From: Methylogaea oryzae
GTDB lineage: Bacteria; Pseudomonadota; Gammaproteobacteria; Methylococcales; Methylococcaceae
DNA: 64,000 nt
Assembly (NCBI RefSeq): GCF_019669985.1
Contig: NZ_AP019782.1
Coordinates: 1,978,001 to 2,042,000 of the forward strand
Direction of reading: 5' to 3'
The first letter of the stretch is position 1. Each line of letters begins with the position of its first letter. The notes under the pieces are model-generated. The model made no database searches and was not told the DNA's origin. It worked only from the letters and a program-made list of their open reading frames with translations. The translations under genes were made by a program, and so were the position numbers. Below, in pieces: positions 1 through 64,000 of this stretch.

Positions 1-337
1 AAGCCGCCGCCAACGCGCCGTCCGCCAGCCCCATCACCACCGGAGGCGCGGCCAACTTGCCCGGCACGCTGGCCACGGTCGCCGGCGCCGTCCAACGGTC
101 GCCGTCCCGCACGGAAAAGCGGGAGCTGCTGCGGCCCTCGGCCACTTCGACCCAACTCAGGATCAGCCTGCCGTCCGCCGTATGGCCGAGACGGTGCTGC
201 TGGGAATTGGCCGCCGCGGGCGTCTCGATTTCCTCCACGCCGCCGCCGGCCGCCCAGGACGCGCCGGCGGCGAGACAAGCCAGGACGAGACTGCACCGGC
301 GAAGCACGAGGCGTGCGAAAGGAAGGCTGTGGCTCAT
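1..337 (-). CDS. Secreted protein of unknown function, N-terminal part only
   Basis: The reading frame starts at an ATG at 337 and runs off the left edge, so only about 112 residues are visible. The first 29 or so residues look like a signal peptide: a basic stretch (RLVLRRC), a hydrophobic core (LVLACLAAG) and an Ala-rich cleavage region (ASWAAG). The mature start contains DGRLILSWVE and DGDRWTAPATV, which recall the strand-and-Asp-box style of BNR/sialidase-like beta-propellers, but too little is visible to assign a family. It lies downstream of dat on the same strand, 166 nt away with a GC hairpin between, so membership in the lipopeptide operon is uncertain. Confidence 0.55.
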   Translation of the reverse strand, partial: MSHSLPFARLVLRRCSLVLACLAAGASWAAGGGVEEIETPAAANSQQHRLGHTADGRLILSWVEVAEGRSSSRFSVRDGDRWTAPATVASVPGKLAAPPVVMGLADGALAAA

Positions 338-446
338 ATTGGGCACCGTTGGGCTTTGCGTTTCGGCGGCAATTATGCCAGTTCCAACCCAGGCGCTGGG
401 GCAATCGGCGCGAACGCCTCTGCAAGCCGGGCGGGACGGCATGAAC

Positions 447-466
447 GCCTCCCGCAAACGGGAGGC
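447..466 (-). other. GC-rich hairpin downstream of dat
   Basis: An 8-bp perfect inverted repeat (GCCTCCCG/CGGGAGGC, 4-nt loop) lies 38 nt past the dat stop codon. No T-run follows on the minus strand, so it is not a canonical intrinsic terminator. It could slow polymerase, stabilise the 3' end of the operon mRNA, or mark the operon end. Confidence 0.35.
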
Positions 467-503
467 CGAACGGCGAAGTCGCGATGGCCGGATAAGCGGC
501 GGC

Positions 504-1919
504 TCAGCCGCGCGCCGCGGCCACGGCGTCGGCGAAAATGGCCGCGATGCGGTAGATGTCGTCGGCGTCGACGATCAGCGGCGGCAAAAAGCGCACCACG
601 CTGCCTTGGCGCCCGCCCAGTTCCAGAATCAGGCCGCGCGCCAGGCATTCCTGCTGGATGCGGCGCGCCAAGTCGCGCTGGGGCGGGCGTTCTCCGGGCC
701 CACCGACCGGGTCCACCACCTCCACCCCGATCATCAACCCCCGTCCGCGCACGTCGCCCAACTCCGGCGCGCCGGCCTGGATCTGGCGCAGCTGCTCCAT
801 CAGGCATCGGCCCATGCGGTCGGCGTGGCGGTGCAGCTGCTGCTGCCGCACGAAGCGCAAGGTCGCCAATCCCGCCGCCATGGCCAGCTGATTGCCGCGG
901 AAAGTGCCGGCGTGGGCGCCCGGCTGCCAACGGTCCAAGTCCTTGTGATAGACCACGACGCTCAAGGGCAAGCCGCCGCCGATGGCCTTGGACAACACCA
1001 GCACGTCCGGCTCGATGCCGGCGTGCTCGAAAGCGAACATCTTGCCGGTGCGGCCGCCGCCGGTCTGAATTTCGTCGACGATTAGCGGAATGCCTTTCTC
1101 CCGCGTCATGCGGCGGATGTCGCGCAGCCATCGGTCCGGTGCGGGAATCACGCCGCCCTCCCCTTGCACCGCCTCCAGGATCATGGCCGCCGGCGGCGCG
1201 ATACCACTGTTGCCGTCGTTGAGCAGCCGTTCGATGTAGGCCGCCGAGATGCGGCCGTCGTCTTGCCCGCCCAGGCCGAACGGGCAGCGGTACGAATAGG
1301 GATACGGCAGGAAATGCACTTCGCCCATGAGGCCGGCCACGGCGACTTTCGGGCCGATTTCCCCGGTCAGGCTCAACGCGCCGTGGGTCATGCCGTGGTA
1401 GGCGCCGTGAAACGCCAGGATCGAGCGGCGGCCGGTAGCGGTCTTCACCAGCTTCAGCGCCGCCTCCACGGCGTCGGCTCCCGACGGCCCGCAGAACTGG
1501 ATTCGAGCGTTGGCGGCGAAGTCCGGCGGCAGGCACGCGAACAGTTCCTCCACGAAAGCGTCCTTCACCGGCGTGGTCAAATCCAGGGTCTGGAACGGCG
1601 TGCCGTCCGCCAGCAGTTGCTGAATCGCCTCCACCACCACCGGGTGGTGATGCCCCAGGGCCAGGGCGCCGGCTCCCGCCAGGCAATCGATGTAGCGGCG
1701 TCCGTCGGCGTCCTCCACGTGGATGCCCCGGCCTTGCTTCAAGGCCAGCGGCAAGCGGCGCGGATAGCTGCGGGCGTTGGACTCGCGCGCCGATTGCCGC
1801 CCCAGGTAATAGGCGTTGTCTTCCCGCGGGACCGGCGCCAATCCGCCGTTCCCCGCCGTCCACCAGGCCTCGTCCGCGACGCCGGGGCTTTCCGCTTCCA
1901 CTTCAACGATACTTTGCAT
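504..1919 (-). CDS. dat: Diaminobutyrate--2-oxoglutarate aminotransferase (Dat/PvdH type)
   Basis: Class III PLP aminotransferase of 471 residues. It is predicted to make L-2,4-diaminobutyrate from aspartate semialdehyde and glutamate. Visible family motifs are the cofactor-binding GPSGADAVEAALK segment, the DEIQTGGGRTGK segment and the Schiff-base lysine in LSKAIGGG. The frame stays open further upstream, but the start is set at the ATG at 1919 because it overlaps the cysC stop as TGATG, typical of translational coupling. It is the last gene of the lipopeptide operon. The second adenylation domain of NRPS1 carries a Dab-like pocket, so this gene most likely supplies that monomer. An alternative is amination of the aldehyde released by NRPS2, as MxcL does in myxochelin; the Dab pocket makes precursor supply the better reading. 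EctB of ectoine synthesis is a close relative, but no ectA or ectC is nearby. Confidence 0.9.
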   Translation of the reverse strand: MQSIVEVEAESPGVADEAWWTAGNGGLAPVPREDNAYYLGRQSARESNARSYPRRLPLALKQGRGIHVEDADGRRYIDCLAGAGALALGHHHPVVVEAIQQLLADGTPFQTLDLTTPVKDAFVEELFACLPPDFAANARIQFCGPSGADAVEAALKLVKTATGRRSILAFHGAYHGMTHGALSLTGEIGPKVAVAGLMGEVHFLPYPYSYRCPFGLGGQDDGRISAAYIERLLNDGNSGIAPPAAMILEAVQGEGGVIPAPDRWLRDIRRMTREKGIPLIVDEIQTGGGRTGKMFAFEHAGIEPDVLVLSKAIGGGLPLSVVVYHKDLDRWQPGAHAGTFRGNQLAMAAGLATLRFVRQQQLHRHADRMGRCLMEQLRQIQAGAPELGDVRGRGLMIGVEVVDPVGGPGERPPQRDLARRIQQECLARGLILELGGRQGSVVRFLPPLIVDADDIYRIAAIFADAVAAARG

Positions 1920-2587
1920 CACGACGACATCTCCGCATGGTTCGATTGCCGATCCCCGACCGAGACGGCGTTCGCCGCCAGGCCGCCGAAGGCGGGCACT
2001 TTGCCCCTCTCCGCCAAAAAACCCACGACCATGGCGGCGCACTCCTCCAGCCCCCGGCGGCCGGTCGGCACCTCCAGGTCGGGGCTCAGCGGTGCCTGAT
2101 ACGGCGAGGAGATGCCGGTGAAATCCGCGATCTCGCCGCGCCGGGCCCGGCGATACAGGCCTTTGGTGTCGCGCCGCTCGCACACGTGCAGCGGCGTATT
2201 GCAGTAAACCTCGATGAAGTCCCCCGACTCCACCAGGGCGCGCACCATGTCCCGGTCTTCGCTGAAAGGCGAAATGAACGCCGTCAGCACGATGACCCCG
2301 GCGTCCATGAACAGCTTGGCCGTCTCGCCGACGCGGCGGATGTTCTCCCGCCGCTCGTCCGGGCTGAAGCCGAGATCGCGGCATAAGCCGTGCCTGACGT
2401 TGTCGCCGTCCAGCACGTAGGTGCGGCAGCCGTTCTGGAACAGCAGCTCCTCCACCCGGTTGGCCAAGGTCGACTTGCCGGCGCCCGACAGCCCGGTAAA
2501 CCACAGGATGAAACTGCGATGGCGGTTCTGCCGTTCCCGCTGCTGGCGAGCCACCGCCGATTGATGCCACACGATATCCGTATTCAC
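1919..2587 (-). CDS. cysC: Adenylyl-sulfate kinase (APS kinase)
   Basis: Cytoplasmic kinase of 222 residues that phosphorylates APS to PAPS, the sulfuryl donor for sulfotransferases. It has the P-loop GLSGAGKST, the [12 protein letters not shown]-binding motif, the [10 protein letters not shown] segment and the [10 protein letters not shown] segment, all hallmarks of CysC. The start is a GTG at 2587, preceded at good spacing by AAGGAG; no nearby in-frame ATG competes. The gene sits 44 nt after the acylase and overlaps dat. There are no cysD/cysN genes beside it, so this is a dedicated PAPS-supply gene inside the biosynthetic operon rather than part of a sulfate-assimilation cluster. It pairs logically with the two sulfotransferases of the same operon. 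Confidence 0.92.
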
Positions 2588-2631
2588 CGTTTGCTCCTTA
2601 AAGTGGTTGAGGATGATTGAGTCGCGCCTGG

Positions 2632-5034
2632 TCACGGCCGTCCCGCCGGCGTCAACGTCAGGCGCTGCAGGGTTTCCCCCGCCAGCAAGGGCGTGGCGAC
2701 GCCCGCCAGCCAGTCCCGCTGCTGGTCGTCGTAATACGCCGACAGGGGATTGCCGGATTGACCGCCGGGCATGTGCAGCAACGCATCCTGCTCGCTGCCG
2801 GGCGCCACCACCAGGCGTTCGCTGGCGCCGCCCGAACCGTCGGCCATGCGCACGCACTGCCGGCAACCGGGCAGCGGCGCGTCGGGCATGTTGAGCAGCG
2901 CGCCCAACAACGGATGGACGGCGGCGAACGGGTGTTCGATGCGCGTCGGGTTGACGCAGCCCCAGCTCGCGTCTTTCCACGTATCCGCGCCGCAGCGGGA
3001 CAGCACCGCCTGGGCGGCGGCCTCCAGCCGGTCCAACAGCAACTCGTCCCAGCGCGCGTGGCCGCCCTGTGGCGGCAGCAATTCCGGCGCCCTGGCGTCC
3101 AGCAACTGCCGCAGCGGCTCGTCCATGTTGCGCCAGGTGTATTCGAAGGACGGATCGAGCGCCCGGCAGCGCGCCAACAGCGGCGCTAGTACCGCATCGG
3201 CCAGCAGCCGCCGGAATTCCACCAGCACGGCCAGTCCCCGCGACTCCGGCCAGGCATGGCCGTCCCAATCCTGGATGTGGCGGCGCAACGCCCGCAGCTC
3301 GGGAGACAGGGTGCTGCGATGGGTTTCCAGCGCGTCCAGCGCCAAGCGCTGGTAGTAGCGGTAGAACTCCGTGCGGGTATCGAGCTGCACTTGCAGCAGG
3401 TCTTTCTCGGTGACGCCCTGCAGTTGCGACAAGCGTTCGGCGATGCGGAAAGCGCGGTAGCCGCTATCGAAGTCCTGGCCGATCACGTGGGGATACTCGC
3501 GCCCCACCATGCGCTGGTTGGCGTTGACCAGATAGCCCGCCGGGGGATTGACGATGCGCGGCTTGTCGCCGGCGGCGACGTAGCCGCGCCAACCGCGCGA
3601 ACCGTCCGCCCAGGAACGGCTCAGCAGGCCGTCCAGGTTGCGGCGGTCGGGGATTTTCCCGACGTAGGTCCAAGCGATATTGCCGCGGCTGTCGGCGAGC
3701 AAGCCGTTGAGCGGCGGCCCGCCCGCCCGTTGCATGATCGGCAGGGCTTGGAAAACGTCCTCGGCGTCCTGCAGATCCAGTAAGGCCAGATCGCTGGCTG
3801 CGGGGTCCAGCGCCGTCCAGCGCACCGCCACCGGCTTGCCCAGCAAGGGGTCCGGCAGCAGCGGTCCCCAAACGCTGGTGCGCACGTCCAGGGCCACGTC
3901 GGCCTGGCCTTTGACGCGAATGGTTTCGCGGCGCACGCCCAACGGCACGTCGCCCTGCGGCGTGCGGTAGCGATCGGGCGAATCCGCCGCCATTTCCAGC
4001 GGGACGAAATCCACGAAGTCTCCCGCCACGCTGGTGTATCCCCAGGCGACGCGGCCGTTGCTGCCGGAAACGAACAGCGGCACGCCGGGCAAGGTGATGC
4101 CCGCCAGCAGGCGGTCGGGCAGGCGCATTTCGGCGCGGTACCAGATGTTCGGCACCCGCAGCGCCAGATGCATGTCGTTGGCCAGCATGGCGCGTCCGCC
4201 TCGGCTTTTGCCGGGGGAAACCAACCAGCCGTTGGAGCCCACCGGCATTTCGCCGGCTTGCACCAGCCCGGCTTGCGGCGGCGGACTGTCCGCCAGCAGC
4301 GCCGCCAACGCCTGGCGCGGCATGGCGGTAACCGGCCGCCAGGGCTGTTTGCCGTTGCTGATGCCGTCGGTGTAGCGGTCGGTTTCCGGCAGCAGGAAAT
4401 CCGACACTTCCTTGCCCAAGGCCGCCTCCATGACGCTGGCCCGGAGTTCCTGCTCGCCGGTGCGCCAAGTCAGATTCTCGAACATGCCCAGGACCACCAG
4501 CAGGCTGTCCTCCGCCCGCCAAGGCTCGGGACGATAGCGCAGCAGCAGGAACTCGAACGGCATCAGCGACATGCCGTCCATCGCCTGGTTGACGCCGTCG
4601 GCATAGGCGTCCAGCACGGCGCGCTGTTCGGCCGGTAGGCGCGCCGCGGCCGCGGCGGCGACTTGTTGAAAGCCCATGACGCGGTGCCAGCGGTCGGATT
4701 TCAGCGCGGCCTCACCCAATACCTCGGCCAGCCGGCCGCCGCCGCGCCGGCGCAGCAAATCCATCTGGAACAGGCGGTCGTGGGCGGTGACGAAACCCAA
4801 TGCCCGAAACGCGTCGTCGCGGCTGTCGGCGTGGATGCGCGGAATGCCGCGCCGGTCGAATTCCACCGTCACCGCCGCGCGCAGGCCGGCCAGGCCCCGC
4901 TCGCCGTCCCAATCCGGCAAGGAAGCGCCCGCCAGCAGCGCCGCCACCCCGGCGGCGGCCAGGATCGCAGCCAGCGCGGCAGCGGCGATCCGGCGCGGCC
5001 ATTTCCATCCGCCGGGCTTAACCGGCGACCGCAT
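2632..5034 (-). CDS. Penicillin acylase family protein (PvdQ-like Ntn hydrolase)
   Basis: An 800-residue periplasmic N-terminal-nucleophile hydrolase precursor. Residues about 14-37 form a hydrophobic membrane-targeting segment. The alpha chain follows ([25 protein letters not shown]). Autoprocessing is expected at Gly266-Ser267, where VGSNGW supplies the catalytic Ser as the new N-terminus of the beta chain; LANDMHL follows as in the family. In Pseudomonas, PvdQ removes the fatty acid from the pyoverdine precursor in the periplasm. Placement in an operon with a FAAL-initiated NRPS and a PvdE-like exporter suggests the same role here, though acyl-homoserine-lactone or antibiotic acylase activity cannot be excluded. 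The start overlaps the 3' end of the exporter gene by 17 nt. Confidence 0.88.
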
Positions 5035-6727
5035 GGGACGCCTCCAGCGGTTGCTCCTCGGCCGGTAGCGGCTTCGCGGCCCCTACCCCGCCGCCGGGCC
5101 GTCCCGACGGGGCGATCGCGCCGATTTTCCCGTCCTCCAATCGCAGGCAGCGATCGGCCAAGTGGAAATAGGCGTCGTCGTGGGTGATGACCACCACGGT
5201 TTTTCCCTTGGCCTTCAGGGAAGGCAAAATTTCCGTGTAGAAAACCTGCTTGAACGCGGGGTCCTGGTCGGCGGCCCATTCGTCGAACACGTAAAACGGC
5301 CGGTCCTCCAGGTAAGCGGCCAGCAGCGCCAAGCGCTTGCGCTGGCCCTGGGACAAATCGACGGTGGAGAACCGGCCGTCCTCGATGCGCACCTTGTGAT
5401 CCAATTGCAGCCGCCGCAGGTAGTCCCGCGCCTGCTCGTCCAATTCGCGGTTGCCGAATCCCAGCAGGCTTTCGAACAGATAAAAATCGGAGAACACCGC
5501 CGAAAAATGCTGGCGGTAGTCCTCGCGCGCCGCGGCCGTCACCGGCGCGCCGTCCAGGAGTATGGTGCCGCTTTCCGGCGCGAACAGGCCGATCAGCAAC
5601 AAAGCCAGGGTGGTTTTGCCGCTGCCGTTGCCGCCGACGACGAAAACCAGCTCCCCCGGCTCAAGGACGAAGTCCAGCGGCCCCAGCATGAAATCGCGTA
5701 CCGCCTCGTCGCGGAAATAATGGTGCGTCACCCCGGCGAACCGCAGTCGCCGCGCCTGTTTGGCGGGGACGCCGGCCGATGCGCAGTCGGCTTCGGGGCT
5801 CGGCGCGTCGACGCGGCCGGCCAGCCCGTCCAACTTGCCCAGAGCCGCCTGGGCGCGCCCCAGGATCGGCAGGCCGTTGAACAGCGTCACCAGCGGCGCC
5901 ATCATGTAGATGACCGCGAACACCGCGCCCGCCATGGTGTCCGCCGGCAACGGCAGGTGTTGCGGCAAGACGAACAAGAACAGGCCGATGACCAGGTAAA
6001 ACAGCCCGGTGCCCCAGTTGGCGCCCAGCACGTAGGCCGTCATGCCGGCTAGGTAAAGGGCTTGGCCGCGCTCGGCGGTGGCTTGCAATTCGTCGGCGAA
6101 AAACGCCCGGCGCTTGTCCCGGTTCAGTTGCAGCTCCTTCACGCCTTCGGTCAATCCGCGAAAATGCTGGAACAGCCGATCGTCGCACTCCCGCGCCTGC
6201 TTGAAGCGGGCGATGGCGCCGCGCTGGATGGCGCGGAAGCTCAGCACCCCGAACGCCATGACGACGGCCATCACCGCGAACAGCGGCGGCGACAGCCAAG
6301 CCACGTAGGCCAGGCAGCCCAACACCGTCGCCACGTTGATGCACAGCAGCGGAATCCAGGAAAACGACTCGGCGACGGCCGCCACGTCGTCGGTGAGGTT
6401 GACCAGCAAGCGCGGCGCGCCCAGCGCCTGCAAGCGGCGATAGGGCGTCGCCAGGATTTTGTGCCCCAGCTCCGCCCGCAGCCGGAAAATGGCCGACTGG
6501 CCCAGCCGGGTCAACAGCAGCGACGAACAAACGCGGCTGGAAACCATCAGCAGGACTAGCGCCGTGAACGCCAAAATCAGCCGATCGGCCGGATATTCCT
6601 TATGGAACACCACGGCCACCACAAAGGCCACCAGCCCGGCGCTGCACAGGCCGTTCAACAGGCCGGCCGCCAGCGCCGCCACCATTTGCCATTTCGCGGC
6701 GCGCAACAAAAACGCCATGATCGCCAT
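5018..6727 (-). CDS. Cyclic peptide export ABC transporter (PvdE/SyrD family)
   Basis: A 569-residue fused exporter with an N-terminal six-helix membrane domain (about residues 1-295) and a C-terminal ATPase. The ATPase has Walker A GGNGSGKTT, the signature LSQGQRKR and Walker B with FYVFDEWAADQDP. The signature variant and the DEWAADQDP motif match the PvdE/SyrD group, which moves NRPS peptides across the inner membrane. In pyoverdine synthesis PvdE delivers the acylated precursor to the periplasm, where PvdQ acts; the same pair occurs here as overlapping neighbours. It lies 37 nt after sulfotransferase 1. A start at the fourth residue (second Met) is possible. Confidence 0.92.
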   Translation of the reverse strand: MAIMAFLLRAAKWQMVAALAAGLLNGLCSAGLVAFVVAVVFHKEYPADRLILAFTALVLLMVSSRVCSSLLLTRLGQSAIFRLRAELGHKILATPYRRLQALGAPRLLVNLTDDVAAVAESFSWIPLLCINVATVLGCLAYVAWLSPPLFAVMAVVMAFGVLSFRAIQRGAIARFKQARECDDRLFQHFRGLTEGVKELQLNRDKRRAFFADELQATAERGQALYLAGMTAYVLGANWGTGLFYLVIGLFLFVLPQHLPLPADTMAGAVFAVIYMMAPLVTLFNGLPILGRAQAALGKLDGLAGRVDAPSPEADCASAGVPAKQARRLRFAGVTHHYFRDEAVRDFMLGPLDFVLEPGELVFVVGGNGSGKTTLALLLIGLFAPESGTILLDGAPVTAAAREDYRQHFSAVFSDFYLFESLLGFGNRELDEQARDYLRRLQLDHKVRIEDGRFSTVDLSQGQRKRLALLAAYLEDRPFYVFDEWAADQDPAFKQVFYTEILPSLKAKGKTVVVITHDDAYFHLADRCLRLEDGKIGAIAPSGRPGGGVGAAKPLPAEEQPLEASHAVAG

Positions 6728-6764
6728 GCCTATCCCTCCCGGAAACCTAAGCCGAACGCCGCCG

Positions 6765-7958
6765 CTAGCCCAGCAACAGCTTGCCGAAGCTGGTCGCCAG
6801 GCTGACGTTGCCCGCGATGCCGATGGCGCCGTTTTCGAAAGCGTCCACCACCGAGCGCTGGCCGGCGGCCAATTCGATCAAAGTGTCGGCCGCCAGGCTG
6901 ATGACGCAATCCGCCGCCCGCCCGCCCGGCTCGATGACGGGTTTGGCCTGGGTCAAATCGATGGTCCATTCGCCCGGCTCGCGGCCGTTGACCACCAGCC
7001 GGCAGGTGCCGCCGATGGCCTTGGCGTAATCGCCCCGCTGGTCGATGGCGGCGCGGAAACCCTCTAACACGCCGGCCACCGCCCCTCGCTGCGGCGCGGT
7101 TTCCGCGCCGTCCGTTTCCTCCGGGAGCCGCTGGGCGGAGTAGCCCAGGTCGTCCAGCAAGGCGTCGATCCTGGCGCGCAGGGGCGCCGGGATGGTTTCC
7201 ACCGGCAGGGAGGCGCCGCCGCCGATGGAAGCGGTGTGGATCTTCTTGGAAAAATGGAATTTTATGTCGCCCTCGGCGAATCCGCCGGCCGGCTGGCCGA
7301 AGGTTTTTTCCAGCAGGCTGTCGTCCCACTCCAATCCGAGAAAGCCGAACAGCGCCGTCAGCGTCTCGCCGGGCCGGCTGGCCAGGGACTCGTAATTCAC
7401 CCGGAAACACCGCCCGGGATGGGCGCGCTCGAACGCCTGGATGGCGCTATTGCGCTCCACCCAGTACTCGGCGATGGCCGCCACCACGTTGTGCGGGCTT
7501 TTCTGCACGTGGCCGCAGATTTCCGGCAGGAAGCCCAGCCGCGACATGGACAGGTAGGAATGCACGAAATCCAGGCAATGGCGGTACAGGCAGATGTATT
7601 TGGCGTTGGGAAATACCCGGTCGATGAGCGGCAGGTGCGGCAGGTTGACCAGCGACTTGTCGCACCATAGCCGCGCTTGGTCCGCCTTGGCGTATTCGTC
7701 CATCAAGCCCGTCACCGCGGCCCGCGTTTTATCCAGCGCCAAGGCGCGGCGCTCCGGTTCCGAGCCGCCGCCGGCCGAACGGGCCAGCGCCAAATAATGG
7801 GTGGAGTTGAGCGCCTCGCACAGCGGCCCGATGGCGAAGACCGAAGCGAACACCGCCGGGTGGGAATCGACGACGTTGCGCAGCAGCGTCGAGCCGGAGC
7901 GCTTCAGGGATAGGATAAAGACCGGATTGCCGGCGTCGTTCGCATCGAAATGATCCAT
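6765..7958 (-). CDS. Sulfotransferase with C-terminal SCP2-like domain (copy 1)
   Basis: A 397-residue predicted PAPS-dependent sulfotransferase. The 5'-phosphosulfate loop is SLKRSGSTLLRNVVDSHP near residue 17 and the 3'-phosphate-binding segment is YRHCLDFVHSYLSM near residue 125. The catalytic region extends to about residue 265. The last 100 or so residues (CRLVVNG, GEWTIDL, ISLAADTL, GAIGIAGN, FGKLLL) read as an SCP2-type lipid-binding domain, an unusual fusion. The substrate is probably the NRPS product, with the SCP2 domain holding the acyl tail (inference). It is a paralogue of the gene immediately upstream, with the same domain layout. PAPS would come from cysC in the same operon. 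Confidence 0.85.
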   Translation of the reverse strand: MDHFDANDAGNPVFILSLKRSGSTLLRNVVDSHPAVFASVFAIGPLCEALNSTHYLALARSAGGGSEPERRALALDKTRAAVTGLMDEYAKADQARLWCDKSLVNLPHLPLIDRVFPNAKYICLYRHCLDFVHSYLSMSRLGFLPEICGHVQKSPHNVVAAIAEYWVERNSAIQAFERAHPGRCFRVNYESLASRPGETLTALFGFLGLEWDDSLLEKTFGQPAGGFAEGDIKFHFSKKIHTASIGGGASLPVETIPAPLRARIDALLDDLGYSAQRLPEETDGAETAPQRGAVAGVLEGFRAAIDQRGDYAKAIGGTCRLVVNGREPGEWTIDLTQAKPVIEPGGRAADCVISLAADTLIELAAGQRSVVDAFENGAIGIAGNVSLATSFGKLLLG

Positions 7959-8038
7959 TACAGCCTCCTAGTGTTTTACGGTTGCGGGTCGGTGGCGGGG
8001 CCAGGCGCCGCTGATGGCTCCCCGGCGGCCGCGGTTAC

Positions 8039-9265
8039 TCAGGCGAACAATAGGCGTCCGAATTCGAAGGCCACGTCGCGGTCGCCCGCGACTTCGATTT
8101 GCCCTTCCTCGTACGCCTCCATGGGATTTTTCCGGCCGTCGGCGATGTCCCGCAGCAGCTCGGCGGAAAGCGCCACGGTCGAACTGGTCTCGCGGCCGTC
8201 GGCCGGCACCACGCCTTCGCGGCTGGCGGGATCGACGATCCAGGCGCCGCCGTTGCCGCCGGTGACGACGAACTTGCAGGAACAAGACGCCAGGCCGTCG
8301 GCGCGGCGCAGCCGTTCCTGCTTGCCGGCCCAAAGCCGCTGGAATAAGTCGTCCGCCGCCTGCTCGGCCCGCGCCGTCGGCGCCGTGGCGGGCCCGACGG
8401 CGTGGCGCCGGTAAAACGCGTCGATGGACGGGTAATCCAGCAGCGCCAGCAGCGCGTCCGCCCGCTCTTGCAACGCTTGCGGTATGAGGTCGCGGGGCAC
8501 CTGCCGGCCCTTGCCGACGGAGTCGGCGCTGATGCGGCCGGCGAATTGCACCTTGGCGTCGCCTTCGCCGCTGTCGTGGCGTTGCGTGAATACCGCTTCG
8601 ATCAAGTCCGGCGACCAGTCCACGGCGAGAAACCCGAACAGCCCCTCCAGGGCGGCTGGGGTATCGCACACCAGGGACTCGTATCGCAGGCGATGGCAAC
8701 CGCCGGGGTTTTGCCGCTCGAAGGCCAGCAATCGCTCGGTTTTGTCGATCCAATTGCTCATCATGGCGACGACGATATTGTCGGGATGCCTTTGGACGTA
8801 CGGGATGTGTTCGGGCAGGTAGCGGTAAGCGCTCAGGCCGACACAGGAATGCACCACGTCCATGCAATGGCGGTACAGGCAAACGTAGCGGGCTTGGGCG
8901 AACGCCCGCCGGATGACGTCCAGATAATCCAAATTCATCGGCGTTTTTTCGCACCAAAGGCTTTTGCCCTTGGCGTCCGCGTAACGCGACATCATGCCGC
9001 CGACGATGCGCCGGATTTCCGCCGCCACCGCGGCCGCTTTTTCCCCGTCGTCCATGCCGGGCAGCGTCTGGCCCAGGGTCGGCCACAAAGCGCCCTCCAG
9101 GCTTTGGCACAAGCGCCCCAGGTACAAATGCCCCGGGCAGGCGATCTGCGGGTGGGTATCGACGATGTAACGCAGCAACGTCGATCCCGAGCGTTCGCAG
9201 GAAAGGATGAATAAGGGCGACGCCGGCGCGCCGCCGGTGTTTTCCGGGCGAGCGACATTAATCAT
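8039..9265 (-). CDS. Sulfotransferase with C-terminal SCP2-like domain (copy 2)
   Basis: A 408-residue predicted PAPS-dependent sulfotransferase, paralogous to the downstream gene. The phosphosulfate loop is SCERSGSTLLRYIVDTHP, preceded by FIL, and the 3'-phosphate segment is YRHCMDVVHSCVGLSA. The C-terminal part (CKFVVTGG, VALSAELL, GQIEVAGD, FGRLLFA) again resembles SCP2. The ATG overlaps the stop of NRPS2 as ATGA, so the two are translationally coupled. An 80-nt spacer separates it from copy 1. The copies differ in the loop (CERSGST against LKRSGST) and in the acceptor region, which suggests different acceptor positions or substrates rather than simple redundancy. Confidence 0.85.
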   Translation of the reverse strand: MINVARPENTGGAPASPLFILSCERSGSTLLRYIVDTHPQIACPGHLYLGRLCQSLEGALWPTLGQTLPGMDDGEKAAAVAAEIRRIVGGMMSRYADAKGKSLWCEKTPMNLDYLDVIRRAFAQARYVCLYRHCMDVVHSCVGLSAYRYLPEHIPYVQRHPDNIVVAMMSNWIDKTERLLAFERQNPGGCHRLRYESLVCDTPAALEGLFGFLAVDWSPDLIEAVFTQRHDSGEGDAKVQFAGRISADSVGKGRQVPRDLIPQALQERADALLALLDYPSIDAFYRRHAVGPATAPTARAEQAADDLFQRLWAGKQERLRRADGLASCSCKFVVTGGNGGAWIVDPASREGVVPADGRETSSTVALSAELLRDIADGRKNPMEAYEEGQIEVAGDRDVAFEFGRLLFA

Positions 9266-12200
9266 ATAAGCCTCCGTTGTTCGAATTCCCTGTCATCGCC
9301 CGCCGCGCCCGCCGGCGGGGGGATAAAGCCGCAGTCGGCCAAATAGGACAAATACCGGGTAAACAAGGCGTCCGGCCGGGTCGGACGGTCGATATTCCCT
9401 TGGGCGAGCATCGCCAGGGTCGCCGCGCAAGCGTATTGGCCGGCCGCCGAATCGGCCTCGTCGTCGCCGCCGCGCCACCCCTCCAACAGCGGCAACAGGG
9501 GATACAGCACGTGTTCCGGGTCGGCGGCGACGTTGCGTGCCGCGTATTCGGCCCATTCGCCGAGGGAAACCGCTTCCAGCGGGTATCCTCGGGCGCGGAT
9601 GCTGGCGACCAGCTGTGCCGTCGAGCCCGCCGCCGGGTTGGTCAAATGGGAAATCCGCCCGATAAACTCCGGCCGGCCAGACAGGAACACGATGGCTGCG
9701 CTGACGTAGTCCACCGGCACCCAATCCAGGCTTTCGTCGATCCTGGGCGCCTTGCGCAACTGGATGCAGCCCTTGATGACGCGGCAGAGGAAATCGCCGG
9801 TATTCCAAACGCCGCTGCGGCTATCGCCGGTGACGGCGGCCGGCCGGTGGATGGTGACGGCCAAGCCCCGCGCCGCGGCGGCCCTCACCAGCCGTTCCGC
9901 CACCCATTTGCTTTGCGCGTAGCCGCCGGTAAGCTTGCCGTTGGCCGGCGGCTCGTCGTCCTCGGCGAATCCGCCGGCGCGCGGCGGCGGGTTTTCGCCG
10001 AACACCGACACGGTCGACACGTAATGCACGGCTTTGGGCTTGCCCAGGCAAGCGAGACGCAACACTTCCCGCGTGCCCTGCACGTTGGCCGGCTTCAGCT
10101 CCTCATAGGAACACGCGAAATTGACCAGGGCGCCGTTGTGGTAAATGGCGTCCAGTTTGCCGCTGAGGCGCTCGAATCGCTCCGGCGAAAGGCCCAGCGA
10201 CGGCAACGCCAGATCGCCGCACACCACCGCCACCCGCGGATCGGCCGCCACCGCCTCCATGCCGTAGGACTTGAGCACTTGCCGCAGGCGGTCGGAGGCT
10301 TGCCGCGGCGACTGGCCGCGCACCAGGCAATAGACGATCGCTCCGGTGCGGGACAACAGGTCGCGCAGCAAATAGGCGCCGAGAAAACCGGTGGCGCCGG
10401 TGAGCAACACCGCCTGCGGCGCGCGCACCGCCGGCTCGGCGGCGCAACGCGGCGCAATGGCCGGATCCAAGCGCGCCTCCGCTTCCCAATCGGGCGCGGC
10501 GCATGCCGCCGGCGCGGACGCCCCCGTCAGCAACAAGGCCTGCGCCGCCAAGGTCGGGCATTCCACCAGGCTGCGCAGGGATGCCTCCGTAGCGAATGCC
10601 TGCCGCAACTTGAAAGCCAGCTGGACGGCGAGGATGGAATGTCCGCCCAATTCGAAGAAGTTGTCGTCTCGTCCGACGGACGGGAGGCCGAGGGTTTCCG
10701 CCCAGAGTTTGGCCAGCAGCGTTTCGGCCTCTCCTTGGGGGGCGGCGCGGCCGCTCGGGCGGGCGGACGGTTCCGGCGCCGGCAGGGCGTTGCGGTCCAG
10801 CTTGCCGTTGGGGGTCAGCGGCAAGCGGTCCAAGACCACGTAGGCGCTCGGCACCATGTAGTCCGGCAGGCCCGCTTGGAGCAGCGCTTTGAGTTCGCCG
10901 CCGTCCGGCGCGGCTTGGTCGGCCCGGGGCACCAGGTAGGCGACCAGCCGCGCGCCGCCGGGGCCGTCTTGCCGCGCCAGCACGGCGGCGGCCCGCAGGG
11001 CGGGATGCCGCAGCAGCCGCGCTTCGATTTCTCCCGGTTCGATGCGGTAGCCGCGGATTTTCACTTGGCCGTCGAGCCTTCCCAGGAATTCGAGGACGCC
11101 GTCTTCCCGCCGGCGCGCCAGGTCGCCGGTTTTGTACAGCCTGGACCCCGCCGGGCCGTAGGGGTCGGGGATGTAGCGCTCGGCGGTCAGGTCCGGCCGT
11201 TCGTGGTAGCCCCGCGAGAGGCCGGCGCCACCCAGGTGCAGTTCGCCCGCCACGCCCACCGGCACCGGGTTCAGGTGGGCGTCCAGCAGGTGGATTTGGG
11301 CGTTGGCGATGGGCCGGCCGATGGGGACGCTGGAGGACTGGCCGTCTTCGGCTTGCACGGTGTGGACGCTGCACCAGACGGTGCCTTCGGTGGGGCCGTA
11401 TTCGTTGTGGAGCCGGGCTTGCGGCAGGCGTTCGCGGTGGCGGGCGGCGACGGCCGGCGGGCAGGCTTCTCCGGCGACGATGACGGTGTTCAGGGTCGCC
11501 AAACAGCCGGGTTCGGCTTGCTCCAGCAGCAGGCCGTAGAAGGCGGGCAGGCACAGCAGGTGGCTGAGCCCTTCGCCGGCGATCAGGCGCGCCAGGGCCG
11601 GCGGGTCTTGCTTGAGGGCGGCGTCGGGCAGGCACAGCTTGCCGCCTTGGCTCAGGGTCCAGAACAGGCCGGCGACGGAGCTGTCGAAGGCGTAGGAGGA
11701 CAGCAGCAGGTAGCCTCGCACCGCTTCCGGGTAGTGGCGCTCGCGGGCGGCGGTGGAGTGCACCGCGTTGCGGTGGCTGACCACGACGCCTTTGGGGCGG
11801 CCGGTGGAGCCGGAGGTGTAGATCAAATAGGCGGCGTTGTCGGGATGGCCGGCCGGGACCGGGTCGCGGTCGGGCTGGGCGTCCAGTTCGGCGCGGTCGC
11901 GCTCCAGGCACAGCGGCGTTACGCCGGCGGCGGACAAGGCGTCCCTCTGGGCCGGTTCGGTCACCGCCAGCGCCGCGCCGCAGTCGGACAGGATGTCGGC
12001 GAGGCGTTCGGCGGGATAGCTCGGGTCCAGCGGTACGTAGGCTCCGCCGGCTTTGAGGATGCCGAGCAGGCCGATCACCATGTTCGCGCCGGCTTCCAGG
12101 CAGAGGCCGACCCGGTCGTCGGGGCGGACGCCGCGCCGGCGCAGGGCGTGGGCCAGACGGTTGGCTTGCTGGTTCAGCCGGCGGTAGCTCAGGTGCCGGC

Positions 12201-13779
12201 CGCTGTGGGCCACGGCGACGGCGTCGGGGGTCCGGTGCGCTTGCGCTTCGAAGCGGCTGTGCAGATAGTCCTCCGGCGGCAAGGGCGCGGCGGTGGCGTT
12301 CCAGTCGGCCAGTTGCCGCGCTTCCGCTTCGGTCAGCAGGGCCAGTTGGCTCAGCCGGGCCTCCGGGTCGGCGACGAGGCTTTCCAGCAGCCGCCGCCAG
12401 TGCCGGGCCAGGCGGGCGACGGCGCTTTCCCGGAACAGGGCGGTGCGGTATTCGAACGCGGCGCGCAGCCCCCCTGCCCGCTCCGTCAGACTCAGGGTCA
12501 GGTCGAACTTGGCGACCGGCAGTTCCAGTTCTTCTGCGTCCACTTGCAGGCCGGGCAGTTCCAGCCGGCCGCTGTAGGCGTTCTGCAGGACCAGCATGAC
12601 TTGGAACAGGGGGTTGCGGCCGGCTTCCCGCGCCGGTTGCAGGGCTTCCACCAGTTTTTCGAAGGGCAGTTCCTGGTGCGCTTGCGCGCCCAGGGCGTGT
12701 TGCCGGACTTGGGCCAGGAGTTCGCTGAAGCGCGGGTTGCCGGACAGGTCGGTGCGCAGGACCAGGGTGTTGAGGAAGAAGCCGATCAGGCCTTCCAGTT
12801 CGGCGAGGGGGCGGTTGGCGGCCGGGTAGCCGATGCACAGGTCGCTTTGCCCGCTGTGGCGGTAGAGCAGGACGTTGAAGGCGGCCGCCAGGGTCATGAA
12901 CAAGGTGGCGTCGTGGCGGCGCGACAGCCGGTTGAGGCCGACGAGCAGTTCTGCCGGGAGGTCGAGGGCGTATACCGCGCCGGCGTCGTCCGATGCGGCG
13001 GCCGGGGCGGCGTCGCCAGGCAGGGCCAGGACGGCGGGGGCGCCGGCCAGCCGTTCGCGCCAGTAGGCCAGCGAGCGTTCCAGCGTTTCCCCTTGCTGCC
13101 GCTGCCGCTGCCACACGGCGTAGTCGGCGTATTGCACCGGCAGCTCGGGCAGGACCGGGGTTCGGCCGGCTTGGTAGGCCGGGTAGAGGGCGGCGAATTC
13201 CCGCACCAGGACGCCCAGGGACCAGGCGTCGGAGACGCTGTGGTGCAACACCAGCAGCAGGGCGTGGTCTTGCGGCCCCAGTTCCACCAGCCGGGCGCGC
13301 AGCAGCGGGCCGGCCGCCAGGTCGAAGGGCTGGCCAGCCGTTTCCCGCGCCAGGCTTTCCAGCGCCGCTTCGCGCTCGGCGGCCGGCAACGCCTGCAGGC
13401 TCGCGTGCGGCAACGCCAGCGGGCCGGCGGCGGCGATGCGCTGGCGCGGCTCGCCCTCCACCGCGACGAAGGCGGTGCGCAGCACTTCGTGCCGGCCCAC
13501 GATGGCCTCCAAACTCCGCCGCAGCGCCGAGGCGTCCAGATCGCCCCGGATCCGCAACCGGAATCCCAGGTTGTAACGCGAGCCGGCCGGGTCAAGATTC
13601 CACAAAAACCACAATCGCTCCTGACCGTAGGATAGCGGCGCGTCGCGCAGCGCCAGCCGGGGAATGGCGGGGCCATCGCCGCGCTTGGCGGCGTTGCCGC
13701 GCAGGCGCTGCTCCAGCAGTGCCAGTTTGGCCGGCGACAACCCCCGGCGCAGGGCGTCCATGGGACTATGGGCGTTCAT
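9262..13779 (-). CDS. NRPS module with terminal thioester reductase (C-A-T-R)
   Basis: A 1505-residue NRPS. Condensation domain: about 45-480, of LCL look (SYGQERLWFL), with active site HHSVSDA at 179-185 in place of the usual HHxxxDG. Adenylation domain: about 500-1000 (YTSGSTGRPKG, EYGPTE, KTGDLARR, NGKLDR). Thiolation domain: LGGHS, phosphopantetheine Ser1048. Reductase domain: 1122 to the end, with NAD(P)H motif TGATGFLG, STVSVFGE and catalytic YAQSK. The R domain releases the chain as aldehyde or alcohol, and no thioesterase is seen. The pocket read by alignment to PheA is D-S-A-L-I-A-E-V-W-K, sharing seven of ten positions with the His code of bacitracin synthetase as I recall it, so His-like is a tentative call. 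The ATG at 13779 follows GGGAGG at 6 nt, better than the TTG 6 nt upstream. The start overlaps the PepSY gene by 14 nt. Confidence 0.93.
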   Translation of the reverse strand: MNAHSPMDALRRGLSPAKLALLEQRLRGNAAKRGDGPAIPRLALRDAPLSYGQERLWFLWNLDPAGSRYNLGFRLRIRGDLDASALRRSLEAIVGRHEVLRTAFVAVEGEPRQRIAAAGPLALPHASLQALPAAEREAALESLARETAGQPFDLAAGPLLRARLVELGPQDHALLLVLHHSVSDAWSLGVLVREFAALYPAYQAGRTPVLPELPVQYADYAVWQRQRQQGETLERSLAYWRERLAGAPAVLALPGDAAPAAASDDAGAVYALDLPAELLVGLNRLSRRHDATLFMTLAAAFNVLLYRHSGQSDLCIGYPAANRPLAELEGLIGFFLNTLVLRTDLSGNPRFSELLAQVRQHALGAQAHQELPFEKLVEALQPAREAGRNPLFQVMLVLQNAYSGRLELPGLQVDAEELELPVAKFDLTLSLTERAGGLRAAFEYRTALFRESAVARLARHWRRLLESLVADPEARLSQLALLTEAEARQLADWNATAAPLPPEDYLHSRFEAQAHRTPDAVAVAHSGRHLSYRRLNQQANRLAHALRRRGVRPDDRVGLCLEAGANMVIGLLGILKAGGAYVPLDPSYPAERLADILSDCGAALAVTEPAQRDALSAAGVTPLCLERDRAELDAQPDRDPVPAGHPDNAAYLIYTSGSTGRPKGVVVSHRNAVHSTAARERHYPEAVRGYLLLSSYAFDSSVAGLFWTLSQGGKLCLPDAALKQDPPALARLIAGEGLSHLLCLPAFYGLLLEQAEPGCLATLNTVIVAGEACPPAVAARHRERLPQARLHNEYGPTEGTVWCSVHTVQAEDGQSSSVPIGRPIANAQIHLLDAHLNPVPVGVAGELHLGGAGLSRGYHERPDLTAERYIPDPYGPAGSRLYKTGDLARRREDGVLEFLGRLDGQVKIRGYRIEPGEIEARLLRHPALRAAAVLARQDGPGGARLVAYLVPRADQAAPDGGELKALLQAGLPDYMVPSAYVVLDRLPLTPNGKLDRNALPAPEPSARPSGRAAPQGEAETLLAKLWAETLGLPSVGRDDNFFELGGHSILAVQLAFKLRQAFATEASLRSLVECPTLAAQALLLTGASAPAACAAPDWEAEARLDPAIAPRCAAEPAVRAPQAVLLTGATGFLGAYLLRDLLSRTGAIVYCLVRGQSPRQASDRLRQVLKSYGMEAVAADPRVAVVCGDLALPSLGLSPERFERLSGKLDAIYHNGALVNFACSYEELKPANVQGTREVLRLACLGKPKAVHYVSTVSVFGENPPPRAGGFAEDDEPPANGKLTGGYAQSKWVAERLVRAAAARGLAVTIHRPAAVTGDSRSGVWNTGDFLCRVIKGCIQLRKAPRIDESLDWVPVDYVSAAIVFLSGRPEFIGRISHLTNPAAGSTAQLVASIRARGYPLEAVSLGEWAEYAARNVAADPEHVLYPLLPLLEGWRGGDDEADSAAGQYACAATLAMLAQGNIDRPTRPDALFTRYLSYLADCGFIPPPAGAAGDDREFEQRRLI

Positions 13780-15040
13780 GGCCAACCTCCCGGGCGGTCG
13801 CGGCGGCGGCGAAAGGCGACCCGACGGGAATTCGCCCGGTGGCGCTTGCGGCGTGCTTGCGCCCGCGCCTTTTCCGCAGCCAGTGGATCAGGCCGGTGGC
13901 GTAGAGCAAAGCCGGAGCCAAGCCCGACAGGCACGCCAGGATGCGGCCCGGCAAGCCCAAGGCTTCGCCGTTGTGCAGCGGCCACATGAGATTGAGGAAG
14001 GTCTCCCCGGCGCTGAATTCGTTCGGGTCGGCGACCTTCAGCACTGCGCCGCTGTACTGGTCCAGCCACACTTTGCTGCGCGGCCGGCGCACGTTGGCCT
14101 CGCCGGGCTGGCGCTTTTCGACGGCGTAATAGCCTTCCGGGCCGTCGGGCAAGGCGACCCAGCGCAGTTCCGCTCCCGGGAAAACCCGGTCGGCGACCGC
14201 CACCGCCTCGTCTGGGGAAATCGGCGCCGCACCCGCCACCGGCGTGGACTTCAGCGTCGGCGGATTTTGGAACGGCTCGGCGGCGACCGGCGAGAACCAG
14301 GCCACCACCGGCTTCACCCAGTCGCGGTAGGCGAAGGAAAAGCCGGTGAAAGCCAACACCGACAGCGCCACGGCGGCATAAGCGCCCATGGCCCGGTGTA
14401 AATCGAAATTGAACCGCGCGCCGCCGGCGCTGCGTTTGACCGTCAAGGCGGAACGCCACCCGCCGCCGCGCGGCCACCACAGGTACAGTCCGCTCGCCAG
14501 GGACAGCAGCAGCAACAGCCCGAGCGCGCCCACCGTCTTGAAGCCGAGCCGGGCCGCGTCGGGTCCGCCGTATTTGCCGAACCAAAGGCTGGCGTGCAGC
14601 TCGTAGAGGTTCGTCATCAGCGTATCGCCCCAGAAACGGCTGCTCAGCACCCGGGCGATGTAGGGATCCACATCCACCGTCAGGGGCGCAAAGGCCTTGC
14701 CGGCGCTCTCCTCCGGCTTGGCGTAAACGGCGCGCAAGGTGGACGACTCCCCGCGCGGCATGAACAGCATCCACCCGCCGGCGCGCTGGGGATGGGCGGC
14801 GCGCACCGCCGCCATGATTTCGTTCAGCGGCCTGGGGCCGGACCGGGCCGGCTCCACGCGCAAGTTCGGATTGAGCAGCGCGTCCAGTTCGAAGGTGAAC
14901 ACGTTGCAGCTGCCGGTCAATCCCAGCAGCGCGAACAAGAAGCCGGCCCCCAGGGCCAGGCAAAGATGCGCGTCCCGCCACCATTTGCGCAGGCGGCGGC
15001 GCGAAGCCGCTGTCGCGGCGTGCATCGATCGGGTCGACAT
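13766..15040 (-). CDS. PepSY-associated transmembrane protein
   Basis: A 424-residue inner-membrane protein. The N-terminal helix (CLALGAGFLFALLGLTGS) is typical of the family, followed by a periplasmic PepSY-type region, a helix pair near residues 165-185 (GLYLWWPRGG) and 205-230 (FDLHRAMGAYAAVALSVLAF), a second periplasmic region, and a last segment WPLHNGEALGLPGR then a helix. Proteins of this fold include FpvG, which takes part in reductive iron release from ferripyoverdine in the Pseudomonas periplasm. The ATG at 15040 lies 2 nt beyond the NRPS1 stop and the 3' end overlaps NRPS2 by 14 nt, so it is embedded between the two NRPS genes. A role in metallophore reduction or release is inferred from family and position. 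A longer open frame upstream overlaps NRPS1 and is rejected. Confidence 0.85.
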   Translation of the reverse strand: MSTRSMHAATAASRRRLRKWWRDAHLCLALGAGFLFALLGLTGSCNVFTFELDALLNPNLRVEPARSGPRPLNEIMAAVRAAHPQRAGGWMLFMPRGESSTLRAVYAKPEESAGKAFAPLTVDVDPYIARVLSSRFWGDTLMTNLYELHASLWFGKYGGPDAARLGFKTVGALGLLLLLSLASGLYLWWPRGGGWRSALTVKRSAGGARFNFDLHRAMGAYAAVALSVLAFTGFSFAYRDWVKPVVAWFSPVAAEPFQNPPTLKSTPVAGAAPISPDEAVAVADRVFPGAELRWVALPDGPEGYYAVEKRQPGEANVRRPRSKVWLDQYSGAVLKVADPNEFSAGETFLNLMWPLHNGEALGLPGRILACLSGLAPALLYATGLIHWLRKRRGRKHAASATGRIPVGSPFAAAATAREVGHERP

Positions 15041-15042
15041 GG

Positions 15043-18000
15043 CTACAACGCCTCCTCGGCGACGGTTTCTTCCAGCAGGCATTGGGCTTCGTCCTCCGAC
15101 AGCCCGGCCAATTTTTCGATGAGCGCCGTTTCGACCAGCAGGGCCAAACGCTCCACCGTGGGGGCTTCGAACAGGCTCAGCAGGGACAGCTCCACGCCGA
15201 ACTCGCCGTGAATGCGCGCCAGCAGCTGCACTGCCAGCAGCGAATGCCCGCCCAGGTCGAAGAAGTTGTCGGTGACGCCCACCTGCTCGACGCCCAGCAC
15301 CTCCTGCCACAGTCCGGCCAGGATTTCCTCGCCCGCATTGCGCGGGGCGACGAGCTCCCGCTCGGGCGCTTCCGGCTCCGGCAAGGCCTTACGGTCGATT
15401 TTGCCGTTGGGGGTCAACGGCAACCGCTCCAGCGGCATGATCACCGACGGCACCATGTAGTCCGGCAGGGTCTCTCTCAGGAACTCCCGCAACGCGTCGC
15501 CGCAAGACCCGTCGCGCCGCGCCTCGCTTTCCATCGCCACGTAAGCCGTCAACCGCCGGGCGCCGCTGCGGTCCTCCGGCGCCGTCGCCACGGCCTGCTT
15601 GACCTGGGGATGGCGCAGCAACTGCGCTTCGATCTCCCCCAGCTCGACCCGGTAGCCGCGGATTTTCACCTGGTGGTCCAGGCGGCCGAGGAATTCGATT
15701 TCGCCGTCTTCGCGGTAACGGGCCAAGTCGCCGCTGCGGTACAACCGCTGGCCGGGCGCCACGGCGAAAGGATCGGGCACGAAACGGTCGGCGGTCAGCT
15801 CCGGCCGGTTGAGGTAGCCGCGCCCGACGCCCACGCCCGCCACGCACAACTCACCGGGAATCCCCGCCGGCACCGGCCGCAGCCAGGGGTCGAGCAAGTG
15901 CAGGCGCAGATTCGCCACCGGGCGGCCGATGGGCATCACCGTAGTCGCCTCGTCCGGCGGGGAGGCGACGAAGTGGTAGGCCACGTCGTCCGAACACTCC
16001 GCCGGGCCGTAGGCGTTGAGCAGCCCCATGCGCGGATAGCGCTCCATCCACTGGCGGCAAAGGGCCGGGGGCAACGCCTCGCCGGTGGGCAGCAGCCAGC
16101 GCAGGCGCGACAGGTCGGCGCCGGCGCCGGACGCGTCCAGCATGGCGCGCATCAGGGAAGGCACCGCCTCCAGCACGGTCACGCCGCGCTGTGACAGCTG
16201 CTGCAGCAGCCGGTTGGGGTCGCGCACGACGCTGTCCGGCAGGATTTCCACCCGCGCCCCGCACAGCAACGCCGTCAGGAATTGCCAAACGGAAATGTCG
16301 AAACACTGCGACGCGGTTTGCGCGACGACGTCGCTGGCGCGCAAATCCATGGCGGGAATCTTGCTGAGCAAGTTATTGAGCATGCCGCGCCGTTCCACCA
16401 TGGCGCCCTTGGGCGCGCCGGTGGAACCGGAGGTGTAGATGACGTAGGCCAGCTGGGACGGATCGGCCGGCCCGGCGGGCGGGCGCCCCGGAACGGACGC
16501 CGCCAGCAGCGCATCCATGGAATGCACCGCCACCCCGCCCTCGCCCGCCTCCTCCAGCTCGCGGCGCAAGTCGTCCGCCCAAGCGGCGCCGGACAGGATG
16601 TGGCGAACCCGGCTTTCCCGCAGGATTTCCGCCAGCCGCCGGCGCGGATGGTCCGGGTCGAGGGGCAGATAGGCGCCGCCGGCCTTGAACACCGCCAGCA
16701 TCATCACCAGGAAGTCGATGCCGCGCGGCTCCAGCAGGGCGACCAGGGTATCGCGGCCCACCCCCAGCGCCGCCAAGGGAGCGGCCAGCCGGTCGGCGCG
16801 GCGGTTCAGCTCGCGGTAGTCCAATTGGCGGCCCTGGCAGGCCACCGCCACGGCGTCCGGCGTCGCCGCCGCCTGCGCCTCGAAACGCGCGACGAAATCG
16901 CCCAGGGGTTCGGGCTCCCCCGCTTCGCCGACGTGGCGCCCGATCCAGTCCAACTCCGCCGCCGTCAGGGGCGACAGCTCGCTCAAGCGGGCCTGCGGCC
17001 GGCGGATCATGGCTTCCAGCAAGCGGCGGAAATGCCCCAGCATGCGCTCCACGGCAACGGCGGAGAAACGCTCCCGCTGGTAGGTGATCTGCAAATGCAG
17101 CGCGGGGCCGGGAATCACCACCACCGTGATGGGATAGTTGGTGTGGGTGCGGCTGTGGCGGTAACGGATGTCCAGCCCGCGGCGGCCGTCCAGCAGCGCC
17201 GGGTCGATGGGGGCGTTTTCGAACACCAAGAGGCTTTCGAACAACGGCCGGTTATGGGGCAAGCCGAGCCAGGACTGAATCTGCAACAGGGAGGTGTGCT
17301 CGTATTGGCGCAGCTCCAGGTTTTTCTGGAACAAGGCGCGCAGGAAATCCTCCACCCGCGTCTGCGGCGCGATGTCGACGCGCAACGGCAGGCTGTTGAT
17401 GAACAGGCCGAGGATGTGCTCCACCCCCGGCAGTTCGGCGGGACGGCCGGCGACGGTGACGCCGTAGAGCACTTCGCGGCGGCCGCTGTACTGGCTCAGC
17501 AGCAAGGCCCAGGCCGCCTGCAGCAAAGTATTCGGCGTTACCCGGCAGCGCTGCGCCAAGGCGGCCAGGGCGGCGGTGTCCGCCTCCGACAACCGGCTGA
17601 CCGCGTCTTCCATGGCGCCGGCCACCAGCGCGTTTTCCGCGGCGCCGTTGTCGACGGCCAGGGGCGTGGGCTCGGAAAAGCCGCCCAGTTCCCGTTGCCA
17701 GAACGCTTCGTCCCGGCGGCCGTTTTGCCGCCCCAGCCAGGCGATGTAATCGCGGAACGGCCGCGACCGCCAGGATGGCAGGGCCCGCCCCCCGGCCAGG
17801 GCTTCGTAGTTGGCCAGGAAATGGCCGAAGATTTCCGACGTGCACCACTCGTCCAGCAGGATGTGATGGTAGCTGCGCACGAAGCGGTAGCGCGCCTCGC
17901 CCAGGCGGAACAGGCGCAGGCGCAGCAGCGGCGCTTGATCGAAAGGCAAGCCTTGATCCCGCTCCCGCTGCAGCAGCCGGGCCAATCGCGCCGACTGCTC

Positions 18001-21000
18001 GGCGTCCGTCGTCCCGCGCCAATCGAACAACTCGAACGGCGCCTGGATGCCGCCGTGCACCAGCTGGTGGGGCCGCTGCTGCGTGTCCCAATAGAATGAG
18101 GTACGCAGGATGGGATGGTGATCGATCACGCCCTGCCAAGCGCCGCGGAACGCGGCCGCGTCCACCTCGCCGTCGATGTCGTAGCCATCCTGCATCAGGT
18201 AGATGCCCGAACGGGGGTACAGCAGCGTGTGGAACAGCAGCCCTTCCTGCATGGGCGTGAGCGGATAGAGGTCCTGCAGGTCGCCGTGGCGGGACGACAG
18301 CCGGTCGATTTCCTGGCGGCTCAGTTCCGCCAGGGGGAACAACGGGTGCCGGTCCGCTCCCGTCGGCTCATCGCCGCCCTGCCCTTCGGCCTCGTCCTGC
18401 CGGGGATCGGCGAGGCGCAGCGCCTCGGCCAGGGCGGCGACGGTTTGGTGTTGGAAAATCAAGCGGGGCGTCGCCGCCAATCCGGCCTGGCGGGCGCGGG
18501 TCGCCACCTGGATGCTGAGGATGGAATCGCCCCCCAGCTCGAAAAAATTGTCGTGGATGCCGACCCGCTCCAGCCGCAGCACTTCCGCCCAGATACGCGC
18601 CCATTCCGCTTCGACGGCATCGCGCGGCGCCGCGTAGCGGTCGGCGAAGCGCCGCGCCATGTCCGGCGCCGGCAGCGCTTTGCGGTCCAGCTTGCCGTTG
18701 GAGGACAGGGGCAAGGATTCCAGCATGACGAAGGCCGACGGCACCATGTAGTCCGGCAGGGTTTCCAGCAGGAAGGCGCGCAGCGCTTCCGTCTCCGGCG
18801 GCGCTTCCGTCGCGGCCACCACGTAGGCGGCCAGGCGCCTGTCACCCGGCGCGTCCTCGCGGGCGATCACCGCCGCTTCCCGCACTTGCGGATGGGCCAT
18901 GAGGCGCGCCTCGATCTCGCCCAGTTCGATGCGGAAGCCGCGAATTTTCACCTGGTGGTCGATGCGCCCCAGGTATTCGACGGCGCCGTCGGGCCGGTAG
19001 CGGGCCAGGTCGCCGGTTTTGTACAAGCGGCTGCCCGCCTCGCCGTGGGGATTGGGCACGAAGCGCTCCGCCGTCAGCTCCGGCCGGTTGAGATAGCCCC
19101 AAGCGAGCTGCGCGCCGCCGATGTGCAGTTCGCCGGCAACGCCCACCGGCACCGGGTTTAAGCCTTCGTCCAGCAAATGGATGGCGGTGTTGGCCACCGG
19201 CCGGCCGATGGGCACGGACAGTACGTCGCCGTCCGGCGAGCACTCCCAAGCGGTAACGTCGACGGAGGCCTCCGTCGGCCCGTACAGGTTGAAGAACCGG
19301 GCGCCCAGGTGGCGGAAAAACCGCTTTTGCAGCGCCACGCTCACCGCCTCGCCGCTGCAGATCACCCGCCGCAACGCGCCGCAACGCGCCAAGTCCGGGG
19401 CGGCGAGGAAGGCGTCGAGCATGGACGGCACGAAATGCACGGTGGTGACCCCGTGCCGCTCGATCAGGTCGATCAACCGGTCCGGGTCCTTATGGTCGTC
19501 GGGCCCGGCCAGGATCAAGCGGCTGCCCGCCAGCAGCGGCCAGAAAAACTCCCACACGGACACATCGAAGGTGTAAGGGGTTTTTTGCAGCACCGCTTCG
19601 CCCGGCTCCAACCCGAAATAGTCCTGCATCCACCGCAGGCGGTTGCAGATGCCGCCGTGGGGAATGGCCACGCCTTTGGGGCGGCCGGTGGAGCCGGAGG
19701 TGAACAGCACATAGGCCAGGGCGTCGTCGGCCACGGCGAGATCCGGATTGGCCGAACCATCGCCGGCCGGATCGGCCGCCAGCGCCGCCACGGCGCCGTC
19801 GAACCAAACGTAACGGTCGATGAAACGGGGCTGGGTCAGGATCAGCCCCACGCCGGCGTCCTCGGCCATGGCGGCCAGGCGCTCGGCGGGATAGTCCGGG
19901 GCCAGCGGCACGTAAGCGCAGCCGGCCTTCAATATGCCGAGCAGGCCGACCACCAGTTCCAGGGAGCGCTGGGCGCCGATGCCGACCGCCGAGCCCGGCT
20001 CGACGCCTCGCTCCAACAGGGAGCGGGCCAAACGGTTGGCCCGTTCGTTCAGCTGCCGGTAGCTGAGCCGCCGGTCCTCGAACACCAGGGCCTCGGCGTC
20101 GGGGGTTTTGCCGGCTTGATCCTCGAACAATTGGTGCAGGCAGCGGCCGGCCGGATAGTCCACCCGCGTGGCGTTCCAGCCGGCCAGATCGCGCCGTTCT
20201 TCCTCCGTCAGCAACGGCAGTTCGCCCAGCCTTTGCCCAGGCGCGGCGGCGATGCCTCGCAGCAAGCGGCGGTAGTGGCCGGCCAAGCGCGCCACGCTGG
20301 CTTCGTCGAACAAATCGCTGCGGTATTGGAACGAAAACAGCAAACCGTCGGCGCAGTCCGCCGCCATCAATTTCAGGTCGAAATTCTCCACCCGAGGATG
20401 GACGGCGATGGGCATCACGCTCCATTCGCCCCATAAACGCGGCGCGCCGCTTTCGCCCAGGGCCAGTTGCGCGAAGCCTTCTTCGACGCCGGACTGGGCC
20501 TGCTGCAAGACGAACAGGGTCTGGTAGATGGGCCAGCGGCCGTCGCCGCGCTCCGGCTGCAGCCGCTCCACCAGCAGGGAGAAGGGATAATCCTGGTGCT
20601 CGGCAGCCTCCAGCCAGGCGTCGCGAACTTGCGCCAGGTAGTCGGCGAAAGTCTGTCCCGGCTTGGGCCGGGTGCGCAGGGGCAGCGGGTTGACCATATT
20701 GCCCACCACCGGCGCGAAGCGCGCCTGGCCGCGCCCGCTGGTGGGCACGCCGACGATGATGTCGTCCTGGTGGGTATAGCGGTGCAGCAGCGTTTTGTAG
20801 GTCGCCAGCAACAGGGTGAACAGGGTGACGCCCTGTTCCTTGGCCAAGGCGCGCAAGGCCTTGCTCTCGGCGCCGTCGAGCCGCAACGCCACGGAAGCCC
20901 CTCGGCAATCGGGCGTACCGGGACGGGGACGGTCGGTGGGCAAGGCCAGCAACGGCAGCTCGCCGTCCAAGCGGTCGCGCCAATAGCGCCAGGCGGCCTC

Positions 21001-23607
21001 GCCGGCCGGCCCGGCTAGGTGGATCGATTGCCAGGCGACGAAATCGCCGTAACCGGCGGCCAGGCTCGGCAACTCCGGCTCGCGGCCGGCCGCCAGGGCT
21101 TGGTAAACGGTTTTCAGCTCCTGCAACAGTTGCAACAGCGACCACAAATCCAGCGCGATGTGATGGGCGCACAGCAATAGGGTGTGAGCGGCGTCGCCGT
21201 GGACGTAGAGGACGGCGCGGTACAGCGGTCCTTGCGCCAGGTCGAACGGCCGGCGCGCTTCCTCCGCCATGCGCTGCTGCAGCTGCGCGGCGGGCCAGCC
21301 GCACGCGTCGACGGCGGCGAAACACGCCGGCGCGTGCTGCGGCGCCAGCGCCTGTTGCGCCACGGTTTCGCCGTCGGTGCGATACACCGTGCGCAACATG
21401 GCGTGGCGCGCCCACAGCCGGTCGAACGCTTGCCGCAAGCGGTCCGCGTCCAGCGGTCCGGCGATGCGCAATGCCAGATGCAGGTTGTAGCCGATGTCGT
21501 CGGGGGCCATTTGCTGCACGGTCCACATGGCGTGTTGGGCGTAGGACAAGCGGGTGGCGGGCGCCGCCGCGCCCTCGCCCCCGGCCGCCGCTTCGCCCTG
21601 CCCCGCCGCCAGCGCCTCGGCCAAGTCGGCCAAACTGCGGTCGGAGAAAAACAGCGATAGCGGCGCGTCCGCGCCCAGCAAACGGTCTACGGCGTATTTC
21701 AGCTCCACCCGCTTGAGCGAATCCATGCCCAAGGCCGATAGCGAGCGGTCGTCCGCCAGGGCGGCTTCGCCGACGCCCAGCAAGTTCGCCGTTTTGGCGC
21801 GCATGAAGCCCGCGATCAATTGGGGACGCAACGGCGCCGGCACCGCCGCCAACGCCTGTCGCAGCAACCGCAGGTCCGCATCGCCCTCGCCGCCGGCGGG
21901 CAAGGCCTGCGCGGTTTGCGCGGCCAAGCCGCCGGAGCCGGCCAGCAGCGGTAGCGTGCCGTCCAGATAGGCCTGCTTGGCGGGCTGGCGGCGGATTTTG
22001 CCGCTGGAGGTCTTGGGTACCGTGCCGGGCTGGGCCAGCGCCAGTTCGGCGGCGGCCACGTCGCAGTTTTCCGCCAGCGTTTGCCGCATGGCGGCGAAAA
22101 TCCCTTCGTAATCGGCCTCGCGCAGGGCCTCGCGGGCCAGCTCCGCCACCACCGCCACGCGCTCCTCGCCGTCGCGCTCCACCGGGAACGCCACGCAGCC
22201 GCCGGGACGCAGGCCGGCCACGCCTTCGGTGAGGGCCAGTTCGATGTCTTGGGGATAGACGTTGCGGCCGCGCAGGATGATGAGGTCCTTGATGCGGCCG
22301 GCCACCACCAGTTCGTCGCCGGCCATATAGCCCAGGTCGCCGGTGCGCAAATAGGTCTGCGGCCCTTGCCATCCTTGCGGCCGGGCGCGGAATATGGCCG
22401 CCGACTCCTCGGGCCGGTTCCAATACCCTTGCGCCACGCTGGGGCCGGTGATCCATACCTCGCCGACGTGGTGGTCGCCGCGCACCTCGCCGCTGGCCGG
22501 ATCGACGATAAGCAGGCCGTGGCCGGGCTGGGTCGCGCCGCAGCTGACGGCGGCGGCCTCCTCGGGCCGGCGGTACGGCTTACCGGTCACGAACAAGGTC
22601 GCCTCGGCCAGGCCGTAACAAGGGAAAAAGCTTTGCCGGCGGAAGCCGCACGGCTCGAAAGCCTCGACGAACCGTTCCAGGGTCACGCTGCGCACCGGTT
22701 CCGAGCCGTCGAACGCCAGCCGCCAGCCGCTCAAGTCCAAGCCCCGCTTCTGTTCCGCCGTCACCTTGCGCACGCACAATTCGTAGGCGAAATCCGGTCC
22801 GCCGGAGGTGGCGGCGCCATGATCGGCGACGGCGCGCAGCCAGCGCACCGGTTTTTCCAGGAAGGCCATGGGCGGCATCAGCACTGCCGTGGCGCCCACG
22901 TACAACGGCTGCAACACGTTACCGATCAGCCCCATGTCGTGGTACAGCGGCAACCATCCCATCACGGTGGAACGCTCCGTATGGCCGAAAGCGTCGCGAA
23001 TGGCGCGCTGGTTGGCCGCCAGGTTGCCGTGGCTGACCATGACGCCCTTGGGATCGGCGGTGGAACCGGAGGTGTATTGCAGGAAAGCCAGGCTGTCCGC
23101 CTGCAGCGCCGGTGGCCGCCACGACGGCGCCGCCCCTTCGGCCGGCAGGTCCGTCGCCAGCCATCGCAGGGCGGCCGCCGCAGCGACGTCCTCCAGCGTC
23201 CCCGGCAATTTGGCCGCCAGCGCCGCCGTGGTCAGCACCGCCGCCGGAGCGGCGTCCGCCAGCACCGCCAGCAAACGCCCCCGGTGCTGGCGGGTGGGCG
23301 GATAAGCCGGCACCGCCACGGTGCCGGCGTAAAGGCAGCCGAAAAACGCCGCGATGAAATCCAAGCCGGCCGGATACAGCAGCAAGGCGCGCTCGCCCGC
23401 CAGTCCCGCCTCCTGCAAACGGGCGGCGATGGCGCGGGCGCGCCGGTCCAGCTCGGCGAAACTGAGTTTATCCGTGACGGATTCGCCGTCTCCCAGAAAA
23501 ACATAAGCGTTTTGCTCCGGCGCGGCGGCGGCGCGAAACTGCAACAGCGCGACCATATCCTTGGGTTCGGCAACGGCGGGGGACGGCGGCGATTCCTCTC
23601 GGCGCAT
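15043..23607 (-). CDS. NRPS initiating with fatty acyl-AMP ligase (FAAL-ACP-C-A-T-C-A-T)
   Basis: A 2854-residue assembly-line protein. Domains: FAAL about 15-560 (YTSGSTADPKGVMVSH, GWLPLYHDMGLIG, RTGDLGY); ACP with Ser630 (LGMDSL); C1 about 685-1120 with HHIALD at 815-820; A1 about 1150-1645; T1 with Ser1695 (LGGDS); C2 about 1778-2200 with HHILLDE at 1914-1920; A2 about 2240-2745; T2 with Ser2789 (LGGHS). Pocket residues aligned by eye: A1 D-V-W-H-I-S-L-V-D-K, a serine code; A2 D-I-W-E-L-T-A-D-D-K, which I recall as the Dab code of Pseudomonas NRPSs. The start pattern FAAL-ACP-C copies PvdL. There is no epimerase domain, although T1 carries the LGGDS variant often seen before one, so C2 may be a dual type. 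The ATG is preceded by GAGGAA at 6-7 nt. The C-terminal module has no release domain, so the chain passes to NRPS2. Confidence 0.95.
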   Translation of the reverse strand: MRREESPPSPAVAEPKDMVALLQFRAAAAPEQNAYVFLGDGESVTDKLSFAELDRRARAIAARLQEAGLAGERALLLYPAGLDFIAAFFGCLYAGTVAVPAYPPTRQHRGRLLAVLADAAPAAVLTTAALAAKLPGTLEDVAAAAALRWLATDLPAEGAAPSWRPPALQADSLAFLQYTSGSTADPKGVMVSHGNLAANQRAIRDAFGHTERSTVMGWLPLYHDMGLIGNVLQPLYVGATAVLMPPMAFLEKPVRWLRAVADHGAATSGGPDFAYELCVRKVTAEQKRGLDLSGWRLAFDGSEPVRSVTLERFVEAFEPCGFRRQSFFPCYGLAEATLFVTGKPYRRPEEAAAVSCGATQPGHGLLIVDPASGEVRGDHHVGEVWITGPSVAQGYWNRPEESAAIFRARPQGWQGPQTYLRTGDLGYMAGDELVVAGRIKDLIILRGRNVYPQDIELALTEGVAGLRPGGCVAFPVERDGEERVAVVAELAREALREADYEGIFAAMRQTLAENCDVAAAELALAQPGTVPKTSSGKIRRQPAKQAYLDGTLPLLAGSGGLAAQTAQALPAGGEGDADLRLLRQALAAVPAPLRPQLIAGFMRAKTANLLGVGEAALADDRSLSALGMDSLKRVELKYAVDRLLGADAPLSLFFSDRSLADLAEALAAGQGEAAAGGEGAAAPATRLSYAQHAMWTVQQMAPDDIGYNLHLALRIAGPLDADRLRQAFDRLWARHAMLRTVYRTDGETVAQQALAPQHAPACFAAVDACGWPAAQLQQRMAEEARRPFDLAQGPLYRAVLYVHGDAAHTLLLCAHHIALDLWSLLQLLQELKTVYQALAAGREPELPSLAAGYGDFVAWQSIHLAGPAGEAAWRYWRDRLDGELPLLALPTDRPRPGTPDCRGASVALRLDGAESKALRALAKEQGVTLFTLLLATYKTLLHRYTHQDDIIVGVPTSGRGQARFAPVVGNMVNPLPLRTRPKPGQTFADYLAQVRDAWLEAAEHQDYPFSLLVERLQPERGDGRWPIYQTLFVLQQAQSGVEEGFAQLALGESGAPRLWGEWSVMPIAVHPRVENFDLKLMAADCADGLLFSFQYRSDLFDEASVARLAGHYRRLLRGIAAAPGQRLGELPLLTEEERRDLAGWNATRVDYPAGRCLHQLFEDQAGKTPDAEALVFEDRRLSYRQLNERANRLARSLLERGVEPGSAVGIGAQRSLELVVGLLGILKAGCAYVPLAPDYPAERLAAMAEDAGVGLILTQPRFIDRYVWFDGAVAALAADPAGDGSANPDLAVADDALAYVLFTSGSTGRPKGVAIPHGGICNRLRWMQDYFGLEPGEAVLQKTPYTFDVSVWEFFWPLLAGSRLILAGPDDHKDPDRLIDLIERHGVTTVHFVPSMLDAFLAAPDLARCGALRRVICSGEAVSVALQKRFFRHLGARFFNLYGPTEASVDVTAWECSPDGDVLSVPIGRPVANTAIHLLDEGLNPVPVGVAGELHIGGAQLAWGYLNRPELTAERFVPNPHGEAGSRLYKTGDLARYRPDGAVEYLGRIDHQVKIRGFRIELGEIEARLMAHPQVREAAVIAREDAPGDRRLAAYVVAATEAPPETEALRAFLLETLPDYMVPSAFVMLESLPLSSNGKLDRKALPAPDMARRFADRYAAPRDAVEAEWARIWAEVLRLERVGIHDNFFELGGDSILSIQVATRARQAGLAATPRLIFQHQTVAALAEALRLADPRQDEAEGQGGDEPTGADRHPLFPLAELSRQEIDRLSSRHGDLQDLYPLTPMQEGLLFHTLLYPRSGIYLMQDGYDIDGEVDAAAFRGAWQGVIDHHPILRTSFYWDTQQRPHQLVHGGIQAPFELFDWRGTTDAEQSARLARLLQRERDQGLPFDQAPLLRLRLFRLGEARYRFVRSYHHILLDEWCTSEIFGHFLANYEALAGGRALPSWRSRPFRDYIAWLGRQNGRRDEAFWQRELGGFSEPTPLAVDNGAAENALVAGAMEDAVSRLSEADTAALAALAQRCRVTPNTLLQAAWALLLSQYSGRREVLYGVTVAGRPAELPGVEHILGLFINSLPLRVDIAPQTRVEDFLRALFQKNLELRQYEHTSLLQIQSWLGLPHNRPLFESLLVFENAPIDPALLDGRRGLDIRYRHSRTHTNYPITVVVIPGPALHLQITYQRERFSAVAVERMLGHFRRLLEAMIRRPQARLSELSPLTAAELDWIGRHVGEAGEPEPLGDFVARFEAQAAATPDAVAVACQGRQLDYRELNRRADRLAAPLAALGVGRDTLVALLEPRGIDFLVMMLAVFKAGGAYLPLDPDHPRRRLAEILRESRVRHILSGAAWADDLRRELEEAGEGGVAVHSMDALLAASVPGRPPAGPADPSQLAYVIYTSGSTGAPKGAMVERRGMLNNLLSKIPAMDLRASDVVAQTASQCFDISVWQFLTALLCGARVEILPDSVVRDPNRLLQQLSQRGVTVLEAVPSLMRAMLDASGAGADLSRLRWLLPTGEALPPALCRQWMERYPRMGLLNAYGPAECSDDVAYHFVASPPDEATTVMPIGRPVANLRLHLLDPWLRPVPAGIPGELCVAGVGVGRGYLNRPELTADRFVPDPFAVAPGQRLYRSGDLARYREDGEIEFLGRLDHQVKIRGYRVELGEIEAQLLRHPQVKQAVATAPEDRSGARRLTAYVAMESEARRDGSCGDALREFLRETLPDYMVPSVIMPLERLPLTPNGKIDRKALPEPEAPERELVAPRNAGEEILAGLWQEVLGVEQVGVTDNFFDLGGHSLLAVQLLARIHGEFGVELSLLSLFEAPTVERLALLVETALIEKLAGLSEDEAQCLLEETVAEEAL

Positions 23608-23795
23608 GGGTATTTCCTCGAAACACGTAATTCAGTTCCGTCGCCGCGTCAACGAGTCGCGCTGCGGAACCTGATTTCCCTATTTATCACAACGCCGATA
23701 CGGCCGATCCAGCGATGCGGCCGACGGCATATTCCCGGTATAAGCTAGCCTTGCAGACGCCGTATTTATGGCGGCGGCGGACAAGGCGATACTCG

Positions 23796-24014
23796 TCAAC
23801 TCGCGTCTTCGGCCATTTGCCGGCGCAGGCTGAGCGGACGTATATCGGTCCACGCCGCCTTGATGTAGTCGAGGCACTCCTGCTTGCTGCCGGCCTTGTC
23901 CAAAGCCGTCCAGCCCAAGGGTATCTCCTTGTATTCCGGCCAAATCGAATATTGTTCCTCATGATTGATCACCACTTGGTAAACCGTGGCGTCGTCATCG
24001 TTTTCCCAGGACAT
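23796..24014 (-). CDS. mbtH: MbtH-like protein (NRPS adenylation chaperone)
   Basis: A 72-residue cytoplasmic protein that binds and activates NRPS adenylation domains. The fold signature is visible: [15 protein letters not shown], then [10 protein letters not shown] near the C-terminus. The ATG at 24014 follows AGGAG at 8 nt; an upstream in-frame start would add 18 unrelated residues and is rejected. It lies 188 nt before NRPS1 on the same strand and is the first gene of the biosynthetic unit. The 188-nt gap contains no coding sequence I can support and might hold an internal promoter. Confidence 0.95.
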
Positions 24015-24370
24015 CGTCAATACTCCTAACGCGAACATCTTGATTGATACATCGTGCGACGAAAACAATTACACGATGCATGCCAATACCGTATTCATGC
24101 GGTTTTTCTCTGGAAATAATTACCTGATTACACCGCATGTCAGCTTAGGATTACGGGATATCACGCAGCGTTTCGATACTCTGCGCCAGATCGCGCCATA
24201 ACCCGCAAAAAACCCGATCGATCCAAATCGGGATCGACTATTTCTTGAAATATACCCGTGAATAAAAACCGGCATCCCTGCCGAAAATACGATGGGGTGG
24301 TCCGGCGGCTTTACCGCCGGCCTCTATCGCTGCGCCGGCGAGCGCGGCCCCCGGGGAGGCCGCCGCCTGC
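24015..24370 (-). promoter_or_regulatory. Leader and presumed promoter region of the mbtH-NRPS operon
   Basis: This 356-nt stretch has no gene. It is clearly AT-richer than the flanks near the mbtH start (about 24030-24180), as expected of a promoter region reading left. It also holds an intrinsic terminator for the upstream receptor gene (24207-24232) and a GC hairpin (24302-24320, CCGGCGG/CCGCCGG, 5-nt loop). I could not identify a convincing Fur box or PvdS-type motif by eye, so the controlling factor is unknown. The terminator implies that mbtH onward is transcribed from its own promoter here. Confidence 0.45.
24207..24232 (-). terminator. Intrinsic terminator after the TonB receptor gene
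   Basis: Read on the minus strand, a 6-bp stem CCCGAT/ATCGGG with an 8-nt loop is followed directly by six T. It lies about 140 nt past the receptor stop codon and upstream of mbtH, so it separates the receptor transcript from the biosynthetic operon. Confidence 0.65.
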
Positions 24371-26761
24371 TTAAAACTCCAGGGTCAAGCGGCCATAGAT
24401 TTGACGGGGAGCGCCGGTAAAGGCGCCGGTCATTTGGTCGTTGCTGGTGTAGTAGTGCTTGTCCAGCATGTTCAGCGCGAACAGCTCCGCCTTCACCTTT
24501 TTCCATTGGTAGGAGGCGGACATGTCCACGGTGGTGTAGGCCGGCAGATCGAAGGTGTGGGCGTTGTCGCCCGGCCGCTTGGCGACGAAATTGGCGCCCG
24601 CGCCCAGGGACAAATCCTTCAACAAGCCTTCGTCGAACTTGTAGCGGGTCCATACATTGGCCTGGTGCGGCGCCACGTCCCAGGGACGGTTGCCCACGTC
24701 GCCGTTTTGGCTCTTGGTGATCTTGGCGTCGATGAGCGCGTAACCGGCCTGCACGAACCATTGCTTGTTGATCTGATAGGCCAGGTCGATTTCCGCGCCG
24801 CGCGAGCGCATTTCCCCCACTTGGGCGTTGAAGCCTGGATTGGCCGGATCCGGCGTCACCACGTTGCTGCGGGTGATGTCGAAGAAGGAAGCGGTGCTGG
24901 TCAACCCGAAAGGCAGCGCCAACTTCACGCCGGCTTCCACCTGGTCCGACTTTTCCGGCTTGAAGGCCGTGGCGCGAGCGGCCTGGGCGGCGAAAGATGC
25001 GTCCACGTCGAAGCCCGTGCCGTAGCCGGCGAACAGCGTGACCGGCTCGAGGACGTGGTAGGCGCCGCCCACTTGGAAGCTTTTGTTGTCCAGGTCGTAC
25101 TGGGTGGCGGCGCCGTTGGCGGCCAGCTTGGAACCGGCCACGTTGCTCTGGCGCACGCCGCCGAACAAGTCGAACTTGTCGGTAATCGCCATCATGTCCT
25201 GGAAGTAGAACGAACCGATGCGCTTGTCGTTGCGGAAGACGAACGCCTTGCCCGGCGTCAGCTGCGTGGAAAGGTAGGTCGGGTTGAGCGCGTCCATGGC
25301 CGGCACCCCGTTCAAAGCGGTCCAGCCGCCGTTGCTGGTGGCGTCCTCATATTCGCCGCCGATCAGCACTTGATGGCTGATGAAGCCGGTGTCGAACTTG
25401 CCCTTCAGGTCCAACTGGCCGGTGTACATGAAGTCGTTTTCGCGAAAATCGGCGCGGCCGGAGCGGTTGATGGTGCGCCGATCCGCCCGCACGCTGTTCA
25501 TGAATATCTGCGTGCCGCCGACGTTGAACTCCATGTATTGGAAGCGCGGCGACAGCGTCCAGTTGTCGGCGACGTCGATGTCGAGCCAGGTTTGCAGCAC
25601 CGGCGAAGTGGCCCTGAGGTTGTCCATGCCCGGTTCGCCCAGGTAGGTGTCGCGGGCGGTTTTTCCGACGATCTGGCCAGGAGCCGGAACGCCCGGGTTG
25701 GGCTTGGTGTCGCGGTCCTGGTATTCCATGTTGAGGAAGCCGCGCACAGGGCCGCCGTTGTCCCAGGACAGCGCCAGCGCCAAGTTGTCGCGATCCAAGC
25801 CCTGGTATTTGATGAAGCTGCCGGAGCGCTCCAGGTCGCCGGTGATGCGGGCGGTCAGCGCGCCGTCGGCGATCACCGCGCCGGTCACGTCGAACTGCAC
25901 GCCTTTCTGGTCGTATTCGCCGCCGATCCCGGCGACGTAGCCGCCGAATTCTTTTTTAGGCCGCTTGGTGACGATGTTGACCAGGCCGCCGATGGAGCCG
26001 TTGCCGTATAACGCGCTGCCCGGCCCTTTCAGCACCTCGAAGCTTTCCACGTTGGTCAAGGCGGAATAATCCACGTCCGAGTTGAACTGGGTGCGGAAGC
26101 CGTTGCGCTGCTGGATGGCCTTGAAACCGCGGATGGTGAATTTCGGGAAGCGGCTGTAGCGCGATTGCCCGACGTTGGCGGAGGGCACGCCTTTCATGAT
26201 GCTGCCCATGGTCAAGGCGCCCTGGTCCTTGATCGCCTCCTCGGTGACCACCTGCACGCTCTGCGGCACGCGGGTGATGCCCACCGGTATTTTGCTGCCG
26301 GCGGTGGAGACGGCGGCCTGGTAAGGCGCCTCCCGTTCGGCGCTGTGCGCCGTGACGGTCACTTTCTCCAGGGACGCCCCCGATGGCGGCGCGACGGTGG
26401 ACGGCTTCTCCAGGGTCACCGTGCGGTTGGCGCCGACGCGGTAACTCAAGCCGGTGCCTTGCAACAGCTTTTGCAGCGCTTGCTCCGCCGTGTAGCTGCC
26501 GCTGAGCCCGGCGGTGGAAAGCCCTTGCGCCAAGGAGGCGTCGTAAACCAAGTGCAGGCCGCTGGTTTCCGCCAGCCGGTTGAGCGCGGCCGCCAGGGAG
26601 CTGGCCGGCAGGGACAGGTTGAACGCCTTGGCCGCGGTCTCCTCGGCCCGGCCTTGGCCCGGCGCGGCGGCCAGCCCGGCCAGCAACAAACAGACAGCGG
26701 CCCGCAGCGTGGTGTTTTCCCCTAGCCGGTCGCAACATGCGGCATTGCCGTTCAACTTCAT
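24371..26761 (-). CDS. TonB-dependent outer membrane receptor with STN signalling domain (receptor 1)
   Basis: A 796-residue outer-membrane receptor. After a signal peptide (about 1-40) comes an STN domain (about 45-118; SLAAALNRLAETSGLHLVYD, QALQKLLQGTGLSY) that contacts a FecR-type anti-sigma factor. A plug domain follows (about 150-270, with VPQSVQVVTEEAI and VLKGPGSALYGNGSIGGLVNIVTKRP), then a 22-strand barrel ending in the terminal Phe (YGRLTLEF). The plug wording matches ferrisiderophore receptors of the FpvA/FhuE type. AAGGAGGT precedes the ATG at ideal spacing. Its place directly upstream of mbtH-NRPS and downstream of fecR suggests uptake of the metal-loaded product of this locus and signalling of its presence. 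Confidence 0.93.
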   Translation of the reverse strand: MKLNGNAACCDRLGENTTLRAAVCLLLAGLAAAPGQGRAEETAAKAFNLSLPASSLAAALNRLAETSGLHLVYDASLAQGLSTAGLSGSYTAEQALQKLLQGTGLSYRVGANRTVTLEKPSTVAPPSGASLEKVTVTAHSAEREAPYQAAVSTAGSKIPVGITRVPQSVQVVTEEAIKDQGALTMGSIMKGVPSANVGQSRYSRFPKFTIRGFKAIQQRNGFRTQFNSDVDYSALTNVESFEVLKGPGSALYGNGSIGGLVNIVTKRPKKEFGGYVAGIGGEYDQKGVQFDVTGAVIADGALTARITGDLERSGSFIKYQGLDRDNLALALSWDNGGPVRGFLNMEYQDRDTKPNPGVPAPGQIVGKTARDTYLGEPGMDNLRATSPVLQTWLDIDVADNWTLSPRFQYMEFNVGGTQIFMNSVRADRRTINRSGRADFRENDFMYTGQLDLKGKFDTGFISHQVLIGGEYEDATSNGGWTALNGVPAMDALNPTYLSTQLTPGKAFVFRNDKRIGSFYFQDMMAITDKFDLFGGVRQSNVAGSKLAANGAATQYDLDNKSFQVGGAYHVLEPVTLFAGYGTGFDVDASFAAQAARATAFKPEKSDQVEAGVKLALPFGLTSTASFFDITRSNVVTPDPANPGFNAQVGEMRSRGAEIDLAYQINKQWFVQAGYALIDAKITKSQNGDVGNRPWDVAPHQANVWTRYKFDEGLLKDLSLGAGANFVAKRPGDNAHTFDLPAYTTVDMSASYQWKKVKAELFALNMLDKHYYTSNDQMTGAFTGAPRQIYGRLTLEF

Positions 26762-26991
26762 TTCGTTACCTCCTTCGTCTGTCGATAAAGCGGGGCCGGC
26801 GCGATCGCTTTGGCCGGATATCCGATATGACGAAACAGGCGCGTGATTGAGGAGGTGGAATTCGCCTTTAACTTTCCGCCGCCGGCCCGTGCGCGAGGCA
26901 AGGCGGCGTCGCCGCGTCCGTCGACACGGGAGACGCGTTGGGAAATTGAACGGGGAAAATGCGCCGCGGGGCCGTCAGCCGGCGCGGGCGG

Positions 26992-27939
26992 TCAACGATG
27001 CAGCAGGACGAAGTAGCCGCTGAGCCGCGTGGAACGCAATTGCAGGGCGCTTTCGATGGCGGCCAGGGAGCCCAGGGCGTCGTCGGCGCGAAACACGCCG
27101 TTGACCAGACGGCCCGCGATGGAAGGGTCGGATATCCAGATGCGGCCCGCGTGGTGCCGGTTGAGTTCGGCCACCACCTCGCCCAAAGGCCGTTCGTGGA
27201 ACACCAGCGCTCCGCGCCGCCACGCCGTGATGGCGTCGGTGTCGGCGGTCAACGCCGGTCCCGCGCCGTGATCGTCGAACGACAGCGACTGCCCTTCGGC
27301 AACGGCGACCGGCGCTTGGCCCGCCGCATCCACGGCGACGGAATGCTCGGTAACCGCCACTTGCGTCGATGCGTCGCCGATGCGGACGTCGAAGGCCGTG
27401 CCCAGCGCCGTCACCGTGCCGTGGGCCGTGCCGACCCGGAACGGCCGCGCCGGGTCCGGAGCTACTTGGAAATACCCCTCTCCCTGCAGCAGGCGCAGGC
27501 GGCGCTCGCTGCGCCCCAAGTCCACGTCCAGGGCCGATGCGCCGCTCAGCGTCACGACGGAGCCGTCGTCCAAGCGCACCGTTTGCGTTTGCCCGGCGAC
27601 GGTGCGGTAATCGGCCAACAACCAGGCCGGCGCCGGCGACACGGCCCACAACGCGGCGGCCGCCGCCAGCCATCGGGCGGCGCGGCCGGCGCGGCGGACG
27701 GCATCCCCCGCAGGGCGCGCCGGAGGTGGCGCCGAAGCCGGCCGGACCGGCTTGCGCAGCCCTTCCAGCTCGCCCCATAGGGCGCACACCTCGGCGAAAG
27801 CGGCGCGGTGGGCGGGCGAGCGTTCCATCCAGGCGCGAAAAGCGGCCTGATCGCCGTCGTCGGCGCCGCCGTCGAGGGTGACCCACCAGGCGGCGGCTTC
27901 CTCGAACAACGCCTGTCGCTCGGTTTCGGCATCTTGCAT
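26992..27939 (-). CDS. FecR-family anti-sigma factor / sigma regulator 1
   Basis: A 315-residue inner-membrane regulator. The N-terminal cytosolic region has the family Trp motif (AAAWWVTLDGG, AFRAWMERSPAHRAAF). A hydrophobic segment near residues 90-110 is followed by the periplasmic FecR domain (TVRLDDGSVVTLSGAS, LLQGEGYFQV, VTALGTAFDVR) and a C-terminal segment (WRRGALVFHERPLGEVVAELNRH) that contacts the receptor STN domain. The ATG at 27939 fits the domain start, though its ribosome site is weak; an upstream non-ATG extension is less likely. It lies 230 nt upstream of receptor 1, its probable partner. Confidence 0.9.
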   Translation of the reverse strand: MQDAETERQALFEEAAAWWVTLDGGADDGDQAAFRAWMERSPAHRAAFAEVCALWGELEGLRKPVRPASAPPPARPAGDAVRRAGRAARWLAAAAALWAVSPAPAWLLADYRTVAGQTQTVRLDDGSVVTLSGASALDVDLGRSERRLRLLQGEGYFQVAPDPARPFRVGTAHGTVTALGTAFDVRIGDASTQVAVTEHSVAVDAAGQAPVAVAEGQSLSFDDHGAGPALTADTDAITAWRRGALVFHERPLGEVVAELNRHHAGRIWISDPSIAGRLVNGVFRADDALGSLAAIESALQLRSTRLSGYFVLLHR

Positions 27940-28127
27940 CGATGGACACCCGGATCTAGAGATTTGCAACACGGCCCGCCGGCCGCCCACGGGCGCGCCG
28001 CCCGACAGTCCGACCGAGCGCCCCTCGCATTAACGCCGAAGCCAGGCGAAACAGGAGCGGCCGGCCGTTTCGAAACGGCAAAACCGCCGTTTATACGACG
28101 GTTTCGACCGCTCGGCGGGCGGAACGG

Positions 28128-29579
28128 CTAGCGCGACGCTCCGAAGAAAACGCCGGTGTTTTCCATATCCGGCGGAGCGATGGGGGTCGAGTATAAAAAC
28201 GGCCCCTTGGGAACGGACGGGTCGTCCGCACGCATGGCGGAAAGGCGCCGCTTTTGCGGCTCGGTCAGCGTTTGGCCGACCTCGGCGAAGGCTTTCGCGT
28301 ACAAATACGACAAATCGCCGTCCAAGGCGCCGTAACGCCTCGACAATGCCAGTACCTTGGCCTGATCGGCGACCCCGCCCTGAAGGAAACGCCGCAGCTC
28401 CGCCGCGATGTCACGCCTTACCTGGACGATCTCCGCCAAATCCCGCCGCTGCAGTTCGACTAAGCCGGTGATAGCCCGGCGCTGGGAGTCGAACAGCGCG
28501 GTCAGGAAACTCTCGCCGCTGTCGCCGGTGAGCGAGGTGCTGATGGCGTAGTCGCGTTTCCCCATGGCCGGCGCGGTCTTCATGCCGAAGCCTCCAAAAT
28601 ACATGCCGTGCCGTTCGGGACAGAAATAGGTGTCGGCTTCCAGCGAACCGGCATACCAGGAAAACATCTCGCTGGCGTAAGTCATCACCGCCACGTCCGC
28701 TTCGTGGCTCATGCCGCGCCGCTCGAGCGGCTCCGGCACGTCCGGCCAGGTGGAGGAATCGCCGAACTTTAGCCGCGAAAGCGCGGCTTTTTGCCCGTCG
28801 TCCAAGCGACGGAGGATATCGGCCATCACCTGCGCCCGCCGATAGGCCAGCCGGCCGTCGATGGCGTAAAGCTCCATCGAATGGTCGACGACCGCCTGGC
28901 GGTCCAGCCCATCGCTCCCCGCCGGGATACGGCCTTCGAGGTTCAGCCTGAACGCCTTGATCAGCGGCAGGCGCATCATGGCGAAGCGTTGGATATCCGC
29001 CTGCTGTTCGTCGGCCAGGGCCAGCAATTGCGCCTTCTGGCCGTTGTTGAGAATGGACAGCACGTTGTTGGCGATCCGGGTCAGGAACGAGGTGTTATGC
29101 CCTCCTCCCCGCGCATCGATGTCGCGCATGTACTGGAATCCGAAGTAGTCGGACACTTTGCCGGGCGGCAGGAAGGTGTCGTAGCCGAAGTCGCCGGTAA
29201 GGAAAGCCAAGCCATCGAACGCGATGGTATTCAATTGGGCGTGGTCGGAGGTCGCTTGTTCCAGGGAATAAGCCTTCCCGCCCCCTTGCCCGTTCTGCGC
29301 GGGTCGCGGCCTCGGCTCGCCGGCCCTTCCTTCCGCGCTATCGGGCCCACGACGCGGCGATGCGTTGCGCGGCTGATTGGGGCGGGCCGCCAGCCCGTTG
29401 GGCGTGGGGACGCAGGTCGCGGCGACCTGACCTTGGGGCGTCGCGTGCTGGACCACCGCCCCCGGACTTTTGCCGCGGCAATCCTCGTAAACTTGGCTTG
29501 GAGGCTCGCCCGGCGGAGCGGCTAGCGCCGCGAGGGTATAGCCCATTCCGAAAGCAAGCGTTGCCAGCCGTGTGTTCAT
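28128..29579 (-). CDS. Secreted protein of unknown function between sigma and anti-sigma genes
   Basis: A 483-residue protein with a signal peptide (RLATLAFGMGYTLAALAAPP) and a Pro/Arg/Gly-rich linker to about residue 105. A conserved-looking core then begins with LNTIAFDGLAFLTGDFGYDTF, GFQYMRDIDA and GHNTSFLTRIANNVL. Several helical Gln/Arg-rich segments follow (LNNGQKAQLLAL, LDDGQKAALSRL, LTEPQKRRLSAM) that recall the LTxxQ repeats of periplasmic Spy/CpxP proteins. I do not recognise a named family. The ATG at 29579 is preceded by AGAGG; an upstream TTG is rejected. It lies between the ECF sigma gene (137 nt upstream) and fecR (188 nt downstream), an unusual insertion in a Fec cassette that hints at a periplasmic accessory or metal-handling role. 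Confidence 0.75.
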   Translation of the reverse strand: MNTRLATLAFGMGYTLAALAAPPGEPPSQVYEDCRGKSPGAVVQHATPQGQVAATCVPTPNGLAARPNQPRNASPRRGPDSAEGRAGEPRPRPAQNGQGGGKAYSLEQATSDHAQLNTIAFDGLAFLTGDFGYDTFLPPGKVSDYFGFQYMRDIDARGGGHNTSFLTRIANNVLSILNNGQKAQLLALADEQQADIQRFAMMRLPLIKAFRLNLEGRIPAGSDGLDRQAVVDHSMELYAIDGRLAYRRAQVMADILRRLDDGQKAALSRLKFGDSSTWPDVPEPLERRGMSHEADVAVMTYASEMFSWYAGSLEADTYFCPERHGMYFGGFGMKTAPAMGKRDYAISTSLTGDSGESFLTALFDSQRRAITGLVELQRRDLAEIVQVRRDIAAELRRFLQGGVADQAKVLALSRRYGALDGDLSYLYAKAFAEVGQTLTEPQKRRLSAMRADDPSVPKGPFLYSTPIAPPDMENTGVFFGASR

Positions 29580-29716
29580 GGCGCCTCTGGGAAAGTCAGG
29601 GATGGATTCGTTATTTTGGATAGGAACGGCCAAAAAACAAATCCGCTCGCCTTTTTTCGCGTCCCGCCCTTAAACGCGCCCGTTTTTTGCGCGTTTTCGC
29701 CGTTCGGCGGCGCGGG

Positions 29717-30229
29717 TTACATATCGCCCAGGCCTTTGCGCAGCACGATCAAAGCGTGGCGCAAGTGCTTTTCCACCATGTTGCGGGATATGCCCAAACG
29801 GTCCGCGATTTCCTGTTGGCCGATATCCTCGAATTTACGCAACAGGAACACCCGCTGGCATTGCGGCGGCAGCTGCTGGATCGCCGCCAACAGCAAATCC
29901 AACCGCTCGCGGCTTTCGACGATTTGTTCGGGGGTGACGCCGAAAGCCGCCGTATCGTCGTCCGCCGGTTCGGGATCGATGTAGCGGCTCTCCACCTTGC
30001 GGCGGCGCTCGTAATCCGTCGCCAAATTGCCCGCGATGCGGTAGAGCAAGGCGCGGGGATTAACCGCCTCGCGCCACAAACCGCTGGCGGCCAGGCGGTG
30101 GAAGCTTTCCTGCAACACGTCCGCGGCCGTCTCCCGGCAGCCCAAACGGCGCATCAACACCCGCCGCACCTCGTTTCCATGTTCGTCCATCAACTGAGCC
30201 AGCGTCAGCGTCGATACCTGCGTCATCAT
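29717..30229 (-). CDS. FecI-type ECF RNA polymerase sigma factor 1
   Basis: A 170-residue ECF sigma factor. Region 2 is about residues 10-80 (HGNEVRRVLMRRLGC, ADVLQESFHRL, ALLYRIAGNLATDY) and region 4 about 110-165 (LPPQCQRVFLLRKFEDIGQQEIADRLGIS, a helix-turn-helix, then KHLRHALIVL). These match the iron-starvation FecI group. Two consecutive ATGs occur; the second (30226) is 5 nt after AAGGA and may be the true start. With fecR and receptor 1 on the same strand it forms a cell-surface signalling set likely to control the receptor and perhaps the NRPS operon. Confidence 0.92.
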   Translation of the reverse strand: MMTQVSTLTLAQLMDEHGNEVRRVLMRRLGCRETAADVLQESFHRLAASGLWREAVNPRALLYRIAGNLATDYERRRKVESRYIDPEPADDDTAAFGVTPEQIVESRERLDLLLAAIQQLPPQCQRVFLLRKFEDIGQQEIADRLGISRNMVEKHLRHALIVLRKGLGDM

Positions 30230-30236
30230 CGTCCTT

Positions 30237-31275
30237 CATGTCCTGCGAAGAAAAAGCGGAGGCCGCCCATGACCGGGACGACGGCTCCGCGCACTTCACA
30301 GCAGATGCCGTGCCAACGTTCACGATCCTTGATCGACGCCGGCCGCCGTCGACGCGGCCCCGGCGAAGTGTGTGATATGCCGCAGCCGGTGCGGCGAATG
30401 GCGTATTCCGGGAATTCGGAATTCTCGTTGCGCCCAATGGTTTACCCCCTAAAGGTTCAATGCGCCCGCGCCGGAGGGCCAAGCCAACGCGAAACCTACT
30501 CCGGCATTCGAATTGCGTTACCCCCTCCGGCCATCCTGGTAGCTAGCAATGCGTCGAGGCAACTGTTGATGGATCTAAAACTCTGATGCTGGCGACGACA
30601 CTTGGAACTTGAGCGGCGCATCACTAAAGCAAACATCTGTTTTGTGACCGCATTCACGGTTTTTATTATGGCATGGTGAACGTGGAAAGCCCCATAAGCA
30701 CTATACTTCTTAAGGTTTCTTAAGGGGTGCCAAAGGGATGGCCTACAGTGGGGCATGTCCGCTGGCGGAACGAGTCAGATACCTAAGAAACGCCATTTAA
30801 ACGCTAGAGACTCTCACTGCGAGCGTGGCTCTACGCTTGCGTCCATTTACCGGTTAGTCTGCGCTTTGCGTTGCGGCTTAGCAGCAAAAAAGACATAAGA
30901 CATTCCACGAATGTCAAACCATTTTCGACGACCACATAAGAATGTTTCGTAAAATAGGTCTTGACCTATACCGCATGGGAATGGCCGAGTTCTTAAACGC
31001 GACAACACGTTCTAGTACCCAGGGATACTGAAAACCGTTTCCGGCTTTACCAAAAACGGCGCCTCCTACGCATGCCGCTACTCCACTTATCCGCTAGGGT
31101 TAGCGAACCCAGCGAAAACGCTTGACGGCGAAATATCTCGTTACAAAGTTCGATATCGCTTGACCACGTAACGAAAACTCGAAGCACCTCGCTAGAAAAA
31201 GCCATCCAACGCCCGTAGGGGCATTCAAATCTTTATTGTGAAGCCAATACCATCGAGACAGATACCGGGAGCATC
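30237..31275 (+). other. Long stretch without a recognisable gene
   Basis: About 1.04 kb between divergent genes. The part up to about 30540 is GC-rich like the left flank and must hold the promoter of the sigma gene; it contains a GAATTC-g-GAATTC repeat near 30410. From about 30600 the sequence becomes distinctly AT-richer and contains only short frames without credible ribosome sites. Small inverted repeats are visible (for example GGGTT/AACCC near 31097). No tRNA, insertion sequence or coding gene could be supported. It may be the degenerate edge of an acquired segment that continues into the kinase gene. Confidence 0.5.
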
Positions 31276-34095
31276 TTGGCTGTGAAAGGCAAACTGGTGC
31301 TAATTATTTCCGTAACAGCGGCTTATGTTTTGCTGGGTCGTCTAGGACTGTTTCTAGCGATACACCCTGGCTATGTGTCCGCTATTTGGCCGCCGGCCGG
31401 CTTGGCTTTGGGAGCGGTTTTAATATGGGGCCGATGGGCTATTCCAGGGGTTTTTTTAGGGTCGTTTATAAATAACGCCCTACTCGGTGGCAATACGCCA
31501 CTATCTCCAAACGATTTGTTGATGCCGACGGTCATCGCCGTCGGGGCCACATTACAGGTCGCAATCGTAGCCCATGCCATCCGCCGCTGGGTTGGCTACC
31601 CCATGCCATTGCACAACGACAGGGACGTCATTGTCTTTATGGCCATTGCCGGCCCACTAGGGTGTAGCATTAATGCCACCTGGAGCCTCACCCTCATATC
31701 TTGGTATACCGGCGTATTCTCCTCCAATTTCGCACTTAATTGGGTAACATGGTGGACCGGCGACACCATCGGCTGTTTGGTATTTACTCCTTTGCTCCTG
31801 ACCATTTTCGGCCAACCGCGCTCTGCCTGGGAAATGCGCCGAAAAGCCGTCGCTATTCCTTTGATGGCCAGCCTAGCGGCGGCGATCGCGTTATTCGTAT
31901 ACGCGGGAACCGCGGAGCGAGCGCGCATGGAATCGGATTTCGAGAAAACGGTGGAAATGGCGTTCAACGCGGTGGAGTCGAGCATGCTGCGTTTCAACAC
32001 GATAGTGTGGTCCACGCGCGGTTTTTTCAGTGGTTCGTCATATGTCTACCGTAATGAATTCAAAAGTTATGCAGACAATTTATTGACTAGGGAACCGGGA
32101 TTACGCGCATTGTCATGGAACCCGCTTGTAAAATTCAGCGAGCGACGCGCATTCGAAGCTAAACAGCGGGCCGGAGGGATAACGGATTTTGCTATTCGCG
32201 AAAAGGACGCGCAAGGCAAATCAACGACGGCCTCGTCGCGCGGCGAATATGTCGTTGTGACCTATATTGAACCATTCGAAACCAATCAGCGGGCCTTGGG
32301 TTACGATGTCGGCTCCGATCCGCTACGTCGAAAGGCGCTAGAGCGAGCCCGGGACACCGGCGAGCTGTCCGCTACGGCGCCCATCGTCCTAGTTCAGGAA
32401 CCCGCGATTTCCGATCAGGGTGGTCTGGAGCGTCAGTATCAATCCGGTTTACTCCTATTCGTTCCGGTATACAGGAACGGAATTTCATTTGATAACGAAA
32501 CTCTGCGACGCGACAACTTATCAGGATACGTTGTCGGCGTGTTGCGCGTTGGTGACATGCTGGATTCGGTTTTGCCGCCAACGTCGCGGCAGAGAAGAAT
32601 CCTGCCGCTGCGTATCACCGACCTGGACACAGTGGATAACGGGTTGCTGCATGCCGACAGGGACTTCAACGATTTGTCGGCGTTACATTTGCAAAAGCAG
32701 CTATCCATCGGCGGCCGGCGTTGGCTGTTGGAGGCATCCGGCAATCCGGACGATTTTAAAGGCTACTGGTCTGCCTGGTATGTTTTAGGGGGAGGATTCA
32801 TATTTACCGGACTACTAGCTGGCGTTTTATTGCTTTTAACGGGACGTACGCTATTGGTCGATTCCATTGTGCAAGAGCGGACACGCAGCTTAGCGGAAAA
32901 GAATCAGCGCTTAATACAAGCCGAGGAGGAGATGCGAGTTTCCAAGGAAATCGCCGAGCGCGCGAACCGCTTAAAAAGCCAGTTTCTTGCTAACATGAGT
33001 CACGAAATTCGCACTCCGCTCAATGCGATACTCGGATTTAGCGATCTTGGGCGACACGTTCCGGATACGTTGCATGAGGTATCCGAGTATTTCGACGAGG
33101 TTCACCAGGCTGGCGACAGCCTATTAAGAATCATTAACGACATTTTAGACTTTTCCAAAGTGGAGGCTGGCGAACTTTGCTTGGAAAGCATGCCATTTTT
33201 TCTCCAGGATGTTGTGTTCGGCGCCTCCAGCTTAGTGCGATACGGCGTCCAAAAGAAGGGGTTGACGTTCTTTTGCGAGCTAGATGAAGGTGTTGATGGC
33301 GAATATTTTGGCGATCCTCACCGAATACGGCAGGTTCTGGTTAATCTACTTGGTAACGCGGTCAAATTTACCGAGCGGGGACACGTGCGGCTAAAGGTGG
33401 GACGGGTAAAACTTGACGGCGATCAAGCGGAATTGGTTTTTATAGTAGAGGATAGCGGCATCGGCATCGCTCCGGAAGTCAAAGACCAACTGTTCCAACC
33501 GTTCGTTCAAGCGGATGCGTCCACTACGCGTAAATACGGCGGAACGGGATTGGGATTGGCAATTTGCCGGCAACTGGTGGCGTTGATGGGCGGCAGAGTC
33601 AGCGTGGAGAGCTCCCCCGGGTTGGGCAGCCGTTTCATATGCAACATCGTTGTTGGCGTTGCCAATGAAAACACCTTGAACAAACCGCAAACGTATGAAA
33701 AATCCGTTGAGACCAACGTTATTTCTTCGGCCTCGCATCGCGTGTTATTGGTAGAGGACAAGTTGGTCAATCAGGAGTTGGCTTGCAGAATGCTGGCCCG
33801 GTTGGGCGTGTCGGTCGACGTGGCTTCAAATGGAAGCGCGGCATTGGAAGCGCTAACCGAAAAACATTACGACTTGGTATTGATGGATATCAAAATGCCG
33901 GTTATGGATGGCTTGGAAACCACTCGCCGTATTCGTGGCGAAGGGCAATGGCAAACCCTGCCGATTATTGCGATTACCGCCAATGCTTTATTGGATGAAG
34001 TTCAGCTCTGTTTGCAAGCCGGCATGAATGATCACGTGGCCAAACCGATTCGGATAAACGACTTAAAGGCGCTTTTAGAGAAATGGTTGAAATAA
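31276..34095 (+). CDS. MASE1-CHASE hybrid sensor histidine kinase
   Basis: A 939-residue inner-membrane hybrid kinase. Domains: MASE1 multi-helix sensor (about 8-210; [27 protein letters not shown]); CHASE extracellular sensor (about 225-440; [22 protein letters not shown]); a further helix at about 503-525; coiled coil; HisKA with His576 in [11 protein letters not shown]; HATPase ([20 protein letters not shown]); receiver with phosphoacceptor Asp871 (LVLMDIKMP). The start is ambiguous: TTG at 31276 is 4 nt after GGGAG and GTG at 31282 is 10 nt after it. Base and codon use (many TTA, TTG, ATA and AAA codons) is unlike the high-GC neighbours, which suggests transfer. No response-regulator gene is adjacent. 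It converges on the PepSY gene. Confidence 0.9.
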
Positions 34096-34157
34096 GCGCG
34101 GCGTTGCCGTTAAGCGACTCGGCGATCGCGCCTTCGATCATAAAATCATTTGACCGG

Positions 34158-35519
34158 CTAAAGTTCGCGCATAAACGACCACCTCCCCCGCAGCCAACGC
34201 CATAGGCGACCATATCGTTGCGACGCCAATAGGCGCCGCCGCCACTTCGACCATTGCGTCGGGCTCGGCCGCACGGACCAGGCCCGCCGACCGGCTTGCA
34301 GCGCCAAGGGCACGGCGACGCCGATAACTTTCCGTGCGACGCCGTAGGCGCGGCCGCCCTGGCGGCGACCGTACGAAAGCCAGGCGGCGACATCCACCGG
34401 CCGGTCCCGCACGACGCCGCGCCGGTGCAGCCAACAGAGCAAGCCGCTGGCGAACAGCAGCGCGGGCGTCAAGCCGGTCAGGAACCAGATAAACCGTCCC
34501 GTCGCGCCGAAAGCCTCGCCGGTGTGCAGCGGCCACATCCAGGTGGTGAAGGCTTGTCCCGCCGTAAATTGGGCTGGATTGCGCACCGCCTTGATTTGGC
34601 CGCTCCAGCGGTCCACCCACACCACGGTGAAAGGGTGCGCCTGGTTCAGCTCGCCGGCCTGGCGGAAGTTGACGCGGTAAACGCCGGCGTCGCCTTCGGG
34701 CGTGGTGATGCGCCGCAGTTCGGCGCGGCGAAACAGGCTGCGGGCGATAAAATCCGCCGCCGCCAGCCCGACGGGATTGTTGTTGGGAACGGCCGTGCTG
34801 CGCAGGTCGGGGCTGCCGTTGCCGTGATGGCCCATGCCGGACGCCCCGGCCAAACTTTCCAGCACCGCGGGATAACTCAGGTGAACGCCGGTCAAGGCCA
34901 ACAACAGCAAGACCGTCGCGCTGGCCAAACCGACCAGGCGGTGCAGGTCGAACGCCAGCCGCACGACGCCGGCATTGCGGCGGATGGCGAACGCCGATTT
35001 GAGCCGCGCCAAGCCCGGCCACCACAGGTATAGCCCCGACGCCACGGAAATCGTCAGCAACAGCCCCAACGCGCCGACGAAATTCCAGCCGTTGCGGTCC
35101 AGCCGCAACTGGGTGTGCAGGTCGAGCAGCCAAGTGGTCGCCGTATGCCCCCAGTAGCGGCTGGCGACCACTTCGGCGGTGTAGGGATTCACAGACACCA
35201 TGAGCGGCGCGTAATACTCGCCGAGCGTTTCATAAGGCGCTTCGTACCAGGCGGTCATCATGCCGCGGGGCGACCGGGGCATTTCCAAGGTCCAGGCGCC
35301 GTTGTAACGCGGATGGGCGCGCCGCACGGACTCCATGATCCGGTCCAGGGACGCGTAGTCGCGCCCGGGCCGCTCCACCACCAGCTGCGGATTGAGCAGC
35401 TCGTCCAGCGCCTCGCGGTAAACGCTGAGACTGCCGGTAAGGCCTAGCAGGGCGAAGAACAAGCCGGCGCTAAGCGCCAGGTAGCGGTGGCAGCGAATCC
35501 AATTATTGCGGGTGAACAT
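34158..35519 (-). CDS. PepSY-associated transmembrane protein 2
   Basis: A 453-residue inner-membrane protein with the same layout as the PepSY gene of the NRPS operon: first helix YLALSAGLFFALLGLTGS, a periplasmic region, central helices (GLYLWWPGL, then FDLHRLVGLASATVLLLLAL), a second periplasmic region, WPLHTGEAFGATGRF, then a last helix and a basic C-terminal tail. A loop with MGHHGNGS could bind metal. Such proteins are often linked to siderophore-iron reduction at the inner membrane. The ATG at 35519 begins directly before the family start (FTRNNWIRCHRYLALS); a GTG 48 nt upstream lacks a ribosome site. It is read leftward, 110 nt after the histidine kinase gene. Confidence 0.85.
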   Translation of the reverse strand: MFTRNNWIRCHRYLALSAGLFFALLGLTGSLSVYREALDELLNPQLVVERPGRDYASLDRIMESVRRAHPRYNGAWTLEMPRSPRGMMTAWYEAPYETLGEYYAPLMVSVNPYTAEVVASRYWGHTATTWLLDLHTQLRLDRNGWNFVGALGLLLTISVASGLYLWWPGLARLKSAFAIRRNAGVVRLAFDLHRLVGLASATVLLLLALTGVHLSYPAVLESLAGASGMGHHGNGSPDLRSTAVPNNNPVGLAAADFIARSLFRRAELRRITTPEGDAGVYRVNFRQAGELNQAHPFTVVWVDRWSGQIKAVRNPAQFTAGQAFTTWMWPLHTGEAFGATGRFIWFLTGLTPALLFASGLLCWLHRRGVVRDRPVDVAAWLSYGRRQGGRAYGVARKVIGVAVPLALQAGRRAWSVRPSPTQWSKWRRRLLASQRYGRLWRWLRGRWSFMREL

Positions 35520-35628
35520 AAGGACGGAGAAAACACCAAGCGAATAGCCCGTGGGCCAAGGCGGCACACTATACCAAGGCTTGCGGCATGGTCCGGGCGG
35601 TTGACGCGGGAAAATCGCGCCGCGCCGG

Positions 35629-36450
35629 TCAACCGGCCAGCCGAACCCCTTGCGGCAAGGATGGCCGGGCCGGCAAAGTCACCGTAAACGCGACGCCCCG
35701 GCCGCCGATGCCGTCGTCGATACGAATCGTGCCGCCGTGCTGCCTGGTCAACAAGTAAGCGTTGTACAGCCCCAAACCGGAGCTTTGGTAGGCGCGCTCC
35801 GCTTTGACGCCCAGCCGTTCGAAGCGATCGAAAACCTTGCCGCGCTCCTCTACCGGTATGCCCGGCCCGTCGTCGGCCACGGCGATCAGCACCGCCGCAT
35901 CGTCCACTCGCGCCGACAGCCGCACGCATCCCCCCTCCCCCGCATACTTCAAAGCGTTGGACAGGATATTGTTCAACACGTGGTACTGGATACGGCACAT
36001 ATCCCAGTACACCGCGGGCAGCGGATCGTCCAGCTCGACCGTCAAGGCGATGCCCCGGCCCTGGGCTTTCGACCGGTAAATACCGCCGATCGACTGCAAC
36101 ACCTCGCCAAGATCGGCGATTTCCACCAGTTCCAGGTCTTCTTTGCCCGACTCGAGGCGAGCGGCGCACAGCAACCCTTCGACCAACCGCACCATGCCGT
36201 TGCCCATACTCAGGATGGTGTTCACATCGTGCAGTATTTCCGCTTTGTCCATCTCAGCGGACGGATCCGACAAACCGGCTCGCAAGGATTCGCCCACCCC
36301 CAAAATCACGTTGAGGGGCGACTTCAAGTCGTGGGCGACCATGGTCAATAAACGGTCTTGGCATTGACAGACGCGGCGCAGTTCCTCCAAGCCGTGAATC
36401 CCCGCCCCGGGCTCGGCGAAAACGGATACGGTATCCTGCTGTTGGTACAT
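35629..36450 (-). CDS. Soluble sensor histidine kinase
   Basis: A 273-residue kinase without membrane segments. HisKA lies near residues 30-100 with His40 in VAHDLKSPLN, followed by HATPase_c with the N-box (NNILSNALKYA), DDGPGIP and SSGLGLYNAY. The short N-terminus (residues 1-25) has no recognised sensor domain, so input must come from a partner or from within the kinase core. The ribosome site GAGGAGG stands 4-5 nt before the ATG. No response regulator is adjacent. The closest same-strand neighbours are PepSY 2 downstream and a 56-residue protein gene upstream. Confidence 0.87.
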   Translation of the reverse strand: MYQQQDTVSVFAEPGAGIHGLEELRRVCQCQDRLLTMVAHDLKSPLNVILGVGESLRAGLSDPSAEMDKAEILHDVNTILSMGNGMVRLVEGLLCAARLESGKEDLELVEIADLGEVLQSIGGIYRSKAQGRGIALTVELDDPLPAVYWDMCRIQYHVLNNILSNALKYAGEGGCVRLSARVDDAAVLIAVADDGPGIPVEERGKVFDRFERLGVKAERAYQSSGLGLYNAYLLTRQHGGTIRIDDGIGGRGVAFTVTLPARPSLPQGVRLAG

Positions 36451-36485
36451 ACCCCCTCCTCTAAGATAACCGGCGCTCGGCCTAT

Positions 36486-36656
36486 TCAGCAGAGCCCCGA
36501 CTCGATGGCGCGGGCGGCCGCCAAGGCCGCGTCCAGTGAATCGTAAGGCGCGCTGATGGCACGGCGGCGACCGAAATTATCCTTGGCCATCACATACCAG
36601 CGATGGGACAAGCCGGACAGTTCCACCCAAAGCGATTCGATCGAGGTTAAATTCAT
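36486..36656 (-). CDS. Small protein of unknown function (56 residues)
   Basis: A short frame with a strong ribosome site, AAGGAG 8 nt before the ATG at 36656. The 56-residue product begins MNLTSIESLWVELSG, has SHRWYVMAKDNFGRRRAIS in the middle, and ends in a helix rich in Ala (DSLDAALAAARA) and a terminal Cys. The pattern of a short beta-rich start, a basic turn and a helix could be a small single-domain fold that reads the intracellular state for the adjacent kinase, but this is speculation. The start lies 35 nt upstream of the kinase ribosome region, so the two are probably co-transcribed. I do not recognise a family. Confidence 0.7.
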   Translation of the reverse strand: MNLTSIESLWVELSGLSHRWYVMAKDNFGRRRAISAPYDSLDAALAAARAIESGLC

Positions 36657-36839
36657 TGATTAAACTCCTTTTAAAGCGTCGAACGGCAAGAACCCGCCTT
36701 ATGCGCCCGGCGGGTTTCCTCGTTGCGCCAGGAACAAGGCTAGCCAGCGAAACCCCGCAAGGAAATGCGGCAAATTGTCGCAATCGCCCGGTTTTAATCC
36801 AAACGGGCCAAATGCCGCACCCCATGCGGCATTTGCCGC

Positions 36840-36997
36840 AACCGACCGCTGGACGCGTTGGGAAAACACAGGCGTTAAGGCCTGTTATAACTTGGCATGC
36901 CTACTGCTAAATAACGGGCGCATAACCTCAATAATGCGCGTCTGACACCGGCAATTAATCGGTTACTATCCACCGTATTGGTTGCCGGTGTTTTTTT
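36840..36997 (+). ncRNA. Candidate small RNA ending in an intrinsic terminator
   Basis: No protein gene on the plus strand precedes the strong plus-strand terminator at 36946-36997, yet the terminator is directional (seven T on the plus strand, none on the minus strand). The simplest reading is a short plus-strand transcript. The segment contains a GCGCAT/ATGCGC hairpin (about 36919-36939) and a possible -10 element TATAAC near 36890, though no good -35 is placed at 17 nt. The 5' end given is a guess. It matches no RNA family I know. Confidence 0.3.
36946..36997 (+). terminator. Strong plus-strand intrinsic terminator
   Basis: A 9-bp perfect stem CACCGGCAA (36946-36954) / TTGCCGGTG (36982-36990), with an inner CGGT/ACCG pairing, is followed directly by seven T (36991-36997). 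The minus strand has no T-run after the stem, so it works in the plus direction. Confidence 0.7.
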
Positions 36998-37115
36998 CGC
37001 CCATCGATCCGCTAATCGCGCAAGATGGGGCTTGGCTTAACGTACGGCGCCGGCAAGCGGATGGCGGGGAGGCGTCGGAACGGCCTCGCCCTCGCCGATC
37101 CACGCCAATCTACCA

Positions 37116-38357
37116 TCAATACGTTACAGAAAGATGTCCGTTCGCGACCACCCGGCCGCCCGACACCACCAGGTCGGGATATTCCAGCAGCTTTAAGTTC
37201 TCCTGCGGATCGCCACGCACGGCGATAAAGTCGGCGGGAGCGCCGGGAGTTAAGGTGCCCAGCGGCGCCAATCCCAAGTAAGCGCCGGCCTTGGCGGTGA
37301 CCGTGCGGAACAAGTCCTGCGTGGACATGCCGCTAAGTTGCCGCAGCCAGTGCAGCTCTTGGGCGTCGATGCCCCACGGCACGTCCGTGTGGGCGATCTC
37401 TGCGCCGTAGAGGAAATCCGCGCCCAGTTTCGCCAGCGCCATGGCGTTGGCGTGGGCGCCGGCACAACCGGATAGGGTATCCAGGGTCGATACCACCTTC
37501 ACGCCTTGCTCCACCGCGCGCCGCAACAGGCCGTCGCCGATGGCGGCGCAGGGGATATGCGCCCATTCGTCCACGCCGGCGTCCAGGGACAGTTCCACGC
37601 CCCGGCTCTCGCCCACGTGGGCCGCCACCTTGCGGCCGAGCCGGTGCGCCTCCTCCACCGCCGCCTTGACGACTTCCGGCGGCAGCAGCGGCCACGGCGG
37701 GCCGAACCGGCCGCCGCCGTGGCCATGACCGTGGCCGGTGTTGTTCCAAGGCGCGCCCGGTTCGCCGCCCGGTTCCAGGGCGATTTTGATCACCGCCGCC
37801 CCGCCCTCCACCAGCTGCCCCACCATCCGCCGGGCTTCCTCCGCGCCGCGCACCGCCACCGCCACTTCGCTGTCGCCGAAGGTGGCTATGGGATAACCGC
37901 CCGGCGCCGTGAGAATGGGGCCGGCGCTGAGCAAGCGCAGCCGGCCGTCACCGCCGGAAGCCGCCAGCAGCGGCCCGCCCACGTCCCGCACGGTAGTGAT
38001 GCCGTGACGCAGCACAACATCGGCGGGGATACGGTGGAAGGCCAAATGGGCATGCAGTTCGATGAAGCCCGGCAGGATGGTGGCGTCGCCCAAATCCATT
38101 TCCCGCGCCCCCTGGCCGCGCAATTCGGCGGCGGAGCCCACCGCGACGACGTCGCGGCCGGCGATCAACACGCCGGCGTCCTGCCGCATGCTTTGGCCGT
38201 CGAAAACGCGGGCGGCCAATAGCAACAGCCGGCCCTCCTGCGCCGGAACGGCGGCGCCGCCCAAACCCACCGGTTGCGGCGGCGCGGCACAGGCGGCCAA
38301 GGCAAAGGCCGCCGCGATGGCTACGGGCCGTAGCCGGTTCCATATCGTCGATTTCAT
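37116..38357 (-). CDS. Lipoprotein amidohydrolase
   Basis: A 413-residue metal-dependent amidohydrolase. The N-terminus is a lipoprotein signal (FALAACAAPP, acylated Cys about residue 23), so it acts in the periplasm or at a membrane. Metal and catalytic residues of the superfamily are visible: HAH in FIELHAHLAFH, Lys in VIKIALEPGG, His in VAAHVGES, and AEIAHTDVPWG with Asp. ADFIAVRGDP is the usual C-terminal motif. A His-Gly-rich loop (HGHGHGGG) near residue 210 is extra and could bind metal. It starts 10 nt after the receptor 2 stop, so it is in an operon with a ligand-uptake receptor, suggesting cleavage of the imported ligand or a related peptide (inference). Imidazolonepropionase- and prolidase-like members are the nearest known activities. 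Confidence 0.85.
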   Translation of the reverse strand: MKSTIWNRLRPVAIAAAFALAACAAPPQPVGLGGAAVPAQEGRLLLLAARVFDGQSMRQDAGVLIAGRDVVAVGSAAELRGQGAREMDLGDATILPGFIELHAHLAFHRIPADVVLRHGITTVRDVGGPLLAASGGDGRLRLLSAGPILTAPGGYPIATFGDSEVAVAVRGAEEARRMVGQLVEGGAAVIKIALEPGGEPGAPWNNTGHGHGHGGGRFGPPWPLLPPEVVKAAVEEAHRLGRKVAAHVGESRGVELSLDAGVDEWAHIPCAAIGDGLLRRAVEQGVKVVSTLDTLSGCAGAHANAMALAKLGADFLYGAEIAHTDVPWGIDAQELHWLRQLSGMSTQDLFRTVTAKAGAYLGLAPLGTLTPGAPADFIAVRGDPQENLKLLEYPDLVVSGGRVVANGHLSVTY

Positions 38358-38367
38358 GGCCTACCCC

Positions 38368-40587
38368 TCAAAAGCTGGCGGCAATGCCCACCTGGCCCCA
38401 GATACCCGGCATGGGATAACCGGGGCGGTAGGAATACTTGCTGTCCAGCAGGTTTTCGGCGGCGACGAATACCTCACCTTTTTTGCCCAGCACGGGCAGC
38501 GGATAGGACACGCGGGCGTTGACCACCGTGAAGGACTCCACTTTCTCGGTGTTGCTGGCGCCGCCGAAGCGGGAACGGTTCAGCGCCCACACATCCCCTT
38601 GATATTGCATATCCAGCGCCAGTTTCACCGGCCCGACCTTGCCGTTGACGCCGGCGGTTACCGCGCTGCGCGGCGTATAGGGCAAATGGCCGATGCTGGG
38701 ATCGAGCAAGGTCAGGCCGCCGAACACCGACCAATCGCGGCCGATGTCCTGGCGGATCGCCAGCTCCATGCCCTTCATGCGGTAGGCGCCCAGGTTGATG
38801 AACTGCGGCGGCGGCGGCACGTCCGGCGGGAAGCCGAAGATGTAGCGGTTTTTCACGTGGTCGACGAAGTAGCTGAAGTCCACTTGGGTGGAGTCGAACG
38901 GCATGGCCTTGAAGCCCACTTCGGCGTGGTCCATCTCCTCCGCCGTCAGCTGTTTCCAACTGGAGCCCAGCGGCATGATGGAAGACAGCACCGCCGTTTC
39001 CAGGCCGGCGAAGTTGACGCCGCGGGACAGGTTGCCGAACACGGTCAACCGCTCGGAAGCCAGCGACAGGCCGAAATGGGGCGCGGTGTTGGATTCGAAC
39101 TGGTTGTGGTCGTAAAAGCGCACGCCGGCCGAGGGCGTCAGCGTCCAATCGCTGCCCAGCGCAATGTCTTGGCTTAGGCCCACATAGGGCGAGGTGACGC
39201 GGAAAGTGGGCGCTCCCACGGTATTTTTCGGTTCCGGCGCCAGCGGCTTGAACCGCACCTGGCCGGAAATCCAGTCGTTGTCGATGCCGGCCTTCACCGT
39301 GCCGCCTTCCCACAGGGAAAACTGCTCCTTCCAGCGCAGGCCGTCCATGTTGAAGGAGGACAGCGTATCGCCGGCCGTGCCCGACTGGTTGAGCCAGTTG
39401 CCGTCGCCGGCGTTGTGGTAGACACGGAACTCGCCCAGCCAACTGCCGTGCTCGTGGGACAAGGCGGCGGACACCATGCCGGCTTCTGTGGTGTATTGCG
39501 GCGCCACCGACGGTTTCGGCAGGCGGGAGTCGCCGGGATCGCTGGCGGTATTGCTGGTGTAAAGGAAGTTGACGCTGGTAGCCCAGTGCTGGTTGATCTG
39601 CCAACCCAACCGGCCCATGACGTTCTTCAGCTCGCCGTCGGCATTGGCGCGGTGGCCGTCCGATTTGGCATAGCCTTGCGCCAGCATGAAGTCCACGTCG
39701 CCCTGCTTGCCGACCACGTCCGCTTGCTCGATGAGGGTGCCGTAGAAGCCGCCGGACAACCGGGCGCTGCCGTGCACGCCGTCCTCGGTGGCGCGTTTGC
39801 TGGTGAGGTTGATGGAGGCGAAGTTGTTGCCGTTGGTCTGCGGCTGCGGGCCTTTGTTGACGGTGATGGATTCCATGCCGTTGACCGGCAGCAAGTCCAG
39901 CAAGGGATGGCTCCACACGCCCATATACAGGGGAATGCCGTCCACATAGGTCTTGATTTCGCTGCCGGGGCGGCTGGCGCCCATGCCGCGCACCAACACC
40001 AGGCCGTCCTGCTCGCCGCCGAACGCGCCCACCGGATTGAAGCGGGAAATCTGCACGCCCGGCGTGCGGCGCAGGGCGGCGGCCAGATCCACGGCATTTT
40101 GGTCGCGGATCTGGTTTTCCGTGACCACGGCGGAAACGCTGGAGTAGTTGTCCAGCTTCACTTCTTCGATCACCGGATGGGCGGTCACCTCGATGCCGGC
40201 CAGCGCCTGCACGGGTGCGGGCGTAACAGCGGCGGCCGGGGCCGGTGGCTTCTTGGGGCCATCGGCCGCCGGCTTGCGTTCCAGGGTCCAGGTGCCGTCG
40301 CCGGTACGGCGGGCTTGCAGCGGCGTGTCGGCCAGCAGTTTGCCCAGGGCCTCCTCCGGCGTGTAGCGGCCCTTCAAGCCGGAAGTTTTCAGTCCTTTGG
40401 CCAAATCGCTGCCGTACAACAAACGCACGCCGCTTTGCCGGCCGAACAACAGCAAGGCGCTGTCCAGCGGCTGGGCGGCGATTTGGTAAGCGGCGGCGAC
40501 TTCTTCCGCCCGAACGGAGGCGGCGGGCAACGCCGCGCAGGTGGCCAACAACAGCGGCGGCAGGGACGGCAATAGGGGTTTCGGCAT
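38368..40587 (-). CDS. TonB-dependent outer membrane receptor with STN domain (receptor 2)
   Basis: A 739-residue outer-membrane receptor. Signal peptide about 1-27; STN domain about 33-105 (YQIAAQPLDSALLLFGRQSG, YTPEEALGKLLADTPL); a Pro/Ala linker; plug about 135-265 (VTENQIRDQNAVDLAAALRRTPGV, LVLVRGMGASRPGSEIKTYVDG, NKGPQPQTNGNNFASINLTSKR); barrel ending in the terminal Phe (GQVGIAASF). The plug is close in style to ferric citrate/siderophore and vitamin-type receptors; the natural ligand is not evident. GAGGT lies 5 nt before the ATG. It is followed by the amidohydrolase gene and preceded by fecR 2, giving a second complete Fec-type signalling cassette. Confidence 0.92.
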   Translation of the reverse strand: MPKPLLPSLPPLLLATCAALPAASVRAEEVAAAYQIAAQPLDSALLLFGRQSGVRLLYGSDLAKGLKTSGLKGRYTPEEALGKLLADTPLQARRTGDGTWTLERKPAADGPKKPPAPAAAVTPAPVQALAGIEVTAHPVIEEVKLDNYSSVSAVVTENQIRDQNAVDLAAALRRTPGVQISRFNPVGAFGGEQDGLVLVRGMGASRPGSEIKTYVDGIPLYMGVWSHPLLDLLPVNGMESITVNKGPQPQTNGNNFASINLTSKRATEDGVHGSARLSGGFYGTLIEQADVVGKQGDVDFMLAQGYAKSDGHRANADGELKNVMGRLGWQINQHWATSVNFLYTSNTASDPGDSRLPKPSVAPQYTTEAGMVSAALSHEHGSWLGEFRVYHNAGDGNWLNQSGTAGDTLSSFNMDGLRWKEQFSLWEGGTVKAGIDNDWISGQVRFKPLAPEPKNTVGAPTFRVTSPYVGLSQDIALGSDWTLTPSAGVRFYDHNQFESNTAPHFGLSLASERLTVFGNLSRGVNFAGLETAVLSSIMPLGSSWKQLTAEEMDHAEVGFKAMPFDSTQVDFSYFVDHVKNRYIFGFPPDVPPPPQFINLGAYRMKGMELAIRQDIGRDWSVFGGLTLLDPSIGHLPYTPRSAVTAGVNGKVGPVKLALDMQYQGDVWALNRSRFGGASNTEKVESFTVVNARVSYPLPVLGKKGEVFVAAENLLDSKYSYRPGYPMPGIWGQVGIAASF

Positions 40588-40632
40588 GGATTACCTCGTC
40601 GGTCTGTGGCTTGGGTTCGAGCCCCAAAGGGG

Positions 40633-40650
40633 CGTCTACCCATACAGACG
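40633..40650 (-). promoter_or_regulatory. Inverted repeat in the receptor 2 leader (possible ECF promoter element)
   Basis: In the 92-nt gap between fecR 2 and receptor 2, the minus strand reads CGTCT, 8 nt, AGACG, 46 nt upstream of the receptor start. It is preceded by GTGAACC. The CGTCT box resembles -10 elements used by FecI-type sigma factors, but spacing to a -35 could not be settled. A second small hairpin (GCCCC/GGGGC, 40621-40633) follows. Confidence 0.3.
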
Positions 40651-40679
40651 GACCAGGTTCACAAATCCACGTGGGTCAT

Positions 40680-41648
40680 TTACCGCACCAGCGCCACATA
40701 GGACGAAACGAAGGCTACACGGGCCGGCGTGGTTTCGCCCAGGGCGCGCAGCGCCCGGTCGATGTCGTCGACGGAGAACACGCCGCTGACGCGGTAATCG
40801 GCCAGTTTTTCATTGAGCAACAGCACCCGGCCGGGACGGTAACGGTCGATTTGCGCCAGGGCCGCGCGCAGCGGGGTGTTGTCGAAGATGACGTAGCCGT
40901 CGCGCCAGGCGGCGAGGTTTTCCACCGGCGCGGCCTTGTCCACGCGCAGCGCAGCGCCCTGCCGATAGCTGCCGAGCTGATGATGGGACAGCAGCGCCTG
41001 TCCTCCCGCCTCCATGCTCACGGTCCCTTCCAGCACCGCCACGTCCAAGCCGTCGCCGGTTTCGCGCACCAAAAATTCGGTGCCGACGGCGCGGGCGCTG
41101 CCATGGTCGCTGGCGACGACGAAAGGCCGCCCGGCGTCCTTGGCCACCTTGAAGGAGGCTTCCCCGGACAACAGGCGGATATCGCGCCGATTTTCGCTGA
41201 ACTCCACCCGCAGGGCTGTGGCGGTATTGAGCGTTACGGTGGAGCCGTCCTCCAAGGACACCGTCAGCATTTGGCCGGTTCCCGTCGAATAATCGGCCAG
41301 CCAGCGCGCCGGCGGGTAAATCGCCAGCCCCCAGGCCAGGGCAACGGCGGCGGCGACGGCGCTCCACCGCTTTGACGGAAGGCGGCGACGGGGGAACGCG
41401 CGTCCGGCCGAGGCCGATTCCTGAGGCAAGGGCCGCGAACCGGGTATCGCCTGCTCGCAGAGCGAATCCATGCCTTGCCAGAGCGCTTCCGCTTCCCGCC
41501 AGGCATTTTCGTGCCCGGCGGAGCGCGCCCGCCACCGCTCCAAGGACAACCGCTCGCCCGGCGCCATGTCGCCCGAATGCAGACGTACCAGCCACGCGAC
41601 GGCTTCATCCCGCAGACGGGCGGATTCGGAATCGGGGCGCAGGGGCAT
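40680..41648 (-). CDS. FecR-family anti-sigma factor / sigma regulator 2
   Basis: A 322-residue inner-membrane regulator. The N-terminal cytoplasmic domain (DEAVAWLVRLHSGDM, RWRARSAGHENAWREAEALW) is followed by a transmembrane helix near residues 95-112 (WSAVAAAVALAWGLAIYP). The periplasmic FecR domain comes next (TVSLEDGSTVTLNTATAL, LLSGEASFKVAKDAGRPFVV, AVGTEFLVRETGDG), with a C-terminal receptor-contacting region (WRDGYVIFDNTPLRAALAQIDRY). It lies 70 nt after the sigma 2 stop and 92 nt before receptor 2, so the trio is probably functionally paired. Confidence 0.9.
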   Translation of the reverse strand: MPLRPDSESARLRDEAVAWLVRLHSGDMAPGERLSLERWRARSAGHENAWREAEALWQGMDSLCEQAIPGSRPLPQESASAGRAFPRRRLPSKRWSAVAAAVALAWGLAIYPPARWLADYSTGTGQMLTVSLEDGSTVTLNTATALRVEFSENRRDIRLLSGEASFKVAKDAGRPFVVASDHGSARAVGTEFLVRETGDGLDVAVLEGTVSMEAGGQALLSHHQLGSYRQGAALRVDKAAPVENLAAWRDGYVIFDNTPLRAALAQIDRYRPGRVLLLNEKLADYRVSGVFSVDDIDRALRALGETTPARVAFVSSYVALVR

Positions 41649-41718
41649 GTCGGTTCGCGGGGTTAAGCGCAGGTTTGGGGCGTTACAGAATAGACGGCCG
41701 CAGGGCGGAAAACCACGC

Positions 41719-42231
41719 CTAGCCCCTAGGCAGACGACGGACGCAGTGCCGCAAGGCGCGGGCGAGATTGTCCTCCACCGTGCGCACGGAAATGCCCAGC
41801 CGCTCGGCGATGTCCTTGTGCTTCCGTCCCTCGAATCGGTTCAAATAAAAAATACGCTGGCACAACGGCGACAACTCCGCCAACGCGGCCGCCACGGAGT
41901 CCAACTGTTCCTCGGCCATAACGACGGTTTCGGCGCTACGGCAATCGGGCAAGTTCGCCAGCAACTCTTCCGCCTCCTCGCCGGTCGCGCCGCTCCGCAC
42001 GCCGGCGGAACGGTAGTGGTCGTTGAGCAGATTCATGGCAATACGGAACAAATAGCCGCGCAGGTTGCCGATAGCCGACAAATCTTCGCTGTCATGCAGC
42101 CTGAGAAACGCTTCCTGGGACAGGTCGGCCGCGGTGTCGCGGCAGCGCAGCCGGGCGAACAGCAGCCCCTCCAGTTCGTCGTGACTGTCGATATAAAGTT
42201 GTTGCAGCACGTTTTGGCGGTAAAAAGCCAT
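41719..42231 (-). CDS. FecI-type ECF RNA polymerase sigma factor 2
   Basis: A 170-residue ECF sigma factor with region 2 (LLFARLRCRDTAADLSQEAFLRL, NLRGYLFRIAMNLLNDHYR) and region 4 (LSPLCQRIFYLNRFEGRKHKDIAERLGIS and VEDNLARALRHC). It matches the FecI group and shares length but limited sequence with sigma 1, so the two cassettes are not a recent duplication. The ribosome site before the ATG at 42231 is weak. The first gene of the second cassette; its leader contains an intrinsic terminator about 300 nt upstream. Confidence 0.92.
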   Translation of the reverse strand: MAFYRQNVLQQLYIDSHDELEGLLFARLRCRDTAADLSQEAFLRLHDSEDLSAIGNLRGYLFRIAMNLLNDHYRSAGVRSGATGEEAEELLANLPDCRSAETVVMAEEQLDSVAAALAELSPLCQRIFYLNRFEGRKHKDIAERLGISVRTVEDNLARALRHCVRRLPRG

Positions 42232-42935
42232 GGGCGATTAACTGGCGCTGTTGACGGTGTGTTGATGAGGTGTTGAAAACCGGCCATTGGATACGGCCGC
42301 CGCCGGGACGGCAGCGCGGACACCGCCGGCGTTGCGCCAGCGAGCAGGCAACTTTCCTGCCATTCAGCCGCCATTCCGCCCGCGCCGCGGGTTGCCGGCG
42401 CACACGGCGCCGCCTCCCCTCCCCTCGCTCGTGCGTCATATGCCGCAATGGCGGGGCATTTGGCGGCCTTTGATAGGCGTTGCGGTTTTCCCGGAGGACC
42501 GAGGCGCGCCCTTAAACCCGGCGAGGTATGCCAAAAAAAACCTCCCCGAAGGGAGGTGCGAAGGGAGAGCTCTCCAAGAATGACGAATTCCGACATTTGC
42601 GCCGGCTTCCATAACTAAGACGTAGGAGGCGGGAAAATCCCCACGTCGCGCCGCAAAAAAATCCGTCCACGCGCCGCCGCTCGGGGCTCGGCGCGTCAGA
42701 CCTAGGCGCTTCCGTCAAATGCCCTCGCCGATGCGCGTTTTCCCATAAGGGGCGGTCGCCGCCCACCAATGCGCCTTTTCCGCTCGCGTCGAAAACGCCC
42801 GCTCGGCGCGGCTTGCGGCCGATGCGATCGATAGTCTCGGTTTCTGGCCTGTTTATTGCTCAGCCAAGCTCGAGCAATGCTTTCCCTCTTTAGCTTGCTC
42901 ATTTCCGATCAACTAAGTTTTAGGAGTTCACAATC
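42232..42935. other. Divergent intergenic stretch of about 0.7 kb
   Basis: No supported coding gene lies between sigma 2 (read left) and the small membrane protein (read right). Visible features are a minus-strand terminator (42533-42557), a GGAGAGCTCTCC palindrome just upstream of it, and further pairings near 42618-42646 (GACGT/ACGTC around GGG/CCC) and 42673-42697 (a GC-rich stem with T7 13-20 nt downstream on the minus strand). These could form a structured untranslated leader or a small RNA on the minus strand. Short open frames here lack ribosome sites. The promoter of the membrane-protein gene should lie near 42840-42910. Confidence 0.45.
42533..42557 (-). terminator. Intrinsic terminator in the sigma 2 leader
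   Basis: On the minus strand, stem ACCTCCC / GGGAGGT with loop TTCG is followed by T-rich sequence of eight T (42533-42540). It lies about 300 nt upstream of sigma 2 and downstream of no known minus-strand gene. It either ends a short transcript or acts as an attenuator of the sigma gene. Confidence 0.6.
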
Positions 42936-43289
42936 ATGCTGATGGGTGCACTTGCCATCTTCACTGTCGTCGCCGCCATGGGCTTGTCCATGGTTCTCGG
43001 CGTATTGCGGGGCCGCGCCGTGGATGGCCGCTATGCCATGATCCACGGTGCGGCGGCCCTTGCAGGATCGGCATTGGTGATCATGGCGGCCCTGGCCGGA
43101 GACGCGCGCCTGTATATCAACATCGCCATGGCGGTGGTCATCATCGGCCTGGGCTTGCTGATGGGAATGGCCGCGAGGAAAGGCAAGCGGCCGCCGAAGG
43201 TGGTCGTGGTCGCCCACGTCGGCCTCGCCGTGGCCTGCTACAGCGTATTGGCGTTTTTCACGCTGATTCCCACCGCCGAGCTGTTCTAA
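42936..43289 (+). CDS. Small integral membrane protein of unknown function
   Basis: A 117-residue protein with four predicted membrane helices: about 3-24 (GALAIFTVVAAMGLSMVLGVL), 35-52 (MIHGAAALAGSALVIMAA), 58-80 (RLYINIAMAVVIIGLGLLMGMA) and 88-110 (VVVVAHVGLAVACYSVLAFFTLI). A His in the second and another in the fourth helix (IHGAA, VAHVG) are notable as possible heme or metal ligands. AGGAG lies 9 nt before the ATG. A stem-loop without T-run follows the stop. It is probably transcribed alone. I do not recognise a named family. Confidence 0.8.
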   Translation: MLMGALAIFTVVAAMGLSMVLGVLRGRAVDGRYAMIHGAAALAGSALVIMAALAGDARLYINIAMAVVIIGLGLLMGMAARKGKRPPKVVVVAHVGLAVACYSVLAFFTLIPTAELF

Positions 43290-43297
43290 GCGCCTCC

Positions 43298-43323
43298 GCC
43301 CTTCCGACAACAACCGGAAGGGC
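43298..43323 (+). other. Stem-loop after the small membrane protein gene
   Basis: A 9-bp perfect stem GCCCTTCCG/CGGAAGGGC with an 8-nt loop lies 8 nt after the stop codon. No T-run follows, so termination would be weak or factor-dependent. Confidence 0.4.
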
Positions 43324-43438
43324 CGCGCCGGGGCGGCCGCGAGCTCCCCGGCGTACTTCCTTGCACAAGCTTCGCGCTTGCATCAATGCGGCTCTAGCGC
43401 TTCAATGGCGCCTTGCCCACCATTACCGATATTCCTCC

Positions 43439-43909
43439 ATGAAACTCGCCAAACAACGCCTGCGGCTTTGCGCCGCGCTGGCGCTCGCCGCAGGCGGCGC
43501 CAATGCCGAAGAAGTCGGCTGCGTCACCACCGCCTGGAAAATGATCGGCGCCAACCACAAAGTCTGCGTCGACGCTTTCGAGGACCCGAAAATCCCCGGA
43601 GTGACCTGCCACATCAGTCAAGCCAGAACCGGGGGGATTTCCGGCGGCCTGGGCTTGGCGGAAGATCCATCCCAATTCTCCCTCTCCTGCCGCCAAACCG
43701 GCCCCATCGCGCTGCCGGCGCAACTTCCCAAGGACGAAACCGTCTTCTCCGAAGACACCTCGTTGCTATTCAAGGCCACCAAAATCGTCCGGCTGTGGGA
43801 CGCCAAGCACAACACCCTGGTTTACCTCGCCATCAGCCGCAAAGTCATCGAAGGCGCCCCGGTCAACAGCGTGTCGACGGTACCGGTCATGCGTTGGACC
43901 CAACCCTAG
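43439..43909 (+). CDS. creA: CreA family periplasmic protein
   Basis: A 156-residue protein with a signal peptide (KLAKQRLRLCAALALAAGGANA) and the CreA core: GCVTTAWKMIGANHKVCVDAFEDP, GVTCHISQARTGGISGGLGLAEDPS, SCRQTGPI and FKATKIVRLWD. CreA is widespread in Proteobacteria and its molecular role is unknown. The ATG at 43439 matches the signal peptide start, although no clear ribosome site precedes it; a TTG 78 nt upstream would place an unrelated extension. A single gene, followed after 116 nt by sucB. Confidence 0.9.
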   Translation: MKLAKQRLRLCAALALAAGGANAEEVGCVTTAWKMIGANHKVCVDAFEDPKIPGVTCHISQARTGGISGGLGLAEDPSQFSLSCRQTGPIALPAQLPKDETVFSEDTSLLFKATKIVRLWDAKHNTLVYLAISRKVIEGAPVNSVSTVPVMRWTQP

Positions 43910-44025
43910 GAGCCGGGAAGCCATCGGCGGCCGGGGAACAGGCTTTGCCGCGTCGGGGAAGACCGTATAATGCGCTGGGCGCGCAGTCAGCGCAGGATTA
44001 GCCATCACTTGGGCCGAGTCGAACC

Positions 44026-45258
44026 ATGCCGAATCAAACACTGGAAGTACGCGTACCGAATTTGCCGGAGTCCGTGAGCGATGCCACCGTCGCCCTGTGG
44101 CACAAACAACCCGGCGACGCGGTGACGAAAAACGAAAATCTGCTGGATTTGGAAACCGACAAGGTGGTGCTGGAAGTTCCGGCGCCGGCCGATGGCGTAT
44201 TGGGCGAACACAGCAGCCACGCGGGCCAGCGGGTCAAAGCGGGCGATCTGTTGGCGCTGATTTTGACCGACGCAGCCGCCGCGAAAACGGCGCGGCCGCC
44301 GACGGAGCCCCCGGCACCCAAGTCGGAATCCAGCGCGCCCGCGGCGGTGGCCAGCCCCTCCGTGCGGCGGCTGTTGGCGGAAAACAACCTGGACGCGGCG
44401 CAAATAGCCGGCACCGGCAAGGACGGCCGGCTGACCAAGGAAGACGTAACGAGTTATTTGGCCGAGAAATCCGCCAAACCCGCGCCGTCGGAAAGACGCC
44501 CGTTGGAGGACGACGCGGGATTCGCCGCCGTCGCCGCAGCGCCCCCGGCCAACGGCCATCGCACCGAACAGCGCGTGCCCATGACCCGCCTGCGCGCCCG
44601 CATCGCCGAGCGGCTGCTGGAAGCCCAGCACAGCACGGCCACGCTGACGACCTTCAATGAGGTGGACTTGCGCCGCATCATGGATTTGCGCGCCCAATAC
44701 AACGCCCGCTTCGAGAAGGAGCACGGCATCAAGTTGGGCATCATGTCCTTCTTCGTCAAAGCCGCGGTGGAAGCCCTCAAGCGCTTCCCCGCCGCCAACG
44801 CGACCATCGACGGCGAAGACATCATTTATCACAACTACTACGACATCGGCATCGCCGTCTCCACCAATCGCGGATTGGTCGTGCCCATACTGCGCGATGC
44901 CGACCGGATGATTTTCGCCAACATCGAAAAGAACATCGCCGAATTCGCACAAAAGTCCCGCGAGGGACGCTTAAGCATGGACGATTTGAAAGGCGGCACT
45001 TTCACCATCACCAACGGCGGCATATTCGGCTCCTTGCTGTCCACGCCCATCCTCAACCCGCCGCAAAGCACCATACTCGGCATGCACGCCATCAAGGAGC
45101 GGCCTATCGCCGAGGACGGCCAAGTAGTCATACGGCCCATGATGTACCTAGCGCTGTCCTACGACCACCGTTTGGTGGACGGCCGCGAAGCGGTTCAGTT
45201 CCTGTTCACCATCAAAGAGCTGCTGGAAGATCCGGCGCGGCTGCTGCTGCACTTGTAA
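44026..45258 (+). CDS. sucB: Dihydrolipoyllysine-residue succinyltransferase (E2 of 2-oxoglutarate dehydrogenase)
   Basis: A 410-residue E2 enzyme. Lipoyl domain at 5-80 with the lipoylated Lys46 in [11 protein letters not shown]; Pro/Ala linkers; E3/E1-binding domain at about 108-145 ([32 protein letters not shown] in pieces); catalytic acetyltransferase domain at about 180-410 with His381 in SYDHRLVDG. The sequence fits SucB rather than AceF or BkdB ([24 protein letters not shown]). Neither sucA nor lpd is beside it: creA lies upstream and a terminator directly downstream. In most relatives sucA precedes sucB, so the partner must be elsewhere or the enzyme serves a modified cycle. Confidence 0.93.
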
Positions 45259-45280
45259 CCGTCGCCTTGCTCCCCAAAAG

Positions 45281-45319
45281 AAAAGGCCGGCTGACGCGCT
45301 AGACGCCAGCCGGCCTTTT
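45281..45319. terminator. Bidirectional intrinsic terminator between sucB and ppiD
   Basis: A 13-bp perfect stem AAAAGGCCGGCTG/CAGCCGGCCTTTT with a 13-nt loop lies between the convergent genes sucB and ppiD. T-runs are present on both strands, so it can stop transcripts from either side. Confidence 0.85.
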
Positions 45320-45339
45320 CGCTGAAGAAGGAAGCCCCT

Positions 45340-47220
45340 CTATTCCTTATTGGCGGTGATGTGCACGTCGCCGTCTTCACGCAACTGCTGCATCAGGCTG
45401 GCGTACTCCGCTTGGCCCTTGGATCGACTCAACAGATCGCGCACTTTGGCCTTTTCTTGGGCGTCAACCGCCGCCGCGTCGCCGTCGGTCACTTCGAGCA
45501 AGTGCACGACCACCTGCTCGCCGCTCGCCAAGGAAGTGAGCAACTTGCCAGTCTGATTCCCGGCCGGCCGGGCCATATGGAACGTCGCCGTCACCAGTTC
45601 CGGAGAAACCTGAGTGTCGTCGCGACCGAACGGCTTGGGCTTCTCCACCGCCAAACCGTCGCTTTTGGCGGCATCGGCCAAGGAAGCGCCTTGCTGGAAA
45701 CGCTCGAATAGCGCCTTGGCCTTGGCCTTGGCGGCGGATTCGGCGGCTTCATGGCGCAGGTGCGCTTCGATTTGCGGACGGACTTCGTCCAATGGCCGCA
45801 ACGACGACACGACGTGTTTCTTGACGCGCAGCACCACCACGTTGCCCGACGCCAACTCGACGGCTTCGCTATTGTGGCCGTCCAATACGTCCTGGCTGAA
45901 AGCGGCGTTGCGCAACGCGGGATCGGCCGCAACGCCCGCCCCCTCGTCACGGGTGAACAGCGCCGTTTCCTGCAGCTTGGCGCCCACCGCTTCGGCCGCC
46001 GGCTCCAGGCTATCCGAGTGCTCGAACCCGACTTGGCTGAGCTTTTCCCCCAGCTCGTAGAACCTCTTTTCCGCTGCGTTACGCTGATAAGTCTGGCGCA
46101 ATTCCTCTTTCACCTCGTCAAACCCCCTGGACTTCCCAGCGGTCAACTCGGTCAACTTGATCAGATGGTAACCAAACGAGGTTTTCACCGGTTCGGATAC
46201 TTCACCGGCCTTGAGCTTAAACGCCGCATCCTCGAAATTTTTGTCCATCTGGCCCTTGGCGATCACGCCCAGATCGCCGCCTTTAGCCGCGGACAATTTG
46301 TCGTCCGACAGTTCCTTAGCCACGCTGGCGAAATCGGCGCCTTTGCCCAACCGCTCGGCCGCCTGCTTGGCCTTGCCCAGCGCTGCGGCATAAGCGTCGT
46401 CCTTGGCGCCCGGTTCGACGCTAAACAGCATATGGCTGACCTTGCGGCGCTCCTGAGTAGTAAAGCTGGCTTTTTGCTCTTCGTAATAGGCCTTCAGTTC
46501 GTCGTCATTCACTTGAACTTGGCGGGCGACTTGATCCAGGCTCAGTTCCACGTACTGGACGGAAACGCGTTCGGGAGTCTGGTACTGAGCCTCGTGGGAT
46601 CGATAGTGCTGCTCAATCGCCTGCGCCGTCGGTGCAGCGCCTTCTTTCGCAACGGGAACCAGCACGTATTCGGCCGTTCGCTTTTGATTTTTCAACCGGA
46701 GAAATTGATCTACTTCGTGCGGAGTGGCGAAAGCGGTGCGGGCAATAGCGTGCTGAAGCTGATCCATGGCGACCGCCATGCGGATTTGCGCGGCGAAACC
46801 GGCGGCACTCGCCCCCTGGGCCGACATGGAAAGCTTGTATTTTTCCTTGTCGAACTTTCCGTCGGTCTGGAAATAAGGCAAAGATTGAATCACGTCGCGC
46901 AGCGCATCGTCTCCCAGGCCCATGCGCAGGCGTTGGACTTCGTCGTGCAGCAACGTTTCATGGATCAGGCGTTCCAGCGCTTGCTGGCGGATAACCTTCT
47001 CGTCCTGCTCGCCGAATCCGACCAGGTTCGAAAGATCCTGTTCGGCCACTCGGCTCACATCCCGTTCGAAAAGTTCCTTATCGCCCACCGAAGCCACCGG
47101 CTTTTCCTTACCCACATCCATGTAGTTCTGGATGCCCCATAAGGCGAAAGGCACGGCGATGGAAATCAGTATTACCCATGCCATGATGCCATGAGCACGG
47201 TCGCGGATAGTCTGCAGCAT
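45340..47220 (-). CDS. ppiD: Peptidyl-prolyl isomerase PpiD (SurA N-terminal and PpiC domains)
   Basis: A 626-residue inner-membrane-anchored periplasmic folding factor. One N-terminal helix (about 12-31, IMAWVILISIAVPFALWG) is followed by the SurA-like chaperone domain, then a parvulin domain (about 255-365, with RKVSHMLFSV, ASVAKELSDDKLSAAKGGDLG, FGYHLIKL) and a C-terminal chaperone lobe (TGKLLTSLASGEQVVVHLLEV). The order beside hupB, lon and clpX is the typical gammaproteobacterial neighbourhood. The length agrees with E. coli PpiD (623). It reads leftward and ends in a shared terminator. Confidence 0.95.
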   Translation of the reverse strand: MLQTIRDRAHGIMAWVILISIAVPFALWGIQNYMDVGKEKPVASVGDKELFERDVSRVAEQDLSNLVGFGEQDEKVIRQQALERLIHETLLHDEVQRLRMGLGDDALRDVIQSLPYFQTDGKFDKEKYKLSMSAQGASAAGFAAQIRMAVAMDQLQHAIARTAFATPHEVDQFLRLKNQKRTAEYVLVPVAKEGAAPTAQAIEQHYRSHEAQYQTPERVSVQYVELSLDQVARQVQVNDDELKAYYEEQKASFTTQERRKVSHMLFSVEPGAKDDAYAAALGKAKQAAERLGKGADFASVAKELSDDKLSAAKGGDLGVIAKGQMDKNFEDAAFKLKAGEVSEPVKTSFGYHLIKLTELTAGKSRGFDEVKEELRQTYQRNAAEKRFYELGEKLSQVGFEHSDSLEPAAEAVGAKLQETALFTRDEGAGVAADPALRNAAFSQDVLDGHNSEAVELASGNVVVLRVKKHVVSSLRPLDEVRPQIEAHLRHEAAESAAKAKAKALFERFQQGASLADAAKSDGLAVEKPKPFGRDDTQVSPELVTATFHMARPAGNQTGKLLTSLASGEQVVVHLLEVTDGDAAAVDAQEKAKVRDLLSRSKGQAEYASLMQQLREDGDVHITANKE

Positions 47221-47287
47221 AGGCTTACGACCCGATAGAATTCTTAATTATTGTAATCACCCTGCCTTTCCGGCAGGCTCGTAGGCA

Positions 47288-47321
47288 AACAAAAACCCCG
47301 GCACCGTGTGGCAGCGGGGTT
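47288..47321 (-). terminator. Intrinsic terminator after the tRNA pair
   Basis: Minus-strand stem AACCCCG/CGGGGTT (47294-47300 / 47315-47321) with a 14-nt loop and a T-rich tail lies directly downstream of tRNA-Asp. It ends the tRNA transcript before ppiD. Confidence 0.8.
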
Positions 47322-47332
47322 CTTATAATTAG

Positions 47333-47409
47333 TGGCGGAGTGGACGGGACTTGAACCCGCGACCCCCGGCGTGACAGGCCGGTATTCTAACCAACTGAAC
47401 TACCACTCC
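47333..47409 (-). tRNA. tRNA-Asp (GTC)
   Basis: A full 77-nt cloverleaf with encoded CCA. The acceptor stem pairs GGAGTGG with CCACTCC, the anticodon loop reads CTGTCAC (anticodon GTC) and the T-arm contains GGTTCGAGTCC. The sequence is near-identical to E. coli tRNA-Asp over most of its length. It lies downstream of tRNA-Val with a 10-nt gap. Confidence 0.97.
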
Positions 47410-47419
47410 AAAACCTAAC

Positions 47420-47495
47420 TGGTGGGTGCTGCAGGGATCGAACCTGCGACCCTCGCCTTGTAAGGGCGATGCTCTCCCAGCTGAGCTAAGCACCC
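47420..47495 (-). tRNA. tRNA-Val (TAC)
   Basis: A 76-nt tRNA with encoded CCA. The acceptor stem pairs GGGTGCT with AGCACCC, the anticodon loop reads CTTACAA (anticodon TAC) and the T-arm contains GGTTCGATCCC. It lies 14 nt after the hupB stop, so it may be co-transcribed with hupB and released by RNase processing. Confidence 0.97.
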
Positions 47496-47509
47496 TAGCT
47501 AAGATTCAA

Positions 47510-47782
47510 CTATTTTACACAGTCTTTCAGAACTTTGCCAGCCTTAAATGTCGGTACGCTGGCCGCCTTGATGGTGATGGTTTCACCGGTCTGCGGATTA
47601 CGGCCCTGGCGCGCAGCGCGTTCCTTAACGGCAAAAGTACCGAAGCCCACCAGAGAAACGCTGTCCCCGCTCTTCAACGCAGCCGTAATAGCATCGAGCA
47701 CGCCGTCCAAAGCACGAGCCGCATCGGCTTTCGTCAGGTCGGCCGTCTTAGCCACTGCGTCGATAAGTTCCGCTTTATTCAT
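47510..47782 (-). CDS. hupB: DNA-binding protein HU-beta
   Basis: A 90-residue nucleoid protein beginning [18 protein letters not shown] with the conserved loop [21 protein letters not shown] that inserts into the minor groove. The length and gene neighbours (lon upstream, ppiD downstream) match HupB. The ATG at 47782 follows AGGGGGA; the in-frame TTG one codon upstream is rejected. Confidence 0.96.
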
Positions 47783-47968
47783 CAAATCCCCCTGTTTCTA
47801 TAATTGACGGTTGGTTGTTTTCCGCTGGATTCGCACACCGGCAGTCATGCTATGCAGGGAATCCTGCGGAATTTATAGCAGTCGGTCAAAAGCCCGTCAA
47901 GCCAGTAACTGCAAGGCTTGCGGGCCATCTGCCTGGGTCGTGAGGCCATTCACAAGATTGAAGTGCCT

Positions 47969-50383
47969 TTAGTGGGTCAGCACCGCGTTTCCCGCCTTGG
48001 CCGCGCCCTGCTCCTGCGCCGCCGGAATCGCCGTATCCCTCGGCTCGGGCAAGTACTCCAACGCCACCTTCAGGACTTCGTCTATCCAGCGTACGGGCAA
48101 GATTTCCAAATCTTGCAGCACATTTTTCGGAATTTCTGCCAAGTCCTTCGCATTTTCCTGCGGAATCAACACGGTACGAATGCCGCCGCGGTGCGCCGCC
48201 AGCAGTTTTTCCTTGAGTCCCCCAATGGGCAACACGTCGCCACGCAGGGTGATCTCGCCGGTCATGGCGACGTCGGCTCTAACGGGAATTTGCGTCAGCG
48301 CCGATACCAGGGCGGTGCACATGCCGATGCCGGCGCTGGGGCCGTCTTTCGGCGTGGCGCCTTCCGGCACGTGGATGTGCACGTCCAGCGTCTGATAGAA
48401 ATCCGCCGCGACCCCCAATTGAGCGGCACGGCTGCGCACCACCGTAACCGCGGCTTGTATCGATTCCTTCATGACATCGCCCAACTTGCCCGTGGACAAG
48501 TGAGTGCCCTTGCCCGGCATGATCGCCGCTTCGATGGTCAAAAGCTCGCCGCCCACCTCGGTCCACGCCAAGCCATTGACCAAGCCGACCTGGTTGCTTT
48601 CCTCGGCCTGGCCATAACGGAATTTCCGCACGCCCAGGTACTGTTCGAGGTTGCGCCCGGACACGGAAACCTTCTTGCCTCCCTTCTTTAGCAAGAGGCC
48701 TTTCACGACTTTCCGGCAAACCTTGGCGATCTCGCGCTCCAGGCTACGTACTCCCGCCTCGCGGGTGTAATAGCGAATGATGTCGCGCACGGCGGCCTCG
48801 GTAATCTGTATTTCCGTGGGCTTCAAACCGTTTTGCTTGATTTGCTTGGGCACCAGGTATTGCAAGGCAATGCTGGTCTTTTCATCCTCCGTGTAACCGG
48901 CCAAGCGGATGATTTCCATGCGGTCCAGCAGCGGCGCGGGAATATCCAGCGTATTGGCCGTGGCGATGAACATCACGTCCGACAGATCGAAATCCACTTC
49001 CAGGTAGTGATCACTGAAAGTGTGGTTCTGCTCCGGATCCAGCACCTCCAACAACGCCGAGGCGGGATCTCCGCGGAAATCCATGGACATCTTGTCGATT
49101 TCGTCCAGGACGAACACCGGATTGCGGGTCTTGACCTTGGAAAGATTTTGCAGAATCTTGCCCGGCAGCGAACCGATGTAGGTACGACGGTGGCCGCGGA
49201 TTTCCGCTTCGTCGCGCACGCCGCCCAGCGCCATGCGAGTGTATTTGCGGTTGGTGGCGCGGGCGATGGACTGCCCCAGGGAGGTCTTGCCCACGCCGGG
49301 CGGCCCCACCAGGCACAAAATCGGGCCCTTCATGGTCTTAACCCGCTGCTGTACCGCCAAATATTCCAGAATCCGTTCTTTGACTTTCTCCAAGCCGTAG
49401 TGCTCGGAATCCAACACCTGTTCGGCGCGTTTCAAATCCTTGCTGACCTTGGTGCGCTGTTTCCACGGCACGCCCACGATCCAATCGATGTAATTCCGCA
49501 CCACGGTGGCTTCCGCCGACATGGGCGACATCAATTTCAGCTTGTGCATTTCCGCGTCGGCCTTCTTGCGCGCCTCGGCCGGCATGCCCGCGTTTTCGAT
49601 TTTTTTCTGCAGCTCTTCCAGTTCGTTGGGGACGTCGTCCATCTCCCCCAGTTCTTTCTGGATCGCCTTCATCTGCTCGTTGAGATAGTACTCGCGCTGA
49701 TTTTTTTCCATTTGCTGCTTGACGCGGCCGCGGATGCGCTTTTCCATCTCCAATATGTCGACCTCCCCTTCCATGAAGGTCATGAGCTTTTCCAAGCGAA
49801 CGGCGATATCGCTCATTTCCAGGATGAGCTGCTTGTCCTCGACTTTCAGCGACATGTGGGCGGCGATGGTGTCCGCCAAGCGGCCCGCATCGTCGATGCC
49901 AGCCAAAGAGTTGAGCACTTCGGGCGGAATCCGCTTATTGAGCTTCACATACTGGTCGAAGGTGGCGACCGCCGTGCGCATGAGCACGTCCAGCTCCTGC
50001 TCACCGACGTTCACCTCTTCGTGCAGCAAATCGATGATCGCTTCGAAGTAGTTCTGGATCGGCCGCAACTCGACGATACGGGTGCGGCGCGAACCCTCCA
50101 CCAACACCTTCACCGTGCCGTCGGGCAGCTTGAGCAACTGCAGCACATTGGCCAGAGTGCCCACCCGATAGAGGTCGCCGGCTTCCGGATCGTCCAGCTC
50201 CGAGTCCTTTTGCGCCACCAGCAGGATTTGCTTGTTTTCCCGCATGGCCGCATCCAAGGCATGGATGGACTTTTCTCGACCGACGAAAAGCGGAATTACC
50301 ATGTGCGGGTAAACCACCACGTCGCGCAACGGCAATACCGGAACCGCCATATCGGCGGTCGTGGCTAGGGATTCGTCTTGCAT
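47969..50383 (-). CDS. lon: ATP-dependent protease Lon
   Basis: An 804-residue cytosolic AAA+ serine protease. The N-terminal substrate domain begins [24 protein letters not shown], followed by coiled coils, Walker [11 protein letters not shown], Walker B (VFVLDEIDK), the sensor region and a C-terminal protease domain with the Ser-Lys dyad (Ser in PKDGPSAG, Lys about 43 residues later). The ATG at 50383 gives the normal family N-terminus (MQDESLATT). The upstream extension in frame is unlikely, as it would start before a heat-shock promoter element. A sigma-32-like promoter lies 39-68 nt upstream. The 186-nt gap to hupB agrees with separate promoters for the two. Confidence 0.96.
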
Positions 50384-50421
50384 AATTAGGATCCGGGCAA
50401 CGTTAGAGGACGGTACCAATC

Positions 50422-50451
50422 AATATGGAGTCGGCTGAACTCGATTGCAAG
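50422..50451 (-). promoter_or_regulatory. Sigma-32-type heat-shock promoter of lon
   Basis: Minus-strand element CTTGCAA (-35, 50445-50451) and CTCCATATT (-10, 50422-50430) separated by 14 nt. This fits the E. coli RpoH consensus CTTGAAA / CCCCATnTA with one mismatch in each box. It ends 39 nt before the lon ATG, and lon is a classic RpoH target, so the assignment is coherent. Confidence 0.65.
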
Positions 50452-50533
50452 CCGCCAAAAACCCGCCGTTGGCCGATGAGCGAATCGCCGAGGAGTTGCT
50501 CACCGACCGACAGTTAAAGACAAGGCCGAGGCC

Positions 50534-51811
50534 TCACTCGCCGGACAGCTTTTGCTGCTTTTCGGCGGTTTCGTAGATTAGATAGGGTTTGGATTCGCCC
50601 TTGATGACGGAGGAGTCCACCACCACCTTGGAAATATCCTCGGCCGACGGCAGTTCGTACATCAGGTCCATCAGCGTGTTTTCCAGGATGCTGCGCAAGC
50701 CGCGAGCGCCGGTCTTGCGTTCCAACGCTTTCTTGGCCACGGCTTCCAGGGCGTCCTCGCGGATATCCAGCTCGCAACCTTCCATTTCGAACAAGCGATG
50801 GTACTGCTTGACCAAGGCGTTCTTCGGTTCCGTAAGGATGCGCACCAGCGACGCCTCGTCCAACTCTTCCAGCGTCGCCAGCACCGGCAACCGGCCGACG
50901 AACTCGGGAATCAGGCCGTATTTGATCAGGTCTTCCGCCTCTACGTCCGCCAGCGTTTCGCCCACGCTGCGCTTATCGTCCTTGCTGGACACCTCGGCGG
51001 AGAAACCGATGCCGCCCTTTTCCGAACGGGCGCGGATCACCTTGTCCAAGCCGGCGAATGCGCCGCCGCAGATGAACAGAATATTGGCGGTATTGACCTG
51101 CAAAAATTCCTGTTGCGGATGCTTGCGTCCGCCTTGGGGCGGCACCGAGGCCACCGTGCCTTCGATGAGCTTGAGCAGCGCTTGCTGCACGCCTTCGCCG
51201 GACACGTCGCGGGTGATGGAGGGATTGTCCGACTTACGGGAAATCTTGTCGATTTCGTCGATGTAGACGATGCCCTGCTCCGCCTTCTCCACGTCGTAAT
51301 CGCACTTTTGCAGGATCTTCTGGATGATGTTTTCCACGTCCTCGCCCACGTAACCGGCTTCGGTCAGCGTGGTGGCGTCGGCGATGGTGAACGGGACATC
51401 CAGCACCCGCGCCAGGGTTTCCGCCAGCAACGTTTTGCCGGAGCCCGTCGGGCCGATCAGCAGGATATTGCTCTTGGCGATTTCGATGTCGTTTTTCTTA
51501 CGGTGAACCTTTAAACGCTTGTAGTGGTTGTAAACCGCCACCGACAAGGTTTTTTTGGCCCGCTCCTGGCCGATGACGTGCTCGTCGAGCACCGCCTTGA
51601 TTTCCTTCGGCTTGGGCAGATTGTTGACGCTTTCAGCGGACTTTTCGTTCAACTCCTCGCGGATGATGTCGTTGCACAACTCCACGCACTCGTCGCACAC
51701 GTACACCGCCGGGCCGGCGATCAGCTTGCGTACCTCGTGCTGACTCTTCCCGCAGAAAGAGCAGTACAGGAGCTTGCTGCTGCCGCTTTTTCCCATCTTA
51801 TCGTCGCTCAT
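50534..51811 (-). CDS. clpX: ATP-dependent Clp protease ATP-binding subunit ClpX
   Basis: A 425-residue AAA+ unfoldase. The N-terminal zinc domain has CSFCGK and CDECVELC; Walker A is GPTGSGKT; Walker B is VYIDEIDK; the [10 protein letters not shown] segment contains the pore-loop GYVG; the IGF tripeptide that docks on ClpP is in [10 protein letters not shown]. It is the last gene of the tig-clpP-clpX set, with a 52-nt gap after clpP and a separate promoter for lon downstream. Confidence 0.97.
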
Positions 51812-51863
51812 TCTCTAAAAATCCTCGCTTGGGGAAACGCCGCGTCAAGACGCCGCCGTGGGC

Positions 51864-52505
51864 TTACGCGCTTTGCACCGCTTCGCGCTTGGACAGCACT
51901 TTGTCAATTAAACCATAGGCCACAGCGTCTTCACCACCCATAAAATTGTCGCGGTCGGTGTCCTGCTGTATGCGCTCGATAGGCTGTCCGGTGTGATGCG
52001 CCAAGATGCGATTGAGCCTCTCGCGCACGGCCAAAATCTCCCTGGCATGGATATCGATGTCGCTGGCCTGGCCTTGGAATCCGCCCAGCGGTTGGTGAAT
52101 CATGACGCGGGAATGCGGCAAGCAATAACGCTTGCCCGCAGCGCCGCCGGCCAGCAGCAACGCCCCCATGCTGGCCGCCTGGCCGATACAGAGCGTGCTC
52201 ACGTCCGGCTTGATGAACTGCATGGTGTCGTAAATGGCCAAGCCGGCCGTCACGAGGCCGCCGGGGGAGTTGATGTAAAGGTGGATATCTTTGTCCGGAT
52301 TTTCCGACTCCAGGAACAGCAGCTGCGCCACGATCAAGTTGGCGCTATGGTCTTCAACCGGCCCTACCAGGAAGATCACCCGCTCCTTCAAGAGGCGCGA
52401 ATAGATGTCATAGGCCCGCTCGCCGCGCGCGCTTTGCTCAATGACCATGGGAACCAGGCCGGTAGCCTGCGGAGCCATGGAGGCGCTGTTGTCGATTCCG
52501 TACAT
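51864..52505 (-). CDS. clpP: ATP-dependent Clp protease proteolytic subunit ClpP
   Basis: A 213-residue serine peptidase with the catalytic triad in order: Ser in [10 protein letters not shown], His in VMIHQPLGG and Asp in DTDRDNFM. The N-terminus [10 protein letters not shown] then [26 protein letters not shown] fits, including the propeptide. The ATG at 52505 stands 8 nt after AAAAGG; a GTG nine nt upstream is rejected. It lies 28 nt after tig and 52 nt before clpX. Confidence 0.96.
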
Positions 52506-52533
52506 GGATGTCACCTTTTGGGTTAGTGCTGAT

Positions 52534-53853
52534 TTATACCGCAGCGTGTTCGCTGGCGTTTACTTTCATCAACTCGTCGAACGGGATGTTTTCCGGCGTC
52601 ACTTTGGCCTTGGACATCACCAATTCCACCGCCTGGTCTTCCAGTACACGGTGCTCGACTTCGCGCAGGCGCTCCGGCTTGGCGTAATACCACTGAATCG
52701 CCGCCTCCGGCTGCTGATAGCTGTGGCCGATGCTTTCCACCAAGGCACGCACCCTGGCGGAATCCACCCGCAGTTCGTTGCGCTTGATGACTTCGCCCAG
52801 AATCAAGCCCAACGCCACGCGACGACGCGCCGATTGTTCCAGCCGGGGACGCATGCCCTCTTCATCGAACGGCTGTTGGCGTTGCTGGGCGGATTGGCGA
52901 TAGGGCGCCATCATTTGCTCGATTTCGTCGGCCACCAGCGCTTCCGGCAATAGTATGGGATTGGCGTTGTACAGCGCGTCCATCACCGAATTCCGCTGCC
53001 GTCCCTGAATCACGCGCTCCATTTCGCGTTCCATGTTTTCGCGCACGTCGCGGCGGAATGCCTCGATATCGCCATTCTCGATGCCATAGGCTTTGGCGAA
53101 CTCCGCGTCCACTTCCGGCAAGCGGGACTCCTCCACCTTCAACAGGTCCACGCGGAACTGCGCGGTCTTGCCGGCCAGCGGCGCATGGCCGTAATCGGCC
53201 GGGAAAGTCATATCGAATTCCAGGTGATCGCCCGCCGATTTGCCTTCGAGTTGCTTTTCGAAATCGCCGAGCAGCTGCTTGCTGCCCAATACGGCGACGA
53301 AGTTTTCCGTCACCCCATTGGTGAAATTGACGCCGCCCTCGCTGCCTTCGAAATTGAGGGTAACGCGGTCTCCCTGCTGCGCGGCGCGGTCGGTCACCTG
53401 CCACGTTTTACGCTGCTCGCGCAAACGCTGCACCATGGCGTCCAGGTCCTTGTCGGCGATTTCCGACACGGGATTTTTGACGGCGAGATTCTCCAACGGG
53501 GCCAAATTCACTTCGGGATACACCTCGAACTCGGCGTCGTAAGCCAACCCCTGGCCTTCGGCCGTGCTCTTCGGCGTAATGCGGGGCATGCCGGCCGGAC
53601 GCAACTGCTGGCCCTTGAGCGCCTCCTGGAAGCTGGAATACACCATATCGCTCATCACTTCTTCCCGCACCCTGGCGCCGAAACGCTTAACCACGACGGC
53701 CTGGGGCGCCTTGCCGGGACGGAAGCCGTCGATACGCGCATCGCGCGCCACCGACTTGAGACGCGCAGCGACTTTTTCCTGAATGAGCTCTTCCGGAACT
53801 TCGACGGTCAGCTTGCGGCCCAACTCGGACGTGGTTTGCACGGATACTTGCAT
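52534..53853 (-). CDS. tig: Trigger factor
   Basis: A 439-residue ribosome-associated chaperone and prolyl isomerase. The ribosome-binding tail contains GFRPGKAP near residue 43. The FKBP-type domain spans about 150-245 ([34 protein letters not shown] in pieces), and the C-terminal chaperone arms follow. The length and gene order (tig-clpP-clpX-lon) match the family. It begins the three-gene proteostasis operon. Confidence 0.96.
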
Positions 53854-53987
53854 GGTTCTACCTCGAATTTTTACTCGTGGAAACGGAATAGGGAAAAGCC
53901 GCTAGGGCGCGGCAGCGCGCAGCGATACATGCTGCTCGAAAGACGTTGCAAATCGGCTGGGAACAATCGGACTTGCCTGAGAGATGA

Positions 53988-54072
53988 TGGTGCGAACGGA
54001 GAGACTCGAACTCTCACGGGTTACCCCACTGGAACCTAAATCCAGCGCGTCTACCAGTTCCGCCACGTTCGC
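53988..54072 (-). tRNA. tRNA-Leu (TAG)
   Basis: An 85-nt class II tRNA with encoded CCA and a long variable arm. Acceptor stem GCGAACG/CGTTCGC; D-arm with GGTAGACGC; anticodon loop TTTAGGT (anticodon TAG); T-arm GAGTTCGAGTCTC. It is located upstream of tig and is followed by no other tRNA in this window. Confidence 0.95.
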
Positions 54073-54141
54073 ACGAAATAAAAAAATTATATCGAAAAGC
54101 GCCGGATTTGTCCGGCAATAATTGGGCCAGACGCTGATAAC

Positions 54142-55158
54142 TCAAGCGTCGCCGGCACTTTCGAGGAAGGGCCGAAACAATTCGGCCATCAAATCGACGT
54201 GGACCGATTCGGCATTCAACGCGGGCACGTATTGATATGTCTCGCCGCCGGCGTCAAGGAACACTTGACGGTTCTCGTGAGCGATCTCGTCCAGCGTTTC
54301 CAAGCAATCCACGGCGAAGCCGGGACACACCATGTCCACTGCGCGAACGCCCCGTTTCGGCAGCTCGGCCAAATATTCGACGCAATAAGGCTTGAGCCAT
54401 TCGTTGCGACCGAAGCGGGACTGGAAAGCCAGCCCCCACTGATCGCTGGCCAACCCCAACGACTGCGCCACCAGCACCGCGGTCCGGTGGCACTGGTCGT
54501 GGTACGGATCGCCCTCGCGCCGCGAGGCCTCCGGCAAGCCATGGAAGGAAAACAACAGAAAGCCGCTATCGCCGTGCTTGGCGCGGAAGGACGCGATACT
54601 GGCGGCCACCGCTTCGATGTATGCCGGGTGATCGTGGTAATCGCCCAACAGGACCACCGGCGGAACGTATCGCCAACGGCTCAGCTCCGCGCCGACGGCG
54701 TCGTACACCGTCGCCGTGCTGGGGGACGCGTACTGAGGATACAGCGGCAACACAACCAGCCGTTCCGCGCCGGCTTCGCGCAATTGAGCCAAGCCGTCGG
54801 CGATGGACGGCGTACCGTAACGCATGGCGACTTCGACCGCCGCGCCGTTCGGGCCGAGGCGACGCCCCAGAGCGGCCCCCAGCGCCAACGAGTGGGCCAT
54901 CAAGGGAGAGCCCCGCTCGGTCCAAATGCGTTTGTAAGCTTGCGCCGAGCGCCCGCCCCGCAACGGCAGCACGGCCAGATTCAGAATCAACCACCAAATC
55001 CAGCGAGGAATCTCCACCATGCGCGGATCCCACAGGAACTCGCGCAAATAACGCCTTACGGCTCGGGGAGTCGCCGCATCGGGCGTACCCAAGTTCACCA
55101 GCAGCAGCCCCACCTTGCCCCGAGGCTGATGGCCGGGCAGAAAACGTCGCAACGCCAT
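54142..55158 (-). CDS. hemH: Ferrochelatase
   Basis: A 338-residue enzyme inserting ferrous iron into protoporphyrin IX as the last step of heme synthesis. Motifs: GLLLVNLGTPD at the N-terminus, LPLYPQYASPSTATVYD, the active-site His in FSFHGLPEA, QSRFGRNEWLKPY and CPGFAVDCLETLDEIAHEN. The ATG at 55158 lies 10 nt after the folE stop, so hemH is probably co-transcribed with folE and dus. It shows no sign of iron regulation by eye. Confidence 0.96.
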   Translation of the reverse strand: MALRRFLPGHQPRGKVGLLLVNLGTPDAATPRAVRRYLREFLWDPRMVEIPRWIWWLILNLAVLPLRGGRSAQAYKRIWTERGSPLMAHSLALGAALGRRLGPNGAAVEVAMRYGTPSIADGLAQLREAGAERLVVLPLYPQYASPSTATVYDAVGAELSRWRYVPPVVLLGDYHDHPAYIEAVAASIASFRAKHGDSGFLLFSFHGLPEASRREGDPYHDQCHRTAVLVAQSLGLASDQWGLAFQSRFGRNEWLKPYCVEYLAELPKRGVRAVDMVCPGFAVDCLETLDEIAHENRQVFLDAGGETYQYVPALNAESVHVDLMAELFRPFLESAGDA

Positions 55159-55168
55159 GGACTTGCGG

Positions 55169-55711
55169 TTAACGGTTAATGAGGTTCAGGAACTCGGAGC
55201 GGGTGCTGATTTCCTTGCGGAAAATGCCCAGCATGGTCGAGGTCGTCATCACCGAGTTTTGCTTTTCCACGCCGCGCATCATCATGCATAAATGCTTGGC
55301 TTCGATCACCACCGCCACGCCGCGGGGACTCACCGCATTCTGGATGGCGTCGGCGATTTCCTTGGTGAGCCGCTCCTGTATCTGCAAGCGGCGGGCATAC
55401 ATATCGACCACGCGGGCGATTTTCGACAACCCGAGAACCTTGCCCTGCGGAATATAGGCCACATGGCACTTGCCGATGAAAGGCAGCAAATGATGCTCGC
55501 ACAAGGAATACAGCTCGATGTCCTTGACGATCACCATGTCCTCGGTGTCGGCCTCGAAGATCGCGTCGTTGAGCACCTCGTCCAAGGTCTGGCCGTAGCC
55601 CCGATTGAGAAAATGAAACGCCGCGGCGGCGCGCTTGGGCGTATCGCGCAAACCTTCACGCTGCACGTCTTCGCCGATTTGTTCGATGATTTGGGAAAAA
55701 AGCTTTTCCAT
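55169..55711 (-). CDS. folE: GTP cyclohydrolase I
   Basis: A 180-residue FolE-type enzyme making dihydroneopterin triphosphate from GTP. Zinc ligands are visible (CEHHLLPF, then CMMMRGV), plus the [11 protein letters not shown] and [20 protein letters not shown] motifs and the C-terminal TRSEFLNLI. The length is that of the short homodecameric type. In an operon with dus upstream (37-nt gap) and hemH downstream. Confidence 0.96.
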
Positions 55712-55748
55712 GGGCTGTTCGCTTAATTGTCTAGCGATTCAGTATACA

Positions 55749-56810
55749 TTAGCCTGTCGGCTCGTGTCTTTGTTCAGCTGCCGCTAAGGCGACGGCATCC
55801 AGCGCATCCAACAAAACCCGTTCATCGGCGCCCGGCCGCACGCCGAAGGTGCTGATATGACGGCGCCAAGCGCGGCCGCCCGGCTGGCCGTGGAACAACC
55901 CTAGCAAGTGGCGAGCGATTTGCTGAAAACGCAGCCCGCACGACAATCGCATAGCCACGTAAGGCAACAACCGGTGCACCACCTCGGCGCGGCTGGGAGC
56001 CGGATGGCGATCGCCATACAAACGACCATCGGCCTCGGCCAGCAAATAAGGATCGTGGTAGGCCGCGCGGCCGATCATGACGCCGTCCACCCGCTGCAAA
56101 TGGGCCTCGGCCTGATCCAGGTCCACGACGCCGCCATTGAGGATGAACTCCAGTCCGGGAAAGGCCTGCTTCAAAGCCCAAACCCGCTCGTACTGCAGCG
56201 GCGGAATCTCCCTGTTCTGCTTGGGCGACAGGCCTTGCAGCCAAGCCTTGCGGGCATGAACGATAAACGTGCGGCACCCCGCCTGCGCCACTGTCTCGAC
56301 GAAGCGGTGCAGTTGCTCGAAAGAATCCTGCTCATCCACGCCGATGCGGGTCTTCACCGTTACCGGCAGCGACACCGCAGCGGCCATGGCCTGGATGCAT
56401 TCCGCCACCAATTCGGGCTCCAGCATCAAACAAGCGCCGAATCGGCCTTTGCTGACGCGGGGGCTGGGGCAGCCCACATTGAGATTGATTTCGTCGTAAC
56501 CGAAGTCCGCCCCCAGCACCGCGCCTTGCGCCAGCAGGCGGGGGTCGCTGCCGCCCAATTGCAACGCCACCGGCCCCTCCAGCGCATCGAAGGCCAGCAA
56601 GCGCGACGGATCACCGTGATGCAAAGCCGCGGCGGTGATCATCTCCGTGTACAACAGAGTGTGGCGGGTCAACAGCCGGGCGAAATAACGATAATCCCGG
56701 TCGGTCCAATCGAGCATCGGAGCCACGGATAAGCGCCGGTCCAATATTTTGTCGCCGCCCTGCGGCGGGAGCGGACGGCGCACCGCCTGCTCGCTGATCG
56801 CTTCAAGCAT
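55749..56810 (-). CDS. dusA: tRNA-dihydrouridine synthase A (DusA)
   Basis: A 353-residue flavin enzyme reducing uridine to dihydrouridine in the tRNA D-loop. Motifs: APMLDWTDRDYRYFARLL, QLGGSDPRLLAQGA, the catalytic Cys in LNVGCPSPRVSKGRFGACLM, VTVKTRIGVDE, VHARKAWLQGLSPKQNREIPPL and MIGRAAYHDPYLL. This set is DusA-specific. The start is set at the ATG at 56810; a longer open frame would run to 56876 and overlap the presumed promoter region of the divergent CYTH gene. First gene of the dusA-folE-hemH set. Confidence 0.94.
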   Translation of the reverse strand: MLEAISEQAVRRPLPPQGGDKILDRRLSVAPMLDWTDRDYRYFARLLTRHTLLYTEMITAAALHHGDPSRLLAFDALEGPVALQLGGSDPRLLAQGAVLGADFGYDEINLNVGCPSPRVSKGRFGACLMLEPELVAECIQAMAAAVSLPVTVKTRIGVDEQDSFEQLHRFVETVAQAGCRTFIVHARKAWLQGLSPKQNREIPPLQYERVWALKQAFPGLEFILNGGVVDLDQAEAHLQRVDGVMIGRAAYHDPYLLAEADGRLYGDRHPAPSRAEVVHRLLPYVAMRLSCGLRFQQIARHLLGLFHGQPGGRAWRRHISTFGVRPGADERVLLDALDAVALAAAEQRHEPTG

Positions 56811-56919
56811 AAATCCGACTACCGCCTGGGTGGGATAAGCGCCGAAACCCGCCGTAGCCGAGGGGATGGCGCGCAATTACAATGACATCCATCGCCGATA
56901 TTTGTCACAACGGGTTCGT

Positions 56920-57411
56920 ATGGCTATCGAAATCGAAAAAAAATTCCTGCTCGCCGATGAGCGCTGGCGCGCCGAGGTCACGGAGTCGGCGCCCATGCGG
57001 CAAGGCTACTTGAACCGCGAACAGCGCTGCTCCGTGCGGGTGCGCACCAGCGGCAAGCAGGCTTGGCTCAACATCAAAAGCGCCACCATCGGCGCGCAAC
57101 GCCAGGAGTTCGAATACGAAATCCCCCTGGAAGACGCCGACTGCATGCTCGACACCCTCAGCCACCAGCCCCTCATCGAGAAAGTGCGCCATTACGTTCC
57201 CTACCAAGGGCATTTGTGGGAAATCGACGAATTCGCCGGAGACAACGCCGGGTTAATCGTGGCGGAAATCGAGCTGAGCCACCCGGACGAACACTTCGCC
57301 CGGCCCGACTGGTTGGGACAGGAAGTCACCATGGACGTGCGCTATTACAACACCAGCCTGTCCCGCCATCCTTATCGCAACTGGGAGGACGGCAAGGAAG
57401 GCTTGGCTTGA
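56920..57411 (+). CDS. CYTH domain protein (possible inorganic triphosphatase)
   Basis: A 163-residue protein beginning MAIEIEKKFLL, which carries the CYTH signature ExExK near residues 4-8. Further family residues are RQGYLNREQRCSVRVR, AWLNIKSATIGAQRQEFEYEIP, IEKVRHYVPYQGHLWEIDEF and VAEIELSHPDE. Such single-domain bacterial proteins (YgiF N-domain, NeuTTM type) hydrolyse tripolyphosphate or bind phosphorylated compounds. The ATG at 56920 is chosen since the ExExK must be near the N-terminus; an earlier in-frame ATG at 56866 would add 18 residues. It converges on the diguanylate cyclase gene. Confidence 0.9.
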   Translation: MAIEIEKKFLLADERWRAEVTESAPMRQGYLNREQRCSVRVRTSGKQAWLNIKSATIGAQRQEFEYEIPLEDADCMLDTLSHQPLIEKVRHYVPYQGHLWEIDEFAGDNAGLIVAEIELSHPDEHFARPDWLGQEVTMDVRYYNTSLSRHPYRNWEDGKEGLA

Positions 57412-57439
57412 AAACGGCGGGGCGCCGCCGTTCCGTTCG

Positions 57440-58357
57440 TTAATCCGGCCCGCACACCCGATTACGGCCGCCGCCCTTGGCGCGGTAAAGCATGCGATCC
57501 GCCATGTCGACCAAGCTCTGTCTGGCGACCTCTGGGCAGGCGACCACCGCCGCATAGCCGACGCTAACCGTCACCACGTCCGCCGCTTTCGAACAAGCGT
57601 GCTCGATGCGCAAATCGGCCACATTGGCGCGAAACCGCTGCGCCACGTCCCGTGCGCCGGCCAAATCGGCACCGGGCAATACCGCCGCGAACTCCTCGCC
57701 GCCGTAACGCGCCACGAAGTCGCCCGGCCGCAACAGGGTGGAAACCAAGGCGTTACTCACCTGCCGCAGGCATTGATCGCCAAGGCCGTGGCCGTAATGG
57801 TCGTTGTACTGCTTGAAATGATCGACATCCACCAAGGCCACAGCCAACCAGGAACCAGTCCGCTGCGCCCGCCGCCATTCGATCTCGAAAATTTCGTTGA
57901 AGTGGCGACGATTGGGAATGCCGGTGAGGTCGTCGCGCATCACCAGCGATTCCAGCAGCTCGGCCTTCAGCTTGAGATTGACATGGGTGCGCACCCGCGC
58001 CAAAACCACCGGCGTATAAAACGGCTTGACGATGTAATCCACCGCCCCCAAGGCGAAGCCCCTGGCCATTTCCTCGCCGGTGTTCTTCGCCGTGACGAAA
58101 ATCACCGGTACGTTTTTCGACTTGGCGTCCTCCTTCAAGCGCCGGCAGACCTCGTAGCCGTCCATTTCCGGCATCATGATGTCCAACAGAATCAAGTCGG
58201 GCTGGTCTTCCTCCACGGCCAAACGCAGCGCCAACGCGCCGTTGGACGCGACCTTGACGCGGAACTCGGAACGCAGCGCCTCCCCGAGCACCTGAATATT
58301 CAGGGGCGAGTCGTCGACGATGAGCACCAAGGGCTTTTTCGCTTGTAAGTCTTCCAT
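57440..58357 (-). CDS. Response regulator with diguanylate cyclase (GGDEF) domain
   Basis: A 305-residue receiver-GGDEF protein. Receiver: DD at residues 15-16, phosphoacceptor Asp59 in LILLDIMMP, Lys111 in IVKPF. GGDEF domain: about 135-300 with the active motif GGEEF at 219-223 and an RxxD product-inhibition site just upstream (R210, D213). It makes cyclic di-GMP under control of phosphorylation. Its ATG lies 1 nt beyond the stop codon of the hybrid kinase gene upstream, so it is in an operon with its likely partner. Confidence 0.93.
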   Translation of the reverse strand: MEDLQAKKPLVLIVDDSPLNIQVLGEALRSEFRVKVASNGALALRLAVEEDQPDLILLDIMMPEMDGYEVCRRLKEDAKSKNVPVIFVTAKNTGEEMARGFALGAVDYIVKPFYTPVVLARVRTHVNLKLKAELLESLVMRDDLTGIPNRRHFNEIFEIEWRRAQRTGSWLAVALVDVDHFKQYNDHYGHGLGDQCLRQVSNALVSTLLRPGDFVARYGGEEFAAVLPGADLAGARDVAQRFRANVADLRIEHACSKAADVVTVSVGYAAVVACPEVARQSLVDMADRMLYRAKGGGRNRVCGPD

Positions 58358-58358
58358 G

Positions 58359-61340
58359 TTATGAATCGCCGAATTTTACCGGGTGGATAAGGCAGGCTTG
58401 AGCTAAATCGTCCAACAATCGACTCGCATGAACGTAGTCGCAATTTTCCACTGCGGAAACCAAGTCGTCCAGCACAACGCCGTCGATGGAGGAAGAAAGC
58501 GCCTGGCGCAAGCTGCGTATCATATCTTGAGAAACGTATTCGCTGTTCTCCAACCGCAGGCGCAATTCTTCGATCAGCTGGATCGACCGCCCTGGCAGCT
58601 CGTCGGCGGCTGGGCCGGGCGGCAACAGCGGCGAGGCCGCCGGGACGGCGGCCTCGGGTACCGCCGGCGAGCTGGCGCGCGCCGCCCCCAGCCATTTCGC
58701 CATCACTTCCAACAGCTGCCCAGGATTGAACGGTTTAGCCACATGATCGTTCATGCCCGCCGCCAGACAGGCCTCGCGGTCTTGGGTCATGGCCGCCGCC
58801 GTGATGGCGATAATCGGCATGTCGCCGCCCTTCGGCAACGCCCGTATCGCCCTGGTGGCGTCGAAACCGTCCATTTCCGGCATGTGCAGGTCCATCAGCA
58901 CGATATCGAACGTTTCCCGCTGCACGCTTTCCAACGCCTCGCGGCCGTTTTCGACCACCGTCGCAGCCAGTCCGCAACGGTTGAGGTACTCGAGCACCAC
59001 CACTTGATTGACCGGATTGTCTTCCGCCAGCAAAACCCTGGCGCCGGCCAGCGATGCCGCGCGTTGACGATAATCCGCGGGCAAGGCCTCCCGCGACTCC
59101 GGCAGGGCGGGCTGCAACAAGACGCTGAATGTGAAGACGCTACCCACCCCCGGCGCGCTTTCCACCTGGATATCGCCGCCCATCAAACGCACCAGGTTCT
59201 TGCAGATGCTCAAACCCAGGCCGGTGCCGCCGTACCGGCGCGTGATGGTGCCGTCGGCCTGGGTGAACGGCTGGAACAATCGCTCGAGCTGCTCCCGGTC
59301 CATGCCGATGCCGGTATCGCTGACGGAGCAGCGCAATCTCGCCAAGGCCCCTTCCCGGCCCTCTTGCCAAAAACGCACCGTCACCCCGCCGTGATCGGTG
59401 AACTTCAACGCGTTACCGACGAGATTGTTCAAAACCTGCCCCAGGCGCAGCATGTCGCCGCTCACCCGGGTCGGCGTGTTCGGCGCCACTTCGAGCCGCA
59501 ACCACAACTGCTTGCGCTCGGCGGTCAAGCCGAATAAGCCGGACACTTTTTGCAACAACTCATCCAGGCCGAAATCGGTGGATTCCAACGCCATGCTGCC
59601 GGCTTCGATCTTGGAGAAATCGAGGATGTCGTTCAGCACCCCTAACAGCGCCTGGGCCGAATCGAACACCTTGCTCAGATAATCCCGCTGCAGCGGGGTC
59701 AAGTCGGTTTCCAGGGCCAATTGGGTCAACCCCAGAATCCCGTTCATGGGGGTGCGGATTTCATGGCTGACGTTGGACAAAAATGCGGATTTGGCGCGAC
59801 TCGCCTGCTCCGCCCTTTCCTTCGCCACGATCAACGCCTGTTCCGCCTCCCAGCGGCGCGTCACGTCGTTGAGCGATCCGCTTACGCCGATCACCTCGCC
59901 CCGGCAGGCCAGCCGCGGACGCAAGGTTTGCTCCACCCGCAGCACCTGCCCCTGCTTATGCCGATAACGCAACTCCAACACCGCCTTGCCGCGTTCTCCT
60001 CGCAGCACCTCGCCGAAGCCCTGCATGGCCTTGGCCCGATCCGCCGCCAACAGATAATCGACGAAGGGACGGCCCAGGCTTTCCTGCAAGCCGTAGCCGC
60101 TGATCGCGCTCCAAGCCGGATTGAGAAAGCTCCAGGCGCCCTCCCGGTCCGTCTGGTAAACGGCCTCGGAAATCCCCTCCACCACCGAGCGGTAACGTCC
60201 CTCGCTCTGGGCCAAGGCGGCCTCCGCCTCCTGCCTGACGGCGATCTCCCTCGTCAACGTGGCGTTGGCCTCGGTCAGGGCTTGCGTGCGCTCGGCGACC
60301 TTGGCCTCGAGGTCCTGATAGGACTTGCGCAACCGCTCCAGCAATTGATTGAAGGCGGCGGCCACCCGCCCCACTTCATCGGCGGCATCCACGTCCAAGT
60401 CCCGGGAGGCCAAGTCCTCGACTCCGATGATCGCGTCGGTTTGCGCCGCCAGCGCAGCCAAATTCCTCGTCAAGCCTCGCACCACGCCGCGTCCCAACAC
60501 CCCGGCCACGGCGATCACGGACAAGCCGAACACGGCGTACCACAAGGTCATGCGCGACAAAGGCTCGAGCACACGGACCCTATCCTGCGCCATGGACACA
60601 CTCATACCGAGAACGTGCAGCGGCGCGTCCAACAGCAAGGGCCGGCTTTCCGACACGATCCAATCGCTTCCCAAGGACGCGCCGAACAATAGATTTTGCG
60701 CCCCGTCGCGCAGTAAAATGCGACTGTTCACATCGGCGGCCATGAGGTGCAGCCACTGGAGCAACTTCAGCCGATAAACCAACGCCCCGGCGACTACGCC
60801 GGTGGTCGGAAACACCACCGGCTGCTCGATGACCAAGGCTCCGCCGCCGTCTTCGAACAACAACTCCGCCCTGGCTTGGCCTTGCCGCAACACGTCCGCA
60901 AGCGAGCGGAACTTGGCCGGCGAGAATTCCGCCGAGTTGCCGCTCACCGCCAACACGCCGCCCTGGGCGTCGACCAGCGCCAATTCGCCTTCGGACAAAC
61001 GCACCAAAGAGCTGCCGCGGAGAAAAGGATGCAAAAAACGGTCGGGCTCCTTCGAGTCCGCCAAGGCATGCAACAACAAGGGATTGGACGCCATTTGGCT
61101 CAGCACGGCATTGCGCTCGTTCAGCTGCTGCGTGGCCCACGCACGGACGTGGCGCAGGTCGTGGCGCATCTCGGCGGCGATTTGTTCGCGCATCAGTCGA
61201 TCCATGACCATGAACGACACCAAGCCGATGATTAAGCTGAACCCCATGGTGGGCAGCAAAGTGAACAGCAAAATACGTCGCCGTAGGCTGCGACTTTGCC
61301 AGCGAAAGCACCTATGCAAAAAACCGACAGGCCATCTCAT
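58359..61340 (-). CDS. Hybrid sensor histidine kinase (HAMP-PAS-HisKA-HATPase-receiver)
   Basis: A 993-residue inner-membrane kinase. TM1 about 22-46, an extracytoplasmic sensor about 47-265, TM2 about 266-286, HAMP and coiled coil to about 375, PAS about 380-495, HisKA with His526 in NVSHEIRTPMNG, HATPase (NNLVGNALKFTD, GGTGLGLSI) and a receiver with Asp817 in IVLMDLHMP, then a Pro-rich tail. The start at 61340 (MRWPVGFLHRCF) is favoured over an upstream frame. It forms a two-gene operon with the GGDEF regulator, which is likely the output, so the sensor would set cyclic di-GMP. Confidence 0.92.
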   Translation of the reverse strand: MRWPVGFLHRCFRWQSRSLRRRILLFTLLPTMGFSLIIGLVSFMVMDRLMREQIAAEMRHDLRHVRAWATQQLNERNAVLSQMASNPLLLHALADSKEPDRFLHPFLRGSSLVRLSEGELALVDAQGGVLAVSGNSAEFSPAKFRSLADVLRQGQARAELLFEDGGGALVIEQPVVFPTTGVVAGALVYRLKLLQWLHLMAADVNSRILLRDGAQNLLFGASLGSDWIVSESRPLLLDAPLHVLGMSVSMAQDRVRVLEPLSRMTLWYAVFGLSVIAVAGVLGRGVVRGLTRNLAALAAQTDAIIGVEDLASRDLDVDAADEVGRVAAAFNQLLERLRKSYQDLEAKVAERTQALTEANATLTREIAVRQEAEAALAQSEGRYRSVVEGISEAVYQTDREGAWSFLNPAWSAISGYGLQESLGRPFVDYLLAADRAKAMQGFGEVLRGERGKAVLELRYRHKQGQVLRVEQTLRPRLACRGEVIGVSGSLNDVTRRWEAEQALIVAKERAEQASRAKSAFLSNVSHEIRTPMNGILGLTQLALETDLTPLQRDYLSKVFDSAQALLGVLNDILDFSKIEAGSMALESTDFGLDELLQKVSGLFGLTAERKQLWLRLEVAPNTPTRVSGDMLRLGQVLNNLVGNALKFTDHGGVTVRFWQEGREGALARLRCSVSDTGIGMDREQLERLFQPFTQADGTITRRYGGTGLGLSICKNLVRLMGGDIQVESAPGVGSVFTFSVLLQPALPESREALPADYRQRAASLAGARVLLAEDNPVNQVVVLEYLNRCGLAATVVENGREALESVQRETFDIVLMDLHMPEMDGFDATRAIRALPKGGDMPIIAITAAAMTQDREACLAAGMNDHVAKPFNPGQLLEVMAKWLGAARASSPAVPEAAVPAASPLLPPGPAADELPGRSIQLIEELRLRLENSEYVSQDMIRSLRQALSSSIDGVVLDDLVSAVENCDYVHASRLLDDLAQACLIHPVKFGDS

Positions 61341-61971
61341 GAACGATTCCAGCGTGCGCGAACTGCGGTGATGCGGACGACAGGCGCTCGCCCGCCGTCT
61401 GCGGGAACACCTGTCTGCCGAGGCCAAAATCCTGCGTTCCCTGCGGGACGGTAGGATAGGAACTTCCCATCGGCGCGAAACGCGCCCCGCCCGGCGGACT
61501 GGCGTCTCGACGGTATAGCGAAGGGCGGCGCCTCATGGGCGAGCGACGCAAAGGGCCAAGCTTATCTCAAGGTGCGAACGGATGACACAGCGAAGCCGCG
61601 AAACGCCGCATACCGCCCCGGCGCCTTCGGCCTTCGGCGCCGTATCGGCTTCTTTTTCTAGAAGTTTTTCATCCGCCCTGCCAAACGCGACATACCGGGG
61701 CGAAGCCGCCGGCAACGCCGCCCCAACATACCGGCCGCTATCGGTATTGGCAAGCCGCCCCCGGATCACGCCGCGCCCGGACTCCGCTCGTTAACACCTG
61801 CCATCGGGGCTTGCAACATTGTTTACCTAGACCTCCCGTAGGATAATGATGGTAAATCGCGCGGGATTCCGCTTGCGCGCCTGCCGGCCCCCAACGCGTC
61901 GCTTGCCCGAACGCCGGAGCCGCGGCGCGGATTAACATCAGTGGGTTTTAGCCAACCAAATCGAAGCGACC
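61341..61971. other. Divergent intergenic stretch between the hybrid kinase and oadG
   Basis: 631 nt without a supported gene. The left half must carry the promoter of the hybrid kinase (read left). The middle has GC palindromes, among them CGGCGCC/GGCGCCG around 61619-61642, and a weak hairpin with a T-run CTTCT/AGAAG near 61650-61675. The right part holds a sigma-70-like promoter for oadG at 61819-61847. Short open frames on both strands lack ribosome sites and are not called. Confidence 0.5.
61819..61847 (+). promoter_or_regulatory. Sigma-70-type promoter for oadG-oadA
   Basis: TTGTTT (61819-61824) and GATAAT (61842-61847) are separated by 17 nt. This is close to consensus TTGACA-N17-TATAAT. 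It lies about 125 nt upstream of the oadG ATG with no gene between. Confidence 0.5.
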
Positions 61972-62226
61972 ATGGAACCGTCTATCACAGACCTGCTGCA
62001 AAACGGCCTCCAGCTCATGATCGTGGGCATGGGCATCGTATTTCTTTTCCTCGCCTTGCTGGTGGCGGCGGTTACCGCTTTGCCGCGGTTGCTGAGGCGC
62101 GTCGCGGGGGAAAAGGCATACGAACAAGTCGCGCCGACTCCGCTCGCAACCAGCGAGCCCGCCATTGATACCGATGTCATGAGCGCCATCCAGACAGCCA
62201 TCCGGCTTTACGAAACACAGAATTAA
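61972..62226 (+). CDS. oadG: Oxaloacetate decarboxylase gamma chain
   Basis: An 84-residue membrane protein with one helix (about 14-36, [20 protein letters not shown]) and a soluble C-terminal segment. This is the usual OadG form: it anchors and assembles the sodium-pumping oxaloacetate decarboxylase and binds Zn near the C-terminus in known homologues. It is followed by oadA at 20 nt. The ATG at 61972 is preceded only by a poor ribosome site (GAAGCGACC), but the frame fits the family start exactly. Confidence 0.93.
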
Positions 62227-62246
62227 AGAAGGAAGGAGTTCTTTAC

Positions 62247-64000
62247 ATGGCGAAGCCCCTAGGCATAACCGAGGTCGTGCTGCGCGACGGCCACCAGTCG
62301 CTGCTGGCAACACGGTTGCGCATCGAAGACATGCTGCCCATTTGCGCCAAGCTCGACCGCGTCGGCTATTGGTCGCTGGAAACCTGGGGCGGCGCGACCT
62401 TCGACGCCTGCATACGCTATTTGGGCGAAGACCCTTGGGAGCGCTTGAGACAGCTCAAAAAGGCCATGCCGAAAACGCCCCAGCAAATGCTGCTGCGCGG
62501 TCAAAACCTGCTGGGCTACCGCCACTACGCCGACGACGTGGTGGAAAGTTTCGTGGAACGCTGCGCCCATAACGGCATCGACGTATTCCGCATCTTCGAC
62601 GCGCTGAACGACCTGCGCAACCTGGACAAAGCCGTCAAGGCCGTCGTCGCCACCGGCAAACACGCCCAAGCCACCATTTCCTATACGGCCAGCCCGGTCC
62701 ATACTATCGATCTGTACGTGGACCTGGCCCAGCGCATGGAAGACCTGGGCTGCCATTCCATCGCTGTCAAAGACATGGCCGGCTTGCTCAAGCCTTACGA
62801 GGCGGAAGAGCTGGTGCGCAAGCTGAAAGCGGCGGTAAAGGTCCCCATTCACCTGCACTGCCACGCCACCACGGGTCTGAGCACCGCCACCATCCTCAAG
62901 GCGGTGGAAGCCGGCATCGACAACGTGGACACCGCCATCTCGTCCATGAGCACGACCTACGGCCATACCGCGACGGAAACCGTCGTTGCGGCTTACGAGG
63001 GCCTGGAGCGGGATACGGGGCTGGACCTGGTGCTGCTGGAGGAAATCGCCGATTACTTCCGCGAAGTGCGGAAGAAATACGCCAAGTTCGAAGGCTCGCT
63101 GAAAGGCGTGGATGCCCGCATCCTGGTGGCGCAAGTGCCGGGTGGCATGTTGACCAATATGGAAAGCCAGCTGCGCGAGCAAGGCGCGCTGGAACGCATG
63201 GACGAAGTGCTCAAGGAAATCCCCAAAGTGCGCAAAGACCTCGGCTATATTCCGCTGGTGACGCCAACCTCGCAGATCGTCGGCACCCAAGCCGTCATCA
63301 ACGTGTTGGCGGGCGAACGCTACAAAACCGTCACCAAGGAAACCGCCGGCGTGCTGAAAGGCGAATACGGCGCCACGCCGGCGCCGGTCAACAAAACCTT
63401 GCAAAAGCGCGTGCTGGAAGGCGCCAAACCGATTACCTGTCGCCCGGCCGATCTGCTGGAGCCGGAGCTGCACAAAATCGCCGAAGAATTACGGCAAATG
63501 GCCAAGGACAACCATGTCGAACTGGCCGCCGAAGACATCGAAGACGTGTTGATCTACGCCCAATTCGCCCAAGTCGGCTGGCGTTTTCTGCAGAACCGCG
63601 GCAACTCCGCCGCCTTCGAGCCGCCGCCCAGCGCCGAGGAAGGCGCCGTCAACCGCGGCCAGCGCGCCTACGACGTAAGCGTCAACGGCAAGGCCTATCA
63701 CGTGGAAGTGGCGCCCAGCGGCACGCTGAGCAACGTCCATCCCCTCGGCGTCACGCCGAGCGTGACGCTGGCCGCCGCGCCCGCCGCCGGCAACCACGCG
63801 GTGAATGCCCCCATGGCCGGCACCGTTTTGAAAGTCGCCGTGTCGCCGGGTCAGCACATCAACGAAAACGACGTGGTGGTCGTCATGGAAGCCATGAAAA
63901 TGGAAACGGAAGTGCGGACGCGGCAAAGCGGCACGGTGGTTAGCGTCGCCGTCAAGCAGGGCGACAATGTCGCCGCCAACGACATCCTGGTTACCTTGAG
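62247..64000 (+). CDS. oadA: Oxaloacetate decarboxylase alpha chain, 3' end cut by the window
   Basis: The frame starts at an ATG at 62247 after GGAAGGAG and runs off the right edge; about 584 residues are visible, nearly full length. Carboxyltransferase domain: [33 protein letters not shown] and HLHCHATTG (His ligands). The conserved carboxylase domain follows, then the biotin carboxyl-carrier domain with the biotinylated Lys551 in MEAMKME. It is co-transcribed with oadG; oadB, the sodium-pumping beta chain, is expected just beyond the edge. The same family includes pyruvate carboxylase subunit B, but the adjacent oadG supports OadA. Confidence 0.95.

Follow-up and report, generated by a model that had tools for sequence, protein, structure and literature searches.

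We analysed a window of 64,000 nt from Methylogaea oryzae (GCF_019669985.1, contig NZ_AP019782.1, positions 1,978,001-2,042,000 of the forward strand), and its features are listed in Table 1. Two neighbouring genes, ST1 and ST2, each encode a sulfotransferase (ST) fused to an SCP2 domain. They are 80 nt apart, both are preceded by a GGAGG ribosome-binding site, and they belong to a one-strand operon which runs from the FAAL-NRPS to the acylase and whose adjacent genes overlap by at most about 20 nt or lie no more than 80 nt apart. The best solved match of the second module of the FAAL-NRPS is PvdL, and the FAAL part matches FAAL structures. The start of the diaminobutyrate (Dab) aminotransferase was set at Met218 of a longer ORF. 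The PepSY protein presumably has the role seen in siderophore-linked reductases; from its motif we take the product of 23796..24068 to be MbtH-like, and that of 29717..30229 is assumed to be a FecI-like sigma factor. The acylase scores 31.5 bits against 950 for the PvdQ equivalog NF051460 and matches the wider penicillin-amidase family only.

Table 1. Features of the metallophore-type cluster in the window (positions are those of the window)
Feature	Coordinates	Strand	Length and evidence
Dab aminotransferase (diaminobutyrate--2-oxoglutarate aminotransferase)	504..1919	-	NF005393, 764 bits vs cut-off 671
Penicillin-amidase (Ntn) acylase, PvdQ-like in the broad sense	2632..5034	-	PF01804, 1e-161
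Cyclic-peptide-export ABC transporter, PvdE type	5018..6727	-	TIGR01194, 501 bits vs cut-off 286
ST1, sulfotransferase (residues 12-213) + SCP2 (residues 307-395)	6765..7958	-	397 aa; Pfam
ST2, sulfotransferase (residues 17-219) + SCP2 (residues 316-406)	8039..9265	-	408 aa; Pfam
NRPS C-A-T-R with terminal thioester reductase, A code DSACIAEVC (His-like)	9262..13785	-	Pfam; NCBIfam TIGR01746 above cut-off
PepSY-associated transmembrane protein	13766..15040	-	PF03929, 1.1e-55
FAAL-T-C-A-T-C-A-T NRPS, A codes DVWHISLVD (Ser) and DIWELTADV (Dab-like)	15043..23607	-	Pfam
MbtH-like protein	23796..24068	-	Sequence; blast homologues in related clusters
TonB-dependent siderophore receptor with STN domain	24371..26761	-	Pfam; TIGR01783 above cut-off
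FecR-type anti-sigma regulator	26992..27990	-	Pfam
FecI-like sigma factor	29717..30229	-	Sequence; aligns with FecI-like neighbours of related clusters

A FAAL-primed NRPS, a PvdE-type exporter and a Dab aminotransferase lie together in one cluster, the combination by which pyoverdine-type clusters are recognised. Judged by this gene content, the locus of this Methylococcales methanotroph is predicted to be a metallophore cluster of the pyoverdine-like kind. The window genes scanned include no hydroxamate, catechol or beta-hydroxylase gene.

Both domains of both proteins score above the Pfam cut-offs. For Sulfotransfer_3 (cut-off 27) the values are 103.7 bits (2.2e-29) in ST1 and 96.9 bits (2.7e-27) in ST2, and for SCP2 (cut-off 21.3) they are 37.8 bits (2.6e-9) and 31.7 bits (2e-7), respectively. 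A profile of eight aligned rows, in which six relatives join ST1 and ST2, finds solved SCP2 structures (up to 3e-12) as well as CurM, Ols and tyrosylprotein sulfotransferases (up to 9e-20). Both folds are present in the AlphaFold2 model of ST2 (34-row alignment; pLDDT 90.3, pTM 0.82), which aligns with tyrosylprotein sulfotransferase 1 (TPST1; Z 25.6) and with the Ols (24.1) and CurM (23.6) STs, and whose C-terminus matches SCP2 structures at a Foldseek probability of 1.00. The ST1 model (pLDDT 77) matches SCP2 structures at the same probability of 1.00. SCP2 structures are absent from the best 50 rows of VIA-align for the ST2 model; the structural assignment of this domain rests on Foldseek, HMMER and Pfam. 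The fusion proposed in the earlier note is thus real, an SCP2 fold being found by Pfam and by AlphaFold2/Foldseek, and a chance SCP2-like motif is ruled out by the Pfam, profile and fold results. The PAPS loop RSGSTLLR, which the same note had read in both proteins, is indeed in both; its SCP2 motifs ISLAADTL and GxIxIAGN are literal in ST1, whereas ST2 has equivalent stretches instead. In the whole genome, ST1 and ST2 are the only Sulfotransfer_3 matches found, and SCP2 has four matches, two in these proteins and two elsewhere. ST1 and ST2 share 35-37% identity and fall in different supported clades, which excludes a recent tandem duplication.

All 34 rows carry R25, G27, S28, K107, R132 and S140; we take these six residues to bind PAPS, with R25, G27, S28, R132 and S140 assigned to the 5'-phosphosulfate loop and the 3'-phosphate site. 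The column which presumably corresponds to the catalytic Glu (E99 of TPST2; here the TPST-base column) is variable: ST1 has Val beside a one-residue gap, ST2 has His (His46), and the 33 rows other than ST1 contain Glu (14), His (15) or Gln (4), with Glu in L021, the sister of ST1. The Val, together with the separate clades, would fit ST2 being the sole active enzyme and ST1 a divergent or inactive partner, so that one sulfation rather than two takes place. We consider this unlikely, though it deserves serious weight. The PAPS residues are retained in ST1; G003 and G017 each have one ST-SCP2 protein, with Gln in this column and presumably active; and Glu or Asp, found at ST2 position 106 in all 34 rows (Glu106 in ST2), could be the base instead. 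An inactive ST1 can be compatible with the best explanation we have for the SCP2 domain, a grip on an acyl tail (see below).

Looking at the distribution of the fusion, it is found in 26 of the 301 Methylococcales genomes, with an acylase at most 20 kb away in 20 of the 26 (hand tally); in two genomes (G098 and G114) more than 1 Mb of contig separates the ST cluster from the exporter and acylase matches. Members of this acylase family occur in 129 of the 301 genomes. Since the family is far commoner than the fusion and the window acylase falls short of the PvdQ model, the acylase is only a candidate for acting on this product. Neighbour markers were called by tblastn with bit-score thresholds that we set ourselves. 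Cluster markers lie near every one of the 21 loci, out of 43 named, in which SCP2 was detected: 16 have NRPS domains, and five have exporter, acylase, TonB, PepSY_TM, MbtH or Fec genes only. At these thresholds none of the 22 loci counted as lacking SCP2 shows markers, apart from one FAAL in L051; the 22 include L041 and L042, whose score with our own model is weak (13.8 bits), L041 also having no Pfam match. FAAL opens 10 of the 11 ST-SCP2 assembly lines that were read (stretches of 31-60 kb), and in the eleventh (G006) the FAAL-NRPS frame is about 86 kb off. The suggested co-occurrence of the fusion with FAAL-NRPS genes is therefore borne out, the SCP2-bearing members being those inside clusters, and computation links the SCP2 domain to this type of metallophore cluster. 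Two clusters of the same type (G249 and G115) have no ST that we could find, yet they contain the same FAAL, exporter and acylase. No description of an ST-SCP2 fusion was found in the open-licence PMC literature.

Concerning the product, the literature search gave no published code for Dab or Ser; we take DIWE-type codes (here DIWELTADV) to specify Dab. In support of this, a Dab aminotransferase gene accompanies such codes in the window, G017, G109 and G249, and no such gene is seen where they are absent (G037, G077, G098, G114, G115 and G179). G174, which has the code without the gene in its stretch, is an exception; G003, which has the gene with no DIWE-type code among its decoded A domains, counts neither way. 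DSACIAEVC is read as His following a passage of PMC12283262. The earlier note had assigned the two ST copies to two hydroxyls, such as that of Ser and a reduced C-terminal alcohol, and the related clusters give this little support. A Ser or Thr code is present in seven of the 11 ST-SCP2 clusters; in G003 and G174 a single A domain, and in G006 the distant FAAL-NRPS, stay outside this count. The four clusters with no such code (G017, G003, G006 and G174) contain a CmlA-type or Cupin_8-like gene, and Ser is thereby rejected as a universal target. Ser codes also occur in G249 and G115, which lack a detected ST, so a Ser code does not single out the target. Nor do ST copies, one to three per cluster, follow the Ser/Thr modules: there are two STs for one Ser in the window, three for one in G179, one for four in G114 and one for one Ser plus one Thr in G037. 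A terminal reductase domain ends the line in nine of the 11 clusters. The stretches read of G006 (40 kb, two STs) and of G114 (60 kb, one ST) contain no such domain, and a C-terminal alcohol is accordingly rejected as a necessary target. The two-hydroxyl proposal is further weakened by ST1, where Val takes the place of the candidate base in the TPST-base column.

The explanation we favour, to which we give an even chance, is that the SCP2 domain grips a transient N-acyl tail while the ST sulfonates a prometallophore in the cytosol, with export and removal of the tail following. ST1 and ST2 would then be PAPS-dependent sulfotransferases which tailor a small N-acylated prometallophore, here probably acyl-Ser-Dab-His with a reductively released C-terminus. 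A fatty acid would be loaded by the FAAL and the acyl-peptide built by the NRPSs at the cytosolic face. Each SCP2 domain would bind the acyl tail and so present the peptide to the sulfotransferase site, where a side-chain hydroxyl would be sulfonated, either that of Ser/Thr or, in relatives with a beta-hydroxylase, the beta-hydroxyl. PAPS is cytosolic, and sulfation is therefore placed before export. The sulfated acyl-peptide would reach the periplasm through the PvdE-type exporter and its tail would be cut by the penicillin-amidase acylase, so that the tail would have given a tailoring enzyme of the cytosol a temporary hold. The presence of exporter and acylase in the cluster suggests that the tail is probably removed later, so the final product, for which we infer an iron chelator, need not be a lipopeptide. 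That the clusters of G249 and G115, in which no ST was found, keep FAAL, exporter and acylase indicates that the tail does not serve the ST solely. An acyl-tail holder had been proposed from the sequence before; that part fits the co-occurrence of FAAL and SCP2, whereas the setting differs from the plain lipopeptide pathway then assumed, the cluster being of the metallophore type.

SCP2 domains bind many lipids, and the ligand of a given domain is not readable from its sequence; the domain could alternatively bind another lipid or a protein partner. Many positions of the SCP2 domain stay hydrophobic throughout, or almost throughout, the 27 rows, a pattern expected of any intact SCP2 fold and hence neutral between a tail holder and a tether. 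As a tether to a membrane or complex (a siderosome anchor or a docking site for carrier proteins) the domain would leave the metallophore sulfated all the same, and membrane-associated siderosomes are described for the pyoverdine enzymes in a part of PMC6206403. Any enzyme of the line, however, would profit from an anchor, whereas in this genome's cluster only ST1 and ST2 match SCP2, and we consider a tether improbable.

Two further readings change the fate or the place of the sulfate. The nearest solved relatives, by sequence and by fold alike, include the CurM and Ols STs, and in those systems the sulfate is a leaving group. Sulfonation might likewise be an activation here, the sulfate leaving for dehydration or ring closure and the final product being sulfate-free, which we regard as quite improbable. 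The tyrosylprotein sulfotransferases, which leave the sulfate in place, are equally near, and with a reductase at the end of the line a CurM-type decarboxylating release misfits the nine clusters that have one. A sulfonated intermediate aiding ring formation was once proposed for pyoverdine, according to a passage of PMC6206403, which itself thinks that sulfonated pyoverdine compounds may be adducts. It is very unlikely that the target is the 3-hydroxyl of the SCP2-held fatty acyl chain, with the sulfated tail later removed: an acyl substrate would suit SCP2, and beta-hydroxyacyl chains are the substrates of the related CurM and Ols STs, but one to three ST copies per cluster face a single tail, and modifying a part that is later discarded has no evident use.

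An ST with a lipid-binding domain beside FAAL, exporter and acylase points to sulfated metallophores in methanotrophs. More tentatively, and as something we would not yet count on, the tail of pyoverdine-type prometallophores may be a recognition tag for cytosolic tailoring enzymes, with the ST-SCP2 proteins gripping it, sulfonating the peptide and releasing it for export and deacylation, which would yield sulfated, His-containing methanotroph metallophores. If so, the cycle of acylation and deacylation in pyoverdine-type pathways would have a direct reason. Iron uptake in methanotrophs is called poorly characterized in a passage of PMC13274454 (2026). The metal bound may be other than iron; part of PMC12482762 describes another methanotroph that upregulates a TonB siderophore receptor together with a cyclic-peptide exporter under lanthanides. 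No paper about a sulfated siderophore appeared among the matches listed, as judged by titles and the starts of abstracts, and a single mention of a 'sulfonated siderophore' was seen in PMC3992016.

In comparison with known systems, no solved bacterial ST is nearer in sequence and fold than that of CurM/Ols (4gbm, 4gox), which likewise belongs to assembly-line biosynthesis. These STs are domains of polyketide synthases and, to our knowledge, lack SCP2, whereas ST1 and ST2 are free-standing, end in an SCP2 domain and belong to an NRPS metallophore cluster; they are flanked by the exporter and by the C-A-T-R NRPS, rather than followed by a decarboxylating thioesterase as an ST embedded in such a polyketide synthase would be. 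The eukaryotic Golgi enzymes TPST1 and TPST2 share the fold (Z about 25), the PAPS-loop Arg and the conserved Lys; they differ in having no SCP2 domain and in their catalytic Glu, which aligns with His in ST2 and Val in ST1. An SCP2-like domain has a precedent in the alkyl-sulfate-handling enzymes SdsAP/SdsA1, described in part of PMC5426288, and Alkyl_sulf_C matches fall short of the cut-off in ST1, L026 and L040, while that of L039 exceeds it. These alkylsulfatases are hydrolases of the metallo-beta-lactamase fold, whereas ST1 and ST2 are transferases. The C-A-T-R release module is shared with MxcG of the myxochelin pathway: the NF038078 match is nearly full length, although its 762 bits are under the equivalog cut-off of 2300 and the A code here is His-like.

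As a whole, the cluster resembles that of pyoverdine (ferribactin; PvdL, PvdH, PvdE and PvdQ), with which it shares a FAAL-primed NRPS, Dab supply, a cyclic-peptide ABC exporter, an Ntn acylase, an MbtH-like protein and Fec-type regulation. No PvdA/F/P/O-type gene was found among the window genes scanned, and the word 'sulfotransferase' does not occur in the pyoverdine review PMC6206403. The Tyr-Dab chromophore modules are absent (the codes are Ser, Dab-like and His-like), so the cluster is not filed as a pyoverdine one; it is set apart by codes for Ser-Dab-His in place of Glu-Tyr-Dab, by its terminal reductase and by the added sulfotransferases.

The window carries two adjacent minus-strand sulfotransferase (ST) genes, ST1 and ST2. 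The earlier note had read them as tandem fusions with SCP2 domains (ST-SCP2) in a lipopeptide cluster, and the two fusions are confirmed by Pfam, PDB sequence searches and AlphaFold2 fold matches. In the PDB searches the N-terminal part matches CurM, Ols and tyrosylprotein sulfotransferases (TPST), and the last 60-100 residues match SCP2 proteins. The AlphaFold2 model is good for ST2 (pLDDT 90.3, pTM 0.82; 34 sequences) and fair for ST1 (pLDDT 77; 8 sequences). The ST2 model matches TPST1 (Z 25.6), the Ols ST (24.1) and the CurM ST (23.6), and its C-terminus matches SCP2 structures, including the palmitate-bound 1pz4, with a Foldseek probability of 1.00.

Features of the gene cluster in the window
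Feature	Position	Strand	Basis
FAAL-T-C-A-T-C-A-T NRPS	15043-23607	minus	domain searches
C-A-T-reductase NRPS	within the run	minus	domain searches
ST2	8039-9265	minus	sulfotransferase then SCP2 domain, Pfam above curated cut-offs
ST1	6765-7958	minus	sulfotransferase then SCP2 domain, Pfam above curated cut-offs
PvdE-type exporter	within the run	minus	TIGR01194
Penicillin-amidase acylase	last gene of the run, ending at 2632	minus	domain searches

Both genes belong to a tight run in the order FAAL-NRPS, PepSY_TM, C-A-T-R NRPS, ST2, ST1, exporter and acylase, in which neighbouring genes overlap by at most about 20 nt or lie at most 80 nt apart. Flanking genes encode a Dab aminotransferase, an MbtH-like protein, a TonB siderophore receptor, FecR and a FecI-like factor. 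The second module of the FAAL-NRPS finds its best match among solved structures in PvdL. The A-domain codes are DVWHISLVD (Ser), DIWELTADV (presumably Dab-like) and DSACIAEVC. Codes given in PMC12283262 include DSALIAEVWK for His, with a beta-hydroxyl tolerated, and DVWHLSLVDK for Ser. Also in the window are further TonB receptor, FecR, FecI-like (blast) and PepSY_TM genes, forming another such set together with an amidohydrolase and adjoining the cluster (34158-42231); a 501-aa protein lacking a Pfam match between FecR and FecI-like genes (28128-29633); and a 1452-aa plus-strand open frame antisense to the C-A-T-R NRPS (9277-13635), probably a side effect of G+C-rich codon usage.

The window comes from a Methylococcales methanotroph; G003 belongs to its family, and G031 and G109 to its order. 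ST matches are found in 28 of 301 Methylococcales genomes and cover SCP2 in 26; only the ST part is matched in G176 and G182, and in G001 the match is broken across contigs. By hand tally, an acylase lies within 20 kb of ST-SCP2 in 20 of the 26. No acylase is among the matches listed on the ST contig of G263, G082, G242 and G094, and the G263 contig has the exporter; G098 and G114 have their exporter and acylase far from ST, but NRPS, TonB and PepSY_TM genes next to it. Among 369 genomes drawn from the class, full-length matches occur only in two Methylococcales genomes and the ST part alone in five others. In L080, two separate partial ST-SCP2 matches (G077:C1:1311531-1312812) just before an intact copy are apparently a decayed second copy.

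A scan of named genomes gave 43 ST loci, 23 of them positive in a custom SCP2 model; L041 and L042 were scored as negative, with only 13.8 bits in that model (L041 also failed Pfam), and the final tally is 21 loci with SCP2 and 22 without. Pfam SCP2 exceeds its cut-off in seven of the 21 (L022, L026, L034, L038, L039, L040, L044); the other 14 rest on the custom model at 71 bits or more, and three of these (L024, L031, L033) were used in building it. Cluster markers lie near all 21: NRPS domains in 16, and exporter, acylase, TonB, PepSY_TM, MbtH or Fec genes only in five (L023, L029, L032, L035, L037). The 22 SCP2-negative loci, several of which lie on contigs just 5-7 kb long, contain no NRPS domain, exporter, acylase, TonB or PepSY_TM gene at bit-score thresholds set by us; one has a FAAL (L051), and some have more distant, sub-threshold ABC transporters. 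The loci are non-independent, many being from Methylococcales and L036 and L037 being near copies, so Fisher values computed on them serve as description only. Comparison shows SCP2 to be linked to FAAL-primed clusters. The 21 loci fall in Pseudomonadota, Acidobacteriota, one cyanobacterium and one Ignavibacteriales contig; the ST-SCP2 proteins and neighbours of L036 and L037 are near-identical between a Methylomonas genome and this Ignavibacteriales MAG, which suggests that the contig is probably mis-binned.

NRPSs were read through in 11 ST-SCP2 clusters (the window, G017, G003, G006, G037, G077, G098, G109, G114, G174, G179); G031 and G001, broken or cut, were excluded. FAAL comes first in 10 of the 11, the exception being G006, whose FAAL-NRPS frame is about 86 kb away. 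A reductase domain is present in nine and none was seen in G006 and G114. All 11 contain a His-type code and seven a Ser/Thr code; the four lacking the latter carry a CmlA-type hydroxylase or Cupin_8-like gene. ST copies (1-3 per cluster) do not match the Ser/Thr code count. Since G249 and G115 have the same cluster type and retain FAAL, exporter and acylase with no ST found, ST-SCP2 seems to be an optional extra on a common acylate-export-deacylate frame. CmlA-type diiron beta-hydroxylase genes adjoin NRPS modules with His-like codes in L013 (Pfam) and in L014, L089, L090 and L091 (tblastn), which suggests beta-hydroxyhistidine in several methanotroph metallophores. The G017 cluster (L011 6477-13316) also encodes another, different sulfotransferase (Sulfotransfer_4), an additional class-III aminotransferase and a protein resembling UDP-glycosyltransferases. 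In G031 (Methylotuvimicrobium buryatense 5G; L016 9735-16255) the NRPS beside ST-SCP2 is in pieces around an unrelated 416-aa ORF, which suggests that this strain has a broken assembly line.

Concerning catalysis, all 34 alignment rows share R25, G27, S28, K107, R132 and S140, numbered as in ST2. The column of the CurM and TPST Glu (E99, the catalytic base, in TPST2) holds His in ST2, Glu, His or Gln in 32 other rows, and Val in ST1 alone, beside a one-residue gap; L021 (Methylovulum psychrotolerans Sph1), the sister of ST1, carries Glu. Glu or Asp is kept at ST2 position 106 in all 34 rows; either this is the candidate base or ST1 may be altered, and a rival reading has only one ST copy active. 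ST1 and ST2 fall in separate supported clades, which argues that they are old paralogues.

Most likely, the SCP2 domain of each ST-SCP2 would hold the acyl tail of a prometallophore while the ST domain sulfonates the peptide in the cytosol, ahead of export and tail removal; we infer acyl binding, sulfation and the order of steps. Rival readings place the sulfonate on the tail's own 3-hydroxyl, make the sulfate a leaving group, or make SCP2 a membrane tether. The domains are known; searches of open-licence PMC papers found no description of the fusion or its setting.

A pyoverdine product is rejected: Tyr-Dab chromophore modules are lacking, and the acylase scores 31.5 bits where the PvdQ equivalog model requires 950. 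Work on pyoverdines has yielded reports of sulfonated dihydropyoverdines, yet PMC6206403 describes these as of very low abundance and possibly adducts. In its logic of an acyl-primed peptide, export and deacylation, the cluster resembles the pyoverdine scheme outlined there, and ST-SCP2 bears on a question about pyoverdine acylation that the same source states openly.
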